Shown: positions 1-64,000 of the stretch, in pieces
Layout: every line of letters starts with the position of its first letter
Numbering within the stretch: the first letter of the stretch is position 1
From: Mycolicibacterium sp.
GTDB taxonomy: Bacteria; Actinomycetota; Actinomycetes; Mycobacteriales; Mycobacteriaceae
Direction: 5' to 3'
NCBI RefSeq assembly: GCF_016462545.1
Contig: NZ_JAEMTA010000001.1
Location: forward strand, 320,668-384,667
DNA: 64,000 nucleotides
Position numbers and translations under genes: made by a program
Notes under the pieces: model-generated
Databases searched by the model: none
What the model was told of the DNA's origin: nothing
Seen by the model: only the letters and a program-made list of their open reading frames with translations

Positions 1-1
1 C

Positions 2-121
2 GGCACCGCCGTCATCGCCCTTGCCGTCAAGTACACGATCGGCTTGCGACTGGACGAAGAAGAAGAAGCTAATGGCATCGACGAGGCTGAGCATGCGGAA
101 ACTGCTTACGAACTCGCGTGA
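2..121 (+). CDS. amtB: Ammonium transporter AmtB, C-terminal fragment (partial at window edge)
   Basis: Open frame from the window start translates to GTAVIALAVKYTIGLRLDEEEEANGIDEAEHAETAYELA*; lies directly upstream of glnB. Not in the ORF track because it lacks a start. Confidence 0.75.
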   Translation, partial: GTAVIALAVKYTIGLRLDEEEEANGIDEAEHAETAYELA

Positions 122-161
122 TCGGGAACAATTGACAGTGAATCGGAAGGAAACTGACTAA

Positions 162-500
<339 letters not shown>

Positions 501-577
501 TGCGGACGTGATCTAAGCGTCGTCTCCCGGACGCGCATCGAAGGCAATATCACCAGCACGTCCGGGGAAGGACCGAG

Positions 578-3073
578 ATGACAGAGCAGACACCAGGACC
601 CGCCGCCGGGGCCTCCCGTTGGGAGGCACCGGCGGCGGGTTCGTCACGTCCGGCCACCGATCTGGCCACCGCCTCGGAACAGTTGCTCACCGGCGGCAGT
701 CGTCTCGATTCCGCCGCGCTGCGGGACGCGCTGCTCGACCTGAACGAATTCTGGCTCACCACGAAGGCGACCGAGATCGGCATTACGGCGACCAGTGGGT
801 TCGCCATCGTCGCCACCGGCGGCCTCGGGCGTGGCGAGCTGCTGCCATACTCCGATCTGGATCTGACCCTGATCCACGACGACATGCCTCGCGACGTAGT
901 GTCGCAGGTGGCGGAGCTGCTCTGGTATCCGTTGTGGGACGCCAACATTCACATCGACCACAGCGTTCGCACGGTGCCAGAGGCGCTCAAGGTCGCGGGC
1001 GAGGACATCTCCGCGGGCCTGGCGATGCTCGACGCTCGACACATTGCGGGCGACGCCGACCTGTCGAATCTCCTCATCAGTGGTGCCCGACGTCAGTGGC
1101 GCACGGGCATCGCCCCCCGGTTCCCCGAACTCGTCGAACACACTCGTGCGCGCTGGGAGCGCAGTGGTCAGATCGCGCACCGCGCGGAGCCCGACCTGAA
1201 GAACGGTCGGGGCGGACTGCGTGACGTACAACTGCTCAATGCACTGGCGATCGCGCAGCTTGCCGATGCGTACCCAAGCCGGTCGCTTGCCTCACCCACC
1301 GGTTCGCTGGGTGACGCGCACCTCGCACTGTTGAACGTGCGGACCGAATTGCACCGGGTGTCGCGCCGCGGCCGCGAGATGCTGCTGGCCCAGTTCGCCG
1401 ACGAGATTGGCGCGTCCCTGCACATCGGCGACCGATTCGACCTTGCCCGCATGCTCAGCGATGCGGCACGCACCATCAGCTACTACGTGGACGCCGGTAT
1501 CCGGACGGCGTCGAATGCGTTGCCGCGCCGCGGATTGTCGGCCTTGCGGCGGCCCGTGCGCAGGCCCGTTGATGAAGGCGTCATCGAGTATGGCGGCGAG
1601 GTCATGCTCGCCAGGGATGCGCGCCCCGAGCGCGATCCCGGCCTGATCTTGCGGGTGGCGGCCGCGTCGGCCACCACCGGTCTACCGATGTCGGCGTCCA
1701 CGCTGAGTCGACTGGCGGAGACGGCGCCTGAACTCCGGACGCCGTGGCCCCGACAGGCACTCAAGGATCTGCTGGTGATGCTGGCCGCAGGCTCCGCCAC
1801 CGTGGCCACCGTCGAGGCACTGGATCGAACCGGCTTGTGGGGCAGGCTCTTCCCCGAATGGGGTGCCGTCCGCGACCTGCCGCCCCGCGACATCGTGCAC
1901 ATCTGGACAGTCGACCGGCATCTCGTCGAAACCGTTTCGCGTGCAAGCGCTTTCACTACCCGTGTGTCGCGACCCGATCTGCTGGTGCTGGGTGCACTGG
2001 CACATGACATCGGCAAGGGGCGGGGAGGTGACCACAGCGTCATCGGTGCCGATCTAGCGACCCAGATCGGCACCCGGCTGGGCCTTTGGCCGTCGGACGT
2101 CAAGCTGCTGTCGAAGATGGTCCGCTATCACCTGCTGCTGCCGGATACGGCGACCCGCCGAGACCTGCAGGACCCCAAGGTCATCGCGACCGTCGTCGAG
2201 GCGCTCGACGGTGATCCAGTGCTACTGGAACTGCTGCACGCCCTTGCGGAGGCTGATTCCCTGGCGACGGGGCCGGGCGTGTGGGGCGACTGGAAGGCCT
2301 CGCTGATCGGCGACCTGGTCCGCCGCTGCCGGCTGGTGATGGCCGGTGAGCCGCTGCCGCAACCGGATCCGATCGAGCCACGACACTTGCTGCTGGCAGA
2401 GGATCGCGGAGTCCACGTCGAGCTGGTGGCAGGTGACAGCCCGCACATCTTCACCGTGGCGATGATCGCGCCCGACCGCCGGGGTCTGTTGTCGAAGGCG
2501 GCGGGGGTGATGGCGTTGAACTCGCTGCGGGTGCACTCGGCGTCGGTCAACAGCCATGACGGCGTCGCGATCAACACGTTCGTGGTGTCACCGCACTTCG
2601 GCTCGCCGCCTGCCGCCGAGCTATTGCGCGAGCAGTTCGTGCTGGCGTTGGCGGGCGACCTGGACGTCATCGGCGCCCTCGAACGTCGGGACCGCGATGC
2701 CGCCGCCACGAACACGACGAGGGCGGGCGAGTTCCTCGACGCGGTGCCGATCAACGCGCCCCCGCCGCCTCGCGTCCTCTGGTTCGACGGGACATCTCCG
2801 GGCGAGTTCGTCCTACAGATCCGCAGCACGGACCGGGCGGGCCTGTTGGCTCGGCTGACGGCCGTCATCGAGCGTGACGGCATAGACATCGCCTGGGCCA
2901 AGGTCACCACGCTGGGGTCGTCGGTCGTGGATGTTTTCGGCATAGTGGTGCCTGCCCTCGCCGCCGGGGAGGCGACCCGGGATCATTCGGCGGCGCGCAG
3001 AGAACTCGAGCGCGATCTGCTCGCGGTGCTCCCCACCCCGAGCCCGGCCAAGACGGTACCGGAGGCTAGCTGA
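578..3073 (+). CDS. glnD: [Protein-PII] uridylyltransferase/adenylyltransferase
   Basis: NT motif [23 protein letters not shown] motif [11 protein letters not shown], two C-terminal ACT-like regions; follows glnB. Confidence 0.97.
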
Positions 3074-3119
3074 CGGATGAGCTGAACTACCTTGGGCAGC
3101 TGGGTAGTTCATTCATCCG
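3074..3119 (+). terminator. Candidate intrinsic terminator/hairpin immediately after glnD stop
   Basis: CGGATGA-gc-TGAACTACC ... GGTAGTTCA-t-TCATCCG: 7+9 bp stem with a small bulge, 11-nt loop, starting right after the stop codon. Confidence 0.6.
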
Positions 3120-3177
3120 GACCGGGTGCGGTCCCAAACGTGACGTCGACGCGGCTCCGGTGATCTATGGTGCAGAG

Positions 3178-3468
3178 ATGGTCACGACGCGGACGAAAGC
3201 CTTCATCGTCGCCGCGGGCGTCGCCGCAGCGGCGTTCGGCACGGCTGCGCCCGCCGGCGCGGACCCCGGTGGCGACCCGTGTCACCTCGGCGACATCGCG
3301 GTGACCTTGATCTGCAAGCTGATGCCGATTGCGCCGGGACTCGATCACGACATCGACCTCACGCAGGGTTCTGGAAACCTCAACGGTCAGCCGCTCCCGG
3401 AGATGCCCGAGGGCACCCCGATCTCGGAGAACGAGATGCCGACCCAGGTGTGCCCCAACGGTTGTTGA
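3178..3468 (+). CDS. Small secreted protein (Sec signal peptide), mycobacterial type
   Basis: MVTTRTKAFIVAAGVAAAAFGTAAPAGADPGG signal peptide, Cys-containing mature part; ORF track starts at 3160 (GTG), ATG 3178 preferred. Confidence 0.65.
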   Translation: MVTTRTKAFIVAAGVAAAAFGTAAPAGADPGGDPCHLGDIAVTLICKLMPIAPGLDHDIDLTQGSGNLNGQPLPEMPEGTPISENEMPTQVCPNGC

Positions 3469-3686
3469 CGACGAGTTCGGTCGACGTCTTGGTAGAGGCG
3501 TCGGTCGCGCCCTCGTACCTCCGCTGAATTCAGTTCGTCAACGCGCTGGCACGGCAAAGCGAAATATAGTTATATCTATCCAGGCTGAACTGGTGACGGT
3601 CGGGTTTCGGCGGCAATGTCCGCAATCGTCGTTCGGCCAGGTGTGAGACGTTGGTTCGTGACCAGCGCTCGTAGGAGGTTGACCGC

Positions 3687-4130
3687 GTGAACGTTCGATT
3701 CCTGGTCCTGGCGGGCAGCTCGCTGGTCGTCGGGGCCATCGTCGTGGGGTGTTCGTCACCGCCTGCGCCCCCGCCGTTGGCCGGAACCATTCCGGCCGGT
3801 ACTGCAGAAGTCACCGTCAACGGTCAGAAGCTCGCCACTTCGAAAGCGGTCGATTGCACGTTCATCCAGTCGATGACCACGATCAAGACCGGTGACGACG
3901 CCGGCGGTGCCACGGTGGTCGTCGACAATGCCGGCGAACTCGACGCGAAGTCGGTCGACATCCGCAATCTCGGCGGGTTCACGGGCAGCTTCTGGCAGAA
4001 CCTCGGTCACGAGGCGACCGTCAGCCTGACCGGCAGGACGTTCACGATTGCGGGCATTGCCGATGGGTTCAACGTCGAGAACCCGAGTGCGCGGGTGGCC
4101 CGGACGTTCTCGATCAAGGCGAGCTGCTGA
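3687..4130 (+). CDS. LpqH / 19-kDa-antigen family lipoprotein
   Basis: GTG start; lipobox VVGC; GTAEVTVNGQ...VDCTFIQSMTTIKTG...ARTFSIKASC resembles the LpqH family. Confidence 0.75.
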   Translation: MNVRFLVLAGSSLVVGAIVVGCSSPPAPPPLAGTIPAGTAEVTVNGQKLATSKAVDCTFIQSMTTIKTGDDAGGATVVVDNAGELDAKSVDIRNLGGFTGSFWQNLGHEATVSLTGRTFTIAGIADGFNVENPSARVARTFSIKASC

Positions 4131-5071
4131 CGGCGCCAACCCGGAACGGGTGGCGAGCTGTCGAATGACCCTTGACCGCATCGCGAGCAACCGCAGCGAC
4201 GAGGAAGAATTCGTGCGCTGAGGCGAGGTACCTGACGTCCAAAGTGTTCGAGTGGCGCATTAGATCGCAAATCGCTAAACAGATAGATAATTTGCTATTA
4301 ATGCCGACCGCGCCGCCGTCCCCGTTTTCGCGACGTCGCCGAGTATTGACGGTCGTCTGATGCCAAGGCGGGCGACCCTCGTGCAGCCCGCCGCGTGTCG
4401 CCGAGCCACTCGGGGGGCGGGTCGAGTCGCGCGCGAATCGGCCTCGGTTCGTCGTCTGCTCTGCTCCGGGTAGCCGTGGAAGACCTGGGATGCCTGCGAA
4501 GTCATCTGCCGTAGGGCAAGGGATGCGCATCGTGGAGCTCGCGACCCGCAGGCGATTCGTCACGATACGTCGGGGACGATGCGGGCGAGTGAAAGGCAAG
4601 AGAAAATAGTCTTCGCCATCATTAGGTAAATGAATGAATCGCGTCGAATAGCGTGATTCTTTGCTTATCCAGCAATTTCGAAACGCCGTTTCAGTCTTGC
4701 TCGAGGGTATTTGCTTTACTTGTAAGTGTTTCGTCACCGTGGTGCCACAGCAACGCGATACGACGTGGGCGGCGTCGTGCTGCCGACGTAGCGCGTGGCG
4801 ATCACGCGGATCGCGAGCACTCTGCTGGCGTCGGATCGGCGATACTGTGCCTCAACTGCAACGATCTCCCGTTCACGAGGTCCGGGCACGACGTCTCAGG
4901 CACCTGGACCACGGCTGGACTCCGAACGTGACGACTCCGGTGAGACGTTGTCGAGAGTTCTGTCGCACCCAGTCTGAGCAAAGCTAGTCGCTAAGACTGA
5001 CTAACTCGCATAGAGAACGGCATTCTGTTGCTAGGCCGGAAAACTGTGGTGTACGGTGCCTCGACGGCTGC

Positions 5072-5944
5072 TTGTGCTTTGAATCACAGCACCGCGCGCC
5101 GCATATACCGGGATTCGCGAAGGGACTCGCCGAACATGACTCAAGATCGGACACGGATGAGGGCTGCGGGTTGCTAGCACCCAATGCCGCGTCCAAGCCC
5201 GTGCGGGCCTTGGGCGACTTCTTCGCCATGTGCCTCGACGTGGTGGTCTTCCTGTTCAAGCCCCCGTGGGCCTGGCGCGAGTTCCTCCTGCAGACCTGGT
5301 TCATCGCGCGGGTGTCGTTGTTCCCGACCGTGATGCTGGCGATCCCCTTCACGGTTCTCACCACCTTCACGATCAACATCCTGCTCGTCGAGATCGGCGC
5401 CGCGGACTTCTCCGGCACCGGTGCCGCGCTCGGCGCGGTCACCCAGATCGGCCCCATCGTCACGGTGCTGGTGATCGCGGGAGCGGGCGCCACGGCGATC
5501 TGCGCCGACCTGGGCGCCCGCACCATTCGCGAGGAGCTCGACGCGCTACGCGTGCTCGGAATCAATCCGGTTCAGGCACTGGTGGTTCCGCGCGTTCTCG
5601 CCGCGACTCTGGTCGCGCTGATGCTGGCCTCGTTGGTGACCCTGGTCGGAATCATCGGCAGCTTCTTCTTCGCCGTGTACTTCCAGAGCGTGACCCCTGG
5701 TGCCTTCGCCGCCGGGCTCACTCTGTTGGTCGGCCCGACGCAGGTCATCATCGCCCTCATCAAGGCGGCCATCTTCGGGCTCACCGCAGGACTCATTGGC
5801 TGTTACAAGGGCATCTCCGTCGGCGGCGGCGCTCAGGGCGTCGGCAACGCGGTCAACGAGACCGTGGTGTTCACGTTCATGGCGCTGTTCGTGATCAATG
5901 TGATCGCCACCGCCGTCTCGGTCAAGGCGACGTTCGGAAGGTGA
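5072..5944 (+). CDS. YrbE-type Mce permease subunit A (N-terminus uncertain)
   Basis: MlaE/YrbE family: REELDALRVLGINPVQALVVPRVLA, QVIIALIKAAIFGLTAGLIGCYKG; first gene of mce operon. Confidence 0.92.
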   Translation: MCFESQHRAPHIPGFAKGLAEHDSRSDTDEGCGLLAPNAASKPVRALGDFFAMCLDVVVFLFKPPWAWREFLLQTWFIARVSLFPTVMLAIPFTVLTTFTINILLVEIGAADFSGTGAALGAVTQIGPIVTVLVIAGAGATAICADLGARTIREELDALRVLGINPVQALVVPRVLAATLVALMLASLVTLVGIIGSFFFAVYFQSVTPGAFAAGLTLLVGPTQVIIALIKAAIFGLTAGLIGCYKGISVGGGAQGVGNAVNETVVFTFMALFVINVIATAVSVKATFGR

Positions 5945-5954
5945 GAGCGACCAC

Positions 5955-6800
5955 ATGACCGCGAGCACCATGTATCCGCGCCTGCGCCGGACCTTCGGCG
6001 GAGTGGCCGACGCCTGGAATCAGATTGGGCGACAAGCTCAGTTCTATGCACTGACCATCAAGGGCTTGGGCGATGCGTTCGTGCGGTACCAGGGCGAGTT
6101 GATCCGTCTCATCGCACAGATGAGCCTGGGCAACGGTGCCTTGGCCATCATCGGCGGAACCATCGTCATCGTCGCGTTCCTGACGTTCTCGGCAGGGTCG
6201 TTGATCGCCATCCAGGCCTACACGCAGCTCCAAGACGTCGGCGTCGACGCTCTGGCCGGCTTCACGTCGGCGTTTCTCAACGTGCGGTTGGTAGGTCCGC
6301 TGGTGGCCGGCATCGGCCTGGCCGCGACCATCGGTGCGGGTGCCACCGCGCAACTCGGGGCGATGCGAATCAGCGAGGAGATCGACGCGCTCGAGGTCAT
6401 GGGCATTCGCTCGGTGGCGTATCTCGCATCCACCCGGGTGGCCGCAGGCGTGATCGTGGTGATCCCGTTGTACTGCATCGCCGTGCTGACCGCCTTCGTC
6501 GCGACCCGGATCGGAACCACGTTCATCTACGGGCAGTCGACCGGCGTCTACGACCACTACTTCAACACCTTCCTGAACCCGTATGACCTCATTTACTCGT
6601 TCCTGCAGGCGATTTCGATGGCGATCGTGGTGATGCTCGTTCATACCTACTACGGATTCAACGCAGCCGGCGGCCCGGCGGGAGTCGGCGAGGCAGTGGG
6701 GCGCGCAGTGCGTACGTCCTTGGTCGCCGCCGTCTTCGTGACGCTCTTCGTGTCGCTGGCCATCTATGGCCGCACCGGCGGCTTCAACCTCTCGGGTTAG
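5955..6800 (+). CDS. YrbE-type Mce permease subunit B
   Basis: ISEEIDALEVMGIRSVAYLASTRVAAG; follows YrbEA. Confidence 0.93.
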   Translation: MTASTMYPRLRRTFGGVADAWNQIGRQAQFYALTIKGLGDAFVRYQGELIRLIAQMSLGNGALAIIGGTIVIVAFLTFSAGSLIAIQAYTQLQDVGVDALAGFTSAFLNVRLVGPLVAGIGLAATIGAGATAQLGAMRISEEIDALEVMGIRSVAYLASTRVAAGVIVVIPLYCIAVLTAFVATRIGTTFIYGQSTGVYDHYFNTFLNPYDLIYSFLQAISMAIVVMLVHTYYGFNAAGGPAGVGEAVGRAVRTSLVAAVFVTLFVSLAIYGRTGGFNLSG

Positions 6801-6804
6801 CGAC

Positions 6805-8262
6805 ATGGAATCCTCACGAAGCGAAGGCCGTCTCAAGCCCGGCTGGTGGACGTTGATCCTCCTGGTGATCCTCGTCGGCATCATCGTGCTCACCATGGTG
6901 ATGTTCACCGGCGGGTTGAAGTCCTACGAGGCCGTCACCCTGACCTCGGACCGCTCCGGCCTGGTGATGGAGGACGGCGCGAAGGTGAAGCTTCGCGGCG
7001 TCCAGATCGGGCAGGTCAAGAGCGTTCAGGGTGGGCGCGATGCCGTCAGCCTGACGCTGAACATCGACAGCGACCAAATGAAGTACGTGCCGGCCAACGT
7101 CGAGGCGCGCATCCGCGCAACGACGGCGTTCGGAGCCAAGTACGTCGACCTCATCTATCCCGACGACCCGAGTAGTGCCCGGCTCTCGCCGGGCGCGGTG
7201 ATTCGGTCGGAGAACGTGAGCACCGAAGTCAACACGGTCTTCCAGAATCTCACCGGCGTTCTCCAGCAGATCGACCCGGCCAAGCTGAACGGCGTTCTGT
7301 CGGCGCTCGCCGAGGGCCTTCGCGGCAAGGGTGAGATACTCGGCCAGGCGATTTCCGACGGCAACGAAGTTCTCCAGCAGCTCAATCCCCGCTCGGAGAC
7401 GGTGCGACGAGACTTCCAGTCGCTCAAGGGTTTCAGCGATACCTATGCGGCTGCAGCGCAGAACATCGTGACGGTGCTCGACGCGGCCAGTACCACGAGC
7501 ACCACCATCGTCGACAACGCCAAGCAGTTGGATTCGTTGCTGCTGAACCTGACCGGCCTGTCCAACAAGGGCATCGACCTGCTCGGGGCGAGCAAGGACA
7601 ACCTGATCAAGGGCGTCAATCTGCTCGAACCGACCACCCGTCTCTTGTACAAATACAACCCGGAATTGACCTGCCTGTTCCTCGGCGCCAAGAAGACGAT
7701 CGATAGCGGCTTCGTCGACGTCACCGGTGGCACCAACGGCAAGTCGGTGATCCTCGACGTCGCGCTGCTTGCCGGCGACGACCCCTACAAGTACCCGGAC
7801 AACCTGCCCGTCAACGGCGCCAAGGGCGGACCGGGCGGCCAACCGGGCTGCGGCTCGGGCCCTGACGTCTCGCAGAACTGGCCGGTGCGAAACCTGATCA
7901 CCAACACGGGCTACGGCACCGGGCTGGACAACCGCCCGAACCCGGGCATCGGCTTCCCCGGCTATGCCAACTATCTGCCCGCCACCAGGGGTACTCCGGA
8001 GCCCCCGAGCATCCGCAACCAGCGCGGCGGGCCTGCGCCGGGTCCCATTCCCTACCCGGGTGCCCCGCCCTACGGCGCGCAGCAGTACGCGCCGGACGGT
8101 ACGCCGCTCTATCCGGGTCTGCCGCCGGCTCCGCCGCCCGGTGCGCCACGCGAGGCAGGGCCGCCGCCACCAGGATCGGAACCGCTCTACGTTCCGTTCC
8201 CGGCCGATGTCCAACCGACGCCGGCGTTCCCGATTCCGGTGCCGGGAGTTCCATCACCGTGA
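6805..8262 (+). CDS. Mce family protein MceA
   Basis: N-terminal TM, MlaD/MCE domain (SGLVMEDGAKVKLRGVQIGQVKSV), first mce gene; Pro-rich C-tail. Confidence 0.93.
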   Translation: MESSRSEGRLKPGWWTLILLVILVGIIVLTMVMFTGGLKSYEAVTLTSDRSGLVMEDGAKVKLRGVQIGQVKSVQGGRDAVSLTLNIDSDQMKYVPANVEARIRATTAFGAKYVDLIYPDDPSSARLSPGAVIRSENVSTEVNTVFQNLTGVLQQIDPAKLNGVLSALAEGLRGKGEILGQAISDGNEVLQQLNPRSETVRRDFQSLKGFSDTYAAAAQNIVTVLDAASTTSTTIVDNAKQLDSLLLNLTGLSNKGIDLLGASKDNLIKGVNLLEPTTRLLYKYNPELTCLFLGAKKTIDSGFVDVTGGTNGKSVILDVALLAGDDPYKYPDNLPVNGAKGGPGGQPGCGSGPDVSQNWPVRNLITNTGYGTGLDNRPNPGIGFPGYANYLPATRGTPEPPSIRNQRGGPAPGPIPYPGAPPYGAQQYAPDGTPLYPGLPPAPPPGAPREAGPPPPGSEPLYVPFPADVQPTPAFPIPVPGVPSP

Positions 8263-8306
8263 TGGGCTTCCCGGTCATCGACTCGACACGCAGGAAGGCT
8301 TAGACC

Positions 8307-9335
8307 GTGAAGGACAATCTTGGCGGCGCCGTCTGGCGTCTTGCCGTCTTCATGACGGTCTGTGCCTTCGGGATCTTCGCGCTGTTCGCGATCTTCGGAC
8401 AGCTTCGGTTTCAGCCGGAGAAGACCTACCGCGCGTTGTTCACCAACGTCACGGGTCTCGAGGTCGACCAGTTCGTCCGGATCGCGGGCGTCGAGGTCGG
8501 CAAGGTCAAGAACGTATCGATCCAGCCGGACACCACCGCCTTGGTCGAATTCAACGCCGACGACTCGGTGGTGCTGACCCAGGGCACCCGTGCGGTGATC
8601 CGCTACGACAACCTCATCGGTGGTCGCTACATGGCGCTCGAGGAGGGTGCGGGCGGCACGAAGCGCCTCAACCCCGGTGACACGATTCCGCTGTCGCAGA
8701 CATCGCCCGCGTTGGACCTGGACGCTCTCATCGGCGGCTTCCGCCCACTGTTCCGAGCGCTGGATCCCGATCAGGTCAACAACTTGACCGGCCAGCTGAT
8801 CGCGGCCTTCCAGGGCCAGGGCGCAACCCTGACGTCGTTCTTCGATCAGACTGCGGCACTGACCAATACGTTGGCCGACCGCGACCAGCTCATCGGTCAG
8901 GTGATCGTCAACCTCGACTCCGTGCTGGGTTCGCTCGGCGATCAGAGCACCCAGTTCGCCAAGGCCGTCGACTCGTTGTCGGACCTGGTGAAGACACTCG
9001 CCGACCGTAAACAGGACCTGAGCAACACGGTGGCCTACGCGAACGCGGCCGCGGGCGGCATCGCCGACCTGTTGGCTCAGGCCAGGCCGCCCGCGAAGAA
9101 GGTGGTCACCGAGTTGGATCGGACGGCCGGAAACGTCGTCGCGGACAAGGACTTCGTCGACAACTTCCTGGCGACGCTGCCGGACGCCTATCAGGTGCTC
9201 GGCCGCCAGGGTCTGTACGGAGACTTCTTCTCCTTCTACCTGTGCGACATCGTCCTGAAGCTGAACGGCAAGGGAGGACAACCGGTGTACGTGAAGTTGG
9301 CCGGCCAGGACAGCGGAAGGTGCACGCCGCGATGA
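8307..9335 (+). CDS. Mce family protein MceB
   Basis: GTG start; MCE domain GLEVDQFVRIAGVEVGKVKNV; order in operon. Confidence 0.93.
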   Translation: MKDNLGGAVWRLAVFMTVCAFGIFALFAIFGQLRFQPEKTYRALFTNVTGLEVDQFVRIAGVEVGKVKNVSIQPDTTALVEFNADDSVVLTQGTRAVIRYDNLIGGRYMALEEGAGGTKRLNPGDTIPLSQTSPALDLDALIGGFRPLFRALDPDQVNNLTGQLIAAFQGQGATLTSFFDQTAALTNTLADRDQLIGQVIVNLDSVLGSLGDQSTQFAKAVDSLSDLVKTLADRKQDLSNTVAYANAAAGGIADLLAQARPPAKKVVTELDRTAGNVVADKDFVDNFLATLPDAYQVLGRQGLYGDFFSFYLCDIVLKLNGKGGQPVYVKLAGQDSGRCTPR

Positions 9336-10699
9336 AGACCTTCGCAGAGCGCAACCCGTTCGTCATCGGTGCAGTCGGCATCGGCATCACCGCGATCGCC
9401 ATCACGACGGCTCTGAACTACGACAAGCTGCCGTTCGTGAGCCAGACGACCGAGTACTCCGCGTACTTCGCCGAGGCCGGCGGACTGATTCCCATGGCAC
9501 CCGTTCAGGTTTCGGGCTTCCGGGTAGGACAGGTCGACAGCGTCGAACTCGACGGGCCCCGGGTGTTGGTCACGTTCAACGTGGACGACGACATTCACCT
9601 GGGAGACCGCACCGAGGCGGCGATCAAGACCAAGAGCCTGCTGGGCGCGAAGATCCTCGAGATCACACCGCGTGGTGACGGGCAGCAGTCGGGACCGATC
9701 GCGATGGAACGCACGCGCTCGCCCTATCAGCTTCCCGACGCTCTCGGCGATTTGACGAGCACCATCAGCGGTTTGGACACCCGGCAGCTCTCGGATTCCC
9801 TCTCGGTTCTGGCCAACACCTTCTCCGACACGCCGCCCTCGCTGCGGGTTGCCGTTGCGGGCATCGCACGCTTCTCCGACACGTTGGACAAGCGCGACAC
9901 GGAGCTGCGACGACTGCTGTCCAATGCCAACAAGGCAACCGGCGTGCTCGCCGAGCGCAGCGACCAGATCGTCGGCCTCGTCAAGAACACGAACGAGCTC
10001 CTGGTCCAGCTTCAGAGTCAAAGCGCCGCGCTGGACCAGATCTCGTCGAACCTGTCGGCCGTCGCGATACAGATCAAGGGCTTCATCGGCGACAACCGAG
10101 ACACGCTCAAGCCAGCCCTCGACAAGCTCAACGGCGTCCTGGCCATCGTCGACAATCGCAAGGCGGAAGTGCAGAAGTCGCTGAAGGGCCTGGCTCACTA
10201 CGCGACGTCGCTGGGGGAGTCCGTGTCCTCCGGGCCCTTCTTCCAGGCCTACGTGGCGAACCTGCTGCCGGGTCAATTCGTGCAACCCTTCATCGATTCG
10301 GCGTTCTCCGATCTGGGTCTGGATCCCAGTGTGCTCAAGCCGAGCGACATCACGGATCCGCCGGTGGGGCAGCCTGGGACGCCACCGCTGCCGGTGCCGT
10401 TCCCCAGGACCGGTCAGGGCGGTGAGCCGAATTTGTTCCTGCCCGATGCCATTACGGGCAATCAGGATCCGAACCTCCCCGTTCAATCGCCGGGTCGCTA
10501 CCCCTATCGAGAGCCGCTGCCTGCGCCGCCACCCGGCGGCCCGCCACCGGGGCCGCCTGCGGTCGCACCTCCCGGGCTGGAGTCGACCCTCGCGCCACAG
10601 GCTCCGGTCGACCTGCCCGCACCGGGCCAGGACACGTCCGTGTCGCCCACGCCCGGCGCCGGACCCGCGCCGGGACCGACCGCAGGAGGTCAGGGATGA
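9332..10699 (+). CDS. Mce family protein MceC
   Basis: MKTFAERNPFVIGAVGIGITAIAITTAL; ATGA overlap with mceB stop; Pro-rich C-tail. Confidence 0.93.
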   Translation: MKTFAERNPFVIGAVGIGITAIAITTALNYDKLPFVSQTTEYSAYFAEAGGLIPMAPVQVSGFRVGQVDSVELDGPRVLVTFNVDDDIHLGDRTEAAIKTKSLLGAKILEITPRGDGQQSGPIAMERTRSPYQLPDALGDLTSTISGLDTRQLSDSLSVLANTFSDTPPSLRVAVAGIARFSDTLDKRDTELRRLLSNANKATGVLAERSDQIVGLVKNTNELLVQLQSQSAALDQISSNLSAVAIQIKGFIGDNRDTLKPALDKLNGVLAIVDNRKAEVQKSLKGLAHYATSLGESVSSGPFFQAYVANLLPGQFVQPFIDSAFSDLGLDPSVLKPSDITDPPVGQPGTPPLPVPFPRTGQGGEPNLFLPDAITGNQDPNLPVQSPGRYPYREPLPAPPPGGPPPGPPAVAPPGLESTLAPQAPVDLPAPGQDTSVSPTPGAGPAPGPTAGGQG

Positions 10700-12135
10700 C
10701 GGTGCCCCGCTACACCCGGATAGTGCTGGCGGCCGTGCTGGCCGTGTTGCTGGTGGCCGGGGTGCTGACCCTCACCACGTCCAGCACGAGCATCAACCGC
10801 GTCCACGTGGTCGGGTACTTCGCCAACAGCAACGGCATCTTCGCCGGTGATGAGGTTCGCATTCTCGGTGTGCCAGTGGGCAAGATCGAGAAGATCGAGC
10901 CGGAGCCGCAACGGGTGAAGATCAGCTTCTGGTACGACGAGAAGTTTCAGGTGCCCGCCGATGCGAAGGCGGTCGTTCTGTCCCCGTCACTGGTCAGCGT
11001 CCGCGCGATCCAGCTGACTCCCGTATTCACCGGGGGGCCGGAGATGCGCGACAAGGCGGTGATCCCGGAGGACCGCACCGCGGTGCCGGTCGAGTTCGAC
11101 GACTTCAAGGTTCAATTGGAGAAGCTGACCGCAACGCTGCAGCCGACCCAGCCCGGAGGCGTCAGCACGTTGGGCGCATTCGTCAATACCGCCGCAGACA
11201 ACCTCCGGGGTCAGGGTGCGAACATCCGCGACACGATCATCAAGCTCTCCCAGGCGTTCTCGGCTCTCGGCGACCACAGCGACGACCTCTTCACCACCGT
11301 GAAGAACCTGTCGATTCTGGTGGACGCGCTGCAGAGCAGCCAGGACCTCCTTCGCAACCTGAACCAGAATCTGGCTGCCGTGACGGGCCTGCTGTCCAAC
11401 GATCCGAACGAACTCGGCAGCGCCATTTCCGACATCAACGCGGTCGTCGGCGACGTGCAGAGCTTCGTTGCCGACAACCGCGAATCGCTCGGTACGACGT
11501 CGGACAAGCTCGCGTCGGTGTCGACCGCACTGGTGCAGAGCCTCGACGACATCAAGCAGGTGATTCACGTTGGGGCGCCTGCCTTCTCGAACTTCCTGAA
11601 CATCTATCAGCCCGCTCAGGGCGCACTGACGGGTAATCTAGCCACCAACATCTTCTCCAACCCGCTCCAGTTCATCTGCGGTGCGGTACAGGCGGCGTCG
11701 AGGCTCGGCGCGGAGCAGTCGGCAAAGCTGTGTGTGCAGTATCTGGCGCCGATTCTGAAGAACCGGCAGATCAACAGTTTCCCGCTCGGCGAGAACCTGT
11801 TCGTAGGGGCGACCGCCCGTCCCAACGAGATCACCTACAGCGAAGACTGGATGCGCCCCGACTACATTCCGCCCCCCGGCTCGTCGCCGGGTGGTGCACT
11901 TCCCGCCGAGGCGCCGTTGCCCGTCGATCCGAATGCGCCACCGCCTGCCACCGGTCCGCTGCCGCCGGCCGGGGCCCCGTTCACGAACTTTGGCGAGCCC
12001 GCTGATCCGTACCACGGTGATCCGCCGTTCGTCCAAGCGCGCGTGCCAGATCCGGTGCCGCCACCTCTGGCAAAGCAGGCCGATCCGGCTGCCGGACTGC
12101 CCGGCCTGATGGTGCCAGGGGGAGGGGGATCATGA
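10696..12135 (+). CDS. Mce family protein MceD
   Basis: MCE domain GIFAGDEVRILGVPVGKIEKIEPEPQRVKISF; ATGA overlap with mceC. Confidence 0.93.
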   Translation: MTVPRYTRIVLAAVLAVLLVAGVLTLTTSSTSINRVHVVGYFANSNGIFAGDEVRILGVPVGKIEKIEPEPQRVKISFWYDEKFQVPADAKAVVLSPSLVSVRAIQLTPVFTGGPEMRDKAVIPEDRTAVPVEFDDFKVQLEKLTATLQPTQPGGVSTLGAFVNTAADNLRGQGANIRDTIIKLSQAFSALGDHSDDLFTTVKNLSILVDALQSSQDLLRNLNQNLAAVTGLLSNDPNELGSAISDINAVVGDVQSFVADNRESLGTTSDKLASVSTALVQSLDDIKQVIHVGAPAFSNFLNIYQPAQGALTGNLATNIFSNPLQFICGAVQAASRLGAEQSAKLCVQYLAPILKNRQINSFPLGENLFVGATARPNEITYSEDWMRPDYIPPPGSSPGGALPAEAPLPVDPNAPPPATGPLPPAGAPFTNFGEPADPYHGDPPFVQARVPDPVPPPLAKQADPAAGLPGLMVPGGGGS

Positions 12136-13274
12136 TGCGTCTGCGTCTGCGACGACACGGAATCGCAGTGATCGCAACGGCTGTCGTGATGGGCCTGTCG
12201 GGCTGCGCGAATTGGCAGGGTGCCAACTCCCTGCCGCTGCCGGGTACCGAAGGCAGCGGGCCAGGGGCGTACACGATCCAGGCCCAGCTGCCCGACGTCG
12301 ACAACATCGAGCGCAACTCCCGCGTCCGCGTCGGTGACGTCACCGTCGGCAAGGTCACGAAGATCGAGCGTCAGGGATGGAACGCGCTGTTGACCATGTC
12401 GCTCAACTCCGACGTGGAGCTGCCCGCCAACGCGACCGCCACACTGGGGCAGACCAGCTTGCTCGGGTCGTTGCACGTGGAGCTGGCACCACCGAAAGAC
12501 GTTCCGCCCGAGGGAAGGTTGCACGACGGCTCGTTGATCCCGCTGGCGTCCGGTAGCACGGTGCCCTCCACGGAACAGACACTGGCGGCGGTGTCGGTCC
12601 TTCTCAACGGTGGCGGCATCGGAGACCTCCAGGAGATCACCCGGACGTTGAGCACGGCGTTCATGGGTCGCGAGGGCGACCTCCGAAGCCTCATCGAACA
12701 GCTCGACAAGTTCGTCACCTATCTCAACGACCAGACCGGCGACATCATCTCGGCCACCGACAGTTTGAACAACCTGGTGGGGCAGCTCGCCTCCCAGAAG
12801 CCGGTAATCGACAAGGCGTTGAAGACCATCCCAGACGCGCTTTCGGTGCTGAAGGACGAGCGCCAGACGTTGGTGGATGCGGTCGATTCTCTTGGCAAGT
12901 TCGCCGCACTGGCCGCCGATTCGGTGAATCAGACCAAGGAGAACCTGGTCAAGGAACTCAAAGACCTCGGGCCCGTGCTGCAGTCGCTGGCCGATGCCGG
13001 GCCTGCCCTCACTCGTTCCCTGGACTTCTTGGGCACCTTCCCGTTCCCGAAGCCGACGTTGACGAAGTGGCTGCGCGGGGACTTCGCCAACCTGACCGCG
13101 GTGATCGACTTGACGCTCAGCCGCCTCGACGCGGGACTCCTCACCGGCACGCGCTTCGAGGGTGAGTTGACGGAGCTCGAGATGCAGTGGGGCCGGACCA
13201 TCGGACAAATGCCAAGTCCCTACACCGCCCGCAATCCGCTGATCGTTCCCTACCACTTCAATCAGGGGCCGTGA
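12132..13274 (+). CDS. Mce family lipoprotein MceE (LprK-like)
   Basis: Lipobox LSGC; MCE domain; ATGA overlap with mceD. Confidence 0.93.
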   Translation: MMRLRLRRHGIAVIATAVVMGLSGCANWQGANSLPLPGTEGSGPGAYTIQAQLPDVDNIERNSRVRVGDVTVGKVTKIERQGWNALLTMSLNSDVELPANATATLGQTSLLGSLHVELAPPKDVPPEGRLHDGSLIPLASGSTVPSTEQTLAAVSVLLNGGGIGDLQEITRTLSTAFMGREGDLRSLIEQLDKFVTYLNDQTGDIISATDSLNNLVGQLASQKPVIDKALKTIPDALSVLKDERQTLVDAVDSLGKFAALAADSVNQTKENLVKELKDLGPVLQSLADAGPALTRSLDFLGTFPFPKPTLTKWLRGDFANLTAVIDLTLSRLDAGLLTGTRFEGELTELEMQWGRTIGQMPSPYTARNPLIVPYHFNQGP

Positions 13275-13275
13275 C

Positions 13276-14790
13276 ATGTACATCACCAGGCGGACCGTCA
13301 TCCAGCTCAGCATCTTCCTCGTCGTGTCGCTGGTCGGGCTGGCTATCATGGCCTTCGGATACATCCAGGTGCCGAGTCTGTTCTTCGGCGTCGGCCGCTA
13401 CACCGTCAATCTCGAACTGCCAGAGGCGAGTGGGCTCTATCCACGCGGCAACGTCACCTACCGCGGCACCGAGGTCGGGCAGGTCAAGAGCGTCACCTTG
13501 ACCGATACCGGGGTGCAGGCCGAACTGTCGCTCGACTCGGACGTCAAGATCCCCTCCGACCTCGTTGCCGAGGTGCACAGCGTGTCGGCGGTCGGCGAGC
13601 AGTACGTCCAGTTGCTCCCGAAGAACGACACGTCGGCCCCGCTGAAGGACGGTGACACCATCCGCAGTGCCGACACCACCGCCCCGCCTGACATCAACGC
13701 GTTGCTGGATGCGACCAACCGTGGGCTGCAAGCGATTCCGCGAGACAATCTCAAGACGACGATCGACGAGGCCTACACGGCCTTCGGCGGTCTCGGACCG
13801 GACATCGGTCGTTTCGTGCAGGGTGGCGCCAACCTGGCCAGGGATTCGAAGAAGAACCTCAACGAGCTCACAAACGTCGTCGACAACGTCGCACCGCTCC
13901 TGGACACCCAGACCGACACGGCGGACTCGGTGCAGGCGTGGGCATCTCACCTGGCCGACGTCACCACGTCGCTGAAGAACAACGACACCGCGGTCCGCGG
14001 CGTCCTGCAGAACGCCCCGGCAGCCGCCGACGAGGTGCGCGCTCTATTCGACCGCCTGCAGCCCACCCTGCCGATCGTGTTGTCGAACCTGGTCGGCCTC
14101 GCCGACGTGGGAGTCGCCTACCGGGCCAACCTCGAACAACTGCTGGTTCTGTTGCCGCAGGGCGTACAGATCATCCAGGCGACCACGGTGGCCAATCAGA
14201 ACACCAATCCGAGCTACAAGGGCGCTTACCTCAGCTTCAACCTGAACATCAACCTGCCCAAACCGTGTCTGACGGGCTTCCTGCCGCCGAGCCAGTTGCG
14301 CTCGGCCGCACTCACCGATTACCCGGACTACCCCCAGGGTTTGATCTACTGCCGGACCCCGCAGGACGGGCCGAACAACGTCCGCGGTGCAAAGAACTAC
14401 CCCTGCGAGACGCGGCCGGGCAAGCGAGCCGCATCGGTCAAGCTGTGCGAAAGCGACCAGCCCTACGTGCCGTTGAACGATGGGTTCGCGTTCAAGGGTG
14501 ATCCCAACGCAACGCTGACCGGGCAAGGGGTTCCGCAGTTCCCCCCCGGCGATCCGATCCCGCCCGGATATCCCCAGTCCGCACCGCTGCCGCCGGCACC
14601 GCCGCCACCCGACGGGTTGCCACCATCGCCCGACGCGCCACCGCCGCCCGTTGCCATTGCCCGGTACGACCCCGCGACGGGCACGTACGTTGGACCGGAC
14701 GGCAAGGTCTACACGCAGGCCAACTTGGCCGCGAACGCACCCGAGGAGCAAACATGGCAGAGCATGATGCTGCCCCCGAAGACGAACTGA
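13276..14790 (+). CDS. Mce family protein MceF
   Basis: MYITRRTVIQLSIFLVVSLVGLAIMAFGYIQVPSLFFGVGRYTVNLELPEASGLYPRGNVTYRGTEVGQVKSV. Confidence 0.93.
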   Translation: MYITRRTVIQLSIFLVVSLVGLAIMAFGYIQVPSLFFGVGRYTVNLELPEASGLYPRGNVTYRGTEVGQVKSVTLTDTGVQAELSLDSDVKIPSDLVAEVHSVSAVGEQYVQLLPKNDTSAPLKDGDTIRSADTTAPPDINALLDATNRGLQAIPRDNLKTTIDEAYTAFGGLGPDIGRFVQGGANLARDSKKNLNELTNVVDNVAPLLDTQTDTADSVQAWASHLADVTTSLKNNDTAVRGVLQNAPAAADEVRALFDRLQPTLPIVLSNLVGLADVGVAYRANLEQLLVLLPQGVQIIQATTVANQNTNPSYKGAYLSFNLNINLPKPCLTGFLPPSQLRSAALTDYPDYPQGLIYCRTPQDGPNNVRGAKNYPCETRPGKRAASVKLCESDQPYVPLNDGFAFKGDPNATLTGQGVPQFPPGDPIPPGYPQSAPLPPAPPPPDGLPPSPDAPPPPVAIARYDPATGTYVGPDGKVYTQANLAANAPEEQTWQSMMLPPKTN

Positions 14791-15395
14791 CCGAGGCCGA
14801 CCCTGCTTCGGAGCGTGTTACCGAGGACATCGACGCTATCGACTACGAAGCCGAAGCCGAAGCCGAAGCCGACGACGACGTCGAACCGGAGGTTGCGCCA
14901 GAGGCGGAGCGGATGTCGCCGGTGCGGCTAGCGACCCTGGTCGGACTGGTCGTCGTGATCGTCGCCGGTGCACTGGTGGGGTTCCTCGGTTTTCGCGCGG
15001 TCCAGTCACAGCGGGAGGCGGATCGCGACCGTCTCTTCCTGGAGGTCGCCCGCCAAGGCGCAGTGAACCTGACCACCATCGATTGGCAGGAAGCCGACGC
15101 GGACGTGCAGCGCATCCTGGATTCGGCGACGGGCACCTTTTACGACGACTTCTCCAAGCGCTCCCAACCCTTCGTCGAAGTGGTGAAGCAGGCGCAGTCG
15201 AAGTCCGTGGGCACGGTGACCGAAGCCGGCCTCGAGTCGGATTCGGGCGATCAGGCGCAGGTCCTCGTTGCCGTGGCAGTCAAGACGACGAATGCCGGTT
15301 CGGCCGAGCAGCGCCCGCGTGCGTGGCGAATGCGGGTAGACGTGCAGAAGGTCGGCGAACAGGCCAAGGTTTCCAACGTGCAGTTCGTACCGTGA
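14754..15395 (+). CDS. Mce-associated membrane protein (Mas1-like)
   Basis: Acidic N-terminus, single TM, downstream of mceF with a 37-nt overlap. Confidence 0.85.
   Translation: MAEHDAAPEDELTEADPASERVTEDIDAIDYEAEAEAEADDDVEPEVAPEAERMSPVRLATLVGLVVVIVAGALVGFLGFRAVQSQREADRDRLFLEVARQGAVNLTTIDWQEADADVQRILDSATGTFYDDFSKRSQPFVEVVKQAQSKSVGTVTEAGLESDSGDQAQVLVAVAVKTTNAGSAEQRPRAWRMRVDVQKVGEQAKVSNVQFVP
14847..14870 (+). repeat. Hexanucleotide tandem repeat (gaagcc)x4 inside mas1, coding (EA)n
   Basis: gaagccgaagccgaagccgaagcc read directly, followed by gacgacgacg. Confidence 0.9.
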
Positions 15396-16048
15396 CGGAC
15401 GAGAGCACGGAGGCGGACGGTGACAGTGCAGACGACGATCGGAAATCCCGCATGACCACGACTTCACTCGACCGCGAACACGACGTTCCCGACGTCGACG
15501 ATCCTGAGATCGCCGACGTCACCGACGAGGCCTCCGAGCCTGCGCCGAGACGGCCCGGGAGGCAGGTGAATTGGTCGCGAGTGATCGCCTACGGATTACT
15601 GCCCGCCCTTGCGTTGGTCCTCACCCTGGGCGCGGGATACCTGAAGTGGGTCGACACCAAGAACCGGGACGCGAAGACTGCGGCAGTGGAATCTGTTCAG
15701 GCCGCCCGTGATTCGACGATTGCACTGCTGTCCTACACCCCGGCCGACGTCGACAAGCAACTCGTGGAGGCCCGCGACCGGCTGACCGGACAGTTCCGCG
15801 ACTCCTATACGTCCCTGACCAACGACGTGGTGATCCCTGGGGCGAAGCAGCAGCAGATCACCGCAGTGGCGACGGTGCCCGCTGCGTCGTCGGTATCTGC
15901 GGACGCGAATCACGCAGTAGCGCTGGTGTTCGTCAACCAGACGACGACGGTGGGAGCCGGGGCCCCCACCGATCTGGCGTCCACCGTGCGGGTCACGTTG
16001 GACAAGGTCGACGGGCGTTGGCTCATTTCGCAATTCGATCCGGTCTGA
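15392..16048 (+). CDS. Mce-associated membrane protein (Mas2-like)
   Basis: GTG start overlapping mas1 stop (GTGA); single TM (VIAYGLLPALALVLTLGAGYL), C-terminal WLISQFDPV. Confidence 0.85.
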   Translation: MTDESTEADGDSADDDRKSRMTTTSLDREHDVPDVDDPEIADVTDEASEPAPRRPGRQVNWSRVIAYGLLPALALVLTLGAGYLKWVDTKNRDAKTAAVESVQAARDSTIALLSYTPADVDKQLVEARDRLTGQFRDSYTSLTNDVVIPGAKQQQITAVATVPAASSVSADANHAVALVFVNQTTTVGAGAPTDLASTVRVTLDKVDGRWLISQFDPV

Positions 16049-16057
16049 TCCGGATCG
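16036..16057 (+). terminator. Candidate hairpin at end of the mce operon
   Basis: CGATCCGG-tctgat-CCGGATCG, 8-bp perfect stem, 6-nt loop containing the mas2 stop codon. Confidence 0.4.
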
Positions 16058-16092
16058 GGACTACACGGTGAACGACAAGGGAAGGCGCTGAA

Positions 16093-16518
16093 GTGATTTC
16101 AACGACTCTGCGGATGACGGTCCTTCCGGTGGCCATGGCGATGGCGATCGCCGGTCTCGACGTCGCAACCGCGCACGCAAGCCCGGAGCCGGATCCGTCT
16201 GCTCAGGCATCCTGCGAGTTCACACTCACGACGCCGTCCGTCGTCAAGGTGTCGGGCACGGACATGGTGACGGCGTCGATCGCCCACGGGCCATGCACCG
16301 GCCGAATTCAACCGAACTCGATGACTGTCTGCGTCGAAATGCTGGGCGGAGAACGGCCATCGTGCAATTTCCGGCCCACCTTCGACCCCGTGCAGGTCTT
16401 CTTCTCGCCGTACCGTCCCGGTGCGACGTACAAGTCGACGGGACGGGGATGCGGCAATGTCTTCCCGGCGGCCGACGAATCCTGTTCGTCCCTTGGGCCT
16501 TTTACCGCGACACTGTGA
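16093..16518 (+). CDS. Secreted hypothetical protein
   Basis: N-terminal signal peptide MTVLPVAMAMAIAGLDVATAHA; several Cys in mature part. Confidence 0.6.
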   Translation: MISTTLRMTVLPVAMAMAIAGLDVATAHASPEPDPSAQASCEFTLTTPSVVKVSGTDMVTASIAHGPCTGRIQPNSMTVCVEMLGGERPSCNFRPTFDPVQVFFSPYRPGATYKSTGRGCGNVFPAADESCSSLGPFTATL

Positions 16519-16533
16519 GACAGACGCCCGGGG

Positions 16534-17031
16534 TCAGGCTGGGGCGCCGTAGACGGCTACCACGACGCTGCGGTCCAGGCTGTTCTCCGACCACACGCCG
16601 ATGGCGGTGTGACTGCAGTCCTGCATGGCGGCCCGTGATGGCGGATCCCACCACCACTGGCCGAGGATGTCGATGCCGTTGATGGCGATCGACTGATTGA
16701 TCGCCACGGTTTCGGCGACCCTGCCGGTGAACCCCGCGGCCTGCGCCCGATCTTGCGGGGTCGAGCCGTCGGTGCCGACGTCGCCATTGATGTCGTGGTT
16801 GTTCAGCAGATCCACCGTCTGCCGCCGGGCAGCGTCGACGAGCCGCCCGTCCAGCCGGGGATCGGTCGGGCAGCCGTTCTGCTTCTGCGCGGTGTAGATG
16901 TTGCCGAACACGGTGTTGTTCAGCCTGCTGTTGTCGGCGCGGGCGGTGGGCATCGCCACCATCCCGGCCGCGACGGCCAACAGGCTCGACACGACGAGCG
17001 CTCGGCGCGGTGTCGTCATCGTCGGCATCAT
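16534..17031 (-). CDS. CAP/SCP-like secreted protein
   Basis: Signal peptide; LNNHDINGDVGTDGSTPQDRAQAAGFTGRVAETVAIN...HTAIGVW resembles CAP-domain (PR-1-like) motifs. Confidence 0.65.
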   Translation of the reverse strand: MMPTMTTPRRALVVSSLLAVAAGMVAMPTARADNSRLNNTVFGNIYTAQKQNGCPTDPRLDGRLVDAARRQTVDLLNNHDINGDVGTDGSTPQDRAQAAGFTGRVAETVAINQSIAINGIDILGQWWWDPPSRAAMQDCSHTAIGVWSENSLDRSVVVAVYGAPA

Positions 17032-17140
17032 CGCCCACCTTCCGGTGTGTACAGAGACTTGTTTGCCGACACAGTACTACCTTCTGGAGAATGAGGTAGA
17101 TGTATTACGCATTCCCGGGCCGGCGTGATGACCTCAGCAG

Positions 17141-17515
17141 CTACGCTGGTGGGGGCTGGTAACCCGCCGCCGAGTTCCGCAGCTGCCAGATCTGCGCGGG
17201 GCACAGGATTCCAACTGCATAGGACACCAAGTAGTTGGCGGCGTACTCGTCGTTGGGCTGCACGTCGTTCTTCACGTCCCCCATGACCTGCGGATAGGCC
17301 TCGCCATTGCGCACCTTGTCGCAGATTCCGTAGCCGTAGCCGATCGCGTCGTTGTTCGGGAACGCGTAGTGGCGGCGCGCCACCACGTTGTAGGTGTACT
17401 CCACCTCGGGCGCGGGGGCGGCCTGCGCCACCGGAGGCGGCATCTGCATGATGGCACCGAGGGCGGTACCCGCAACGAACACAGCGGCTAGCGATGTACC
17501 ACGCTTCATGCTCAC
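17141..17515 (-). CDS. DUF732-like exported protein
   Basis: Signal peptide; GICDKVRNGEAYPQVM...YAVGILCP pattern. Confidence 0.65.
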   Translation of the reverse strand: MSMKRGTSLAAVFVAGTALGAIMQMPPPVAQAAPAPEVEYTYNVVARRHYAFPNNDAIGYGYGICDKVRNGEAYPQVMGDVKNDVQPNDEYAANYLVSYAVGILCPAQIWQLRNSAAGYQPPPA

Positions 17516-17580
17516 ACCCTATGCGTTTGCCGTGCCGGATACTAGACGCAGGTTTGACGGACGCTACCCTCATGGGTGAG

Positions 17581-18171
17581 ATGAAGTCCCATGCCGCTGC
17601 ACTATTCGTTCTCCTCGTCGCGTCATTGGTGAGCGCGTGCGGCGGTTCCGACGCGCCGTCGCAGGCGCCCCGGTTTACGGACCAACCGGCCATCACCGGC
17701 GAGCCCGCCGGTTTCAACGCCGCCGACGTCGCCTTCGCCACCGCCATGGTCACGCTGTACCGGCAGGCAACGGAGCTGACCGATCTCGCCCCCGAGCGAT
17801 CGAACGACCCCAACGTGGTCGCCTTGGCGGCAGACGTCGGTGCCGCCCAGCGACCCGACGAGCAGATGATGAACGTCTTCCTGGTGCAGTGGAACTCGAA
17901 TTCCGACGCAGCTTCCAACCCGGATGGCCACGATGCCACGGTGCCTGGCACGGTCGACGAGACGACGATGGCGCGGTTGAAGTCGCTGAGCGGCAAGGAT
18001 TTCGACTCCCTCTGGCTGCAGTCGATGATCAATCACCAGCAGGGAGCCCTCGACGTGGCCGAGGCGGAGGTCGCCCATGGCGCAAACGTCGACGCCGTAG
18101 CCTCGGCCAAGCAGTTCGTTGGCACCTATCAGGCGCAGATCGACCGGCTGAAGCAGCTGCTGGCCGGCTAG
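17581..18171 (+). CDS. DUF305 family lipoprotein
   Basis: Lipobox SLVSAC; DUF305-like DVAFATAMVTLYRQATELTD...MINHQQGALDVAEAEVAHG. Confidence 0.75.
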   Translation: MKSHAAALFVLLVASLVSACGGSDAPSQAPRFTDQPAITGEPAGFNAADVAFATAMVTLYRQATELTDLAPERSNDPNVVALAADVGAAQRPDEQMMNVFLVQWNSNSDAASNPDGHDATVPGTVDETTMARLKSLSGKDFDSLWLQSMINHQQGALDVAEAEVAHGANVDAVASAKQFVGTYQAQIDRLKQLLAG

Positions 18172-18878
18172 TGGGAGCGGTCGCGGCGCAGTTGATCTGC
18201 GAGATCGTTGAGCGCCTCGATGGCCACCCCGACCGCCTCCTCGACCTCGATGGTCCGGGAAAGGTGTTCGCCACCGGAGCCTTTCGAGGCCGCTAGAGCC
18301 GGAACGACGAAATGGCGGAAGCGACGCCGCGTCTCGCCGTCGGAGCGGTTGATTTCCTCGGCGGCCAGGTAGGTCTGTTCGACGAGGAAGTCGACCATCT
18401 CGTCGATGCCGATGTCCGTGCGAATCTGACCACTGCGCTGGCCCTCGTCGAGCACCTGTCCCATCGCCTCCACCGCGACCTGGTGGACGCGCGGGTCGTG
18501 CACCGACGCCGAGTGTTGGGCGATCAGGGCAGCGATCGAGGGGTCGGACGGCAGTTCGCGGGCGGTGTAGACCAACGCCGCCTCCAGCTTTGCGAAAACG
18601 CCGGTCCTGGTTGCCATCAAGGTGGCGACCGCGGCCGTGTGGCGCCGAGCCCGCAGCAGGGCGACCTGAACCAGCATCTCCGAAACGCTGCCGAGCTGCC
18701 GGAATGCCGTCGCGCGGGACACCCCGGCGACCTTGGCGACCACCTCCATCTGCACGGCGTTGATTCCGCGTGCTGCGATCTCCTGGTCGGCTGCCCGGAT
18801 CAGGCGGTCCTTGACGGTGCCGTCGTCACCGGAGGGCAGGTCGATGGCGGTCACAGCGCCGAGATTACGTGATCGCAC
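18168..18878 (-). CDS. TetR family regulator
   Basis: N-terminal HTH: RLIRAADQEIAARGINAVQMEVVAKVAGVSRATAFRQLGS. Confidence 0.88.
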   Translation of the reverse strand: MRSRNLGAVTAIDLPSGDDGTVKDRLIRAADQEIAARGINAVQMEVVAKVAGVSRATAFRQLGSVSEMLVQVALLRARRHTAAVATLMATRTGVFAKLEAALVYTARELPSDPSIAALIAQHSASVHDPRVHQVAVEAMGQVLDEGQRSGQIRTDIGIDEMVDFLVEQTYLAAEEINRSDGETRRRFRHFVVPALAASKGSGGEHLSRTIEVEEAVGVAIEALNDLADQLRRDRSH

Positions 18879-20094
18879 CGGCGATCTTGAGCTCTATGAG
18901 GCGATCGTCGTCGACACCGAGTTCGCGGAGCACGTCGTCGGTGTGCTCGGCGAACTGTGGGGCACGGCCGAGTTCGGCGGGGTCGTCGTCGAACTTCACC
19001 GGGCTGGCCACCAGCTGCTGCCGATTACCCTCGGCATCAACGATGTTGGCGATCCGTCCGTTCGCGGTCATGGCGTCGTCATGCGCCAACTCCCAAGCGT
19101 CCTGCACCGGTGCCCACTGGCCGGTGCCCCTGCTGAGCACGGCCTTGCAGTCGGCGAAGCTGAGCTTGGCGATCGCGTCATGGACGATCCCATAAGCGGT
19201 GTCGGCATGCGCGGCCATTGATTCCAGCGACGCGAACCGTGGGTCCTCGGCGTACTCGTCGAGGCCCATCAGTCGGCAGAATTCCGGCCAGTACCGGGTG
19301 GGTTGCAGCATCGACAGTTGGACGAACCTGCCGTCCGACGTGCGATACGCGCCTGTCAATGGATTCCCTGGGGCCTGGGTCCGACGCTGCATCTTCGGCA
19401 GCGGACCGCCCATCAGCAATGCCATGTTGATGCTGAACTGGGTGGTCCAGGCGCCCACGGCGAGCAGCGACACGTCGAGCACCGAGGGTTCTCCGGTGAC
19501 GTGGCGTCCGTAGAGTGCCGCGGCCACGCCGCCTGCGATCGTCATGCCGCCGATGTTGTCGCCGTAGGCGCCTGCGGGCATGAACGCCGAGTGATCGGCG
19601 TCGGGGGGATTGAGCCCGTCGGCGCTGCCGCCGCGGGCCCAGAATGCGGTCGCGTCGTAGGCGCCGGCGTCGCGGTCGGCGCCGTTCATGCCGAATCCGC
19701 TGCCCGCCACGTAGATGATGTCGGGGTTGACGGCTCGGACGTCATCGACATCGATGTGCAGCTTGGTTCGTGCCGAGGGCAGGTAGTTGGTCAGGAAGAC
19801 GTCGCTGCGGCGAACCAGTTCGTTGAACTCCCGTCGCACCTCGGCGTTGTCGAGTGCCATTCCGACACTTCGCTTTCCGCGGTTGGGCGCCTCCATGATC
19901 GGAGCGAAGGAGGAGCCCGGCTTGCTGGCTGCGGCGCCGAGGACCTTGACCAGACCACGCTGCGCATCACCGGTCACGGGATGCTCGATCTTGATGACCT
20001 CGGCACCCCAGTCGGCGAGCACGGCGCCGGCCGAGGGGACGTAGGTGAACTGCGCCACCTCGAGCACGCGTACGCCGTCGAGTGGTTTGCGCAT
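18865..20094 (-). CDS. CaiB/BaiF family (class III CoA-transferase-like) protein
   Basis: MRKPLDGVRVLEVAQFTYVPSAGAVLADWGAEVIKIEHPVTGD; ATG overlaps the upstream P450 stop (ATGA). Confidence 0.88.
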   Translation of the reverse strand: MRKPLDGVRVLEVAQFTYVPSAGAVLADWGAEVIKIEHPVTGDAQRGLVKVLGAAASKPGSSFAPIMEAPNRGKRSVGMALDNAEVRREFNELVRRSDVFLTNYLPSARTKLHIDVDDVRAVNPDIIYVAGSGFGMNGADRDAGAYDATAFWARGGSADGLNPPDADHSAFMPAGAYGDNIGGMTIAGGVAAALYGRHVTGEPSVLDVSLLAVGAWTTQFSINMALLMGGPLPKMQRRTQAPGNPLTGAYRTSDGRFVQLSMLQPTRYWPEFCRLMGLDEYAEDPRFASLESMAAHADTAYGIVHDAIAKLSFADCKAVLSRGTGQWAPVQDAWELAHDDAMTANGRIANIVDAEGNRQQLVASPVKFDDDPAELGRAPQFAEHTDDVLRELGVDDDRLIELKIAGAIT

Positions 20095-21287
20095 CAGAGG
20101 TCCCAGACCAGTGGCAGGCTCTCCAAGCCCAGTTGGCCGCCGCTCTCGAACATCTCCGCATCGGGTGCCAACCGATAGTTGGGGATCCGTCGGTGCCATT
20201 CCTCGAGGGCGATTCTGAGTTCCTGGCGGGCCAGGTGCGAACCGAGGCATCGGTGCGGGCCTGCGCCGAAGCCGATGTGGTTGTTGGGTTTGCGGGTGAT
20301 GTCGACGGTGGTCGCGTCGGGGGAGGCGGCGTCGTCGCGGGTGGCTGCGGCCAATGGAATGTTGACCATGTCGCCGGCCTTCATCGGGCAGCCTTGAATC
20401 TCGATGTCGGCCATCACCTTGCGGGCCGGGATGACGATCGCGTACGCCCGGACGAACTCCTCGACGGCCGTGGGGATGACGGCGGGTTCGGCGAGGATCT
20501 TCTGACGATCGTCGTCATTGCGCGCCAGGTGCAGGAACATCCAGCCGAGCGTGACCGAGACGGTGTCGAGTCCGGCCATGAACATCAGGAGGCAGAAGGA
20601 CAGCAGATCCTGGTCGGTGACCGGTTCGCCGTCGATCTCGTAGGTCAGTGCCTTGCTGACGATGTCGTCGCGCGGCTCGTTGCGCCGATCGGCGATGAGG
20701 GCCGAGAAGCGGCCCATCACCGAGAACATGGCCGTCATCTGTTTCTGCAGTTTCTCCTCGTCGCTACCGCCCGCGTGCAGGATGTCGTGCTCCCATGCCA
20801 GATACTCGTCGAGTTCGTCGACCGGCAGGCCCATCATCTCGAGGAAGATGGTCGTCGGAAAGCGGGTGGCGAAGTCGGCCATGAAGTCGCAAGAGCCCTG
20901 CGCTGCTATTCCTTCGATGATGTCGATTGCGCGTTGCCGCACAGTCGATTCCATGCGCTCGACCGCGCCGGGGGAGAATAGCGGGCCGAGTTGGCGACGC
21001 CACTGCTTGTGCTCGTCACCGTCCAGCATCTCGGGTATCCACTTGATCGCCGGCTCCGGGTCCAGCGCGGTGACCACGCTGTTGGAGAAGGTCTCCGGGT
21101 TCTGCATGATCTCGAGGATTCCGGCGTAGTTGCACACCGTCCAGAAGCCGGGGCCGAATTCGTTTCGATACCAGGGGAACTGGGCGCGTAGCTCGTCGTA
21201 GCGGGCGAACCAGGTACCTTCGGGTTCGGTGGTGGTGTAGTCGAAGGTGACTACCGGCACCTTCGCGGCCTTCTCGCTCGTCGTCAC
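20094..21287 (-). CDS. Cytochrome P450
   Basis: I-helix AGLDTVS, heme loop FGAGPHRCLGSHLAR. Confidence 0.95.
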   Translation of the reverse strand: MTTSEKAAKVPVVTFDYTTTEPEGTWFARYDELRAQFPWYRNEFGPGFWTVCNYAGILEIMQNPETFSNSVVTALDPEPAIKWIPEMLDGDEHKQWRRQLGPLFSPGAVERMESTVRQRAIDIIEGIAAQGSCDFMADFATRFPTTIFLEMMGLPVDELDEYLAWEHDILHAGGSDEEKLQKQMTAMFSVMGRFSALIADRRNEPRDDIVSKALTYEIDGEPVTDQDLLSFCLLMFMAGLDTVSVTLGWMFLHLARNDDDRQKILAEPAVIPTAVEEFVRAYAIVIPARKVMADIEIQGCPMKAGDMVNIPLAAATRDDAASPDATTVDITRKPNNHIGFGAGPHRCLGSHLARQELRIALEEWHRRIPNYRLAPDAEMFESGGQLGLESLPLVWDL

Positions 21288-21324
21288 GGTATACCTCCAG
21301 GTCGCTGCGATCTATCGACGCAAG

Positions 21325-21342
21325 AGTCGCATGTCTGCGACT
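21325..21342. promoter_or_regulatory. 18-bp inverted repeat upstream of P450-CaiB-TetR operon, candidate operator
   Basis: AGTCGCA-TGTC-TGCGACT, perfect 7-bp arms, ~38 bp upstream of the P450 start. Confidence 0.5.
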
Positions 21343-21420
21343 TGCTGAGATGAGAGTATCAGCCACGATGGCGAGAAGCGAGATCTAGGTCACAATGCAT
21401 GAAGGCTTGCCGCCGAGGGC

Positions 21421-22206
21421 TCAATACAGGATGTCGCGGACCTTCGTCCGCTCGTAGCCCTTGAGTAGTGCGGCGCTGGAGGTTTCCATGTGTCTATGCC
21501 AATGTGCTTCGGCGTCAGCGCCTTTACCGGCCGACACCAGGTCGGCGAGTCTGTCGTAGGACCGGATGAGCCTGTCGTACTGCGCCTTGGGCACGACGTT
21601 CTGAGCACGCAGAATCGCCGCGGTGGTGTGCCGTTCGGAGATCTCGTGCAACATCCCTGCGATCATCGCCAGGGTCGCGTTGCCCGACAGTTCCACCAGT
21701 CGTCGGTGCAGTTCCGCGGATGCCTGCGCCAGCCTCCCGTCGTCCCGAGCCCGCGGTATCCCGTCGACCAATCGACGTAGTTCGTCGCGTGCGTCCGCGG
21801 ATCCGCCGTCGGCGAGCAGGCGTGCGGCATGGGGCTCGATGCCGATCCGTGCCATCATCACGTCGGCCAGCGTCGTGCCGGAGATGGCCAACAGCAGCGC
21901 TGCCGGTCGCGCAACGATCTCGGGTCCGGGCACCCGTACCTTGGCGCCGGTTCGCGAACCGCGCCGAACCTCCACCAGGCGATCAGATTCCAGCACCCGC
22001 ACCGCTTCTCTCAACGTTGGCCGACTCACCTGGAAGTGCTCCATCAGGTCGGCCTCGAAGGGCAGGAAGTCACCATCTTTCAGCTGCCCGTCGACGATCA
22101 TCTTGCGCAGGGTCTGCGCCACGAGTTCTGCGGTCTTGGGGGACCGGACCGTGCCGGAGGTGGCCTGAGGCGCAATCATCGGGGCGAGGGACTGCTGGCG
22201 CGACAC
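21421..22206 (-). CDS. GntR family (FadR/FCD subfamily) regulator
   Basis: HTH KTAELVAQTLRKMIVDGQLKDGDFLPFEADLMEHFQVSRPTLREAVRVLESDRLVEVRRGSRTGAKV; GTG start preceded by AGGAGG. Confidence 0.93.
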   Translation of the reverse strand: MSRQQSLAPMIAPQATSGTVRSPKTAELVAQTLRKMIVDGQLKDGDFLPFEADLMEHFQVSRPTLREAVRVLESDRLVEVRRGSRTGAKVRVPGPEIVARPAALLLAISGTTLADVMMARIGIEPHAARLLADGGSADARDELRRLVDGIPRARDDGRLAQASAELHRRLVELSGNATLAMIAGMLHEISERHTTAAILRAQNVVPKAQYDRLIRSYDRLADLVSAGKGADAEAHWHRHMETSSAALLKGYERTKVRDILY

Positions 22207-22230
22207 CAAAACCTCCTGGTCGACGGAGAT

Positions 22231-22247
22231 GGTTTACTCAGTAAACC
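22231..22247. promoter_or_regulatory. Near-perfect 17-bp palindrome, candidate GntR autoregulatory operator
   Basis: GGTTTACT-C-AGTAAACC, 8-bp perfect arms, 25 bp upstream of the GntR start. Confidence 0.65.
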
Positions 22248-22260
22248 AGCTACAAGCGCA

Positions 22261-23256
22261 TCATCGCAGCTGAGACATGAGACCGATGGCGGCACCGTCG
22301 TAACGCGCGCGTCGGCGCCGTCCTACGAGGAAGCTCGGTGGCGAGGAGAAGGCCAGATCTGGCAGGCGCTTACGAGCTGCGAGCATGTCGCGCGCCTGCT
22401 CGGAAGATCCACACACCGCTATCGACCACAGCATCTCGTCGGTGACGTGATCGGCGATCGTCTCCGGTCGACCGCTGTGGAACGCTGCGCGAATGGCCTC
22501 GACCTCGTCCTGCCAGCCGTGTAGTACGACGAGCGAATCATAGGTCCGCACGGTCAGGTAGAACGCGATCTGTAGCTTGGCCTCTCGCACCGCACGCTCT
22601 GGATCGGCGTCGTCGATGGCGGTGATCAACCAGCCCCAGCGGCGCAAGTCGTCGACACTGCGACCCGCTGAGTCGGCGCCGCGGCCAAGTTCGGGGTCGA
22701 CCACGTCGGTCCACCAGCGGTCGGTGAAGAGTCCGTGTCCGAGAACGCCGTCGGCCACCCGGCCCGCCGTGCGCACCATGATCTTGTTGAAGGCGCCGAT
22801 CAGGATGGGCACGTCCAGCCTGCCGAGGACTGGTGCGCGGATGTCGGCGTCGATGTTGTAGAACTCGCCGCGGTACCTGACGGACTCGCCGTTCTCGGCG
22901 ACCAGGTAGGCCCTGATCACCTCGATGAGTTCGGCCATGCGGGGCGCGGGGTGCGAGGCGTCGACGCCGAACCAGTCCCTGTTCATCCGGGACGTGCCGG
23001 CGCCGAGGCCGAGGAAGATACGACCCGACGAGGCTCTCGAAAGGTGGCGCAGCGCCGCTGCGTGGACGAACGGTGACCGGGCGAACGCGTAGGCGATGCC
23101 CGGGCCCACCATGGCGGTCGCGGTGTTGTGCGCCATCTCGGTCGCGGTCACGTAGGCGCTCAGATCGGCGAATTCGCCTGCGCAGAAGGCGCTTGCGCCA
23201 GATGCCTCGGCCTCGGCCGCCAGCTCGGGCCCGGGCCAGGGCAATCCCCACTCCAT
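22261..23256 (-). CDS. LLM-class flavin/F420-dependent oxidoreductase
   Basis: MEWGLPWPGPELAAEAEASGASAFCAGEFADLSAYVTATEMAHNT...RIFLGLGAGT. Confidence 0.85.
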   Translation of the reverse strand: MEWGLPWPGPELAAEAEASGASAFCAGEFADLSAYVTATEMAHNTATAMVGPGIAYAFARSPFVHAAALRHLSRASSGRIFLGLGAGTSRMNRDWFGVDASHPAPRMAELIEVIRAYLVAENGESVRYRGEFYNIDADIRAPVLGRLDVPILIGAFNKIMVRTAGRVADGVLGHGLFTDRWWTDVVDPELGRGADSAGRSVDDLRRWGWLITAIDDADPERAVREAKLQIAFYLTVRTYDSLVVLHGWQDEVEAIRAAFHSGRPETIADHVTDEMLWSIAVCGSSEQARDMLAARKRLPDLAFSSPPSFLVGRRRRARYDGAAIGLMSQLR

Positions 23257-23285
23257 TGCGCAGATTCTCCCTAGGGCTACATCGA

Positions 23286-23296
23286 TTACTTAGTAA
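23286..23296. promoter_or_regulatory. TTACTTAGTAA palindrome, second candidate GntR site
   Basis: TTACT-T-AGTAA; same core (TTACT-N-AGTAA) as 22231..22247; upstream of the LLM gene. Confidence 0.5.
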
Positions 23297-23342
23297 GATA
23301 TGTCAGTGTACGCGGGGAGTGGCGGAGGACCAAGCGTTCTCA

Positions 23343-23368
23343 CATTTTCGACAAAGATGTAGAAAATG
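23343..23368. promoter_or_regulatory. 26-bp inverted repeat upstream of Rieske oxygenase, candidate TetR operator
   Basis: CATTTTCGACA-AAGA-TGTAGAAAATG, 11-bp arms with one mismatch. Confidence 0.55.
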
Positions 23369-23404
23369 AGTATGGTCGTCCCTCAGGAGCGAAAGGATCC
23401 ACAC

Positions 23405-24418
23405 ATGACCTCGATTCCGAGCATGCTTCCCACCGGATGGTTCCAAGTGGCATGGAGCGCCGACGTCGCCATCGGTGACGTGCAGCCGATGCACTACTTC
23501 TCACGGGACCTCGTCCTGTTCCGCGAGTTGGATGGTCGCGCCAAGGTTCTCGACGCCCACTGCCAGCACCTCGGCGCCAGCCTCGCCCACGGCGGCTGCG
23601 TCGTCGAGGACGGCATCCAGTGCCCATTCCACGGCTGGGTCTGGAACGGCGAAGGGCGCAACGTTCGCATTCCGTATGAGCCCCGACCGAACCGAGGTCG
23701 CCGTGTGCGCTCGTATCCGGTCGCGGAGCTCAACGACTCCATCTACATCTGGCATGACGCCGACGGCCGGCAGCCCCTGTGGGAGGCGCCCAAGGCATTG
23801 GACGTGCTCGGAAGTCACGTTCGCGAAAGGCAGTTCCACCCCTTCGACGATGGCTGCCGGACGCGCTTCGAGAAGGTCAAGGTCCATCCCCAGGTGATCG
23901 CCGAGAATGCCGTTGATCCCCACCACTTTCGCTTCGTTCACAACACCCCCATCAGCCCGGTGGTGTTGCGCGAGAGCACCAACGAGTCGACCTGGGCGGC
24001 CAAGGTCGGCTTCGGAAAGCGGTGGCTCGACGGCGTCGATCGTGACGGCGACACCATGAACACCATCGAGATCTACTGGTCCGGCATCGGCGTCGCCTTC
24101 AACGGTGAGCACATGCGCGACGGCATCCGCGTCATCTCGATCTGCGCGACCCCCGTCGACGACACGACCTCGGACATCTTCGCCGGGTACTGGATCAGTG
24201 CCGAGGAGTCGGCCGGTCCCGGTGACTTCGAGGCGCGACTGGCCTCGGCCAAGCTGGCCCTGCCCGACGACATTCGGATCTGGGAGCACCAGGAGTACCT
24301 CGACCGGCCGGGCCTAGCAGGATCCGAGGCCGTCGGCTTTCGCGCACTGCGCACATGGGCCAGCAGTTTCTACCCTGAGCCGGTGGCCGTGGGCGAACCC
24401 GTGTCGCATGGCGTCTGA
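23405..24418 (+). CDS. Rieske [2Fe-2S] non-heme iron oxygenase, KshA-like
   Basis: Rieske CQHLGASLAHGGCVVEDGIQCPFHGW; mononuclear Fe motif ENAVDPHHFRFVH; ATG 23405 preferred over track start 23366. Confidence 0.88.
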   Translation: MTSIPSMLPTGWFQVAWSADVAIGDVQPMHYFSRDLVLFRELDGRAKVLDAHCQHLGASLAHGGCVVEDGIQCPFHGWVWNGEGRNVRIPYEPRPNRGRRVRSYPVAELNDSIYIWHDADGRQPLWEAPKALDVLGSHVRERQFHPFDDGCRTRFEKVKVHPQVIAENAVDPHHFRFVHNTPISPVVLRESTNESTWAAKVGFGKRWLDGVDRDGDTMNTIEIYWSGIGVAFNGEHMRDGIRVISICATPVDDTTSDIFAGYWISAEESAGPGDFEARLASAKLALPDDIRIWEHQEYLDRPGLAGSEAVGFRALRTWASSFYPEPVAVGEPVSHGV

Positions 24419-25022
24419 CGAATCCTCACGCCGGGCTCCGCGCAAGTCGGACCGCAGCCGGCAGTCGATTCTCGACGCCGCGCGGATTGCATTTGCGCGC
24501 AAGGGTTTCTCCGGCGCCACGATCCGCGACATCACTGATCTGGCGGACGTCAACCGGGTGGGCTTCTACTACTACTTCACGGACAAGACCCAGCTGTTCA
24601 TCGAGCTCGGCACGGAGACCTACCGGCAAGTCCTCGAGGTCGTCGAGGCATTCGACGAGATCGCGATACCTCCGTCGCGTATCGAACTCGAGGCGTGGGT
24701 GGAGAGCTACTTCGCATACTTGGACCGCAACGGGGCCTTCGTCAATCGCTCGACGGAGGACATGCCTACCGACGACGGGTTCCGCGCAGCGGTGGCGCGC
24801 TCACGCCGCCGCGCGGCGACGGCACTGGGGGAGCGCATCGCGAAGATGGCGCCGTCGGATGTCGACGTCGATTCGGCCGCGACGGGGCTGGTGGTCATGG
24901 CGATGCTCGACCAGTCCTGGCAAATGATGCAACACAACGAAATTGCGAATATCTCGCGTTCGGCGGTGGTGGCCGCCGCGACGGATCTGCTGTGGCGAGC
25001 CGTCGACCAGCCGTCGGAATGA
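24408..25022 (+). CDS. TetR family regulator
   Basis: RQSILDAARIAFARKGFSGATIRDITDLADVNRVGFYYYFTDKTQLF; overlaps the Rieske gene by 11 nt. Confidence 0.92.
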   Translation: MASDESSRRAPRKSDRSRQSILDAARIAFARKGFSGATIRDITDLADVNRVGFYYYFTDKTQLFIELGTETYRQVLEVVEAFDEIAIPPSRIELEAWVESYFAYLDRNGAFVNRSTEDMPTDDGFRAAVARSRRRAATALGERIAKMAPSDVDVDSAATGLVVMAMLDQSWQMMQHNEIANISRSAVVAAATDLLWRAVDQPSE

Positions 25023-25026
25023 CCGG

Positions 25027-25650
25027 TCAGGATGCCGGGGGCGCGGTCCACTCGGCGATCAGTTGGTCGACTGTGGTCAGCCGCCCCAAGACCGAGATGG
25101 TGTTGTTCAGAACCTGTTCGGCATAGGTGGCCGGAGTGCCACCGACGCCGTCGCGCGGGACGACCAGCTGAAATCCGGCCTGAGTGAGATGTCCGGCGGT
25201 GTGAGTGATGGCCAGATTGAGCGACACGCCTACCAGCACGACGGTCTCGACACCGAAACCCTTGAGAACGGGTAGTAACTCGGAGTCGAGGGTGGGGAAC
25301 AGACCGTGATGACGCGCCAGCACGACGTCGTTGGGCGCCAGCAACTCTGGGACCACCTGGGTCTCGGTGGTTCCGGGTGCCCAGTCCGCGACGGCGGGTC
25401 CCAGTGCGCGCCACAGCCGTGCCGTTCCCGTCGGCCGTCCGCCGAGGTTGCCCTCGTAGGTAGCGTGCACTACGCGCACGTCGAATTGCCTCGCGGCATC
25501 GAGGAGTCGGCCCACGCTGGCCACCAACTCGGAGCTGTCGGCGGCCAACGCGGGCAAGACCGATGCGGTGCCGAGCACACCGTTCTGGCACTCCACGCAG
25601 ACGACGGCAGTGGTTTCGGGGTTCCATGACGAATCTGGCACGCCTACCAC
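25027..25650 (-). CDS. Isochorismatase-fold (cysteine hydrolase superfamily) protein
   Basis: TTAVVCVECQNGVLG..., VETVVLVGVSLNLAITHTAGHLTQAGFQLVVPRDGVGG. Confidence 0.78.
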   Translation of the reverse strand: MVGVPDSSWNPETTAVVCVECQNGVLGTASVLPALAADSSELVASVGRLLDAARQFDVRVVHATYEGNLGGRPTGTARLWRALGPAVADWAPGTTETQVVPELLAPNDVVLARHHGLFPTLDSELLPVLKGFGVETVVLVGVSLNLAITHTAGHLTQAGFQLVVPRDGVGGTPATYAEQVLNNTISVLGRLTTVDQLIAEWTAPPAS

Positions 25651-25735
25651 CGTAGCTGAGTTTTCATCGACGTAAAGCCATATGGGTTAACGGAATTGGC
25701 CATTGTGCCACCTCGACGGCGATACGATCGGGGCC

Positions 25736-27256
25736 ATGCAGATCCGTGACCACGTTCCGTCCGGCAAGCCCGCCGTGATCCTCGCCTCGGCAGGCACCGT
25801 GATCGGCTTCGGCGAGCTCGAAGAGCGGGCCAATCGATTGGCGCACTTCTGGCGCGCCGCCGGTCTGCGTGAGGGCGACACCGTCGCGGCGCTCCTCGAG
25901 AATGGCGAGCACGTCCACGCCGTGATGTGGGCGGCTCGTCGCAGCGGGCTGTACTACGCCATGGTCAACACCCATCTCACGGCATCCGAAGCGGCCTACA
26001 TCGTGGCCAACAGCGGCGCCAAGGCGATCGTCGGCTCCCGCGCGACGCGCGCGGTGTGCGAGGACTTGTCCGAGCACCTACCCGACGGCCTGCCCGAATC
26101 GCGGCTGATGGCCGACGATGATCTCGACGGTTGGGCGCGATACCCGAAATGCGTTGCCGACCAACCATCGACACCGATCGCCGACGAGAGCGAGGGCGAC
26201 CTGCTGCAGTACTCGTCGGGCACCACGGGACGGCCCAAGGGCATCCGCCGCGAGCTGCCGCACGTCGCTCCGGCGGAGGCCCCCAACATGCTGATGCCGC
26301 TGCTGAGCGCCGTCGGGATCACGAGCGAGTCGATCTACCTGAGCCCCGCGCCGCTCTATCACACGGCTCCATCCTTCTGGTCGATGGCGGTGCAGTCGCT
26401 GGGCGGCACCGTCGTCGTGATGGAGAAGTTCGACGCTGAGGGCGCGCTCGAGTGCATCCAACGCTATGGAATCACCCACGGGCAGTTCGTGCCCGCCATG
26501 TTCGTCCGGATGCTGAAACTCCCCGAATCGGTGCGTAATTCGTATGACGTGTCGAGTCTGCAGCGGGTGGTACATGCGGCCGCACCGTGCCCGGTGGACA
26601 TCAAGAAGCAGATGATTCAGTGGTGGGGACCGATCATCGACGAGTACTACGCGTCGTCCGAGGCGGTCGGCGCCTCGTTCATCCGCGCCGAGGACTGGCT
26701 GGCCCATCCCGGTTCCGTGGGTCGTCCGCTGGTCGGGGTTCCGCACATCCTCGACGAGAGTGGCCACGAACTGCCGCCGGGTCAGCCCGGCGAGATCTAT
26801 TACGAGGGTGGGTATCCCTTCGAGTATCTGCGGGACGAGGCGAAGACCGCGGCCGCCCGCGAGGCTCACGGATGGGCGACGGTCGGAGACATCGGCTACC
26901 TCGACGACGACGGCTACCTGTATCTGACCGATCGCCGCCACCACATGATCATCTCGGGTGGGGTGAACATCTATCCGCAGGAGGCCGAGGACCTGCTGAT
27001 CACCCATCCCAAGGTGCTCGACGCGGCCGTGTTCGGCATTCCGGACGACGACATGGGGCAGTCCGTCAAGGGCGTCGTCCAGACGGTCGATCCCCTCGAT
27101 GCCAACTCTTCGTTCGAGCGGGAGCTCCTCGATTGGCTCCGAAACCGGTTGGCGCACTACAAATGTCCGCGATCGATCTCCTTCGAGGAGCAGCTGCCTC
27201 GTACCGACACGGGCAAACTGTACAAGCAGACGTTGGTCGCGAAGTATTCCCGATAA
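25736..27256 (+). CDS. Acyl-CoA synthetase (FadD family)
   Basis: AMP-binding motif YSSGTTGRPKGI; C-terminal LTDRRHHMIISGGVNIYPQE, PRTDTGKLYKQTL. Confidence 0.92.
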   Translation: MQIRDHVPSGKPAVILASAGTVIGFGELEERANRLAHFWRAAGLREGDTVAALLENGEHVHAVMWAARRSGLYYAMVNTHLTASEAAYIVANSGAKAIVGSRATRAVCEDLSEHLPDGLPESRLMADDDLDGWARYPKCVADQPSTPIADESEGDLLQYSSGTTGRPKGIRRELPHVAPAEAPNMLMPLLSAVGITSESIYLSPAPLYHTAPSFWSMAVQSLGGTVVVMEKFDAEGALECIQRYGITHGQFVPAMFVRMLKLPESVRNSYDVSSLQRVVHAAAPCPVDIKKQMIQWWGPIIDEYYASSEAVGASFIRAEDWLAHPGSVGRPLVGVPHILDESGHELPPGQPGEIYYEGGYPFEYLRDEAKTAAAREAHGWATVGDIGYLDDDGYLYLTDRRHHMIISGGVNIYPQEAEDLLITHPKVLDAAVFGIPDDDMGQSVKGVVQTVDPLDANSSFERELLDWLRNRLAHYKCPRSISFEEQLPRTDTGKLYKQTLVAKYSR

Positions 27257-27260
27257 CCGA

Positions 27261-28418
27261 TCAGCCCAACTTCAGCGGTACCCGCTCCAGTGCAAAGGTG
27301 TTCGCCGGGAAGATGATGTGTGGCTCGTAACCCGGCTCGACCGAGAACTCGGGAACGCGCTTGAGCCATTCGTCGAGGACCAGCGTGAGTTCCAACCGCG
27401 CGAGATGTGACCCGAGGCACCGGTGTGGCCCCCCTCCGAAGCCCCAGTGTCGGTGCACCTTTCCGTCCATCACTACCTCGTCGGTAGAGATCTCGTCGCT
27501 GTCGTCCCGATTGATCGCGGCGATGCACAGCCGCACCATCGTGTCGGGTGGCAACGTGATGTCACCGATCGTCACCTCCGCGGTAGTGACACGGGGCACC
27601 ATCGGTGCGGGTGGCTCCAAGCGGATGATCTCCTCGACGAACACGCTCATCTGGTCGGGATCGGCGACCAGTGTGGCCCGAAGTTCGGGATTGCGAGCGA
27701 GTTCGAGGAAGGCCGAGCTCATCGCAGCCGTGACGGTGTCCAATCCGGCGAGTACGAAGAGGAAGGCCAGCCCCATCACCTCGGCGTCGTCGAGCGGATC
27801 ATCCCCGCTGACCACCTGGGACAGGATGTCCGGTCCGGGGTTGGCCCGCCGCTCGTTGATGGCCTCGGCCAGGTAGGCGACCAGCTCCATGGCGGGGGTG
27901 AGATCCACGCCCTCAAGAGTGGGTGCGTCGGCGAGCGCAATCACCGAGTCCTTCCAGGCGACGAGTCGGTCGAGGTCGGCCAACGGCAGCCCGAACAGGG
28001 TCAGGAACACCTGCGACGGGTAGGGAATGGCGAGGTCGGCGACGACCTCACACTCGCCCTTCGTGGCGACGCGCTCGACGATGTCGAGCGCCTGCTGCTG
28101 AAGCGAGGGCAACATCGCCTTCAGCGTGTGGGGGCTGAAGAAGGGCTGCAGAATCTTGCGGAACCGAGTGTGCTCCGGTGGATCGAAGGCGATGGGAACC
28201 AGAGGGATTGGGCTACCCAGGACGTCGAATGCCTTCTTCGACGAGAACAGCTCCGGGTTGCGCAGTGCGGTCAGCACGTCCTCCCGGTGCGATATGTAGT
28301 ACCAGCCGTCGATGAACACCACCCGCCCGGCATCGCGAATGGTCTTCCACCCGACGCTACGATCGGCTGCCATCGGCAGGCTCGCGAAGGAGAGTTCGGG
28401 CGCGCCAAGAGTTTCCAC
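27261..28418 (-). CDS. Cytochrome P450
   Basis: I-helix AGLDTVT, heme loop FGGGPHRCLGSHLAR; GTG start at 28418 with nearby AGGAG. Confidence 0.95.
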   Translation of the reverse strand: METLGAPELSFASLPMAADRSVGWKTIRDAGRVVFIDGWYYISHREDVLTALRNPELFSSKKAFDVLGSPIPLVPIAFDPPEHTRFRKILQPFFSPHTLKAMLPSLQQQALDIVERVATKGECEVVADLAIPYPSQVFLTLFGLPLADLDRLVAWKDSVIALADAPTLEGVDLTPAMELVAYLAEAINERRANPGPDILSQVVSGDDPLDDAEVMGLAFLFVLAGLDTVTAAMSSAFLELARNPELRATLVADPDQMSVFVEEIIRLEPPAPMVPRVTTAEVTIGDITLPPDTMVRLCIAAINRDDSDEISTDEVVMDGKVHRHWGFGGGPHRCLGSHLARLELTLVLDEWLKRVPEFSVEPGYEPHIIFPANTFALERVPLKLG

Positions 28419-28432
28419 GTGTTCTCCTAGGG

Positions 28433-29230
28433 TTAGAACGCCGAACGGTGGAGCCCACCGTCGACTTCGATCCAGCTGCCTGTGACGTATCCGGCAGGTT
28501 CTGAGCACAGATAGGCGATGAGGGAAGCGATCTCGGCCGGCTTGCCCATGCGACCCGAGGGCACCCGGGCCTGGGTCAGCATGAATTCGCGCCGCTGCTC
28601 CTCGGAGCGGGTGCCGAGGTGATCGTTGAGGTAGGCGATGGCGTTCTGCGTCTCGATCCACCCGGGAGCCACGGTGTTCACGGTGATGCCGTAGCGGGCG
28701 TATTCGTCGGCCACCGTCTTCAACATCCCGATCGTCGACGGACGACTGGTGTTGGCCACGGCGTGGTGGATGTCGCCCGCAGGTTCCTTCGCCGTCGCCG
28801 ACCCGATGTGCACGAACCGCCCCCAGCCAGATTCCTTCATGGCGGGCAGCACGGCTTGCAGAAGCGAAATCTGGCTCATGGTGTGCATTTCGAAGGACGC
28901 ACGATAGACGTCGAGGTCGGTGATGTCCGCGAAGTCGCCCGGCCGCTGGTACTTGGCCTGTCCGACCACGATGAGTGGTGGGCCGTGTTGAGAGGTGGTT
29001 TCACGCACGGCGTCGGCGACCTGATCGGGATTGCTGACGTCGGCGATGACGCCGATCGCTGCGCCGCCCTCGCCGCGGATAGCCTCGACCGCCGCGTCGA
29101 CGTCGGTCTTGGTCCGGGCCAGGACGGCCACGCGGACGCCCTCTGCCGCCAGCAGTCTGGCGACCTCGAACCCGATTCCCTTGCTGCCGCCGACCACGAG
29201 GGCCGAGCGATCGGTGATTCCAAAGTGCAT
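28433..29230 (-). CDS. SDR family oxidoreductase
   Basis: ALVVGGSKGIGFEVARLLA; C-terminal YVTGSWIEVDGGL. Confidence 0.9.
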   Translation of the reverse strand: MHFGITDRSALVVGGSKGIGFEVARLLAAEGVRVAVLARTKTDVDAAVEAIRGEGGAAIGVIADVSNPDQVADAVRETTSQHGPPLIVVGQAKYQRPGDFADITDLDVYRASFEMHTMSQISLLQAVLPAMKESGWGRFVHIGSATAKEPAGDIHHAVANTSRPSTIGMLKTVADEYARYGITVNTVAPGWIETQNAIAYLNDHLGTRSEEQRREFMLTQARVPSGRMGKPAEIASLIAYLCSEPAGYVTGSWIEVDGGLHRSAF

Positions 29231-29242
29231 CGAGTGGTGCCG

Positions 29243-30070
29243 CTAGCGCTTCACGTCCATGCCGGCATCCACCTTCAACAAGCTCCCGGTGAACGTACGA
29301 CCGGCATCGCTGATCAGGAACAGGATCGCGTTGCTGACGTCGCGGGGCTCGATCATCGGGAAGTCGGGCAGCGCGGTCGACATCGCGTTGACCAGATGCG
29401 GGTTCTCCTCGATCACCTTGAACAGCGCCGGATTCTCGGTGATCATCGGGGTCGCGCAGTTGGTCGGCGCCACGGCGTTGACTCGAATGCGGTCGGGAGC
29501 GAGCATCAGCGCATAGGCGCGGACCAGGCCGGTGATCGCGAGCTTCGACGTCAGGTAGGCGTCGGTGCCGCCGCGGCCGTCGGTGAGGTCGAGCAGCGCG
29601 ATCATCGAGCTTGTCGCGATCAGATTGCCGCCCTGGCCGCGCTGCTTGATGTGCGGTATGGCGACCTGGAAGGTGTTCCACACCCCGATGAGCATGATGT
29701 CGAGGCCGAGCTTGAGAGCTTCGGAGGCGTCTCGCTCGTCGGCGTTGGTCAGCACCACGCCGGCGTTGGCGATGACGGTGTCGATGTGACCGAACTGCGC
29801 AACACCCGCGTCGAACGCCTCCTGGAGGGCATCCTTGTCGCGGACGTCGGCCTTGCGGATGAGCATCTCCTGGCCGGTCTTCTCGACCAGGCGAGCGGTC
29901 TCCTCGAGGTCATCCCAGGTGCCCAGCTTGTAGGGCACGATGTCTAAGTCTTCGCAGATGTCGACGCCGACGACGTTCGCACCCTCTTCAGCGCACATCA
30001 CCGCATGCGACCGGCCCTGACCGCGTGCGGCGCCGGTGATGAAGACGACCCGGCCGTCGAGTGAACCCAT
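29243..30070 (-). CDS. Mycofactocin-coupled-type SDR oxidoreductase
   Basis: MGSLDGRVVFITGAARGQGRSHAVMCAEEGANVVGVDICED: the ARGQGRSHA signature; C-terminal FTGSLLKVDAGMDVK. Confidence 0.85.
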   Translation of the reverse strand: MGSLDGRVVFITGAARGQGRSHAVMCAEEGANVVGVDICEDLDIVPYKLGTWDDLEETARLVEKTGQEMLIRKADVRDKDALQEAFDAGVAQFGHIDTVIANAGVVLTNADERDASEALKLGLDIMLIGVWNTFQVAIPHIKQRGQGGNLIATSSMIALLDLTDGRGGTDAYLTSKLAITGLVRAYALMLAPDRIRVNAVAPTNCATPMITENPALFKVIEENPHLVNAMSTALPDFPMIEPRDVSNAILFLISDAGRTFTGSLLKVDAGMDVKR

Positions 30071-30134
30071 TGCGTACGCCTCCAAGCAAAGTCAGGTGTG
30101 ACGGGCGCCACCACGTGGATGCTACGCCCGACAT

Positions 30135-30148
30135 TTGGAATCATCCAA
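30135..30148. promoter_or_regulatory. Short inverted repeat between divergent SDR and enoyl-CoA hydratase genes
   Basis: TTGGA-ATCA-TCCAA. Confidence 0.3.
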
Positions 30149-30203
30149 CTATTTCGCTAATTTGACGAGAGTTCGGCCCATCATGCTCTGGAAGGGAACG
30201 ATC

Positions 30204-31031
30204 ATGTCCGACACCCCCAATGGTGGTCCACGTCCACCCGACGGAGACTGGCTCGGTACGCCCTTTCTGACGTTCACGCGTGAGGGCGCCTTCGCCATCT
30301 GCACGCTGGACCGTCCGCAGGCTCGCAACGCGATGACGCCTGCCATGTACTTCGGCATCCGGTACGCGATCAGCAGGGTCAACGCCGATCCCGACCTGGC
30401 AGGTCTGCTGATCACCGGTACCGGCGACGTCTTCGCGCCCGGCGGCGACTTGGGTCAGGCCGCGGAGGACAACTGGATGGACTTCGCCGCCACGATGGGG
30501 ATGGACGTGACGCCCTTCGACGTCCTGAGGCAGTCGCCGAAGCCCGTGGTGTCGGCGGTCAATGGGCTCTGCCAGGGTGGTGGCCTGCAGATCGCCATGT
30601 GCAGCGACCTCGCGGTGGTCAGCGAACGGGCTACCTTCCGGGTGCCCGAGTTGTTCCGTGGGATCGCCGACACGTATTACAGCCAGGTGTTGGCGCGACT
30701 GATCGGGCCGGTCCGCACGAAGGATCTGATGTTCACCGGCCGGACCTTGACCGCCGAGGAAGCGCTCGACTGGGGGATGATCGCACGGGTCGTTGCACAC
30801 GACGACCTGTTGGAGGTTGCGAAAGAGCTTCTCGCACAGTGCTGCCGGACTGCTCCCGGCGCGCGCGGCGTCGTCAAGGCGAGTCTGGACAACTACCTGG
30901 GTCTCTTCGACCGGATCGGGATGCAGACCAGTCTGTTCGGCCCTGAAGCGCGCGAGGGGTTCCGGGCGTTCAAGACCAAGACGTCGCCGACGTGGGTGCA
31001 CCCCGACCTTCAGGTCGACGGTCGGCTATAG
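30204..31031 (+). CDS. Enoyl-CoA hydratase/isomerase family protein
   Basis: AICTLDRPQARNAMTPAM, APGGDLGQA, VVSAVNGLCQGGGLQIAMCSDLAVVSE. Confidence 0.9.
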   Translation: MSDTPNGGPRPPDGDWLGTPFLTFTREGAFAICTLDRPQARNAMTPAMYFGIRYAISRVNADPDLAGLLITGTGDVFAPGGDLGQAAEDNWMDFAATMGMDVTPFDVLRQSPKPVVSAVNGLCQGGGLQIAMCSDLAVVSERATFRVPELFRGIADTYYSQVLARLIGPVRTKDLMFTGRTLTAEEALDWGMIARVVAHDDLLEVAKELLAQCCRTAPGARGVVKASLDNYLGLFDRIGMQTSLFGPEAREGFRAFKTKTSPTWVHPDLQVDGRL

Positions 31032-31045
31032 CCCGCCGACCGTGC

Positions 31046-31086
31046 GGGTCGTCATCGAAGAATGCGTCATTCGTCGATGACGACCC
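31046..31086. terminator. Bidirectional hairpin terminator candidate between convergent genes
   Basis: GGGTCGTCATCGA-a-GAATG-CGT-CATTC-g-TCGATGACGACCC: 13+5 bp stem, one A/G mismatch, 3-nt loop. Confidence 0.7.
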
Positions 31087-31109
31087 ACACAGTCGATGCG
31101 TCGCGAGGG

Positions 31110-31886
31110 TTACTTCGGCGTGAACCGCTGCGCCCCGTCGAGGCGCATGACCTCGCCGTTGACGTAGCCGTTGGTGAGCAGGAACGTTGCCGCGTCGGCG
31201 TATTCGTCGGGTGTGCCGAGCCGCTTCGGGAACGGGACGTTGGCGGCGAACTTGGCGATCGCCTCCTCCCCGACGGATTCCATGATCGGTGTCTTCATCG
31301 TTCCCGGGGCGATGGTGTTGACGCGGATGCCCACCGAGCTGAGGTCGCGGGCAGCGGCGATGGTCAACCCGATGACGCCGGCTTTCGCTGCGGCGTAGGC
31401 ACTCTGGCCGATCTGGCCTTCGTAGCCGGCGATCGACGCCGTGAGCACCAGTGCACCCCGCTCACCGCCCTCCAAGGGCTCGGCAGCGGCGACCGAGGCG
31501 GCCACCAAGCGGGTCAGGTTGTACGTGCCGTTGAGGTAGAGATCGATCGTCTTGGTGAATGCACCGAAGTCGGCGGGGCTTCCGTCGCGCTGCACGATCC
31601 GTTGTGCGACACCGTAACCACCGTGGGCAACTACGGCGTAGCGGAGCTGGCCGAGCTGGTTGGCCTGCTCGATCGCGGCGAGGATGCTCTCCTCGCTCGT
31701 CACGTCGGTGCTGACGAAGGTGGCGCGACCGCCCAACTCGTCGGCCAGCGCCTTGCCCTTGTCGGCGGCGAGATCGGCGATCACCACTCCGAGACCATCG
31801 GCATGCAACCGGCGCACGGTGGCTTCGCCGAGGCCACCGGCGCCGCCGCTGACGATCGCCGACGCACCTTCGAACTTCTGAACCAT
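31110..31886 (-). CDS. SDR family oxidoreductase
   Basis: MVQKFEGASAIVSGGAGGLGEATVRRL; YAAAKAGVIGLTIAAARDLSSVGIRVNTIAPG; ATGA overlap with upstream gene. Confidence 0.9.
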   Translation of the reverse strand: MVQKFEGASAIVSGGAGGLGEATVRRLHADGLGVVIADLAADKGKALADELGGRATFVSTDVTSEESILAAIEQANQLGQLRYAVVAHGGYGVAQRIVQRDGSPADFGAFTKTIDLYLNGTYNLTRLVAASVAAAEPLEGGERGALVLTASIAGYEGQIGQSAYAAAKAGVIGLTIAAARDLSSVGIRVNTIAPGTMKTPIMESVGEEAIAKFAANVPFPKRLGTPDEYADAATFLLTNGYVNGEVMRLDGAQRFTPK

Positions 31887-32995
31887 CAACGGATCTCCTT
31901 CACTTGGTCGTTGTCTTCGAGTTGGACTGCATCGCCGGTCACCAGGTCCCACGCATCGTCCGTCGTCAGTGCCAGTCGGCCAAGGCGGCGGGCGAAGTGG
32001 TTGGGGGTGCCGTACTCGTCGGCCCAGCTCTGGGCGCGCAGGGTGAACAGCCACAGCGGATGCTCGCGCGTGACGCCGATCGCCCCGTGCAGTTGATGAG
32101 CGATGGTGGCGACGGTGCCGACGGCGCGGCCGGCGGTGATCTTGGCAACCGTGACGGCGTAGTCGGTGTGCGGCGAGCCGAAGCCGTGTTCCTCCGCCGC
32201 CGCCACGGCCAGTTCCACGGCGGCGCGGGCTCTTTCGATCTCACCGGCCATCGCGGCCAGTGAATGCTGGACTGACTGGAATGCGCTGAGTGAGCGACCG
32301 AACTGGACGCGTTGCCGGGTATGGTCCACCGACGATGCGGCGGCGGCGTCCAGTGCGCCGACGATCTGCACGCACCGTGCCCACGCGCCGCGTCGCGTCA
32401 GTTCACGCCCCACTGCCGGCGTCACGGCGTGCAATTCATCGGCCGCGACGTCGAAGTCGATCGAATCGCGAGGTTCCCCGGCTAAGTTGTGGCCGTCGCG
32501 CACGGTGGTCGACGCGCTGTCGAGGACGCCGACCCGCAGTCCATCGCGGGTGCGGACCGCGAGCAGCGTCGTGCACGCCCGCGCCCACGGCACCGCGTGC
32601 GCGGTGCCGGTCACTCGGTCGCCATCGGTGTCCGCGTCGGCTAGCGCTACCGTCAGCGGTCCATCGGGCAGGTCGATACCGGCCTGCTGACCCAGCCAGC
32701 TTGCGAGAGAATCGGTTTCGGCTAGCGGCACCGCGCATGCGTGCCGTGCCAAGCCGTACAGCACGACGGCCAGTTCTCGAGGTCCGGCGTCCGAATCCGG
32801 CGTGCTCGTCAGCCGGACCAGCCCGGTCTCGCTGAGATTGCGCCACAACTCGTCGTCGAAACGCAGCGGTAGGCCCCGCTGACCGAGGTTGGCGTCATAA
32901 GAGCGCTGCCCCAGATCCTCGACCAGTTCCCGAAGTTCGGCGTCGTCGTCGCGGACGACCTCGGTGGCGAAGACTCCGCCGGCCAGCGTGCTCAT
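31886..32995 (-). CDS. Acyl-CoA dehydrogenase family protein, short beta-subunit-like
   Basis: TRQRVQFGRSLSAFQSVQHSLAAMAGEIERARAA; QLHGAIGVTREHPLWLFTLRAQSWADEYG. Confidence 0.85.
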   Translation of the reverse strand: MSTLAGGVFATEVVRDDDAELRELVEDLGQRSYDANLGQRGLPLRFDDELWRNLSETGLVRLTSTPDSDAGPRELAVVLYGLARHACAVPLAETDSLASWLGQQAGIDLPDGPLTVALADADTDGDRVTGTAHAVPWARACTTLLAVRTRDGLRVGVLDSASTTVRDGHNLAGEPRDSIDFDVAADELHAVTPAVGRELTRRGAWARCVQIVGALDAAAASSVDHTRQRVQFGRSLSAFQSVQHSLAAMAGEIERARAAVELAVAAAEEHGFGSPHTDYAVTVAKITAGRAVGTVATIAHQLHGAIGVTREHPLWLFTLRAQSWADEYGTPNHFARRLGRLALTTDDAWDLVTGDAVQLEDNDQVKEIR

Positions 32996-34140
32996 CTCAA
33001 CCCCATTCCCCGAGCCACCACACCGCGTAGCACTTCGTTCGTGCCGCCGCGAAGGGTGAACATCGGCTTGTGCATCCACGCCGTGCGCAGCATGCCGTCG
33101 ATCTCGGGGCTCAGCACCGAGGCCTCCAACAAATCGGCGACCAACGCGACGGACTCGGCTTCGAATCGGGTGCCGAGATCCTTCACCAGGGCGGCCTCAT
33201 TGGCTGCGTCGCCCCCGTCGGTGAGCGTGCGGGCCACCGACAACGACAGCTGTCGCAGCGAGATCAGCCGCGCGAGTAGGTCGCCCACGTCGGCGGCGGT
33301 GCGGTCATCGACATCGTCGAGTGCGCTCAGCGAGCGAATCGCGGCGAAGAGCAGCGGCCCCGTGGACAGAATGCGCTCCGGTCCGCTGCGCTCGAAGGAC
33401 AGTTCGGAGGTGACCTGATGCCAGCCGTTGCCGACCTCGCCGAGCACTCCCGCGTCGGGGACGAACACCGAATCGAGGATCACTTCGTTGAAGTGGTGCG
33501 CACCGGACATCAGGATGATGGGTTCGATGCGGACGCCCTCGGCGTCGCACGGCACCAGGAACTGACTGAACCCGTCGTGTCGGTGCTTCGGGTCCGGTGG
33601 GCTGGTGCGGGCGAGCACGACGACCTGGTGCGCATGGTGCGCTCCGCTGGTCCACACCTTGGTGCCCGAGAGCAGCCAGCCGCCGTCGGTGCGGGCGGCC
33701 TTGGTCTGTGCCGCAGCCAGATCGGAGCCGGATTCGTGCTCACTCATGCCGATCGACGAATAGAGCTTGCCCTTGACGATTTGCGGTAGCAGCCGCTCAC
33801 GCTGCTCCTCGGTGCCGTAGCTCAACAGGCTGGGTGCCACCTGACGGTCGGCGACCCAGTGTGCGCCGACGGGTGCGCCCGTCGCGATGAGTTCTTCGGT
33901 CACCACGTAGCGGTGCAGGTGGCCCAGATCGTGGCCGCCGTACTTCTTGGGGATGGTCAGTCCGAGGAAGCCCGCCGCGCCGAGGCGTGCGGAGAAGTCC
34001 TCGTCCCATCCCGTCATCCACGAGTCGACCAGCGGTTGCCAGCCGAACTCGGCGCGGTCGGACCGCAGGAAGTCGCGCACGGCGTGCCGCGCCTTGATCA
34101 GTTCGGGCTCGCGGGCGCTCAGCTCGTCGAATGAACTCAT
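32992..34140 (-). CDS. Acyl-CoA dehydrogenase, alpha-subunit-like
   Basis: SIGMSEHESGSDLAAAQTKAARTDGGWLLSGTKVWTSGAHHA; RGGTNEVLRGVVARGMGL; ATGA overlap with next gene. Confidence 0.92.
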   Translation of the reverse strand: MSSFDELSAREPELIKARHAVRDFLRSDRAEFGWQPLVDSWMTGWDEDFSARLGAAGFLGLTIPKKYGGHDLGHLHRYVVTEELIATGAPVGAHWVADRQVAPSLLSYGTEEQRERLLPQIVKGKLYSSIGMSEHESGSDLAAAQTKAARTDGGWLLSGTKVWTSGAHHAHQVVVLARTSPPDPKHRHDGFSQFLVPCDAEGVRIEPIILMSGAHHFNEVILDSVFVPDAGVLGEVGNGWHQVTSELSFERSGPERILSTGPLLFAAIRSLSALDDVDDRTAADVGDLLARLISLRQLSLSVARTLTDGGDAANEAALVKDLGTRFEAESVALVADLLEASVLSPEIDGMLRTAWMHKPMFTLRGGTNEVLRGVVARGMGLR

Positions 34141-34150
34141 TCGATGTCTC

Positions 34151-35026
34151 CTAAACCGTGGGAAGCGGGGCGGACGGCAGGTAGAAGTTCGGCACCAGGT
34201 CCGCTTCGTGGGCAGCGAGCCGATAGCCCGAGAAGTCGTCGATGCCCTCGTCGCGGAGGATCTGCTCATCGGTATAGAAGTGGCCCGTGCACGCTGCGGC
34301 TGGCCTGGTAACCAGCGCGTGCACGGCATCGGCCATGATCTGCGGAGTGCGGGCCTGGGCGTGGACCGTCGCCTCGCCCATCGCGACCAGCATGCCGGTG
34401 CTGGCGATGGTGGTCGCCGGCCAGATCGAGTTCACGGCGATTGGCACGGACGCGAACTCCTCGGCCCAGCCCAGCGTGAGCAGACTCTCCGCATACTTGC
34501 CGACGGTGTGGCCGACGTGTGCGCCGACCCATTCGGGCTCCAGGCTCAGCGGCGGCGAGACGTTGACGACGTGGGCGTTGCCGGACTGGCGCAGGTGCGG
34601 CAGGGCGGCCTGGACCACCGCGAACGGGCCCTCCACGTTGATCTCCAGCAGCTTGCGCAAGCTCTTGGGCGGCAGGCTCGAGGTCGGCCGAAGGTCAAGT
34701 GCACCAGCGTTGTTGACGACGACATCGATGGCACCGAACATCGTCGCCACCTGGTCGATCGCGGCCGCTACCGCAGCTGCGTCGCGAACGTCGCAGGCAA
34801 CTGAAAGCGCCCGTCCGCCTGCGCGTTCGACGGCAGCGGCAGTTTCCGCCAGGGTGCCCGCAATCTTGGGGTTGGGGTCCTCGGTCTTGGCCAGCAGTGC
34901 GACCGAGGCACCGTCCTCGGCGGCTCGAGCTGCGATGGCGGCTCCTATGCCGCGGCTGGCGCCGGTGACGACGACCACCCGTCCACGCAGCGTCCGCCGA
35001 TCGGGGTCACTCACGTTCGGCCGCAC
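34151..35026 (-). CDS. SDR family oxidoreductase
   Basis: VVVVTGASRGIGAAIAARAAEDGASVALLAKTEDPNPKIAGTLAETAAAVERAGG; similar to human HSDL2-type SDRs. Confidence 0.88.
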   Translation of the reverse strand: MRPNVSDPDRRTLRGRVVVVTGASRGIGAAIAARAAEDGASVALLAKTEDPNPKIAGTLAETAAAVERAGGRALSVACDVRDAAAVAAAIDQVATMFGAIDVVVNNAGALDLRPTSSLPPKSLRKLLEINVEGPFAVVQAALPHLRQSGNAHVVNVSPPLSLEPEWVGAHVGHTVGKYAESLLTLGWAEEFASVPIAVNSIWPATTIASTGMLVAMGEATVHAQARTPQIMADAVHALVTRPAAACTGHFYTDEQILRDEGIDDFSGYRLAAHEADLVPNFYLPSAPLPTV

Positions 35027-35057
35027 CTTCCATCGTCACGTCCACACGGGCTTGAAT

Positions 35058-35073
35058 GCTATAACTATATAGC
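35058..35073. promoter_or_regulatory. 16-bp inverted repeat in divergent promoter
   Basis: GCTATA-ACTA-TATAGC between divergent genes at 35026(-) and 35121(+). Confidence 0.45.
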
Positions 35074-35120
35074 TCATTAGTGGCGCGACGTCACGCGCCC
35101 ATCGACCAAAGCGAGGCTCC

Positions 35121-36335
35121 ATGACTCAGGTCGTCGCGATCGGCACCTACCTACCGCCCTGGACAACGCGTGCCCGGCGGGTCAAGGGACCGGACGAGGA
35201 TGCGCTGACGATGGCGGTCGCCGCGGGCCGCGCGGCCGATCCCGACGCCACTGCTCGCCGCGTCGTTCTGGTGTCTCGGGACTTCCCACTCCTTGAGGGA
35301 GGCAATGGCGCCGTGTTGCTCGCCGGCCTGTCGCTTCCGGCCGATGTGGCGGTGAGTGAAGTGCTGGGCGGAGCGCCCGCCGTGCTCGACCAGATTTTCG
35401 GGGCGGCAGAGGGAACTCTCGTCATAGCCGCCGACGATTCCGCGACGATCGCCGCGGCGGGCGCGGTGTTGACCGGAACGACGGGCACGACGCTGACCCC
35501 TGTCGCGCGGCAGATGCGCAGCCTGCCCACCACGGTGCGAGGTGCGGACGGCGCTCGCCGCGAGTATGGCGATCCGCGGTTGCAACGTGAGGTCGGGGTC
35601 AAGTCGACCGTCGCCAAGCTGGGACTGACGAGTTCGCAGACGGTTGCAGCGGTCGTGGGGGTGAAGGCCAAAGAACTGGGTGGCGACGTCTTGACCACTG
35701 GCGCACTCGAGGAGCCGGTGTCGTCCGCCTCCGGTGTCATCCGGGCGCTGGCAGCGTTGGTGGAACGAGGTGGACATGGCGGCCTGCTGCTGGCCATCGA
35801 ACAGTCCAGCGTGACGGCTGGCGAGGTGACTACTTCATCGACAGCGCCGACCATCACACGCAATGAGATCGCCGCGCGGGAGCTGCCGACGTTCCGCACC
35901 GCCGACGGCATCGGCATTCCGATTTCGCTGCCCGCCTATGCCCGTGCATTCGAGCCAAAAATACGTTGGGAGGCAGCGGTATTCGAGGAGCGGCCCGGGA
36001 TTGACACCGCTCCGCAGTTTCCGCCCCGTGCCAGGGTCGACGACGCAGGCACGCTGGTTACCGACTACCGGCTGGAACCGCTGCCGCGAACCGGGACCGT
36101 CTACACCCAGACCACCATCCAGATTCCGGTGCCCGACCTGCCGAGCCCGTACTCGATCGCCGTAGTGCAGCTCGACGGGAGTCCGGTGCGGGTGCTGATG
36201 AAGGTCACCGGCGTACCGGCCGGAGAGGCCTCCATCGGCCAGGCCGGATCGGTGGTCCTGCGTAAGATCGCCGACCGCGCAGGCGTTCCCGACTACGGCT
36301 ACGCCTTCTACCCGAATACATCCGAGGGAGTGTAG
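35121..36335 (+). CDS. Thiolase-fold (HMG-CoA synthase-like) N-domain fused to a DUF35 OB-fold C-domain
   Basis: N-part VVAIGTYLPPW...VSEVLGGAPAVLDQIFGAAEGTLVIAADD; C-part GTVYTQTTIQIPVPDLPSPYSIAVVQLDGSPVRVLMKVTG typical of DUF35 OB-fold; no Cys anywhere. Confidence 0.75.
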   Translation: MTQVVAIGTYLPPWTTRARRVKGPDEDALTMAVAAGRAADPDATARRVVLVSRDFPLLEGGNGAVLLAGLSLPADVAVSEVLGGAPAVLDQIFGAAEGTLVIAADDSATIAAAGAVLTGTTGTTLTPVARQMRSLPTTVRGADGARREYGDPRLQREVGVKSTVAKLGLTSSQTVAAVVGVKAKELGGDVLTTGALEEPVSSASGVIRALAALVERGGHGGLLLAIEQSSVTAGEVTTSSTAPTITRNEIAARELPTFRTADGIGIPISLPAYARAFEPKIRWEAAVFEERPGIDTAPQFPPRARVDDAGTLVTDYRLEPLPRTGTVYTQTTIQIPVPDLPSPYSIAVVQLDGSPVRVLMKVTGVPAGEASIGQAGSVVLRKIADRAGVPDYGYAFYPNTSEGV

Positions 36336-36337
36336 AA

Positions 36338-37498
36338 GTGAGACGAGTAGCGATGGTCGGGGCGGGGATGACCCCGTTCGGCGAGCACTTCGATCTCGGC
36401 ATCAAGGATCTCATTCCGATGGCGTACTCCGAGTCCGTCGGCAACGTTGACAAGGGCATCGCCAAGTCGGAGATCGAAGCCGCGTGGTTCGGTGAGCTGT
36501 CCACCACCGACGGGTTCCCGTCGGGCATCCTGGCCGACACGCTCGACCTCGTCGACATCCCGGTGACACGCGTCGAGAACGCCTGCGCCACCGGCAATGA
36601 CGCGATCCGAAACGCTACGTTGGCGATCGCGTCCGGCGCCTACGACGTCGTGCTGGTCGTGGGTGCCGACAAGGTCCGCGAGACCTCCTCGAGCAGTACG
36701 TTCTGGGACTGGGCGGCGATGACGCGCGACAACGCCTGGGACTATCCCCTGGGTCTGGTCGCCCCGGCCAACTTCGCGTTGCACGTCAACCGATACCTGC
36801 ACGAGTCGCCCGCCACCAAGGAGCACATGGCGATGGTGGCGGTGAAGAATCACTTCCACGCCCTGAAGAACCCGAAAGCTCAGCTGCGGTACGAGATCAC
36901 CGTCGAGCAGGCACTCGCCGCGCCGATGGTGGTGGATCCGTTCGGGCTCTACGACTGCACGCCGCAGAGCGACGGCGCCGCTGCGGTCATCCTGGTGTCC
37001 GAGGACGTGGTGGACCGCTACACCGACCGCCCGGTGTGGGTGCGCGGCGTGGGCCTGGGCATGGATCGCGTCATGCATCAGCACAAGACCGACATGACGA
37101 CCTTTCCGCCGACGGTGAAGGCCGCCAAAGCGGCGATGGCGATGGCCGGAGTGACTCCGCGCGACATCGACGTAGCCGAGGTGCACGACTGCTTCACCGG
37201 CGTCGAGCTGATCAGCTACGAGGACCTCGGCTTCGCCGAACGCTTCGAGGCCTACAAGCTCGTCGAGGGCCGCGAGCACTACGTCGGCGGGTCGATGCCC
37301 GTGAACCCGAGCGGCGGTTTGAAGGCCAAGGGGCATCCGCCGGGCGCGACCGGCGTGGCGCAGTGCTACGAACTGTTCAACCAGCTGCGTGGTGAAGCCG
37401 AGAACCAGGTCGACGGTGCTCGAGTAGCGTTGGCCCACAACATCGGTGGTCCGACCGCGGTGTCCGCAGTGACCATTCTCTCCAGCGACAAGAACTAG
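36338..37498 (+). CDS. Thiolase family protein (SCP2-thiolase-like)
   Basis: VENACATGNDA, EVHDCFTG, NPSGGLKAKGHPPGATG; GTG start 2 nt after preceding stop. Confidence 0.9.
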   Translation: MRRVAMVGAGMTPFGEHFDLGIKDLIPMAYSESVGNVDKGIAKSEIEAAWFGELSTTDGFPSGILADTLDLVDIPVTRVENACATGNDAIRNATLAIASGAYDVVLVVGADKVRETSSSSTFWDWAAMTRDNAWDYPLGLVAPANFALHVNRYLHESPATKEHMAMVAVKNHFHALKNPKAQLRYEITVEQALAAPMVVDPFGLYDCTPQSDGAAAVILVSEDVVDRYTDRPVWVRGVGLGMDRVMHQHKTDMTTFPPTVKAAKAAMAMAGVTPRDIDVAEVHDCFTGVELISYEDLGFAERFEAYKLVEGREHYVGGSMPVNPSGGLKAKGHPPGATGVAQCYELFNQLRGEAENQVDGARVALAHNIGGPTAVSAVTILSSDKN

Positions 37499-37505
37499 GA
37501 GTGCC

Positions 37506-38315
37506 ATGACCACCTCAGAGCTCGCCACCCTCGCCGGGTACGAACAGTTCGCCCCCTGGCTGCTGGTCTCCAAGCGCGGCAACGTCCACGTCGTGAGCAT
37601 CAACCGACCGGAGGCGCTCAACGCCGTCACCGAAGAGGTGCACCACGCATTCGCGACGATCTGGAAGGTGCTCGACGCCGACGACGACGTGAAGGCGGTC
37701 GTGACCACCGGTGTGGGCAAGGCCTTCTCCGCGGGCGGTGACATGGTGATGTTCGGTCGTCTGATCGAGGATCAGGTGGCGCGGACATTCCAGATCCACG
37801 AGGCCAGGACGGTCTTCCTCGAGGTGATCAACTTTCCCAAGCCGCTGGTGTCCGCGGTCAACGGGCCCGCCGTGGGGCTGGGCTGCTCGATCGCGCTGCT
37901 GTCCGACCTGCTGGTGATGGGGGAGAGCAGCTACCTTGCCGATCCGCACGTCGCGATCGGGCTGACCGCAGGCGATGGTGGCGCCGCGATGCTGCCACTG
38001 CTGGTCGGCATGATGAAGGCCAAGGAGTTCGTGCTGCTCGGCGATCGGATCACCGCACCCATCGCCGAGAAGCTGAACCTGGTCACCAAGGTGGTCGGCG
38101 ACGACGCCGTACTCGAGGAGGCACTGGCGCTCGGCGAGCGACTGGCCGCCCTTCCGCCGCAGGCACTTCGGTCGTCCAAGGTGGCACTCAACATGCACCT
38201 GAGCCGCGCCGCGCAGGGTGTGCTCGAATATGCGCTCGCCGAGGAGTTGGTGTCCTTCTCGACGCCCGAGTTCAAGGAGCGCGTCGACGCCTTCCGCTCG
38301 CGCCCCAAGAAGTAG
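37506..38315 (+). CDS. Enoyl-CoA hydratase/isomerase family protein
   Basis: VHVVSINRPEALNAVTEEV, FSAGGDMVMF, VNGPAVGLGCSIALLSDLLVM. Confidence 0.92.
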   Translation: MTTSELATLAGYEQFAPWLLVSKRGNVHVVSINRPEALNAVTEEVHHAFATIWKVLDADDDVKAVVTTGVGKAFSAGGDMVMFGRLIEDQVARTFQIHEARTVFLEVINFPKPLVSAVNGPAVGLGCSIALLSDLLVMGESSYLADPHVAIGLTAGDGGAAMLPLLVGMMKAKEFVLLGDRITAPIAEKLNLVTKVVGDDAVLEEALALGERLAALPPQALRSSKVALNMHLSRAAQGVLEYALAEELVSFSTPEFKERVDAFRSRPKK

Positions 38316-38341
38316 GCGACGCCCTCGTCTCCACCGCGGGA

Positions 38342-38728
38342 TCAGGCGACGAGCTCCTCGTGCAAGGCGGCTCGCTCCTCGGCCGTCCACGGGCGCGAAC
38401 CGGACCTTTCCTCGTCCAGGACCACTTGAACGGTACGCACCGTGGCGCAACGCTGAGTCGCCGTCGAGATGACGCTGACCGTGGTGAACGACGACGTACC
38501 GATCTTCTCGACGGCCGACGTGACCTCGACGCGATCGTCCAGAAGCACGGGATGGTGATAGTCGATCCCGTTGTGCACGACGACGATGTGACTCCAGGCG
38601 GTGGGAATGATGCGGTGCAGCAGCCGATTTCGTGCCTCTTCTGCATAGACCAGGAAGACGCTGTTGTTCACGTGCCCGGCAGGGTCGAGGTCAGTCCAGC
38701 GAGGCTCGATCTGAAGCGGTGCGATCAC
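38342..38728 (-). CDS. Hotdog-fold acyl-CoA thioesterase (4HBT type)
   Basis: RWTDLDPAGHVNNSVFLVYAEEARNRLL. Confidence 0.85.
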   Translation of the reverse strand: MIAPLQIEPRWTDLDPAGHVNNSVFLVYAEEARNRLLHRIIPTAWSHIVVVHNGIDYHHPVLLDDRVEVTSAVEKIGTSSFTTVSVISTATQRCATVRTVQVVLDEERSGSRPWTAEERAALHEELVA

Positions 38729-38737
38729 CCAGCGATC

Positions 38738-38748
38738 ATACGATGTAA
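38738..38748. promoter_or_regulatory. Recurring TAC-N3-GTA operator-like site
   Basis: ATAC-GAT-GTAA between divergent thioesterase genes. Confidence 0.45.
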
Positions 38749-38847
38749 AGCTGTTCCGACGCAGACCCTTCGAGTTTCGGGTAGTACCGCTCCAGGCATC
38801 TGCGACTCATGTCGTACAGTTGGCCGACAACGGATCTAGGGGAGTTG

Positions 38848-39696
38848 ATGGCAGCTTCGGTCGATGTCTTGCTCCAACTCCTCGACGTTGCCCCCGACGG
38901 ACCGAATAGCTACTGCGGCAGTGCATCCGGCGGAGGACATACTCGCCTGTTCGGCGGTCACGTCGCCGGTCAGGCGTTGGCTGCCGCCGCGCACACCGTG
39001 ACCAACGGCGTGCCGCACTCGATGCACTCGTACTTTCTGCGGCCGGGCAGCCCCGACCTGCCCATCCGCTACGAGGTGGAGCGCGTCCGTGACGGCCGCT
39101 CGTTCGCCAGCCGCCGCGTCGTCGCCCTGCAAGACGGTCGGCACCTCTTCTCGCTGCAGGCGTCGTTCCACCAGGCCGAGGACGGACCCGCTCATCAGTA
39201 CCTCGCGCCAACTGCGCCCCAGCCGGACGACTGCGAGGTCATTCCCACGACCCCCGGCACACGGGAGTCGGAGTGGCCCGTGCTCTACGAGCAGTGGGGC
39301 TCGCTGGACTTGAGATACGCCTCGCCTGCCGTCATCGGCGGAGCGAACACGACGACCGGACACCCGTCGCACACTCAGGTGTGGATGCGCACGACCGCTG
39401 CTGTCGACCGGCCGCAAGCCGAGCACAGTTGCATCCTGGCCTGCATATCCGATCTAACGCTGCTGTCCGCAGCGATTGCGCCACATGGCAACTCCGTGTC
39501 ACACGCGGGGTTCGCGACCGCGTCACTCGACCATTGCCTGTGGTTTCACCGCCCGTTCCGGATGGACGAGTGGATGTTGTACGACCAGATCTCACCGACC
39601 GCATCGCAGGGCCGCGGCATGGCGCGAGGCGAGATCTTCCAGCACGGGCATCACGTCGCCACCGTGATGCAGGAGGGATCGATCCGACGCGTGTAG
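38848..39696 (+). CDS. Acyl-CoA thioesterase II (TesB-like)
   Basis: RLFGGHVAGQALAAAAHTV...PHSMHSYFLRPG; DHCLWFHRPFR; ATG 38848 (MAASVDVLLQLLDV) preferred over track start 38809. Confidence 0.9.
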   Translation: MAASVDVLLQLLDVAPDGPNSYCGSASGGGHTRLFGGHVAGQALAAAAHTVTNGVPHSMHSYFLRPGSPDLPIRYEVERVRDGRSFASRRVVALQDGRHLFSLQASFHQAEDGPAHQYLAPTAPQPDDCEVIPTTPGTRESEWPVLYEQWGSLDLRYASPAVIGGANTTTGHPSHTQVWMRTTAAVDRPQAEHSCILACISDLTLLSAAIAPHGNSVSHAGFATASLDHCLWFHRPFRMDEWMLYDQISPTASQGRGMARGEIFQHGHHVATVMQEGSIRRV

Positions 39697-39702
39697 TGGC
39701 CG

Positions 39703-40161
39703 TCAGAAGCCCACGCGAGTGATGGTCTCGGCGACGACGGCGGGCTTGGGCTGGTCCTCGATTTCCAGGGTCTGCTTGACCACCATCTGAATCGAGCCAT
39801 CGCCGAGGACGTCGGCGCTCTGCAGCGACGATCGCAGTCGAACCCGCGAACCCACGGGTACCGGCGCGGGGAACCGGACCTTGTTCGATCCGTAGTTGAT
39901 GCCGAGCTTGGCATTGGCGACCGTGTAGATCTGCCAGCCGAGCATCGGCAGCAGCGACAGGCTCAAGTAGCCATGGGCGATGGGCCCACCGAACGGCGAC
40001 TCCCGCGTCGCGCGCTCCGGGTCGACGTGGATCCACTGGTGATCACCGGTGGCCTCGGCGAACTGATTCACCCGTTCCTGAGTGACGGTCACCCAGTCAC
40101 TTACTCCGAGATCTTCGCCCACTGCCGCGGTGATGTCTTCTGGCGAGCTAAATGTCCGCAC
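39703..40161 (-). CDS. MaoC-like (R)-specific enoyl-CoA hydratase
   Basis: FAEATGDHQWIHVDPERA...FGGPIAHGYLSLSLL. Confidence 0.9.
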   Translation of the reverse strand: MRTFSSPEDITAAVGEDLGVSDWVTVTQERVNQFAEATGDHQWIHVDPERATRESPFGGPIAHGYLSLSLLPMLGWQIYTVANAKLGINYGSNKVRFPAPVPVGSRVRLRSSLQSADVLGDGSIQMVVKQTLEIEDQPKPAVVAETITRVGF

Positions 40162-40196
40162 GGAATTGCTCCTCTGGTCGGTGTACGACTCTGAAG

Positions 40197-41282
40197 CTAG
40201 GCCAGATCGCCTGCGAGGTCCAACAATACGGCCGACAGATTCTTGCCCCACCGGTCCAGCGCATAGCCCGATGCGGGATAGCCATTGGTGAGGAACGCAA
40301 AGCTGATGCCCGTCACCGGATCGCAGAACGACTGCTGGCACGGCGCCCCGCCGTGGCCGAAGGTCTCCGGTGAGCCGGTGGCGGGCATCCACCCCTGCTG
40401 CCACGATTCACCGCGCACGGTGACGAACAACCCCATCGAGATCGGGTGGTCTGTGCCGCCGTGCTCGAGTGGACCGTAGGCAGGTTCGCGATAGCGCTCG
40501 CGGATGCCTTCGGCGACCGCTTCTCGCGACCAGACGTCGGAATGCAGCATGCCCTGGTAGTGCCTGGCGACGTCGGCGGCGGTACCGACGATGCTGTGCG
40601 ACGGTTCTCCCCGCTCAAGCACTTCGGCTGACTCCAGGTACCACGGGCCCCACACGTCGAGTTCGTCCGCGCCGTCGCCGAGCAGCACCATCGGGGCGAC
40701 GTCGCCCTGCTCCTCGATCGGAACGGCATCCTGCACCGTCAGCCCGAGGGGAGTGGCAATGTGCTGTGCGAGGTAGTCCGGCAGCGACAGTCCGGTGACC
40801 GCTTCGACGATCTCCCAGACGACCCACCCCGTCGAGGTCAACGCGAACTGGATGTGACCGCGAGTCTGCGGGTCGGGCTGCCAGCGCGCCATGGCCTCCA
40901 GCCGGGACTGCCGGGTGCCCATCCGCTTGGCGCCCAACGGTGCGTACGCGAGGCCGGCCCGATGAGTGGCGACCTCCTCCAGGGTGATGCCGTCGCAGAA
41001 GCCAGGGATCCACGTCGACACCGGCGCGGTGATGTCGAGGGCGTTCTCGTCGACGACCTTCCACAGCACCCCGGCCACGAACGGCCGGCTCACCGACTGC
41101 AGTCGGTAGCGCGTCGACGGGTCGGCGTCCCCGAAGGTCTCGAAGCGGACCAGTTCACCGCCATGCCCGACGGCCACCTGCGCGCTGGGGAGACGGCCTT
41201 CGGCCACCTCGAGTGCGACGCGGTCGACCAGCATCGACAACTTGGTGTCGTCCAGGGTCAACGATCTCTGATCGGTACTCAT
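40197..41282 (-). CDS. Serine beta-lactamase/esterase-fold protein
   Basis: TRYRLQSVSRPFVAGVLWKVVDE...EVATHRAGLAYAPLG...MGLFVTVRG...GHGG. Confidence 0.85.
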   Translation of the reverse strand: MSTDQRSLTLDDTKLSMLVDRVALEVAEGRLPSAQVAVGHGGELVRFETFGDADPSTRYRLQSVSRPFVAGVLWKVVDENALDITAPVSTWIPGFCDGITLEEVATHRAGLAYAPLGAKRMGTRQSRLEAMARWQPDPQTRGHIQFALTSTGWVVWEIVEAVTGLSLPDYLAQHIATPLGLTVQDAVPIEEQGDVAPMVLLGDGADELDVWGPWYLESAEVLERGEPSHSIVGTAADVARHYQGMLHSDVWSREAVAEGIRERYREPAYGPLEHGGTDHPISMGLFVTVRGESWQQGWMPATGSPETFGHGGAPCQQSFCDPVTGISFAFLTNGYPASGYALDRWGKNLSAVLLDLAGDLA

Positions 41283-41326
41283 GTTTGACCCTTCGCTTCG
41301 TGACACCTAATGTCTTACCGATCGAA

Positions 41327-41340
41327 CTATACGTGTATAG
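41327..41340. promoter_or_regulatory. TAC-N2-GTA palindrome, candidate operator
   Basis: CTATAC-GT-GTATAG (perfect 6-bp arms) between divergent genes. Confidence 0.6.
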
Positions 41341-41374
41341 ATGATCTGTCGGGCCAAAAGGAGTGGAGGCGCAC

Positions 41375-41794
41375 GTGGCATCAGCGCAGCAGGTACCGGT
41401 GGCCGAGAGGCTCTTCACGTGGCCGTCGGACGAGCCGCGGTTGATCGCCTCGGAACGCGACGGCGTGATCTCGTTCCCGGCGCAACCCGGTGACCCCGAG
41501 CGACTGCTCGGCACGCGAGGCACGTTGTGGGCGTTCACGACTCAGCAATTCCGACCGCCGTCACCACCGTATGACGGCAACGACACCGCGGAGAGCTTCG
41601 AGCCGTACGCGCTCGGCTACGTCGAACTGCCGGGCGAACTGCTGATCCAGGCGCGCTTCACCGAGAACGATCCGGCCAAGCTGATCATCGGTCAGGAAAT
41701 GGAGCTGCGCATCGTGCCCTACACCACCCGCGAGGACGGCACCGAGGTGCTGACGTACGCGTTCGCACCAGTGACAGCGGAGGTCTCTCAGTGA
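41375..41794 (+). CDS. DUF35 OB-fold acyl-CoA-associated protein lacking zinc-ribbon cysteines
   Basis: ESFEPYALGYVELPGELLIQARFTENDPAKLIIGQEMELRIVPY; precedes thiolase with GTGA overlap. Confidence 0.8.
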   Translation: MASAQQVPVAERLFTWPSDEPRLIASERDGVISFPAQPGDPERLLGTRGTLWAFTTQQFRPPSPPYDGNDTAESFEPYALGYVELPGELLIQARFTENDPAKLIIGQEMELRIVPYTTREDGTEVLTYAFAPVTAEVSQ

Positions 41795-42939
41795 GTAACG
41801 ACGTAGCGATCATCGGCACCGGGCTGCACCCGTTCGGCCGGCACGGCGACAAGACCGCCCTGGCCATGGGCGCCGACGCCGCCAAGGATGCGCTGGCGGA
41901 CGCCGGTATCGAATGGCCCTCGGTGCAAACCGCCTTCGTCGGTAGCTACGAGGTGTCCAATCCCGACGCGATCGTGGGTTGGCTTGGGCTGACGGGCATT
42001 CCGGTCCGCGGCGTCTTCAACGGGTGTGCCACCGGCGGCACGTCGCTGCAGATGGCGGCCGCGGCGATCCGCAACGGTGAGGCCGACATTGCGATGGCGA
42101 TGGGCTTCGACAAGCATCCGCGCGGCGCCTTCGCCGCCGACCCGTCGGTGGTTGGCCTCCCGTCCTGGTACGGCCAGACCGGGCTCTTCCTCACCACGCA
42201 CTTCTTCGGCACGAAGATCAACCGCTACATGGGATTACACGGTATCTCCGCCGAGACCCTCGCCAAGATCGCCGCCAAGAACCTACACAACGGGTCCATC
42301 ACCCCACATGCCTGGCGTCGCAAGCCCGCTTCGGTGGAGTCGATCCTCAACGACCTGGTGGTCAACTATCCGTTGACCCGGTCGATGTACTGCGGCCCGG
42401 ACGAGGGGGCGGCCGCGCTGGTCCTGTGCCGCGGCGATCTGGCCAGCAAGTACACCAATAGCCCGGTCTTCGTGAAGGCGGCTGAACTGCGCAGCCGCCG
42501 CCGCGGTGCCTTCGAACTCCAAAGCCCCTCGCTGCCACTGGACACCGCGCCCAGCCCGACCGTCGATGCGTCGCGCGCGGCCTACGAGACGGCGGGTATT
42601 GGTCCGGAAGACGTCGACGTGGCCCAGCTGCAGGACACCGATGCCGGTTCGGAGCTGATTCACATGGCCGAGAACGGATTCTGCGCCGACGGCGAGCAGG
42701 AACAGTGGATCGCCGACGGCGCCACCGAGATCGGCGGACGGTTGCCGGTGAACACCGACGGGGGCCTGATCGCCAACGGCGAGCCGATAGGAGCCTCCGG
42801 GTTGCGGCAGATCAGGGAACTCGTCCTGCAGTTGCAAGGGCGGGCGGGTGATCGCCAGGTGGGCAATGATCCGCGGGTCGGGTACGCCCACCTCTATGGA
42901 GCGCCCGGTGCGTCAGCGGTGTCGATCCTCAGCCGCTAG
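41791..42939 (+). CDS. Thiolase-fold / lipid-transfer (Ltp2-like) protein
   Basis: FNGCATGGTSL retained; C-terminal GGLIANGEPIGASGLRQIRELVLQLQG. Confidence 0.88.
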   Translation: MSNDVAIIGTGLHPFGRHGDKTALAMGADAAKDALADAGIEWPSVQTAFVGSYEVSNPDAIVGWLGLTGIPVRGVFNGCATGGTSLQMAAAAIRNGEADIAMAMGFDKHPRGAFAADPSVVGLPSWYGQTGLFLTTHFFGTKINRYMGLHGISAETLAKIAAKNLHNGSITPHAWRRKPASVESILNDLVVNYPLTRSMYCGPDEGAAALVLCRGDLASKYTNSPVFVKAAELRSRRRGAFELQSPSLPLDTAPSPTVDASRAAYETAGIGPEDVDVAQLQDTDAGSELIHMAENGFCADGEQEQWIADGATEIGGRLPVNTDGGLIANGEPIGASGLRQIRELVLQLQGRAGDRQVGNDPRVGYAHLYGAPGASAVSILSR

Positions 42940-43505
42940 TGGTGGATGGGTAGCGAGGTCAGATCCGTCGTGTCGACCCCGGCCCAGAACGACGACCACG
43001 TCGGTGCGACGGGGAGGTTGGCCGGTCCCGCCGGAGGGCTCCATCCGTTCATGCCGACTTCTTGCGGGTGCTCGACGAGATCCGCAGCGTACCAGTGCAT
43101 CTCCTTGCGGCGAGCGAACAGCCACTGGCCGTGCACCTTTCGGTATTCGTCGTCATAGCGGATGGCCATCGTCACCCAGCGCCCACCAACCTCGTGCTCG
43201 GCACGGCAATAGACGTTGCCGGTCGCAGAGCCGCCGTCGACGAGGTCGATGCGGTGTCCCACGATCTGATGAATCGATCGGTAGAACTGCCGTAGCTGTG
43301 GGGTGATGGCCTCGCGCAATATTTCTCGGCCGTTCTCATTCCGCCCGACTCGGACGTCGGGAACGAATAAATCCAACCAACCATCGACGTCGCGCGAGTC
43401 GACGGCCATGGCGTACCGGATGGGTAGCTGCTGGATCGCCAGGGTGTCCTCGATCCGCTGGATTCGGTGAACGAGGTCCTCCGAGGCGTGCAGCTGTTCG
43501 ACCAT
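42936..43505 (-). CDS. SnoaL-like (NTF2-fold) protein
   Basis: IEDTLAIQQLPIRYAMAVDSRDVDGWLDLFVPDVRV...RHWVTMAIRYDDEYRKVHGQWLFARRK pattern. Confidence 0.85.
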   Translation of the reverse strand: MVEQLHASEDLVHRIQRIEDTLAIQQLPIRYAMAVDSRDVDGWLDLFVPDVRVGRNENGREILREAITPQLRQFYRSIHQIVGHRIDLVDGGSATGNVYCRAEHEVGGRWVTMAIRYDDEYRKVHGQWLFARRKEMHWYAADLVEHPQEVGMNGWSPPAGPANLPVAPTWSSFWAGVDTTDLTSLPIHH

Positions 43506-43507
43506 CT

Positions 43508-44260
43508 CTACGCCCCGCCCGTCAACATGACGGTCTGGCCCGTCATGTACGACAGGTCATCGGACACCAGCGATACGACGGCGCGTCCGATGTCGGACTC
43601 GGGATCACCCATGCGGCGCAACGGAATCCGATCGACTTGTTTCTGGTAGGCCTCGGGACGGGCGTCGCGGAAGGCTTCGGCACTGGGGGACAGGGCGCTG
43701 GGCACGACCACGTTGACGCGAATCCCGTCCCGACCCCATTCCCGGGCTGCTACTCGGGACAGCCCGCGGATCGCCTCCTTCGCCATGGCGTAGGAGCCGA
43801 AGGTCGCGTTGCCTTCGATCGCCGTACTGGAGCCGAAGTTGACGATCGACCCTCCGCCGCGTGCGACGAGATGCGGGTAGGCGGCCTGCATTCCGTAGAA
43901 GGTCGCCAAGGTGCCCGTACGGTAGCTCAGCTCCAGGTCGGCATCGGTGGTGTCGACGAGCAATTTTTGGACGGCCGACTGTGCATTGTTGACTAGTGCA
44001 TCCAGTCCGCCGAATTCCGAGACTGCAGCGCTTATGGCCGCGTCCACGTCATCGCGTAGGGCGACGTCGCACCGAATGGCGGTCGCCGTGCCTCCAAGCT
44101 CGGTGACCTCGTGGGCAACGGCTTCGCACTTTGACAGCGTCCGGCCGGCCAGCAGGAGGCTGGCGCCCTCCCTTGCCAAGGCCAGTGCGATCCCGCGTCC
44201 GACGCCTTGGCCGGCGCCGGTGACGACTGCGACCCGCCCCGCCAACCTGTTACCTAGCAC
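43508..44260 (-). CDS. SDR family oxidoreductase
   Basis: LAGRVAVVTGAGQGVGRGIALALAREGA...YAMAKEAIRGLSRVAAREWG; GTG at 44260 preceded by GGGAGG preferred over 44305. Confidence 0.9.
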   Translation of the reverse strand: MLGNRLAGRVAVVTGAGQGVGRGIALALAREGASLLLAGRTLSKCEAVAHEVTELGGTATAIRCDVALRDDVDAAISAAVSEFGGLDALVNNAQSAVQKLLVDTTDADLELSYRTGTLATFYGMQAAYPHLVARGGGSIVNFGSSTAIEGNATFGSYAMAKEAIRGLSRVAAREWGRDGIRVNVVVPSALSPSAEAFRDARPEAYQKQVDRIPLRRMGDPESDIGRAVVSLVSDDLSYMTGQTVMLTGGA

Positions 44261-44311
44261 GACTGCCTCCCGCAATGTGGACGATGTGGAACCCGCCTCA
44301 TCCACGCTATC

Positions 44312-44322
44312 TTACGGCGTAA
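44312..44322. promoter_or_regulatory. Recurring TAC-N3-GTA operator-like site
   Basis: TTAC-GGC-GTAA upstream of the SDR gene, downstream of TetR. Confidence 0.55.
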
Positions 44323-44418
44323 AATCGAGAGTACATTCCAGGGGAATCGAGGCGTCGGCAGTCACACATACGCGTGCAATCGCCTGCAGTGGAGGGCGTT
44401 TCGGCGCGGAGCTCGAGG

Positions 44419-45060
44419 CTAGCCTCCGCCGGCAGTCAGTCGCACTCGGAGTCCGTCGATGATGGTGTCCACGCCGAAGCTGAAGAAGTCGCGACCGCCG
44501 AGTCCGGGAATGAGCGGCATGAGGCGTGCGAGCGTGTCGTCCATCTCCTCGGGCTCCTCCCAGTCTGCGCGCATCACCACCTGATAGCGCCCGAACAGGT
44601 ACGTATGAATCATCGCGTAGCCCAGCACGACGTCCTTGTCGGAGAATCCCGCGTCGAGCAGGATCGCCATGATGCCGTGGATGAGCCGTCTGTCCGTGCT
44701 CTGCATGCGTGCAAAGAGGATCTCTGCGATTCCGGGGTGCTGCCGCAACCGGGCATCGATGGCCTCGACGACCGCGCGGAGGCGGTCTTCCCAGGAACCG
44801 GATTCGGCTGCGGGCAGCTCTACTTCCGAAAGCACTTCGCGGGCAACGAGATCCAGCAGCTGCTGCTTGTCGGCGACGTACCAGTACGGGGCCATGGCGG
44901 ACCGCCCGAGTTCTCGGGACAGCCGTCGCATCGACAGCGCCTCGAGCCCTTCACTACGAATGACCTCGAGTGCCGCGTCGACGATCTCCTTCTCGGTCAG
45001 GTTCGGCGGTTTTCCGCGCTTGGCCGGCGTCGACGGGGAGGTCGCCGCGCTGCGAGGCAT
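44419..45060 (-). CDS. TetR family regulator
   Basis: LTEKEIVDAALEVIRSEGLEALSMRRLSRELGRSAMAPYWYVADKQQLLDLV. Confidence 0.93.
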   Translation of the reverse strand: MPRSAATSPSTPAKRGKPPNLTEKEIVDAALEVIRSEGLEALSMRRLSRELGRSAMAPYWYVADKQQLLDLVAREVLSEVELPAAESGSWEDRLRAVVEAIDARLRQHPGIAEILFARMQSTDRRLIHGIMAILLDAGFSDKDVVLGYAMIHTYLFGRYQVVMRADWEEPEEMDDTLARLMPLIPGLGGRDFFSFGVDTIIDGLRVRLTAGGG

Positions 45061-45131
45061 GGTCGGGCTCCGTTTCGTCGCGCGTGAGTCAGGGGGCTCA
45101 TCGTAGCGCGGCGTCAGCGTCAGATCGGGGC

Positions 45132-46451
45132 TTAGATCCCGAGGCGTTCGAGTAGGCGCTCGTGCGACAGTGCGGGACCGCCGAATAGCAGGCTCCCCGA
45201 CAGCGCCCTACGGAGGATGGCATCGGTCTCATCCGAGGGGCCTAGGAGCTCCGCGGCGGCGGTGGCCGCTCGCAGGGCCGCGGCGGAGCAGCCGACATGA
45301 GCGGCCGCCGCGGCAGCAGAGGCGTGCGCAGAGCCCGCGGCATCCTCGGCCAGGGCGCGGCGCCATAGCGCTGCGGCAGCCATGTGGTCCAGCGTCACCC
45401 CGGCAACTCTGAACTCCGAGGCCGGGGCGTCGGGCAGATCGGCGGACTGCTGGGAGAGCAAGGTCATCGCCCTTTCGATCAAGCCCACCTGTTCGGCAGC
45501 GAGAGCCGTGGTGGCGAGATCGATTGCCCTCAGCATCAACCGCCCCCCGGCGCCCTCGGTGCCCAGAAGGGTCGCGGGCGTGCCCGAGAGCTCGATCTGT
45601 GCCAGTGGCCTGGTTGGATCGATCACGTCCAGGGGGGTGACGGTCAGTCCCGGTGCTGAACCCTCGGTTGCGAACAACGATGGTCCCGCCGTCGACCGCG
45701 CGATCACCAGGTAGACGTCGGCGTCCTCGGTGGCGGGGACGAACTGCTTGACGCCGGTGAGCTGCCAGCCCTCGGCGGTCTCGGCAGCGCGGGTCTTGAC
45801 CATCGCCGGGTCCCAGGACCCCGTCTGCTCGGCCGCTGCCAGCGTGGCCGAAAGTCGGCCCGAAACAAGGGCTTCCGCGTATTCGCCGGCAACCGTCGAC
45901 TCACCGATCACGGCTCGAAGCGTCTGCCAAGCCAGCCCGATGTTTCCGAAGAAGGGTGAGTCGCTCAATGAGTGGCCGTATCCGCGCATGGCCCGACCCA
46001 GGCCGTCTGCGCCGTCGGTGGCCACCAGACCCAACCACTCGGTCTCGGCAGGGTAGTCGACCTCACGGGTGTGTTCGGTGACGTACTCCGATGCCGTTGC
46101 GCGGACGTCCGCGAACGAGCTGGCCGCGGTGCGATCGAATCGGGCGGGATCGACCGCGTCGGCGAGGAAGCCGGAGCGGAGCGGATTACCGGTGTCTGCG
46201 ACGAGTTTCGGTCCCAATACGGTGGCGACGAAACGCGCCGCCGACGAGTGAGCGCGTGCTCTTAGCGTGTCGATCCGCGCGGCGTTCCGATCCGGTGGCG
46301 CCGCACGGACGGCGCCGAGCTCGACCAGCAGGATGGCCAGATCGCGACGAAGGGCCCGGTCGTCCCAGGTCCAGGTGGACCGCATCAGAGCGGACAACGT
46401 GTCGGCCGTCAGCAGCTCGTCGAATGCGACCTGCGTGGTTGGAGAGTTCAT
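45132..46451 (-). CDS. Acyl-CoA dehydrogenase family protein
   Basis: SLSDSPFFGNIGLAWQTLRAVIG...GWQLTGVKQFVPATEDADVYLVIARS; FadE-like layout. Confidence 0.78.
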   Translation of the reverse strand: MNSPTTQVAFDELLTADTLSALMRSTWTWDDRALRRDLAILLVELGAVRAAPPDRNAARIDTLRARAHSSAARFVATVLGPKLVADTGNPLRSGFLADAVDPARFDRTAASSFADVRATASEYVTEHTREVDYPAETEWLGLVATDGADGLGRAMRGYGHSLSDSPFFGNIGLAWQTLRAVIGESTVAGEYAEALVSGRLSATLAAAEQTGSWDPAMVKTRAAETAEGWQLTGVKQFVPATEDADVYLVIARSTAGPSLFATEGSAPGLTVTPLDVIDPTRPLAQIELSGTPATLLGTEGAGGRLMLRAIDLATTALAAEQVGLIERAMTLLSQQSADLPDAPASEFRVAGVTLDHMAAAALWRRALAEDAAGSAHASAAAAAAHVGCSAAALRAATAAAELLGPSDETDAILRRALSGSLLFGGPALSHERLLERLGI

Positions 46452-46517
46452 CGCCGGGACCTCCTCGGTGTCATGTGTAGCGCCACGGTTCGCTGAACCC
46501 GTGTACGTGCCTCAACG

Positions 46518-46528
46518 TTACAGTGTAA
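46518..46528. promoter_or_regulatory. Recurring TAC-N3-GTA operator-like site
   Basis: TTAC-AGT-GTAA in divergent ACAD/amidohydrolase promoter. Confidence 0.55.
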
Positions 46529-46582
46529 ACTCGTAAGCCAAGCCCCGTGGCAGGGGACCTCTCACTCGAAGGAGGGCCGACC

Positions 46583-47722
46583 GTGACGCAAGCTCAGGAA
46601 CGCCGCACCGATGCCGGTACGTCCGCCGCAGAACAGAAGAAGATCTGGGCGCACTCAGGCGATTCGCACGCCATGGAACCCGAGGATCTCTGGACGTCCC
46701 GGTTGCCGAAGAACCTGGCGGATCGAGCGCCCCGCACGGAGCGCGGCGAGAAGTACGAGTTGATCTTCGTCGACGGCAAGCAGAAGAGTCGCCAGCTCAA
46801 CGACTTCATGGACGCGATGCGTCCGCCCGGCTTCAAGGACCTCGCGATTCGACTCCAAGACCTCGATCAGGAGGGGGTCTGGAGTCAGTTGGCGTTCCCC
46901 TCGACCGGATTCTGGATGTGCGACATCGAGGACCCAATCTTGTCGCAGGCCTGCAACCGGGCCTGGAACGAGTGGGCCATCGACGATCTGATGGCCAAGC
47001 AGGACCGCATCTTCACACCTGCCTGCGTTCCCCTCGTCGATCCGAAGGATGCCGCGGCCGAGTTGGAATGGGCTGCCGGCCGCGGCTTCCAGTCGATCTT
47101 CCTGCCCTGCACCATGCCCGCCAACAAGGACTGGGGGCTCGACATCTGGGAGCCGCTGTGGGCAGCCGCCGCGGAGTGCAACATGAGGTTGGCCTTCCAC
47201 ATCGGCACCGGTGGCGAGACCGTCGTCTACCGCGGCCCGGGTGGCGCGGTAGTGAACTACATGGAGACGACCTACCCGGGCATGCGTGTCGTGACCCATC
47301 TGGTGGCCAGTGGTGCATTGGACCGCTATCCCGAGCTGAAGGTACTGATTGCCGAGGGTGGCGCGGGATGGGTTCCCGCAGTGGGCGATCGGATGGACGA
47401 GGCGTATCGCCAGCACGGCATGTTCGTGCGGCCCCGGCTGAGCAGGCTGCCCAGCGAGATCGTCCGCAGCCAGGTCTACGCGTCGTTCCAGCACGACGTC
47501 AGCGCCGTACAGATCATCGAGGACACCGGCTACGACAACGTGCTGTGGGGTGACGACTACCCGCACCTCGAGGGTACGTACGGCCACACGCAGCAGACGC
47601 TGCACGACCTGTTCGACCACGTCGACCCCCGCATCCAGGACCGGGTGTTGCGCGGCACCTTCGAGGAACTCTTCACGGTGCCGACCATGGCCGACGACAA
47701 GAGGGTCGATCTCAACCGGTAA
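46583..47722 (+). CDS. Amidohydrolase family protein (ACMSD-like TIM barrel)
   Basis: WAHSGDSHAMEPEDLW, LAFHIGTGGE, VLIAEGGAGWVPAVGDRMDE, NVLWGDDYPHLEGTYGHT; GTG 46583 after GGAGGG. Confidence 0.88.
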   Translation: MTQAQERRTDAGTSAAEQKKIWAHSGDSHAMEPEDLWTSRLPKNLADRAPRTERGEKYELIFVDGKQKSRQLNDFMDAMRPPGFKDLAIRLQDLDQEGVWSQLAFPSTGFWMCDIEDPILSQACNRAWNEWAIDDLMAKQDRIFTPACVPLVDPKDAAAELEWAAGRGFQSIFLPCTMPANKDWGLDIWEPLWAAAAECNMRLAFHIGTGGETVVYRGPGGAVVNYMETTYPGMRVVTHLVASGALDRYPELKVLIAEGGAGWVPAVGDRMDEAYRQHGMFVRPRLSRLPSEIVRSQVYASFQHDVSAVQIIEDTGYDNVLWGDDYPHLEGTYGHTQQTLHDLFDHVDPRIQDRVLRGTFEELFTVPTMADDKRVDLNR

Positions 47723-47749
47723 CCCGTTCAACGCCTTCGGGCCGGTGCC

Positions 47750-47788
47750 ACTCTGGCGACGCAAACGTGAAGTTTGCGTCGCCAGAGT
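47750..47788. terminator. Long perfect hairpin downstream of amidohydrolase gene
   Basis: ACTCTGGCGACGCAAAC-gtgaa-GTTTGCGTCGCCAGAGT: 17-bp perfect stem, 5-nt loop. Confidence 0.7.
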
Positions 47789-47849
47789 CATTTTCGCGTC
47801 ACTAGAAGTCGCGGATAGTGCTTGACCATCAAGATGAACAACGTTTACT

Positions 47850-47860
47850 ATACGGCGTAT
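47850..47860. promoter_or_regulatory. Recurring TAC-N3-GTA operator-like site overlapping TetR start codon
   Basis: ATAC-GGC-GTAT, perfect 4-bp arms, ATG of the next gene at 47859. Confidence 0.55.
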
Positions 47861-48455
47861 GGCTGGACGACCGAAAGTGCGCGACGAGCGCCTCGATGAG
47901 GCCGCGATCGTCAGCGCCGCCCTGAATATTGCGCAGCGCGATATGGCCGCCCTGACGATGCGGTCGGTCAGCGACGAGCTTCACGTCTCCGTGGGGGCGT
48001 TGTACAAGCACGTGGCCGGCCGTGAGGCCTTGATCGGGTTGGTCGTCGAGAAGATCCTGAGCCAGGCGCCGCCCGTCTCGCCCGAGGTAGGCGACGGATG
48101 GTTGGCACTGAGGGCACAGGTCCTCGGCCTCCAAGCGCTCGTCGATCTGTACCCCGGGCTGGACCAGATCGTCATCGAGCATTCGCCAAACTCACCAACT
48201 GCCAACGAACTTCGCCGCGAAGGCATCGCGGCGCTGCAAGCGGAGGGGCTCACCCTCGAGGAGGCGGTGGGCGTATATCGCGCTGTCACGTACCTCTGGT
48301 TGGGCGCCCGGGTCGCAGTTCGAGGACGGGCCCGCAACGACGCCGACATCGACACCTTCGCCTTGGCGCTCGACGTACTCCTCGCTGGTCTCAAAGAGCA
48401 CATTGCCGAAGGTCGGGACAACGTCGCCGCAACGATGAAAGAGGTAGGACCATGA
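47859..48455 (+). CDS. TetR family regulator
   Basis: LDEAAIVSAALNIAQRDMAALTMRSVSDELHVSVGALYKHVAGREALIGLV. Confidence 0.93.
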   Translation: MAGRPKVRDERLDEAAIVSAALNIAQRDMAALTMRSVSDELHVSVGALYKHVAGREALIGLVVEKILSQAPPVSPEVGDGWLALRAQVLGLQALVDLYPGLDQIVIEHSPNSPTANELRREGIAALQAEGLTLEEAVGVYRAVTYLWLGARVAVRGRARNDADIDTFALALDVLLAGLKEHIAEGRDNVAATMKEVGP

Positions 48456-48556
48456 ATTCTCGAATGGCCGGTGTCATCGGCTTCTTCATCCTCGCGGGCC
48501 TGTGGGCAGCCACGATCCTGACGATTCAAGCCATGCAAACCCTCAACCACGGATAG
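48452..48556 (+). CDS. 34-aa single-TM membrane microprotein
   Basis: MNSRMAGVIGFFILAGLWAATILTIQAMQTLNHG*; ATGA overlap with TetR stop. Lies inside the longer track ORF 48098..48556, whose upstream part is a shadow of TetR. Confidence 0.65.
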   Translation: MNSRMAGVIGFFILAGLWAATILTIQAMQTLNHG

Positions 48557-48565
48557 GGGCAGATC

Positions 48566-48814
48566 GTGCACGATGTACTCATCCTGACCGGGATGGTGGT
48601 CGCCGACATCGCGATTCTCGCGGCGTGGTGGTTCCTGGGCAGCCGCCTCGTACCCGCTGAGCAGGCGCCGGCGTCGGCCAACGCCGAGACCGAGCGAGGC
48701 GTGCCCTTGATGCACAAGATCCTGACCTACGTGTGCTTCTTCCTGCTCGCAGGTCTCATCATCGAATGCGTGGCAATGTTCCCGGCGATACTAGTGAGGT
48801 TCGGATGGTCATAA
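48566..48814 (+). CDS. 82-aa small membrane protein (two predicted TM)
   Basis: LILTGMVVADIAILAAWWFLGSRL and ILTYVCFFLLAGLIIECVAMFPAILV. Confidence 0.75.
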   Translation: MHDVLILTGMVVADIAILAAWWFLGSRLVPAEQAPASANAETERGVPLMHKILTYVCFFLLAGLIIECVAMFPAILVRFGWS

Positions 48815-49497
48815 GGGAACCAGCAAGCCAGGAAGCGTCGACACCCGTTGTCGTAGAAACGAAGTCGCGGTGGGTCGAGCCCGCCGATGGCTGGCTGGCC
48901 GCGGGCATCCTCAGCTGCGGAACCATGTTGCTCGGGCCCTTCGGGGCCATCCCGCTGATCATCGGACTGGTCAAGTTGTGGCGGTCGGTCAAGGCGGGCA
49001 CAAACGTCCGGCCATGGGCCGCCACCGTCATCGGCACGTTCTGCATGATCGACGGGATGATCAACTTCCTGCCATGGTCGTTGGACACCTTCGCGCACAA
49101 CACGGTGCTGGGCGAAACCTTCATCACCGGCTACGGGCGCTTCTTCGACGGCGCATTCTTCATCGACTACAACAGCTCCGCACTTGGCGGCGTCGCAGAC
49201 GATCAAGAGAAGATGTGGCAGTACCTGGCGGTGTTCATCCTGATGCCAATGCGCGTGGTGGCGGCGTGGGCATTCCTGCAGATGAAGACCTGGGGTCTGC
49301 ACTTCATGAAGATCTCCGGCTGGCTCTATCTGTTCCTCTGGGTCGGCTACACCATGGCCATGAGCCAGAACTTCTCCGAGCGGATGGCGACGTCCGAATT
49401 CGGCATGGGCTGGTGGTTGTTCAACCTCTTCTACCTGTCGCCGATGTTCGTCCTGCCCTACCTCTATACCGTCGACAAAACGAAGTGGAACCAGTGA
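48805..49497 (+). CDS. Multi-pass membrane protein of unknown function
   Basis: 230 aa, several hydrophobic segments; ATG 48805 overlaps previous gene by 10 nt. Confidence 0.8.
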   Translation: MVIREPASQEASTPVVVETKSRWVEPADGWLAAGILSCGTMLLGPFGAIPLIIGLVKLWRSVKAGTNVRPWAATVIGTFCMIDGMINFLPWSLDTFAHNTVLGETFITGYGRFFDGAFFIDYNSSALGGVADDQEKMWQYLAVFILMPMRVVAAWAFLQMKTWGLHFMKISGWLYLFLWVGYTMAMSQNFSERMATSEFGMGWWLFNLFYLSPMFVLPYLYTVDKTKWNQ

Positions 49498-49498
49498 T

Positions 49499-50386
49499 GT
49501 GACCACGCCCGTCCGAGGTTTGGGCGGCCGCGTCGCCCTGATCACCGGCGCCGGACGCGGGATCGGCGCCGCTCACGCTGTCGCGTTCGCCGCCGCCGGT
49601 GCGACCGTGGTGGTCAACGACACCGGGGTGGATCTCGACGGTGCTGACCCGGATCCCCTTGTCGCGGAGCGATTGGCCGCCTCGATTCGGGCCGCCGGTG
49701 GACACGCCCTCCCGGACGTGTCTGACGTCTCCGACTTCGCGGGGGCCGCGGCGGTGGTCCAGCGCGCCGTCGACGAATTCGGCCGGCTCGACATTCTGGT
49801 GAACAACGCCGGCATCATCAGCACGACAACGGATGTGGCAGCGCTCTCCGAGGCGGAGCTGCGGCGCACGCTGGACGTGCACGTGGTCGGCACCATCGGG
49901 ACCATCCGCGCCGCGTTCCCGATCATGGCCGCTCAGCGATATGGATGCATCATCAACACGACGTCCGAGGCGGCGCTGTCCACGAGCATGGCGACGGGGA
50001 TGGCCTACGCCGCCGCCAAGTCCTCGGTGTGGGGAATCACGATGGCCGCGGCGAGGCAGGGGGCAGAGTGCGGCATCACGGTCAATGCGCTCTCTCCCGG
50101 CGCACTGACCCGGATGTCGAAACCCTTCCTCGCAGAGGCAGGGATGCCCTCTGGCTTGGATCTCTCACCCGAACAGATCGCGCGTGTCGCCGTTGCACTG
50201 TGCAGCGCGGATTCTCGACACGTCACGGGCAAGGTCATTCACACGGCCGCAGGCTTCGTGCGCGAGTACGTCATGACCCGCGTTGATGATTCGGACTTGG
50301 TCAACGATGTAATGAGCCTGTTGGCGCAAGCCGAGATGAGAAGGACTGGCGCAACACCATATTTGGGCGTGCACTCGACGAGATGA
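49499..50386 (+). CDS. SDR family oxidoreductase
   Basis: VALITGAGRGIGAAHAVAFAAAGATVVVNDTGVDLDG (17beta-HSD4-like N-terminus); YAAAKSSVWGITMAAA. Confidence 0.9.
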   Translation: MTTPVRGLGGRVALITGAGRGIGAAHAVAFAAAGATVVVNDTGVDLDGADPDPLVAERLAASIRAAGGHALPDVSDVSDFAGAAAVVQRAVDEFGRLDILVNNAGIISTTTDVAALSEAELRRTLDVHVVGTIGTIRAAFPIMAAQRYGCIINTTSEAALSTSMATGMAYAAAKSSVWGITMAAARQGAECGITVNALSPGALTRMSKPFLAEAGMPSGLDLSPEQIARVAVALCSADSRHVTGKVIHTAAGFVREYVMTRVDDSDLVNDVMSLLAQAEMRRTGATPYLGVHSTR

Positions 50387-50432
50387 TCGCCGGTTTGCGT
50401 CAATCACTCACAACCGATCGAGGAGATCTTCC

Positions 50433-50894
50433 ATGAATGCCGACGATTGCTTCGCCGTCCAACAACTGGCGGTGATGTACGCCGACTGCGTGAGTCGGGG
50501 CGACGTTACCGCGGCGGTGCAGGTCTACGCGCCGGATGGCCGCCTCGAGACACCGACCACCGAACCGGCGGTCGGACGCGCCGCCATCGAGGCGACCATC
50601 TCGTCGACGGTGGCGACCCTCGAAATGGTCTTCCAAACGGTGCACGTCGGGCTCGTTCAGGTGGAAGGTGACCGTGCGCAGGCACGCACCCCCATCACGG
50701 AATGGGCACGCCGTGAACGGGACTCCCAACCCTTCCTCTTCCTCGGCTGGTATGAGGATGAGGCCGTGCGGCTGGCCGAGGGGTGGCGCTTCGCGCGTCG
50801 CAGGCTCATACCTCGGACGTTTGCCCGGCCCGACTTCCTCAACGGCGCGCTGCAACCGGTGGGCGCCTTGAATCTGGAGTTCGCGACCCGATGA
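50433..50894 (+). CDS. SnoaL-like (NTF2-fold) protein
   Basis: DDCFAVQQLAVMYADCVSRGDVTAAVQVYAPDGRLETPTTEPAVGRAAIEATI. Confidence 0.82.
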   Translation: MNADDCFAVQQLAVMYADCVSRGDVTAAVQVYAPDGRLETPTTEPAVGRAAIEATISSTVATLEMVFQTVHVGLVQVEGDRAQARTPITEWARRERDSQPFLFLGWYEDEAVRLAEGWRFARRRLIPRTFARPDFLNGALQPVGALNLEFATR

Positions 50895-51862
50895 AGGTCG
50901 GGCTGTACTTCGACCTCCGCAATCCGCCCGGTTGGCACCAGGAGTGGCAGCGACTGTACGGGTTCACCCTCGAAGTCTGCGAGGAAGCCGATCGTCTGGG
51001 GATCGGGTCGCTCTGGTTCTCCGAACATCACTTGTTCAGTGACGGGTACCTGAACCAGCCGCTGACGTTCGCGGCCGCGGCCGCTGCCCGCACCACGCAG
51101 ACACGGCTCGGCACCGCGGTGATGGTGGCCCCGATCCGTCGGGCCGCCCAGATCGCCGAGGAGGCAACGGTCGTCGACCTCGTCAGCGGCGGGCGACTGG
51201 ATCTGGGGCTGGGCACCGGCTACCGCAAACCGGAGTTCGACCTCTACGAGGAGTCGCTGATCGGTCGTTACGACCGCACCGACGCCAGGGTTCGCGAGAT
51301 GCGGGCGCTCTGGGCGTCTGGAACGCTCACGCCCCCGCCGGTGCAGGATTCGGTGCCGATCTGGCTCGGCTACCAGGGCCCCAAGGGTGCGCGCCGGGCC
51401 GGGGTGCTGGGTGAGGGTCTGCTGTCTGTCAACCGGGACCTGCTCGAGCCCTACCGGGAAGGGCTGATCGCCGGTGGCCACGACCCGGCGTCGGCGCGGA
51501 TGGCAGGTGCGCTGAGCGCGTTCGTGACCGACGATCCAGAGCGGGACTGGCCGATCGTCTCGAAACACGTCTCGTGGCAGGCAGACTCGTATCGCGCCCA
51601 CATGGTGGACGGTACCGATCAGCCGCCGCCGAAGCCGGTCGACGCGGAACGGATCCGAAGCAAGGGCCTGACAACTGGGTTTCATGGCCTTCTGGTCGAC
51701 ACTCCGCAGAATGTGGCGACGCAGGTGCGTGACGTCACCGAGGGTCTTCCCGTGGAGACGGTGTTCTTCTGGGTGTCCATCGCCGGAATGCCCGAGGAGA
51801 TGGTGATGCGCCACATGCAGATCATCTGTACCGACCTGGCCCCGCTGTTGGCGGACTCGTGA
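50891..51862 (+). CDS. LLM-class flavin/F420-dependent oxidoreductase
   Basis: MKVGLYFDLRNPPGW...GIGSLWFSEHHLFSDGYLNQPLTFAAAAAART...LVSGGRLDLGLGTGYRKPEF; ATGA overlap. Confidence 0.92.
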   Translation: MKVGLYFDLRNPPGWHQEWQRLYGFTLEVCEEADRLGIGSLWFSEHHLFSDGYLNQPLTFAAAAAARTTQTRLGTAVMVAPIRRAAQIAEEATVVDLVSGGRLDLGLGTGYRKPEFDLYEESLIGRYDRTDARVREMRALWASGTLTPPPVQDSVPIWLGYQGPKGARRAGVLGEGLLSVNRDLLEPYREGLIAGGHDPASARMAGALSAFVTDDPERDWPIVSKHVSWQADSYRAHMVDGTDQPPPKPVDAERIRSKGLTTGFHGLLVDTPQNVATQVRDVTEGLPVETVFFWVSIAGMPEEMVMRHMQIICTDLAPLLADS

Positions 51863-52800
51863 GTAAACGCGGATCGTTCGACTACCGCACTCTCGTCGGG
51901 GCCACCGACAGCCACTGGGGGCCGGGCGTCTATGAACGGCCGGTCATGGGATTGCCCGTTGCCGGCCAACACGTGTGGGGTGCGATCACGGTCGGCGACA
52001 AGCGATATCTGCTGATCAGGCACTTCATGAACGAGATGGCCGGGCGGTTCCTCACCTACGAGGCCACGATCGGCGAGGACATGACGTTCCGCAAGTCGCG
52101 GGGGTACAGCGGGTTGTGCGAACTCGGTGAGCTCGACGGGCAGTGGGGCATCTATCAACCAGGCGCGCCGCCGTCGTTCGTCTTCACGACCCAGGGCGAG
52201 CACGGTCGGTGGGTCGATGGCTCCGCCGACCTCCGATTGCGGCTGCACCCAACGGCGTTGCAATTCGTCACGCCCGACGCCGAGGAACCATTGGCGTACT
52301 TCGCGCGCGCCTTCGACGTGATCGGCGGCACCTTCGACGGGCAACCCGTCGACGCGGGTGTGGTGATGCAGGAGCAGGTCTACCTGAGTAGCGGCAAGGG
52401 CTGGATGCTCAGCCGACACAAGCGCGAACTGCAGGGCGCATGGGTCGCCTTCGCGAATCGCTATGCCGATGGTGGATTCGAGTTTGGCTCGGTGTGTGTG
52501 GGGACCAGGGGTTGGCAGTTCGGGGTGGTCATCACCTCCGACGGCGACCACGTGTTCGCAGACCGGCCGGCGGGCCGGGCCACCTCCGATGGCGAGGCGT
52601 TCACGGTTGAACTGGACTTCGCCGACGACGGAGTCTGGCGGTGGCGTCCACCCCTCGAAGGCGGAGGGCGCGTGCCACTTCCGGGTCCGCGGGAAACCAC
52701 TCCGCTGTGGGCCGAGGGGGTGTTCCAGCGCGACGACGATGACCGCGAACTGGTCTTCGCCCACACCTGGGCGGAGGTGTACCCACATCATCTCGACTGA
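51859..52800 (+). CDS. Conserved-looking protein of unknown function, beta-rich
   Basis: 313 aa; GTG overlaps LLM stop (GTGA); no family recognised with certainty. Confidence 0.8.
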   Translation: MSKRGSFDYRTLVGATDSHWGPGVYERPVMGLPVAGQHVWGAITVGDKRYLLIRHFMNEMAGRFLTYEATIGEDMTFRKSRGYSGLCELGELDGQWGIYQPGAPPSFVFTTQGEHGRWVDGSADLRLRLHPTALQFVTPDAEEPLAYFARAFDVIGGTFDGQPVDAGVVMQEQVYLSSGKGWMLSRHKRELQGAWVAFANRYADGGFEFGSVCVGTRGWQFGVVITSDGDHVFADRPAGRATSDGEAFTVELDFADDGVWRWRPPLEGGGRVPLPGPRETTPLWAEGVFQRDDDDRELVFAHTWAEVYPHHLD

Positions 52801-52874
52801 CTCCGCGCCGAAAGTCCGCTTGTTGACGGCCTACTCGGGCGATGTGCACGACGACCGTGCTTTCGGCGGCGGGT

Positions 52875-54017
52875 CTAGAAGCCCATCTTGCGGCCGATCA
52901 GGTCGCGCATGATTTCGCTGGTGCCGCCGTAGATGCGTTGAACGCGGGCGTCCCGCCACAGCCTGGCGATCTCGTACTCGTTGATGTAGCCGTAGCCGCC
53001 GTGCAGTTGCAGGCAGCGGTCGATGATCTGCCACTGCTGCTCGGTGGTCCACAGCTTGGCGCCGGCCGCCTCTTCGGCCGTCAACGTGCCTGCGTTGACG
53101 CCCGCGATGCAGCGGTCGACGTAGACCTGCATCACGTCGAGCAGCACGCTCATGTCGGCGATGGCGTGACGATTGACCTGGAACGTGCCGATCGGTTGGC
53201 CGAAGGCCTTGCGGTCCAATGCGTATGCCTTCGTCAACTCGAGCGCGCGTCGGGCCTGGGCGACCGCGTGGATGGCGATGCCGAGGCGTTCGGCCGGCAG
53301 GTTGCGCATCAGGTGATAGAAGCCACGGTTCTCCTCTCCGATGAGATTGGCGACTGGCACGCGGACGTCGGTGTAGGACAGCTCGGCGGTGTCCGCCGAG
53401 CGGACACCTATCTTGTCGAGCTTGCGCCCCTTGACGAATCCCGGGGCATCGGCCTCGACGGCGATCAGGCTGACGCCCTTGTGGCCCGCGCTCGGGTCGG
53501 TCTTCACCGCCGTCACCACCAGGTCTGCCAGGATCCCGCTGCTGATGAAGGTCTTGGCGCCGTTGATGACGTAGTCGTCGCCGTCGCGGACGGCGGTCGT
53601 CGTGATGCCCGCCAGATCGGATCCCGCACCGGGCTCCGACATGGCCACCGCGGTGATGAGCTCACCTGAGACGAACCCGGGGAGCCAACGCTCCTTCTGT
53701 TCGTCGGTGGTCATGTGCACCAAATACGAAGCCATGATGTCGTTTTGGAGGCCGAAACCCACGCCGGCGCTGCCCGTGGCGTAGTACTCCTCGTTCATGA
53801 TGGCGTTGAACCGGAAGTCGGTGATGCCTTGGCCGCCGAACTCCTCCGGTGCTTCCCAGCCGAGCAGGCCGGTTTCACCTGCCTTCAGCCACACCGAGCG
53901 GTCGGTGAGTCCGGCGCGTTCCCACTCGTCGGTGTGCGGCGCGACCTCTTTCTCGTAGAAGGCCCGGGCGGTGGCCCGGAATTCGTCGTGCTCGGACTCG
54001 AAGATGTCGCGCTTCAT
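52875..54017 (-). CDS. Acyl-CoA dehydrogenase, LCAD-like
   Basis: AMSEPGAGSDLAGITTTAVRDGDDYVINGAKTFISSG; LPAERLGIA; RIYGGTSEIMRDLIGRKMGF. Confidence 0.95.
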   Translation of the reverse strand: MKRDIFESEHDEFRATARAFYEKEVAPHTDEWERAGLTDRSVWLKAGETGLLGWEAPEEFGGQGITDFRFNAIMNEEYYATGSAGVGFGLQNDIMASYLVHMTTDEQKERWLPGFVSGELITAVAMSEPGAGSDLAGITTTAVRDGDDYVINGAKTFISSGILADLVVTAVKTDPSAGHKGVSLIAVEADAPGFVKGRKLDKIGVRSADTAELSYTDVRVPVANLIGEENRGFYHLMRNLPAERLGIAIHAVAQARRALELTKAYALDRKAFGQPIGTFQVNRHAIADMSVLLDVMQVYVDRCIAGVNAGTLTAEEAAGAKLWTTEQQWQIIDRCLQLHGGYGYINEYEIARLWRDARVQRIYGGTSEIMRDLIGRKMGF

Positions 54018-54057
54018 TTCCACTTCCTTCGTCAAAGCGGTCGGGACTTGCCTACCG

Positions 54058-54066
54058 TACAGCGTA
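54058..54066. promoter_or_regulatory. Recurring TAC-N3-GTA operator-like site
   Basis: TAC-AGC-GTA (context CCGTACAGCGTATAG) in divergent ACAD/thioesterase promoter. Confidence 0.45.
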
Positions 54067-54122
54067 TAGTTTCGATTCCACAGTGGGCGAACGAGCTGCC
54101 TCTACGACTGACGGGCGACGAA

Positions 54123-54659
54123 ATGGCGCAGGACGACACGGCTTCCGATCTACTCGCCTGGATCGGGTCGGATTCGGTGGGACGGCCGATGAGCGACGGC
54201 GGCGTCACGTTGTGCGGCTCGTGCCGGGCATCGCGCGACTGCCGCCTGGGAGTGACTCGCGAGTGGCTCCAGGACGACGACGTATCGCACTTCGAGGTCA
54301 CCTGCCCGCGCGATCAGGAGGGTGGCCCCAACGTCGCGCACGGAGGTTGGACGGCTGGCGTGATGGACGAGATGCTGGGCCACGTTCCGCTGTTGCACGA
54401 CCAGATGACTGTGACCGCGACGTTGACCGTCAACTTCAAGAAGCCGGTGCCCGTCGAGCGGCCATTGGTCGCCCGTGCGTGGATAGACAAGATCGAGGGT
54501 TCGAAGTGGTTCATCTCGGGTGAGCTGCTGCTTCTGCCGACGCGGAGCGTGCTGGCGACGGCGACCGGCATCTGGATCGCCAGGGATCCTTCGCATTTCG
54601 CGCGTCACGAGAAATGGCTCGCCGAGCAAGACGCCGTTCGTGTGGGCGAAGGGGAGTGA
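54123..54659 (+). CDS. PaaI-type hotdog thioesterase
   Basis: GPNVAHGGWTAGVMDEMLGHV...VTATLTVNFKKPVPVERPLVARAWI. Confidence 0.85.
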   Translation: MAQDDTASDLLAWIGSDSVGRPMSDGGVTLCGSCRASRDCRLGVTREWLQDDDVSHFEVTCPRDQEGGPNVAHGGWTAGVMDEMLGHVPLLHDQMTVTATLTVNFKKPVPVERPLVARAWIDKIEGSKWFISGELLLLPTRSVLATATGIWIARDPSHFARHEKWLAEQDAVRVGEGE

Positions 54660-54661
54660 GC

Positions 54662-55477
54662 ATGGGTCTCTTGGACGGCAGGGTCGCCTTCATCACCGGT
54701 GCCGCCCGCGGGCAGGGACGCAGTCACGCCGTACGCCTGGCGCGCGAGGGTGCCTCGATCATCGCCATCGACGTCGCCGCCGACGTGTCGCCGGACAACG
54801 GCTATCCGCCGGCGACGCGAGCCGACCTCGACGAGACCGTCGCCCTGGTGCAGGCCGAGGGTCGGGAGATCCTCGCCCGTGTGGTGGACGTCCGCGACTC
54901 GGACGGGATGAACGCCATCCTGGCCCGGGGGGCCGCGACGTTCGGTCGCCTCGACGTGGTGGTCGCCAATGCGGGCATCGTGAGCTGGGGACGGTTCTGG
55001 GAGATGTCCGACGACCAGTGGCAGACGCTGATCGACGTCAACCTGACCGGGGTGTGGCGCACGATGAAGGCGGCTGCGCCGTACATGATCGATGCGGGAA
55101 ACGGCGGATCGATCATCGCGATCAGTTCGGTATCGGGCATCAAGTCACTGCCCGGGCAGGCGCACTACAGCGCGGCCAAACACGGGGTGGTGGGACTGAC
55201 GAAGACCGCCGCGATCGAACTCGGCGAGTACGGAATACGGGTGAATTCGATCCATCCGTGGGGCGTCGCCACTCCCATGGCCGCCGAGGACGCGAACATG
55301 GCGAAGCTGTGCACCGACCATCCCAACTACGGCATGTCCTTCGCCAGTGCGCTGCCCGGACTTCCGCTAGCCGAACCGGACGACATCTCCGATGGCGTCG
55401 TCTACCTGGCTTCGGACCTGTCTCGGGCAGTGACGGGCACGCAGCTCACGATCGACATGGGGGCCACAAAGGTCTGA
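54662..55477 (+). CDS. Mycofactocin-coupled-type SDR oxidoreductase
   Basis: MGLLDGRVAFITGAARGQGRSHAVRLAREGASIIAIDVAAD; HYSAAKHGVVGLTKTAAIELGEYGIRVNSIHPWGV. Confidence 0.88.
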   Translation: MGLLDGRVAFITGAARGQGRSHAVRLAREGASIIAIDVAADVSPDNGYPPATRADLDETVALVQAEGREILARVVDVRDSDGMNAILARGAATFGRLDVVVANAGIVSWGRFWEMSDDQWQTLIDVNLTGVWRTMKAAAPYMIDAGNGGSIIAISSVSGIKSLPGQAHYSAAKHGVVGLTKTAAIELGEYGIRVNSIHPWGVATPMAAEDANMAKLCTDHPNYGMSFASALPGLPLAEPDDISDGVVYLASDLSRAVTGTQLTIDMGATKV

Positions 55478-55537
55478 TCAGACGGCACATCTCGCGTCAT
55501 TCGCGAGGGCCGATCTGCTCGATATGATAGTTTCGCC

Positions 55538-55550
55538 TTTACACGTACAG
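55538..55550. promoter_or_regulatory. TAC-N2-GTA operator-like site upstream of P450
   Basis: TTTAC-AC-GTACAG; reverse complement CTGTACGTGTAAA matches the 41327 and 61733 sites. Confidence 0.45.
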
Positions 55551-55585
55551 TGTCGGTCGTCACAGCCCGTTGGGAGTAGGTAGTC

Positions 55586-56797
55586 ATGGAGCAGGCCCCC
55601 CGTTTCGATCCACGAATCGCACCGTTCTCGCTGTCGGTGAAGGATCTCTCGGATCCGCAGAAGGTCTACTACGACAAGGCGAAGAACGTCCGCGCCGAGC
55701 GCATCGAGGGCGTCGTCCATCTGTATCGGATGGCCGACATCGTCGCCATCAACCGGCACCCCCTCGTCACCGGGACGGGGGGACGCGGTGGCAGCTTCGG
55801 CAACGCCGGCGCCTTGATTCCCTTGGAGATCGACGGCAACGAGCACAAGAAGTGGCGGCGTCTCCTCGATCCGATGTTCGCCCCGAAACAGGTCATCCGA
55901 ATGGAGGACTCGGTGCGTGCCCTCGCCGCTGAACTCATCGACGGATTCGCCGATGACGGGCACGTGGATCTTGCCAAGGAGTTCTGCGTTCCGTTGCCCT
56001 GCTTGACCTTCCTGCGACTTCTTGGAGCGCCTGTCGAGGATCTCGACTTCTTCCTGGAATTCAAGGACGGCGTGATCCACCCTCAAGGCGACACGGTCGA
56101 GGAGATGGACGCCAACATGGCACTGGCGGGCGGCAAGCTCCTGGAGTACTTCGCGAACTTCCTCGCCAAGCGCCGGGCGGAGACCGAGCGGGCCGACGAC
56201 ATCATTTCGCAACTGCTGCACTCGGAGGTCGAGGGCGAAGCGCTCACCGATCTCGAGCTGCTGAACATCTTGTTCCTGTTCATGTTCGCCGGTCTCGACA
56301 CCGTCACCTCCTCGATGTCGTGCACGCTGGCCTGGTTGGGTCAGCACCCGGAGGAGCGTCGACGACTGGTCGAGGACAAGTCATTGATACCAGCGGCGGT
56401 CGAGGAGATCATGCGCTTCGAGTCGCCGGTGCCCGGCGGCATGAGGTACGCCGACCAGGAGGACATCGACCTGGGCGACGGTCTCGTCATCAAGAAGGGC
56501 GAGGCGATGTACCCCCTGTGGGCGGCGGCCAACGTCGACCCCAACGCCTTCCAGAACCCGCTGGAAGTGGACTTCAGCCGGCGCGCCAACCACATCGTGT
56601 TCGCCAGCGGTCTGCACCGCTGCCTGGGATCGCACCTCGCCCGACTGGAGATGCGACTGGCCGTCGAGGAACTGCTGGCCCGGATTCCGGAGTACTCGAT
56701 CGCCGAGGGCGAAGAGCTCGTCTACGACAACATCTCGGTTCGCAACGTCACGTACCTGCCGATCACGTTCAAGCCGCGGGTCGGCGCTTCGGCCTGA
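55586..56797 (+). CDS. Cytochrome P450
   Basis: I-helix AGLDTVT, heme loop FASGLHRCLGSHLAR. Confidence 0.95.
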   Translation: MEQAPRFDPRIAPFSLSVKDLSDPQKVYYDKAKNVRAERIEGVVHLYRMADIVAINRHPLVTGTGGRGGSFGNAGALIPLEIDGNEHKKWRRLLDPMFAPKQVIRMEDSVRALAAELIDGFADDGHVDLAKEFCVPLPCLTFLRLLGAPVEDLDFFLEFKDGVIHPQGDTVEEMDANMALAGGKLLEYFANFLAKRRAETERADDIISQLLHSEVEGEALTDLELLNILFLFMFAGLDTVTSSMSCTLAWLGQHPEERRRLVEDKSLIPAAVEEIMRFESPVPGGMRYADQEDIDLGDGLVIKKGEAMYPLWAAANVDPNAFQNPLEVDFSRRANHIVFASGLHRCLGSHLARLEMRLAVEELLARIPEYSIAEGEELVYDNISVRNVTYLPITFKPRVGASA

Positions 56798-56849
56798 TTC
56801 GGGATCCGTTCCCGCGACCGACGTCAGCACACCCCACAGGGAGAGATCG

Positions 56850-59252
56850 ATGAACCGCATTCTCGAAGGCATCAACGTGCTCGAGCTCGGCTCTGGCAGC
56901 GTGGCCGCCTCGATCGCCGGTGTGGTCTTGGCCGACGCCGGAGCCCGGGTGATCAAGGTCGAGCCGCCCGACGGTGACCGGTTGCGGACCGACAACCCCA
57001 GCGGCTTCCTGGTCTGGAATCGCGGCAAGGACAGCCTCGTCGCGGACCTGCGCACCGCCGACGGTCAAGACCGGCTAAGAGCGCTGGCGCGCAGCGTGGA
57101 CGTCGTGATCGAAGGTTTCGCCCCGGGCGTCAGCGACGCGTGGGACGTCGGAGCAGACGCCCTGCGGGCGATCAACCCGGCGCTGATTCACCTGTCCATC
57201 ACCGGATTTGGCAAGACCGGCGCGTATGCCGGGCTCAAGTCCTACGACTCATTGGTCGCCGCGAAGGCCGGCCTGTGGGCGCGCGGCAGCTGGGGCCACC
57301 GCGACGGGCCGATCATGTTCCCGGTTCCATGGGCCAGCTTTGGCGCGGCCATGCAGTCGGTGGCCGGCATCATCGGCGCTCTACTGGCGCGGGAGAAGAC
57401 GGGTCGCGGTCAGGCACTGGACTCCACCCTGGTGGCCGGACTCGACCCGATCGACTACTTCGTCTCGACGATCGTCCAGTTGATGGCCAAGAAGGGTGAA
57501 TCAACCAGCGGGGACTCACGTTCGTTGACCGGAGCCAGCCGTTTCGGTGTGCTTCTGGCGACCAGGGATGGACGGTTCATCCAGACCTCGACCATGCTGC
57601 CGCACCAGGGCAAGGCCTTGTGCGACGTCGCCGGCGTCGGCGAGGCGGTGGAGAAGGACCCGCGCTTCAGTGGGCTGCCGAGCTTCGCCAACGCCGACGA
57701 TGCGCAAGAGTGGGAAGACCTCCTGATGGAGGCGTTCCGCGCCCGAGACTTCGACCACTGGCTCCCGCTGCTGCAGGCCAGCCCAGACATCGCCTTCGAG
57801 GTCGCGGTGACCAGCGAGGAGGGGCTCGAGCACCCGCAGATCGTCCACAACGGTGATGTGATCGTCGTCGACGATCCCGCGCTGGGCGAGGTCCGCGAGG
57901 TCGGCCCGGTCGGACACTTCTCCCGGACTCCCATCGTGGTCGAGCGGTCGGCTCCAGAACTCGGCTCAGCCACCGAAGGCTTTGCTGCACATGCCTTCCC
58001 GGAGGGTGGGCAGAAGACGCCTGCGCACCCATTCGCCGGAATCACCGTCGTCGAGTTCGGCTACTTCTACGCCATGCCGTACGCCACGGCGATGCTGGCG
58101 GCGCTCGGTGCGCGGGTCATCAAGATCGAGGACGGCAAAGGCGACCCGCACCGCAATTCGTTCGGACCTGAGGTCGCCAGCACCAAGACCACCGCAGGCA
58201 AGGAGAGCGTATCGATCGATCTGCGCACCGCCGAAGGTCGCGCGATCGCGCAGCAGATCGTGGCGAAGGCCGATGTGTTTCTGACCGGCTTCCGTTCCGG
58301 CGTCGCCGACAAGATGGGACTGGGCTACGAGGAACTCACGGCGCTGAATCCGCGGCTGCTCTACGTCCACGCTGCCGGCTACGGCACCGACGGACCGTAC
58401 GCTCACCGCGCGTTGTATGCCCAAGCAGCGCAATCGGTTGCAGGCAGTTTCGGCCGCCAGGTGGGTTACTGGACCGACCCGGCACAGAGCGAGGGCTTCA
58501 GCGTGCTCGAGTTGCAAGCCGTCGTCATGCCGCACCTCAACCAGCTGGTCGACGGTGACAGCAATGCGGCGCTGACGCTTCTGGCGGCGCTCTCGCTCGG
58601 CCTCTACCACCAGCAGCGGACGGGTGAGGGCCAGTTCCTCGGCACGTCCATGATCGGCGGAAACGCCTGGGCCTACTCCGACGATTTCTGCAGCTACGCC
58701 GGGAAGCCGCCAACGCCGTTGTGCGACAGCGAGTATTACGGCACCAGTGCACTCGATCGGGTCTACGAGGCCAGCGAAGGCAGCTGGGTGGCGCTCGCGG
58801 TGCGTACCGACGCGGAGTTCGCCGCGTTGCTCAACGGAGTTGGCCTCGACGCCGACGAGCGGTTCGCTACGGCGTCCGCGCGTGCGGAGCATGACGACGA
58901 TCTCGTCGACGTGCTCGGCAAGGCGTTCGCGGAAAGGCCTGCAGCGGAATGGGAATCGATTCTGAGTGCTGCGAGGGTGGGCTGCGTCGAGGTCAATCTG
59001 CTGGGCCAACCCGTCTTCACCTCGTTCGACCCGGTTCTGCGTGAGACGGGTCTGACGGTGACCGTCAATCATCCGCTGTACGGTGAGATCGTCCGGACTG
59101 CACCGCCCATCGCGTTCTCCGAGACCCCGGGTCGCGTGGCTCCGCCCTGCGTGCGCGGTCAGCACAACAGGTCGATCCTGACGGAGCTGGGATACAGCGA
59201 CGGCGACATCACCAAGTTCGAAGAGCTCGACGTCATCACCGCGCCAGCCTGA
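56850..59252 (+). CDS. Two-domain CaiB/BaiF (class III CoA-transferase-like) protein
   Basis: 800 aa; domain starts at GINVLELGSGSVAASIAGVVLADAGARVIKVEPPDGD and GITVVEFGYFYAMPYATAMLAALGARVIKIEDGKGD. Confidence 0.92.
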   Translation: MNRILEGINVLELGSGSVAASIAGVVLADAGARVIKVEPPDGDRLRTDNPSGFLVWNRGKDSLVADLRTADGQDRLRALARSVDVVIEGFAPGVSDAWDVGADALRAINPALIHLSITGFGKTGAYAGLKSYDSLVAAKAGLWARGSWGHRDGPIMFPVPWASFGAAMQSVAGIIGALLAREKTGRGQALDSTLVAGLDPIDYFVSTIVQLMAKKGESTSGDSRSLTGASRFGVLLATRDGRFIQTSTMLPHQGKALCDVAGVGEAVEKDPRFSGLPSFANADDAQEWEDLLMEAFRARDFDHWLPLLQASPDIAFEVAVTSEEGLEHPQIVHNGDVIVVDDPALGEVREVGPVGHFSRTPIVVERSAPELGSATEGFAAHAFPEGGQKTPAHPFAGITVVEFGYFYAMPYATAMLAALGARVIKIEDGKGDPHRNSFGPEVASTKTTAGKESVSIDLRTAEGRAIAQQIVAKADVFLTGFRSGVADKMGLGYEELTALNPRLLYVHAAGYGTDGPYAHRALYAQAAQSVAGSFGRQVGYWTDPAQSEGFSVLELQAVVMPHLNQLVDGDSNAALTLLAALSLGLYHQQRTGEGQFLGTSMIGGNAWAYSDDFCSYAGKPPTPLCDSEYYGTSALDRVYEASEGSWVALAVRTDAEFAALLNGVGLDADERFATASARAEHDDDLVDVLGKAFAERPAAEWESILSAARVGCVEVNLLGQPVFTSFDPVLRETGLTVTVNHPLYGEIVRTAPPIAFSETPGRVAPPCVRGQHNRSILTELGYSDGDITKFEELDVITAPA

Positions 59253-59256
59253 CCCC

Positions 59257-60879
59257 GTGGCAAACAGCATCGTGCGCGCACTGATACCGGACGAGCTGCG
59301 GCGCCGCTATCTCGACGAAGGGCTCTGGGACGATTCGTCATTGGGCTCGATGCTCAGCGCATGTCTGCGAGCGCGCCCAGATCAGACCGTTCGGGTGTGG
59401 TCGAAGACGTCGCCGCGGGCGACCACGTTCCGGGGTCTCGACGAACTGTCGCGACGGTTCGCGGCGGGCCTTCAGGCGCGTGGTGTGCGCACGGGTGACC
59501 GTGTCGTCTACCAGCTTCCGAATGGGGTGGAAGCGGCCGCCGCCTTCCTGGGTCTCGCCGCGCTGGGTGCGGTCCTGGTGCCGGTGGCGGGCTTCTACGG
59601 TCGCAGGGAACTCGTCGACATCGTCAATGCGGTGCAGGCCTCGGTGCTGGTCACCACGGCTCGGCACGGAAGCCGAAACTACCTCGCCGAGCTTCGTGAT
59701 TCTCGGTCAGCCATGCCGGGACTGGAGACGGTCGTGCTGTGCGGCAGCGAACCGGTCACCGACGCCATCGCCTTCGACGACGTGGTCACCGCGGCGCCAC
59801 TCTCGACGATCGCCGCGATCAATCCCGACGATCCCTGCTTGTTCGCCTTCACCTCGGGAACGTCCGGCCGGTCGAAGGCCGTGATGCATACCCATCGGAC
59901 GCTCGGGGCAGAGGTGCGTCTGCACCTGGCATCCATCGTGCCGCGGGGCGTGACCCCGCAGATCATGGCGTCGCCGATCGCGCACGCGGCGGGCATGACG
60001 ATGGGACTTCTCGGACCGCTGCTTCGTGGTGAGCCGATCAACTACGTGGACACCTTCGACATCGACTTCATCCTCGACGTCTGCGGTCGCGAGCACCTCG
60101 CACCCGGGGGCGGGGCGGCGGTCTTCCTCTCCGCCCTCATCGACCACCCCGGCTTCACCGACGAGATCGCCGAGCGGATGGGCTACGTCGTCCTGGGTGG
60201 ATCCATCGTCCCGGCGGCGTTGGTGGACAAAGCCGCCCGACGCGGGATCACCGTCTTGCGGTCCTACGGATCCACCGAGCATCCCACCATCAGCAGCGGT
60301 CTGATCACCGACAGCGCCGAGCAGTTGCGGACCACGGATGGACGCGTGCTTCCCGGCGTGGAGGTGGTCATCAAGCTCGCAGACGGGTCGTCCGCGCTGG
60401 CAGGGACTGAAGGCGAGATCTACAGCCGCGGCCCGGACCGCTGCGCGGGCTATCTCGACGCGGGGGAGAACGTCGGATCCTTCGACGCCGACGGCTGGCT
60501 GGCGACCGGTGACCTCGGGATCCTCGATGCCGCTGGGCATCTCGCGATCACCGGGCGCGTCAAGGATCTCATCATCCGCAACGGCTACAACATTTCGCCC
60601 GCCGAGGTCGAGAACGCCCTGCTGACATGCGAGGGCGTGGGGGAGGTGGCCGTGGTAGGGGTTCCCGATGCTCGCACCGGTGAGCGGGCCGTCGCGTTCG
60701 TCACACCGAGTGGATCTGACACGCCCACATTGGCCGACCTCGCCGCACACCTCGCGGCGATCGGGATGGCAAAGCCGAAGTGGCCGGAAGAGCTACGCCT
60801 GGTCGACGCCTTCCCACGCACTGCGTCGGGGAAGGTGCAGAAGTTTCAGCTGCGCAACGACTTCCGGTCGCAGCGCTGA
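59257..60879 (+). CDS. Acyl-CoA synthetase (FadD family)
   Basis: FAFTSGTSGRSKAVMHTHRT; VKDLIIRNGYNISPAEVE; PRTASGKVQKFQLR. Confidence 0.93.
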   Translation: MANSIVRALIPDELRRRYLDEGLWDDSSLGSMLSACLRARPDQTVRVWSKTSPRATTFRGLDELSRRFAAGLQARGVRTGDRVVYQLPNGVEAAAAFLGLAALGAVLVPVAGFYGRRELVDIVNAVQASVLVTTARHGSRNYLAELRDSRSAMPGLETVVLCGSEPVTDAIAFDDVVTAAPLSTIAAINPDDPCLFAFTSGTSGRSKAVMHTHRTLGAEVRLHLASIVPRGVTPQIMASPIAHAAGMTMGLLGPLLRGEPINYVDTFDIDFILDVCGREHLAPGGGAAVFLSALIDHPGFTDEIAERMGYVVLGGSIVPAALVDKAARRGITVLRSYGSTEHPTISSGLITDSAEQLRTTDGRVLPGVEVVIKLADGSSALAGTEGEIYSRGPDRCAGYLDAGENVGSFDADGWLATGDLGILDAAGHLAITGRVKDLIIRNGYNISPAEVENALLTCEGVGEVAVVGVPDARTGERAVAFVTPSGSDTPTLADLAAHLAAIGMAKPKWPEELRLVDAFPRTASGKVQKFQLRNDFRSQR

Positions 60880-60888
60880 GGGCTGTGC

Positions 60889-61680
60889 TCAGGACTTCCT
60901 GCGCGCCGCCGCCACGGCGGCCGCGTGCTCGGGTGAGCCCATGCTCGCCTCCTCACCCGTGAACGCGAGTTCGAAGGCGTTCTCCAACTGTGCCTCGACG
61001 TAGCCGTTGAGCGCGAGCTTGGTGTCCCGAAGCGCCGCCTTCGGCACCTTCGCCAGACGATGCGCCAGAGCGAGAGCCTCGGGCATCAGGTCCTCGGCCG
61101 CGACCACTCGACTTGCCAGACCCAGTTCGACGGCCTTGTCCGGCAGGATCTTCGAACCGAGGAACAGATACTCCTTCGCGCGCGCCAGCCCTACCAGCAG
61201 CGGCCACACCATCCCACCGTCACCGGTCACCAGACCCATCCGTAGATGCGGGTCGGCCAGAAAGCTCTTCTCCGACAGGAGCACCAGGTCCGACAGCACG
61301 GCGATGCTGCAGCCGAGCCCGACTGCTGGCCCGTTCACCGCGGCGATGACCGGGATTGGCAGCCTCACGATGCCGCGAACGATGGCGCGGGCCTCGAGCA
61401 TGGTCTGCGTGCGCATCGCGGCGTCGTCGATGTTCTCCTGCATGTATCCGAAGTCGCCGCCCGCACTGAATGCGGAGCCGTTGCCGGTCACGATCACGAC
61501 GCGCGCCTCGGCGTCCTCGGCGAGCGCGGACCAGACACGGGCCAGGGCCTGGTGCAGCACCCGGGTGGCGCCGTTGAGATCGTCGGGTCGGTTGAGGGTG
61601 ACGATGCGGATCGGCCCGTCGGCGGTCACGACGAGTTCGTCGGGCAGCCCGTACATGGGTTCGTTGTCCTTCGGCGTCAT
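60889..61680 (-). CDS. Enoyl-CoA hydratase/isomerase family protein
   Basis: IRIVTLNRPDDLNGATRVL, FSAGGDFGYM, VNGPAVGLGCSIAVLSDLVLLSE. Confidence 0.92.
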   Translation of the reverse strand: MTPKDNEPMYGLPDELVVTADGPIRIVTLNRPDDLNGATRVLHQALARVWSALAEDAEARVVIVTGNGSAFSAGGDFGYMQENIDDAAMRTQTMLEARAIVRGIVRLPIPVIAAVNGPAVGLGCSIAVLSDLVLLSEKSFLADPHLRMGLVTGDGGMVWPLLVGLARAKEYLFLGSKILPDKAVELGLASRVVAAEDLMPEALALAHRLAKVPKAALRDTKLALNGYVEAQLENAFELAFTGEEASMGSPEHAAAVAAARRKS

Positions 61681-61732
61681 CGTCGCTTCCCTCTCGCTGT
61701 CACGCCCGCACCGGTATGGTGCGAATGTTGGC

Positions 61733-61744
61733 TTTACGTGTATA
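61733..61744. promoter_or_regulatory. TAC-N2-GTA operator-like site in divergent ECH/FadD promoter
   Basis: TTTAC-GT-GTATA; shares TACGTGTATA with 41330. Confidence 0.55.
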
Positions 61745-61761
61745 CCATCGGCGGAGATGCC

Positions 61762-63366
61762 TTGACCAAGACGTGGACGACCGTGACCCCGACGGCAGAG
61801 TTGAGCGATCACTACCGCAGTAGGGGTTGGTGGGACGGTCGAACGATGTCCTCGGTGCTCACCGACGCCCTCACGAGCTCGGCGGCACGGGAATTCCGGG
61901 TGCACTCCCTAGAACGGCCGTGGCGCGGGACCATCGCCGACGTCGCGGTGCAGGCACGTCGACTGGCGGGGGGCCTGCGCCTACGCGGTCTCGGGCCCGG
62001 TGACCCGGTGGCGTTCCAACTCCCCAACAGCGTTGAGGCAGCGGCCACCTTCTACGGCCTGGCGATGCTGGGGGCCGTGCTCGTCCCGATCGGGCACATG
62101 TATGGGACCAGTGAAATCCGACACGTGCTCAACGAATCCGGCGCTCGCGCGCTGATCGTCGGCAACTGGCGCGAACCCGGCTTCGCTTTCGACGCCCTGC
62201 CCGACGGCCCACTCGAACACGTCATCGCGGTCGGCGACGGTCCCACGCCCAGCGGTGTGATCTCGTTCGACGACCTGGTCGACGCTGCGCCCATCGATCG
62301 CCCAGCGGAGGTCGACCCCGCGCAGCCCGCGGTCATCGGATGGACCTCGGGCACAACGGGATCCCCGAAGGGGGTGCTACTCAGTCACCGCGCGATGTGT
62401 GCGGAAACGCGGTGGCACATGGCTCCGATGATGAACGGCCTGCCCGATCGGCTGGCGAGCACGTCACCGGTCAGCCACGTCACGGGCATGCTGGTGTCCG
62501 TCCTCGTTCCGCCACTGCTGGGACGCGACATTCATCTGTTGGACTACTGGGACTCCTCGGGCGTTCTCGACCTGATGACCGCAGAGTCACTGTCCGCGGG
62601 TACGGGTGCGCCGCTGTTCCTGGCCTCGCTTCTCGACGATCCACTGTGTACGCCCGTGCACCATGCACTGATCAAGGCGTCCTCACTCGGTGGGGCTGCG
62701 GTGACGCCCGATCTGGTCCGTCGAGCGGATGCGCTGGGCATCGTCGCGATGCGCGGGTATGGCTGCACCGAACATCCGAGCATCTCGCTCGGAAGTGTCA
62801 CGCACAGCCTGGAGCACCGTGCTAATAGCGATGGAAAGGTCTGCGCCGGAGTCGAAGTCCGCGTCGTCGGTGATGACGGAACCCAGGTAGCTCGCGGCAA
62901 GCCAGGGGAGCTGCTGACCCGTGGACCGGATCTGTTCTGTGGGTACACCGACGCCAGCCTCAACGACGACGCCTTCGCCGACGGCTGGTACCGCACCGGC
63001 GACATCGGCCGCCTCGACGACGAGGGCTACGTGACCATCGTCGACCGCAAGAAGGACATCATCATCCGGGCCGGAATGAATGTCAGCGCCGCCGAGATCG
63101 AAGCCGCGCTGATCGCCATGCCCCAGATCGCCGACATTGCCGTCGTCGCCGCTCCCGACCCGCGGACGGGGGAGCACGCCTGTGCCTTCATTCGCCCCGC
63201 GCCGGGATGCGACGTGCCCACCGTGGCGCAGGTGCGCGAGCATCTAGCCGGGGCGGGCATCGCGAAGTACAAGTGGCCCGAGGAGATTCGTTCCCACCCG
63301 ACGGACTTCCCCCGGACCGCTGCGGGGAAGGTGCGCAAGGCCGACCTGCGCGCAGCACTGAACTGA
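61762..63366 (+). CDS. Acyl-CoA synthetase (FadD family)
   Basis: IGWTSGTTGSPKGVLLSHRA; VDRKKDIIIRAGMNVSAAEIE; PRTAAGKVRKADLR; TTG 61762 with GGCGGAG preferred over track start 61246. Confidence 0.9.
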   Translation: MTKTWTTVTPTAELSDHYRSRGWWDGRTMSSVLTDALTSSAAREFRVHSLERPWRGTIADVAVQARRLAGGLRLRGLGPGDPVAFQLPNSVEAAATFYGLAMLGAVLVPIGHMYGTSEIRHVLNESGARALIVGNWREPGFAFDALPDGPLEHVIAVGDGPTPSGVISFDDLVDAAPIDRPAEVDPAQPAVIGWTSGTTGSPKGVLLSHRAMCAETRWHMAPMMNGLPDRLASTSPVSHVTGMLVSVLVPPLLGRDIHLLDYWDSSGVLDLMTAESLSAGTGAPLFLASLLDDPLCTPVHHALIKASSLGGAAVTPDLVRRADALGIVAMRGYGCTEHPSISLGSVTHSLEHRANSDGKVCAGVEVRVVGDDGTQVARGKPGELLTRGPDLFCGYTDASLNDDAFADGWYRTGDIGRLDDEGYVTIVDRKKDIIIRAGMNVSAAEIEAALIAMPQIADIAVVAAPDPRTGEHACAFIRPAPGCDVPTVAQVREHLAGAGIAKYKWPEEIRSHPTDFPRTAAGKVRKADLRAALN

Positions 63367-63467
63367 CGATTTCGTTTCGGCAGGGCAAACGTCCGTCGGT
63401 GTGGCATGAGCTCCGGCGAGCCACGATTCCAGGGTTCAGCAACCAAATGTGACCTATGCTCACCGGC

Positions 63468-64000
63468 ATGCAGGACTCCGGCGGTTGCAGTTGCGCGTGT
63501 GAGCCCGCTGTCTCGAGGCGTTCCGTCCTAGCTGCTTCGATGGCGGCTCTTGCCGGTGGGGCTGTTCTCAGCGCAGCGGCCGGCGCGCCGAGGGCATCAG
63601 CTCAGCCGACGCCGACGCTGCCCGACAACGCGTTGATCACCCTTGGAGTCCAAGCCGGTCCGCCACCCGTCCCCAACAAGACCGGAATCTCGTCAGCGCT
63701 GAAGGTCGGCGACGACATCTATCAGATCGACTGCGGGCTGGGTTCTTTGAACGCCTTCACCAATGCGGGCCTCACCTTCGACGGCCTGAAGAGCATGTTC
63801 ATCACCCACCTTCACACCGACCACATCGTCGACTACTTCAGCTTCTTCCTCTCCGGCGGCTATACGGCGTCGAAGGGCAAGGCCCCGGTGACGGTGTACG
63901 GTCCGGGTCCGGCCGGGGGCCTACCGCCCGACCGGGTCGGCAACCCGAATCCGCCGACGATCGATCCGGAGAATGCGTCCCCCGGCCTCGCTGCCACCAC
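63468..64000 (+). CDS. Metallo-beta-lactamase-fold hydrolase with Tat-type signal (partial, runs off window)
   Basis: Not in ORF track (no stop in window). MQDSGGCSCACEPAVSRRSVLAASMAALAGGAVLSAAAGAPRASAQ then THLHTDHIVDYF (HxHxDH). Confidence 0.85.
   Translation, partial: MQDSGGCSCACEPAVSRRSVLAASMAALAGGAVLSAAAGAPRASAQPTPTLPDNALITLGVQAGPPPVPNKTGISSALKVGDDIYQIDCGLGSLNAFTNAGLTFDGLKSMFITHLHTDHIVDYFSFFLSGGYTASKGKAPVTVYGPGPAGGLPPDRVGNPNPPTIDPENASPGLAAT

Follow-up and report, generated by a model that had tools for sequence, protein, structure and literature searches.

A TetR-type regulon with a conserved palindromic operator in a catabolic island of Mycolicibacterium, with TetR_44419 as its most likely regulator

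Five TAC-N3-GTA palindromes in the window, the 64,000-nucleotide stretch of Mycolicibacterium sp. DNA analysed here, were confirmed as real control sites common to one gene set. Comparison of sequences indicates a TetR regulon that is real and ordinary in kind, with TetR_44419, a TetR-family protein encoded in the same stretch, as most likely regulator. We consider it highly probable that the five sites are operators of a single, autoregulated regulon, which a TetR_44419 dimer would bind and repress.

The operators and their promoters

All five sites were found with the coordinates and letters that an earlier note on this DNA had reported. Its description of all of them as intergenic holds for four, whereas the 47850 site reaches two bases into the TetR ORF. 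The operators (unstranded), -10-like hexamers and genes are the following:

38342..38728, minus: 4HBT-type thioesterase, regulon gene (Pfam)
38740-38735: -10-like TATGAT of the leftward gene, under the 38738 operator; GTG start 38728 would be leaderless
38738..38748: operator ATACGATGTAA between divergent thioesterases; 14.4 bits, rank 3-4 in the window
38848..39696, plus: TesB-type acyl-CoA thioesterase, possible regulon gene (TIGR00189)
43508..44305, minus: SDR oxidoreductase, regulon gene (NCBIfam)
44314-44309: -10-like TAAGAT under the 44312 operator
44312..44322: operator TTACGGCGTAA upstream of SDR 43508; 20.0 bits, rank 2
44419..45060, minus: TetR_44419, MftR2-like TetR-family protein, proposed regulon repressor (NF038211, 231.6 bits)
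45132..46451, minus: ACAD-like protein (NCBIfam) at the head of the ACAD-TetR_44419 operon; 72 bp separate its gene from that of the TetR
46518..46528: operator TTACAGTGTAA between the divergent ACAD-TetR_44419 operon and PtmU3-like gene; 27.5 bits, rank 1
46526-46531, plus, and 46520-46515, minus: -10-like TAAACT and TAACGT under the 46518 operator
46583..47722, plus: Amidohydro_2 protein, PtmU3 relative (Pfam PF04909)
47834..47848, unstranded: palindrome ATGAACAACGTTTAC, proposed own operator of TetR_47859, conserved before orthologs
47850..47860: operator ATACGGCGTAT between -10 TACTAT (47846-47851) and the TetR_47859 start codon; 14.4 bits
47859..48455, plus: TetR_47859, second TetR-family protein, proposed target and local autoregulator (Pfam TetR_N)
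52875..54020, minus: acyl-CoA dehydrogenase, regulon gene (NCBIfam)
54057..54067: operator GTACAGCGTAT between divergent ACAD 52875 and thioesterase 54123 with SDR 54662; 13.4 bits, rank 5
54065-54070, plus, and 54059-54054, minus: -10-like TATAGT and TACGGT under the 54057 operator
54123..55477, plus: 4HBT thioesterase and mycofactocin-coupled SDR (54662), regulon operon (Pfam 4HBT; TIGR03971)
55545..55555, unstranded: GTACAGTGTCG, weak, possibly decayed operator before P450 gene 55586, below the 25 best matches listed

The bit scores of the operators come from a symmetric 25-bp matrix, built from the islands of seven genomes that carry TetR_44419 and lack TetR_47859. Every WTACRSYGTAW was taken, which gave 25 sites, with six of these genomes contributing (G121, G247, G270, G293, G307 and G312) and the window contributing none; these sites were picked by their core, so that the independent test lies in the flanks and spacer only. 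The five best matches in the window are the five reported sites (27.5, 20.0, 14.4, 14.4 and 13.4 bits), against a mean maximum of 8.8 bits in simulated windows scored with the same matrix, and it is the flanks and spacer that push four unrelated TACN3GTA matches down to background. The full operator is wider than the core first noted and reads ACNTTAC-RSY-GTAANGT, often flanked farther outward by TC/GA; positions -8 (A) and -7 (C) are conserved together with their mirror images, and the RSY spacer is mostly AST.

TACN3GTA occurs nine times in the window against 1.22 expected, about seven times the shuffled expectation, and nine were reached in none of 100 shuffles. Of 13 occurrences of WTACN3GTAW in the 6.25-Mb genome, seven fall inside these 64 kb (binomial 2e-11). 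The strict form WTACRSYGTAW is found three times genome-wide, each time in a promoter of this window. For DTACRSYGTAH the count is 11, with four in the window; the seven elsewhere all lie within ORFs and score at most 8.5 bits each. These genome-wide tests are pattern matches, the full matrix having been applied to the window and the islands. Choosing these five among the nine was right, since the other four (22235, 23287, 31632 and 42236) score at most 4.5 or fall outside the 25 best matches listed; we therefore rejected membership of every TACN3GTA in the regulon. Two of them, 22235 and 23287, belong to a GntR/FCD neighbourhood, where a different palindrome pair, TTACTCAGTAA and TTACTTAGTAA (22234-22244 and 23286-23296), lies upstream of the GntR/FCD regulator (21424-22209) and in the promoter region from which genes for a luciferase-like monooxygenase and a KshA-like Rieske oxygenase diverge, and probably forms a separate small GntR regulon.

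In the window and related islands, 76 of the 77 sites with at least 12 bits are intergenic or at the 5' end of a gene, as placed by a simple gene caller; the lone exception, in the ACAD/amidohydrolase promoter of G293, is probably a false ORF call. TANNNT overlaps all 80 distinct sites, in 75 of them on both strands, compared with 7% for control positions in the flanks; this overlap follows partly from the TAC core itself. Such a position over -10-like hexamers fits repression by promoter cover, with activation as the alternative. For genes 38342 and 47859, leaderless transcripts are suggested by a start codon 6-7 nt past the -10-like hexamer. The SDR start at 44305 is doubtful, and GTG 44260, with GGGAGG upstream, is the more likely one.

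The strongest operator, at 46518, is kept between the same genes in G079, G182, G169, G225, G293, G413 and G318, and also in Rhodococcus. The sites at 38738 and 54057 are of middle strength, the latter being kept in G079 and G182. Before homologs of P450 gene 55586, a good operator is present in G169, G225, G293, G270 and others. The promoter of the OB-fold/thiolase pair 41375/41791 holds a palindrome of 14 bp without mismatch, its spacer two bases long, CTATACGTGTATAG (41328-41341; TAC-N2-GTA at 41331), and at its place the homologous pair of G413 has a normal operator, TTACGCTGTAA.

The choice of regulator

TetR_44419 has an N-terminal helix-turn-helix and a TetR-type C-terminal domain, which place it in the TetR family, and is similar over its full length to TetR class B/D structures (phmmer, residues 21-210, E about 1e-14). 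An operator precedes the ACAD-TetR_44419 operon and four further promoters, the pattern of an autoregulated multi-promoter system. Orthologs occur in 15 of 396 genomes of the genus, and those of TetR_47859 in seven, all within the 15. TTACASTGTAA is present in 21 genomes, comprising 14 of the 15 with TetR_44419 and seven of the 381 without it, which have one copy each (Fisher 8e-20, uncorrected for relatedness). The exception, G315, carries GTACAGTGTAC between its TetR and amidohydrolase genes. Sites adjoin most TetR_44419 genes or precede their operons, though gene order varies; around the G312 ortholog a strong site is absent from the surrounding 20 kb, and the sites of this genome lie about 40 kb away. 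Two genomes without TetR_44419 (L096 2006 and L099 2006) have a single motif in the form of a longer palindrome, TGTGATTACAGTGTAATTCACAC, next to an acyl-CoA dehydrogenase homolog; an unrelated regulator may bind there.

The same arrangement was identified outside the genus. Plasmid NZ_CP050953.1 of Rhodococcus sp. DMU1 encodes an ortholog with 57% identity, again paired with an ACAD and opposite an amidohydrolase gene. Within 40 kb, where this TetR is the sole annotated transcription regulator, the three best sites score 31.0, 27.5 and 26.1 bits and the next 8.4; one lies in the ACAD-TetR/amidohydrolase gap, and the other two precede a thiolase gene and a second amidohydrolase gene. G621, from another genus of the window's family, has a 56% ortholog with the same arrangement and operator. 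What was computed directly is the motif with its conservation and promoter position, and its association with TetR_44419. Co-occurrence alone cannot name the binder, as island genes besides the regulator also track the motif; taking the sequence comparisons together, TetR_44419, and not TetR_47859, probably reads the sites.

The second TetR protein differs from TetR_44419 in its recognition helix and has a palindrome of its own, GAAC-N3-GTTTAC before six orthologs and GTAAAC-N3-GTTTAC in G318, while a paralog in G182 has the perfect palindrome CATCATGAAC-AGT-GTTCATGATG. The window version is ATGAAC-N3-GTTTAC, and RTGAACN3GTTYAY occurs once in the genome, exactly at 47834-47848. We propose this palindrome as the operator of TetR_47859 itself, which, given its different recognition helix and own palindrome, looks like a regulated gene and local autoregulator. 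With this separate operator, the TAC site between -10 and start codon would make TetR_47859 a target of TetR_44419, and we infer a nested arrangement of one over the other. A wider contig search gave one named ortholog of TetR_47859, from Mycolicibacterium hodleri. Two membrane-type proteins (48566-48814 and 48805-49497, the longer with no Pfam or NCBIfam match) are encoded after TetR_47859, with homologs following in most orthologous loci, and are probably under its control.

The earlier note had proposed a locus-wide regulon, which is strongly supported by the conserved operators, their promoter position and their tendency to occur together with one regulator in different species and genera. 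It had listed TetR_47859 first as regulator and TetR_44419 as the other choice; the comparison clearly favours the latter and speaks against the former, since the motif tracks TetR_44419 with or without TetR_47859. Regulation of the five sites by TetR_47859, with the start-codon site as its autoregulatory operator, would agree with retention of the 47850 site before six of its seven orthologs and with TTACASTGTAA in all seven genomes that encode it. However, the motif also occurs without TetR_47859, in seven of the eight TetR_44419-only genomes (up to seven copies, in G270) and at the Rhodococcus loci, and both the G318 ortholog, where the 47850 operator is lost, and the G182 paralog are without the TAC site and keep the other palindrome, which makes this reading very improbable.

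Regulators can act at a distance, and the binding of TetR_44419 is a prediction, so a third, unlinked regulator was also weighed; we judge it unlikely, because the motif accompanies TetR_44419 and the island onto plasmids and to another genus and is nearly absent in relatives without them. That the motif is a mere promoter element or chance repeat is scarcely credible: its outer half-site does read TANNNT, the mycobacterial -10 pattern, mostly on both strands, but a general promoter element would be found genome-wide rather than confined in its strict form to this window, and the spacer and symmetry are conserved across genomes.

In the mechanism that we favour, with TetR_44419 as repressor, its dimer on the palindrome would block RNA polymerase by covering the -10 element, on both strands in divergent promoters. 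Since the TetR_44419 gene lies behind ACAD_45132 on one strand, the 46518 operator would also place the repressor under its own control. The inducer would be an intermediate of the pathway, perhaps a derivative of a terpenoid- or steroid-like substrate such as an acyl-CoA; it would free TetR_44419, and the thioesterases, SDRs, ACADs, TetR_47859 and the PtmU3-like oxygenase would be switched on together. That the protein binds, that it represses and does not activate, and what its inducer and substrate are, we infer from the computed pattern.

Comparison with known regulators

KstR and KstR2 are TetR repressors of mycobacterial cholesterol catabolism with many palindromic operators, including their own. 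TetR_44419 would share their working mode across a lipid-catabolic locus, in a different island, and their operator sequences would differ from the one described here. The nearest named family is MftR2 (NF038211, the TetR-family 'mycofactocin system transcriptional regulator'), but TetR_44419 scores 231.6 bits (231.3 in a second run) against a cut-off of 285, which leaves it outside, at about 50% identity to members over the cut-off. Both are linked to mycofactocin, MftR2 by its family name and the TetR_44419 regulon by the mycofactocin-coupled SDR. The recognition-helix region reads GRSAMAPYWYV in TetR_44419 and GVSPMAPYYYV in MftR2.

The operator is absent at MftR2-clade loci (relatives at 46-52% identity) in Rhodococcus-type genomes; we considered these relatives as carriers of the same operator and ruled them out, a conserved TTATGGTGTGA in front of several of them being a faint echo of it. 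Before MftR2-clade regulators we noticed a conserved TGACGTTATGGTGTG(A/T), two positions off the operator (L130 10614, L131 10645, L132 10686 and L134 10544), which may be the site of that clade.

MftR of the mft cluster, a TetR-family repressor with a palindromic operator and release by acyl-CoA (PMC8728441), resembles TetR_44419 in family, palindromic operator and mycofactocin link. However, its operator, T-N2-GGCA-N5-TGCC-N2-A (PMC8728441), is unlike the one here, and it controls cofactor biosynthesis, whereas the TetR_44419 regulon is a catabolic island. Near-identical core letters, GTTACNNNGTAAC and NTTTACANTGTAAAN, are found in matS (MatP) and the ParB sites of V. cholerae chromosome II (PMC8669397; PMC7022226). 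Those serve proteobacterial chromosome organisation, while the sites here are few, in promoters and in one island, and the likeness is a sequence coincidence. Searches of the literature for the operator letters and MftR2 gave nothing relevant, and the regulon is undescribed in the papers found. Whether an undescribed MftR2-like TetR clade, distinguished by its recognition helix and its operator, governs a mobile catabolic regulon of terpenoid type across Mycobacterium and Rhodococcus, and controls a second TetR with an adjacent operator in a nested two-repressor switch, we see as evenly balanced.

The catabolic island

PtmU3 has its role in diterpenoid chemistry. It is one of the amidohydrolase-related dinuclear oxygenases (PMC10811679), and the 'amidohydrolase' encoded at 46583 is similar to it over the full length (6omp, residues 19-369, 443 bits), with a weaker match to DitZ; protein 46583 is likely such an oxygenase and a close PtmU3 relative. 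The island also encodes a P450, acyl-CoA ligases, thiolase/OB-fold pairs, ACADs and a mycofactocin-coupled SDR (54662; TIGR03971, 366 bits, above the cut-off of 300). Together with the PtmU3-like gene, these families suggest a polycyclic terpenoid- or steroid-like acid as the likely substrate. One version of the island lies on the 864-kb plasmid pJCM12687 of M. branderi, and the island is mobile and horizontally spread.

The analysis gives a testable operator and a named candidate regulator for an island spread in environmental mycobacteria and Rhodococcus, partly on plasmids. The operator makes it possible to map the regulon in any genome, and pathway genes can be found by their promoters despite scrambled gene order. 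The analysis also places a PtmU3-like oxygenase, a P450 and a mycofactocin-coupled dehydrogenase in a single pathway, and it offers an inducible switch, the ligand of which would reveal the substrate.
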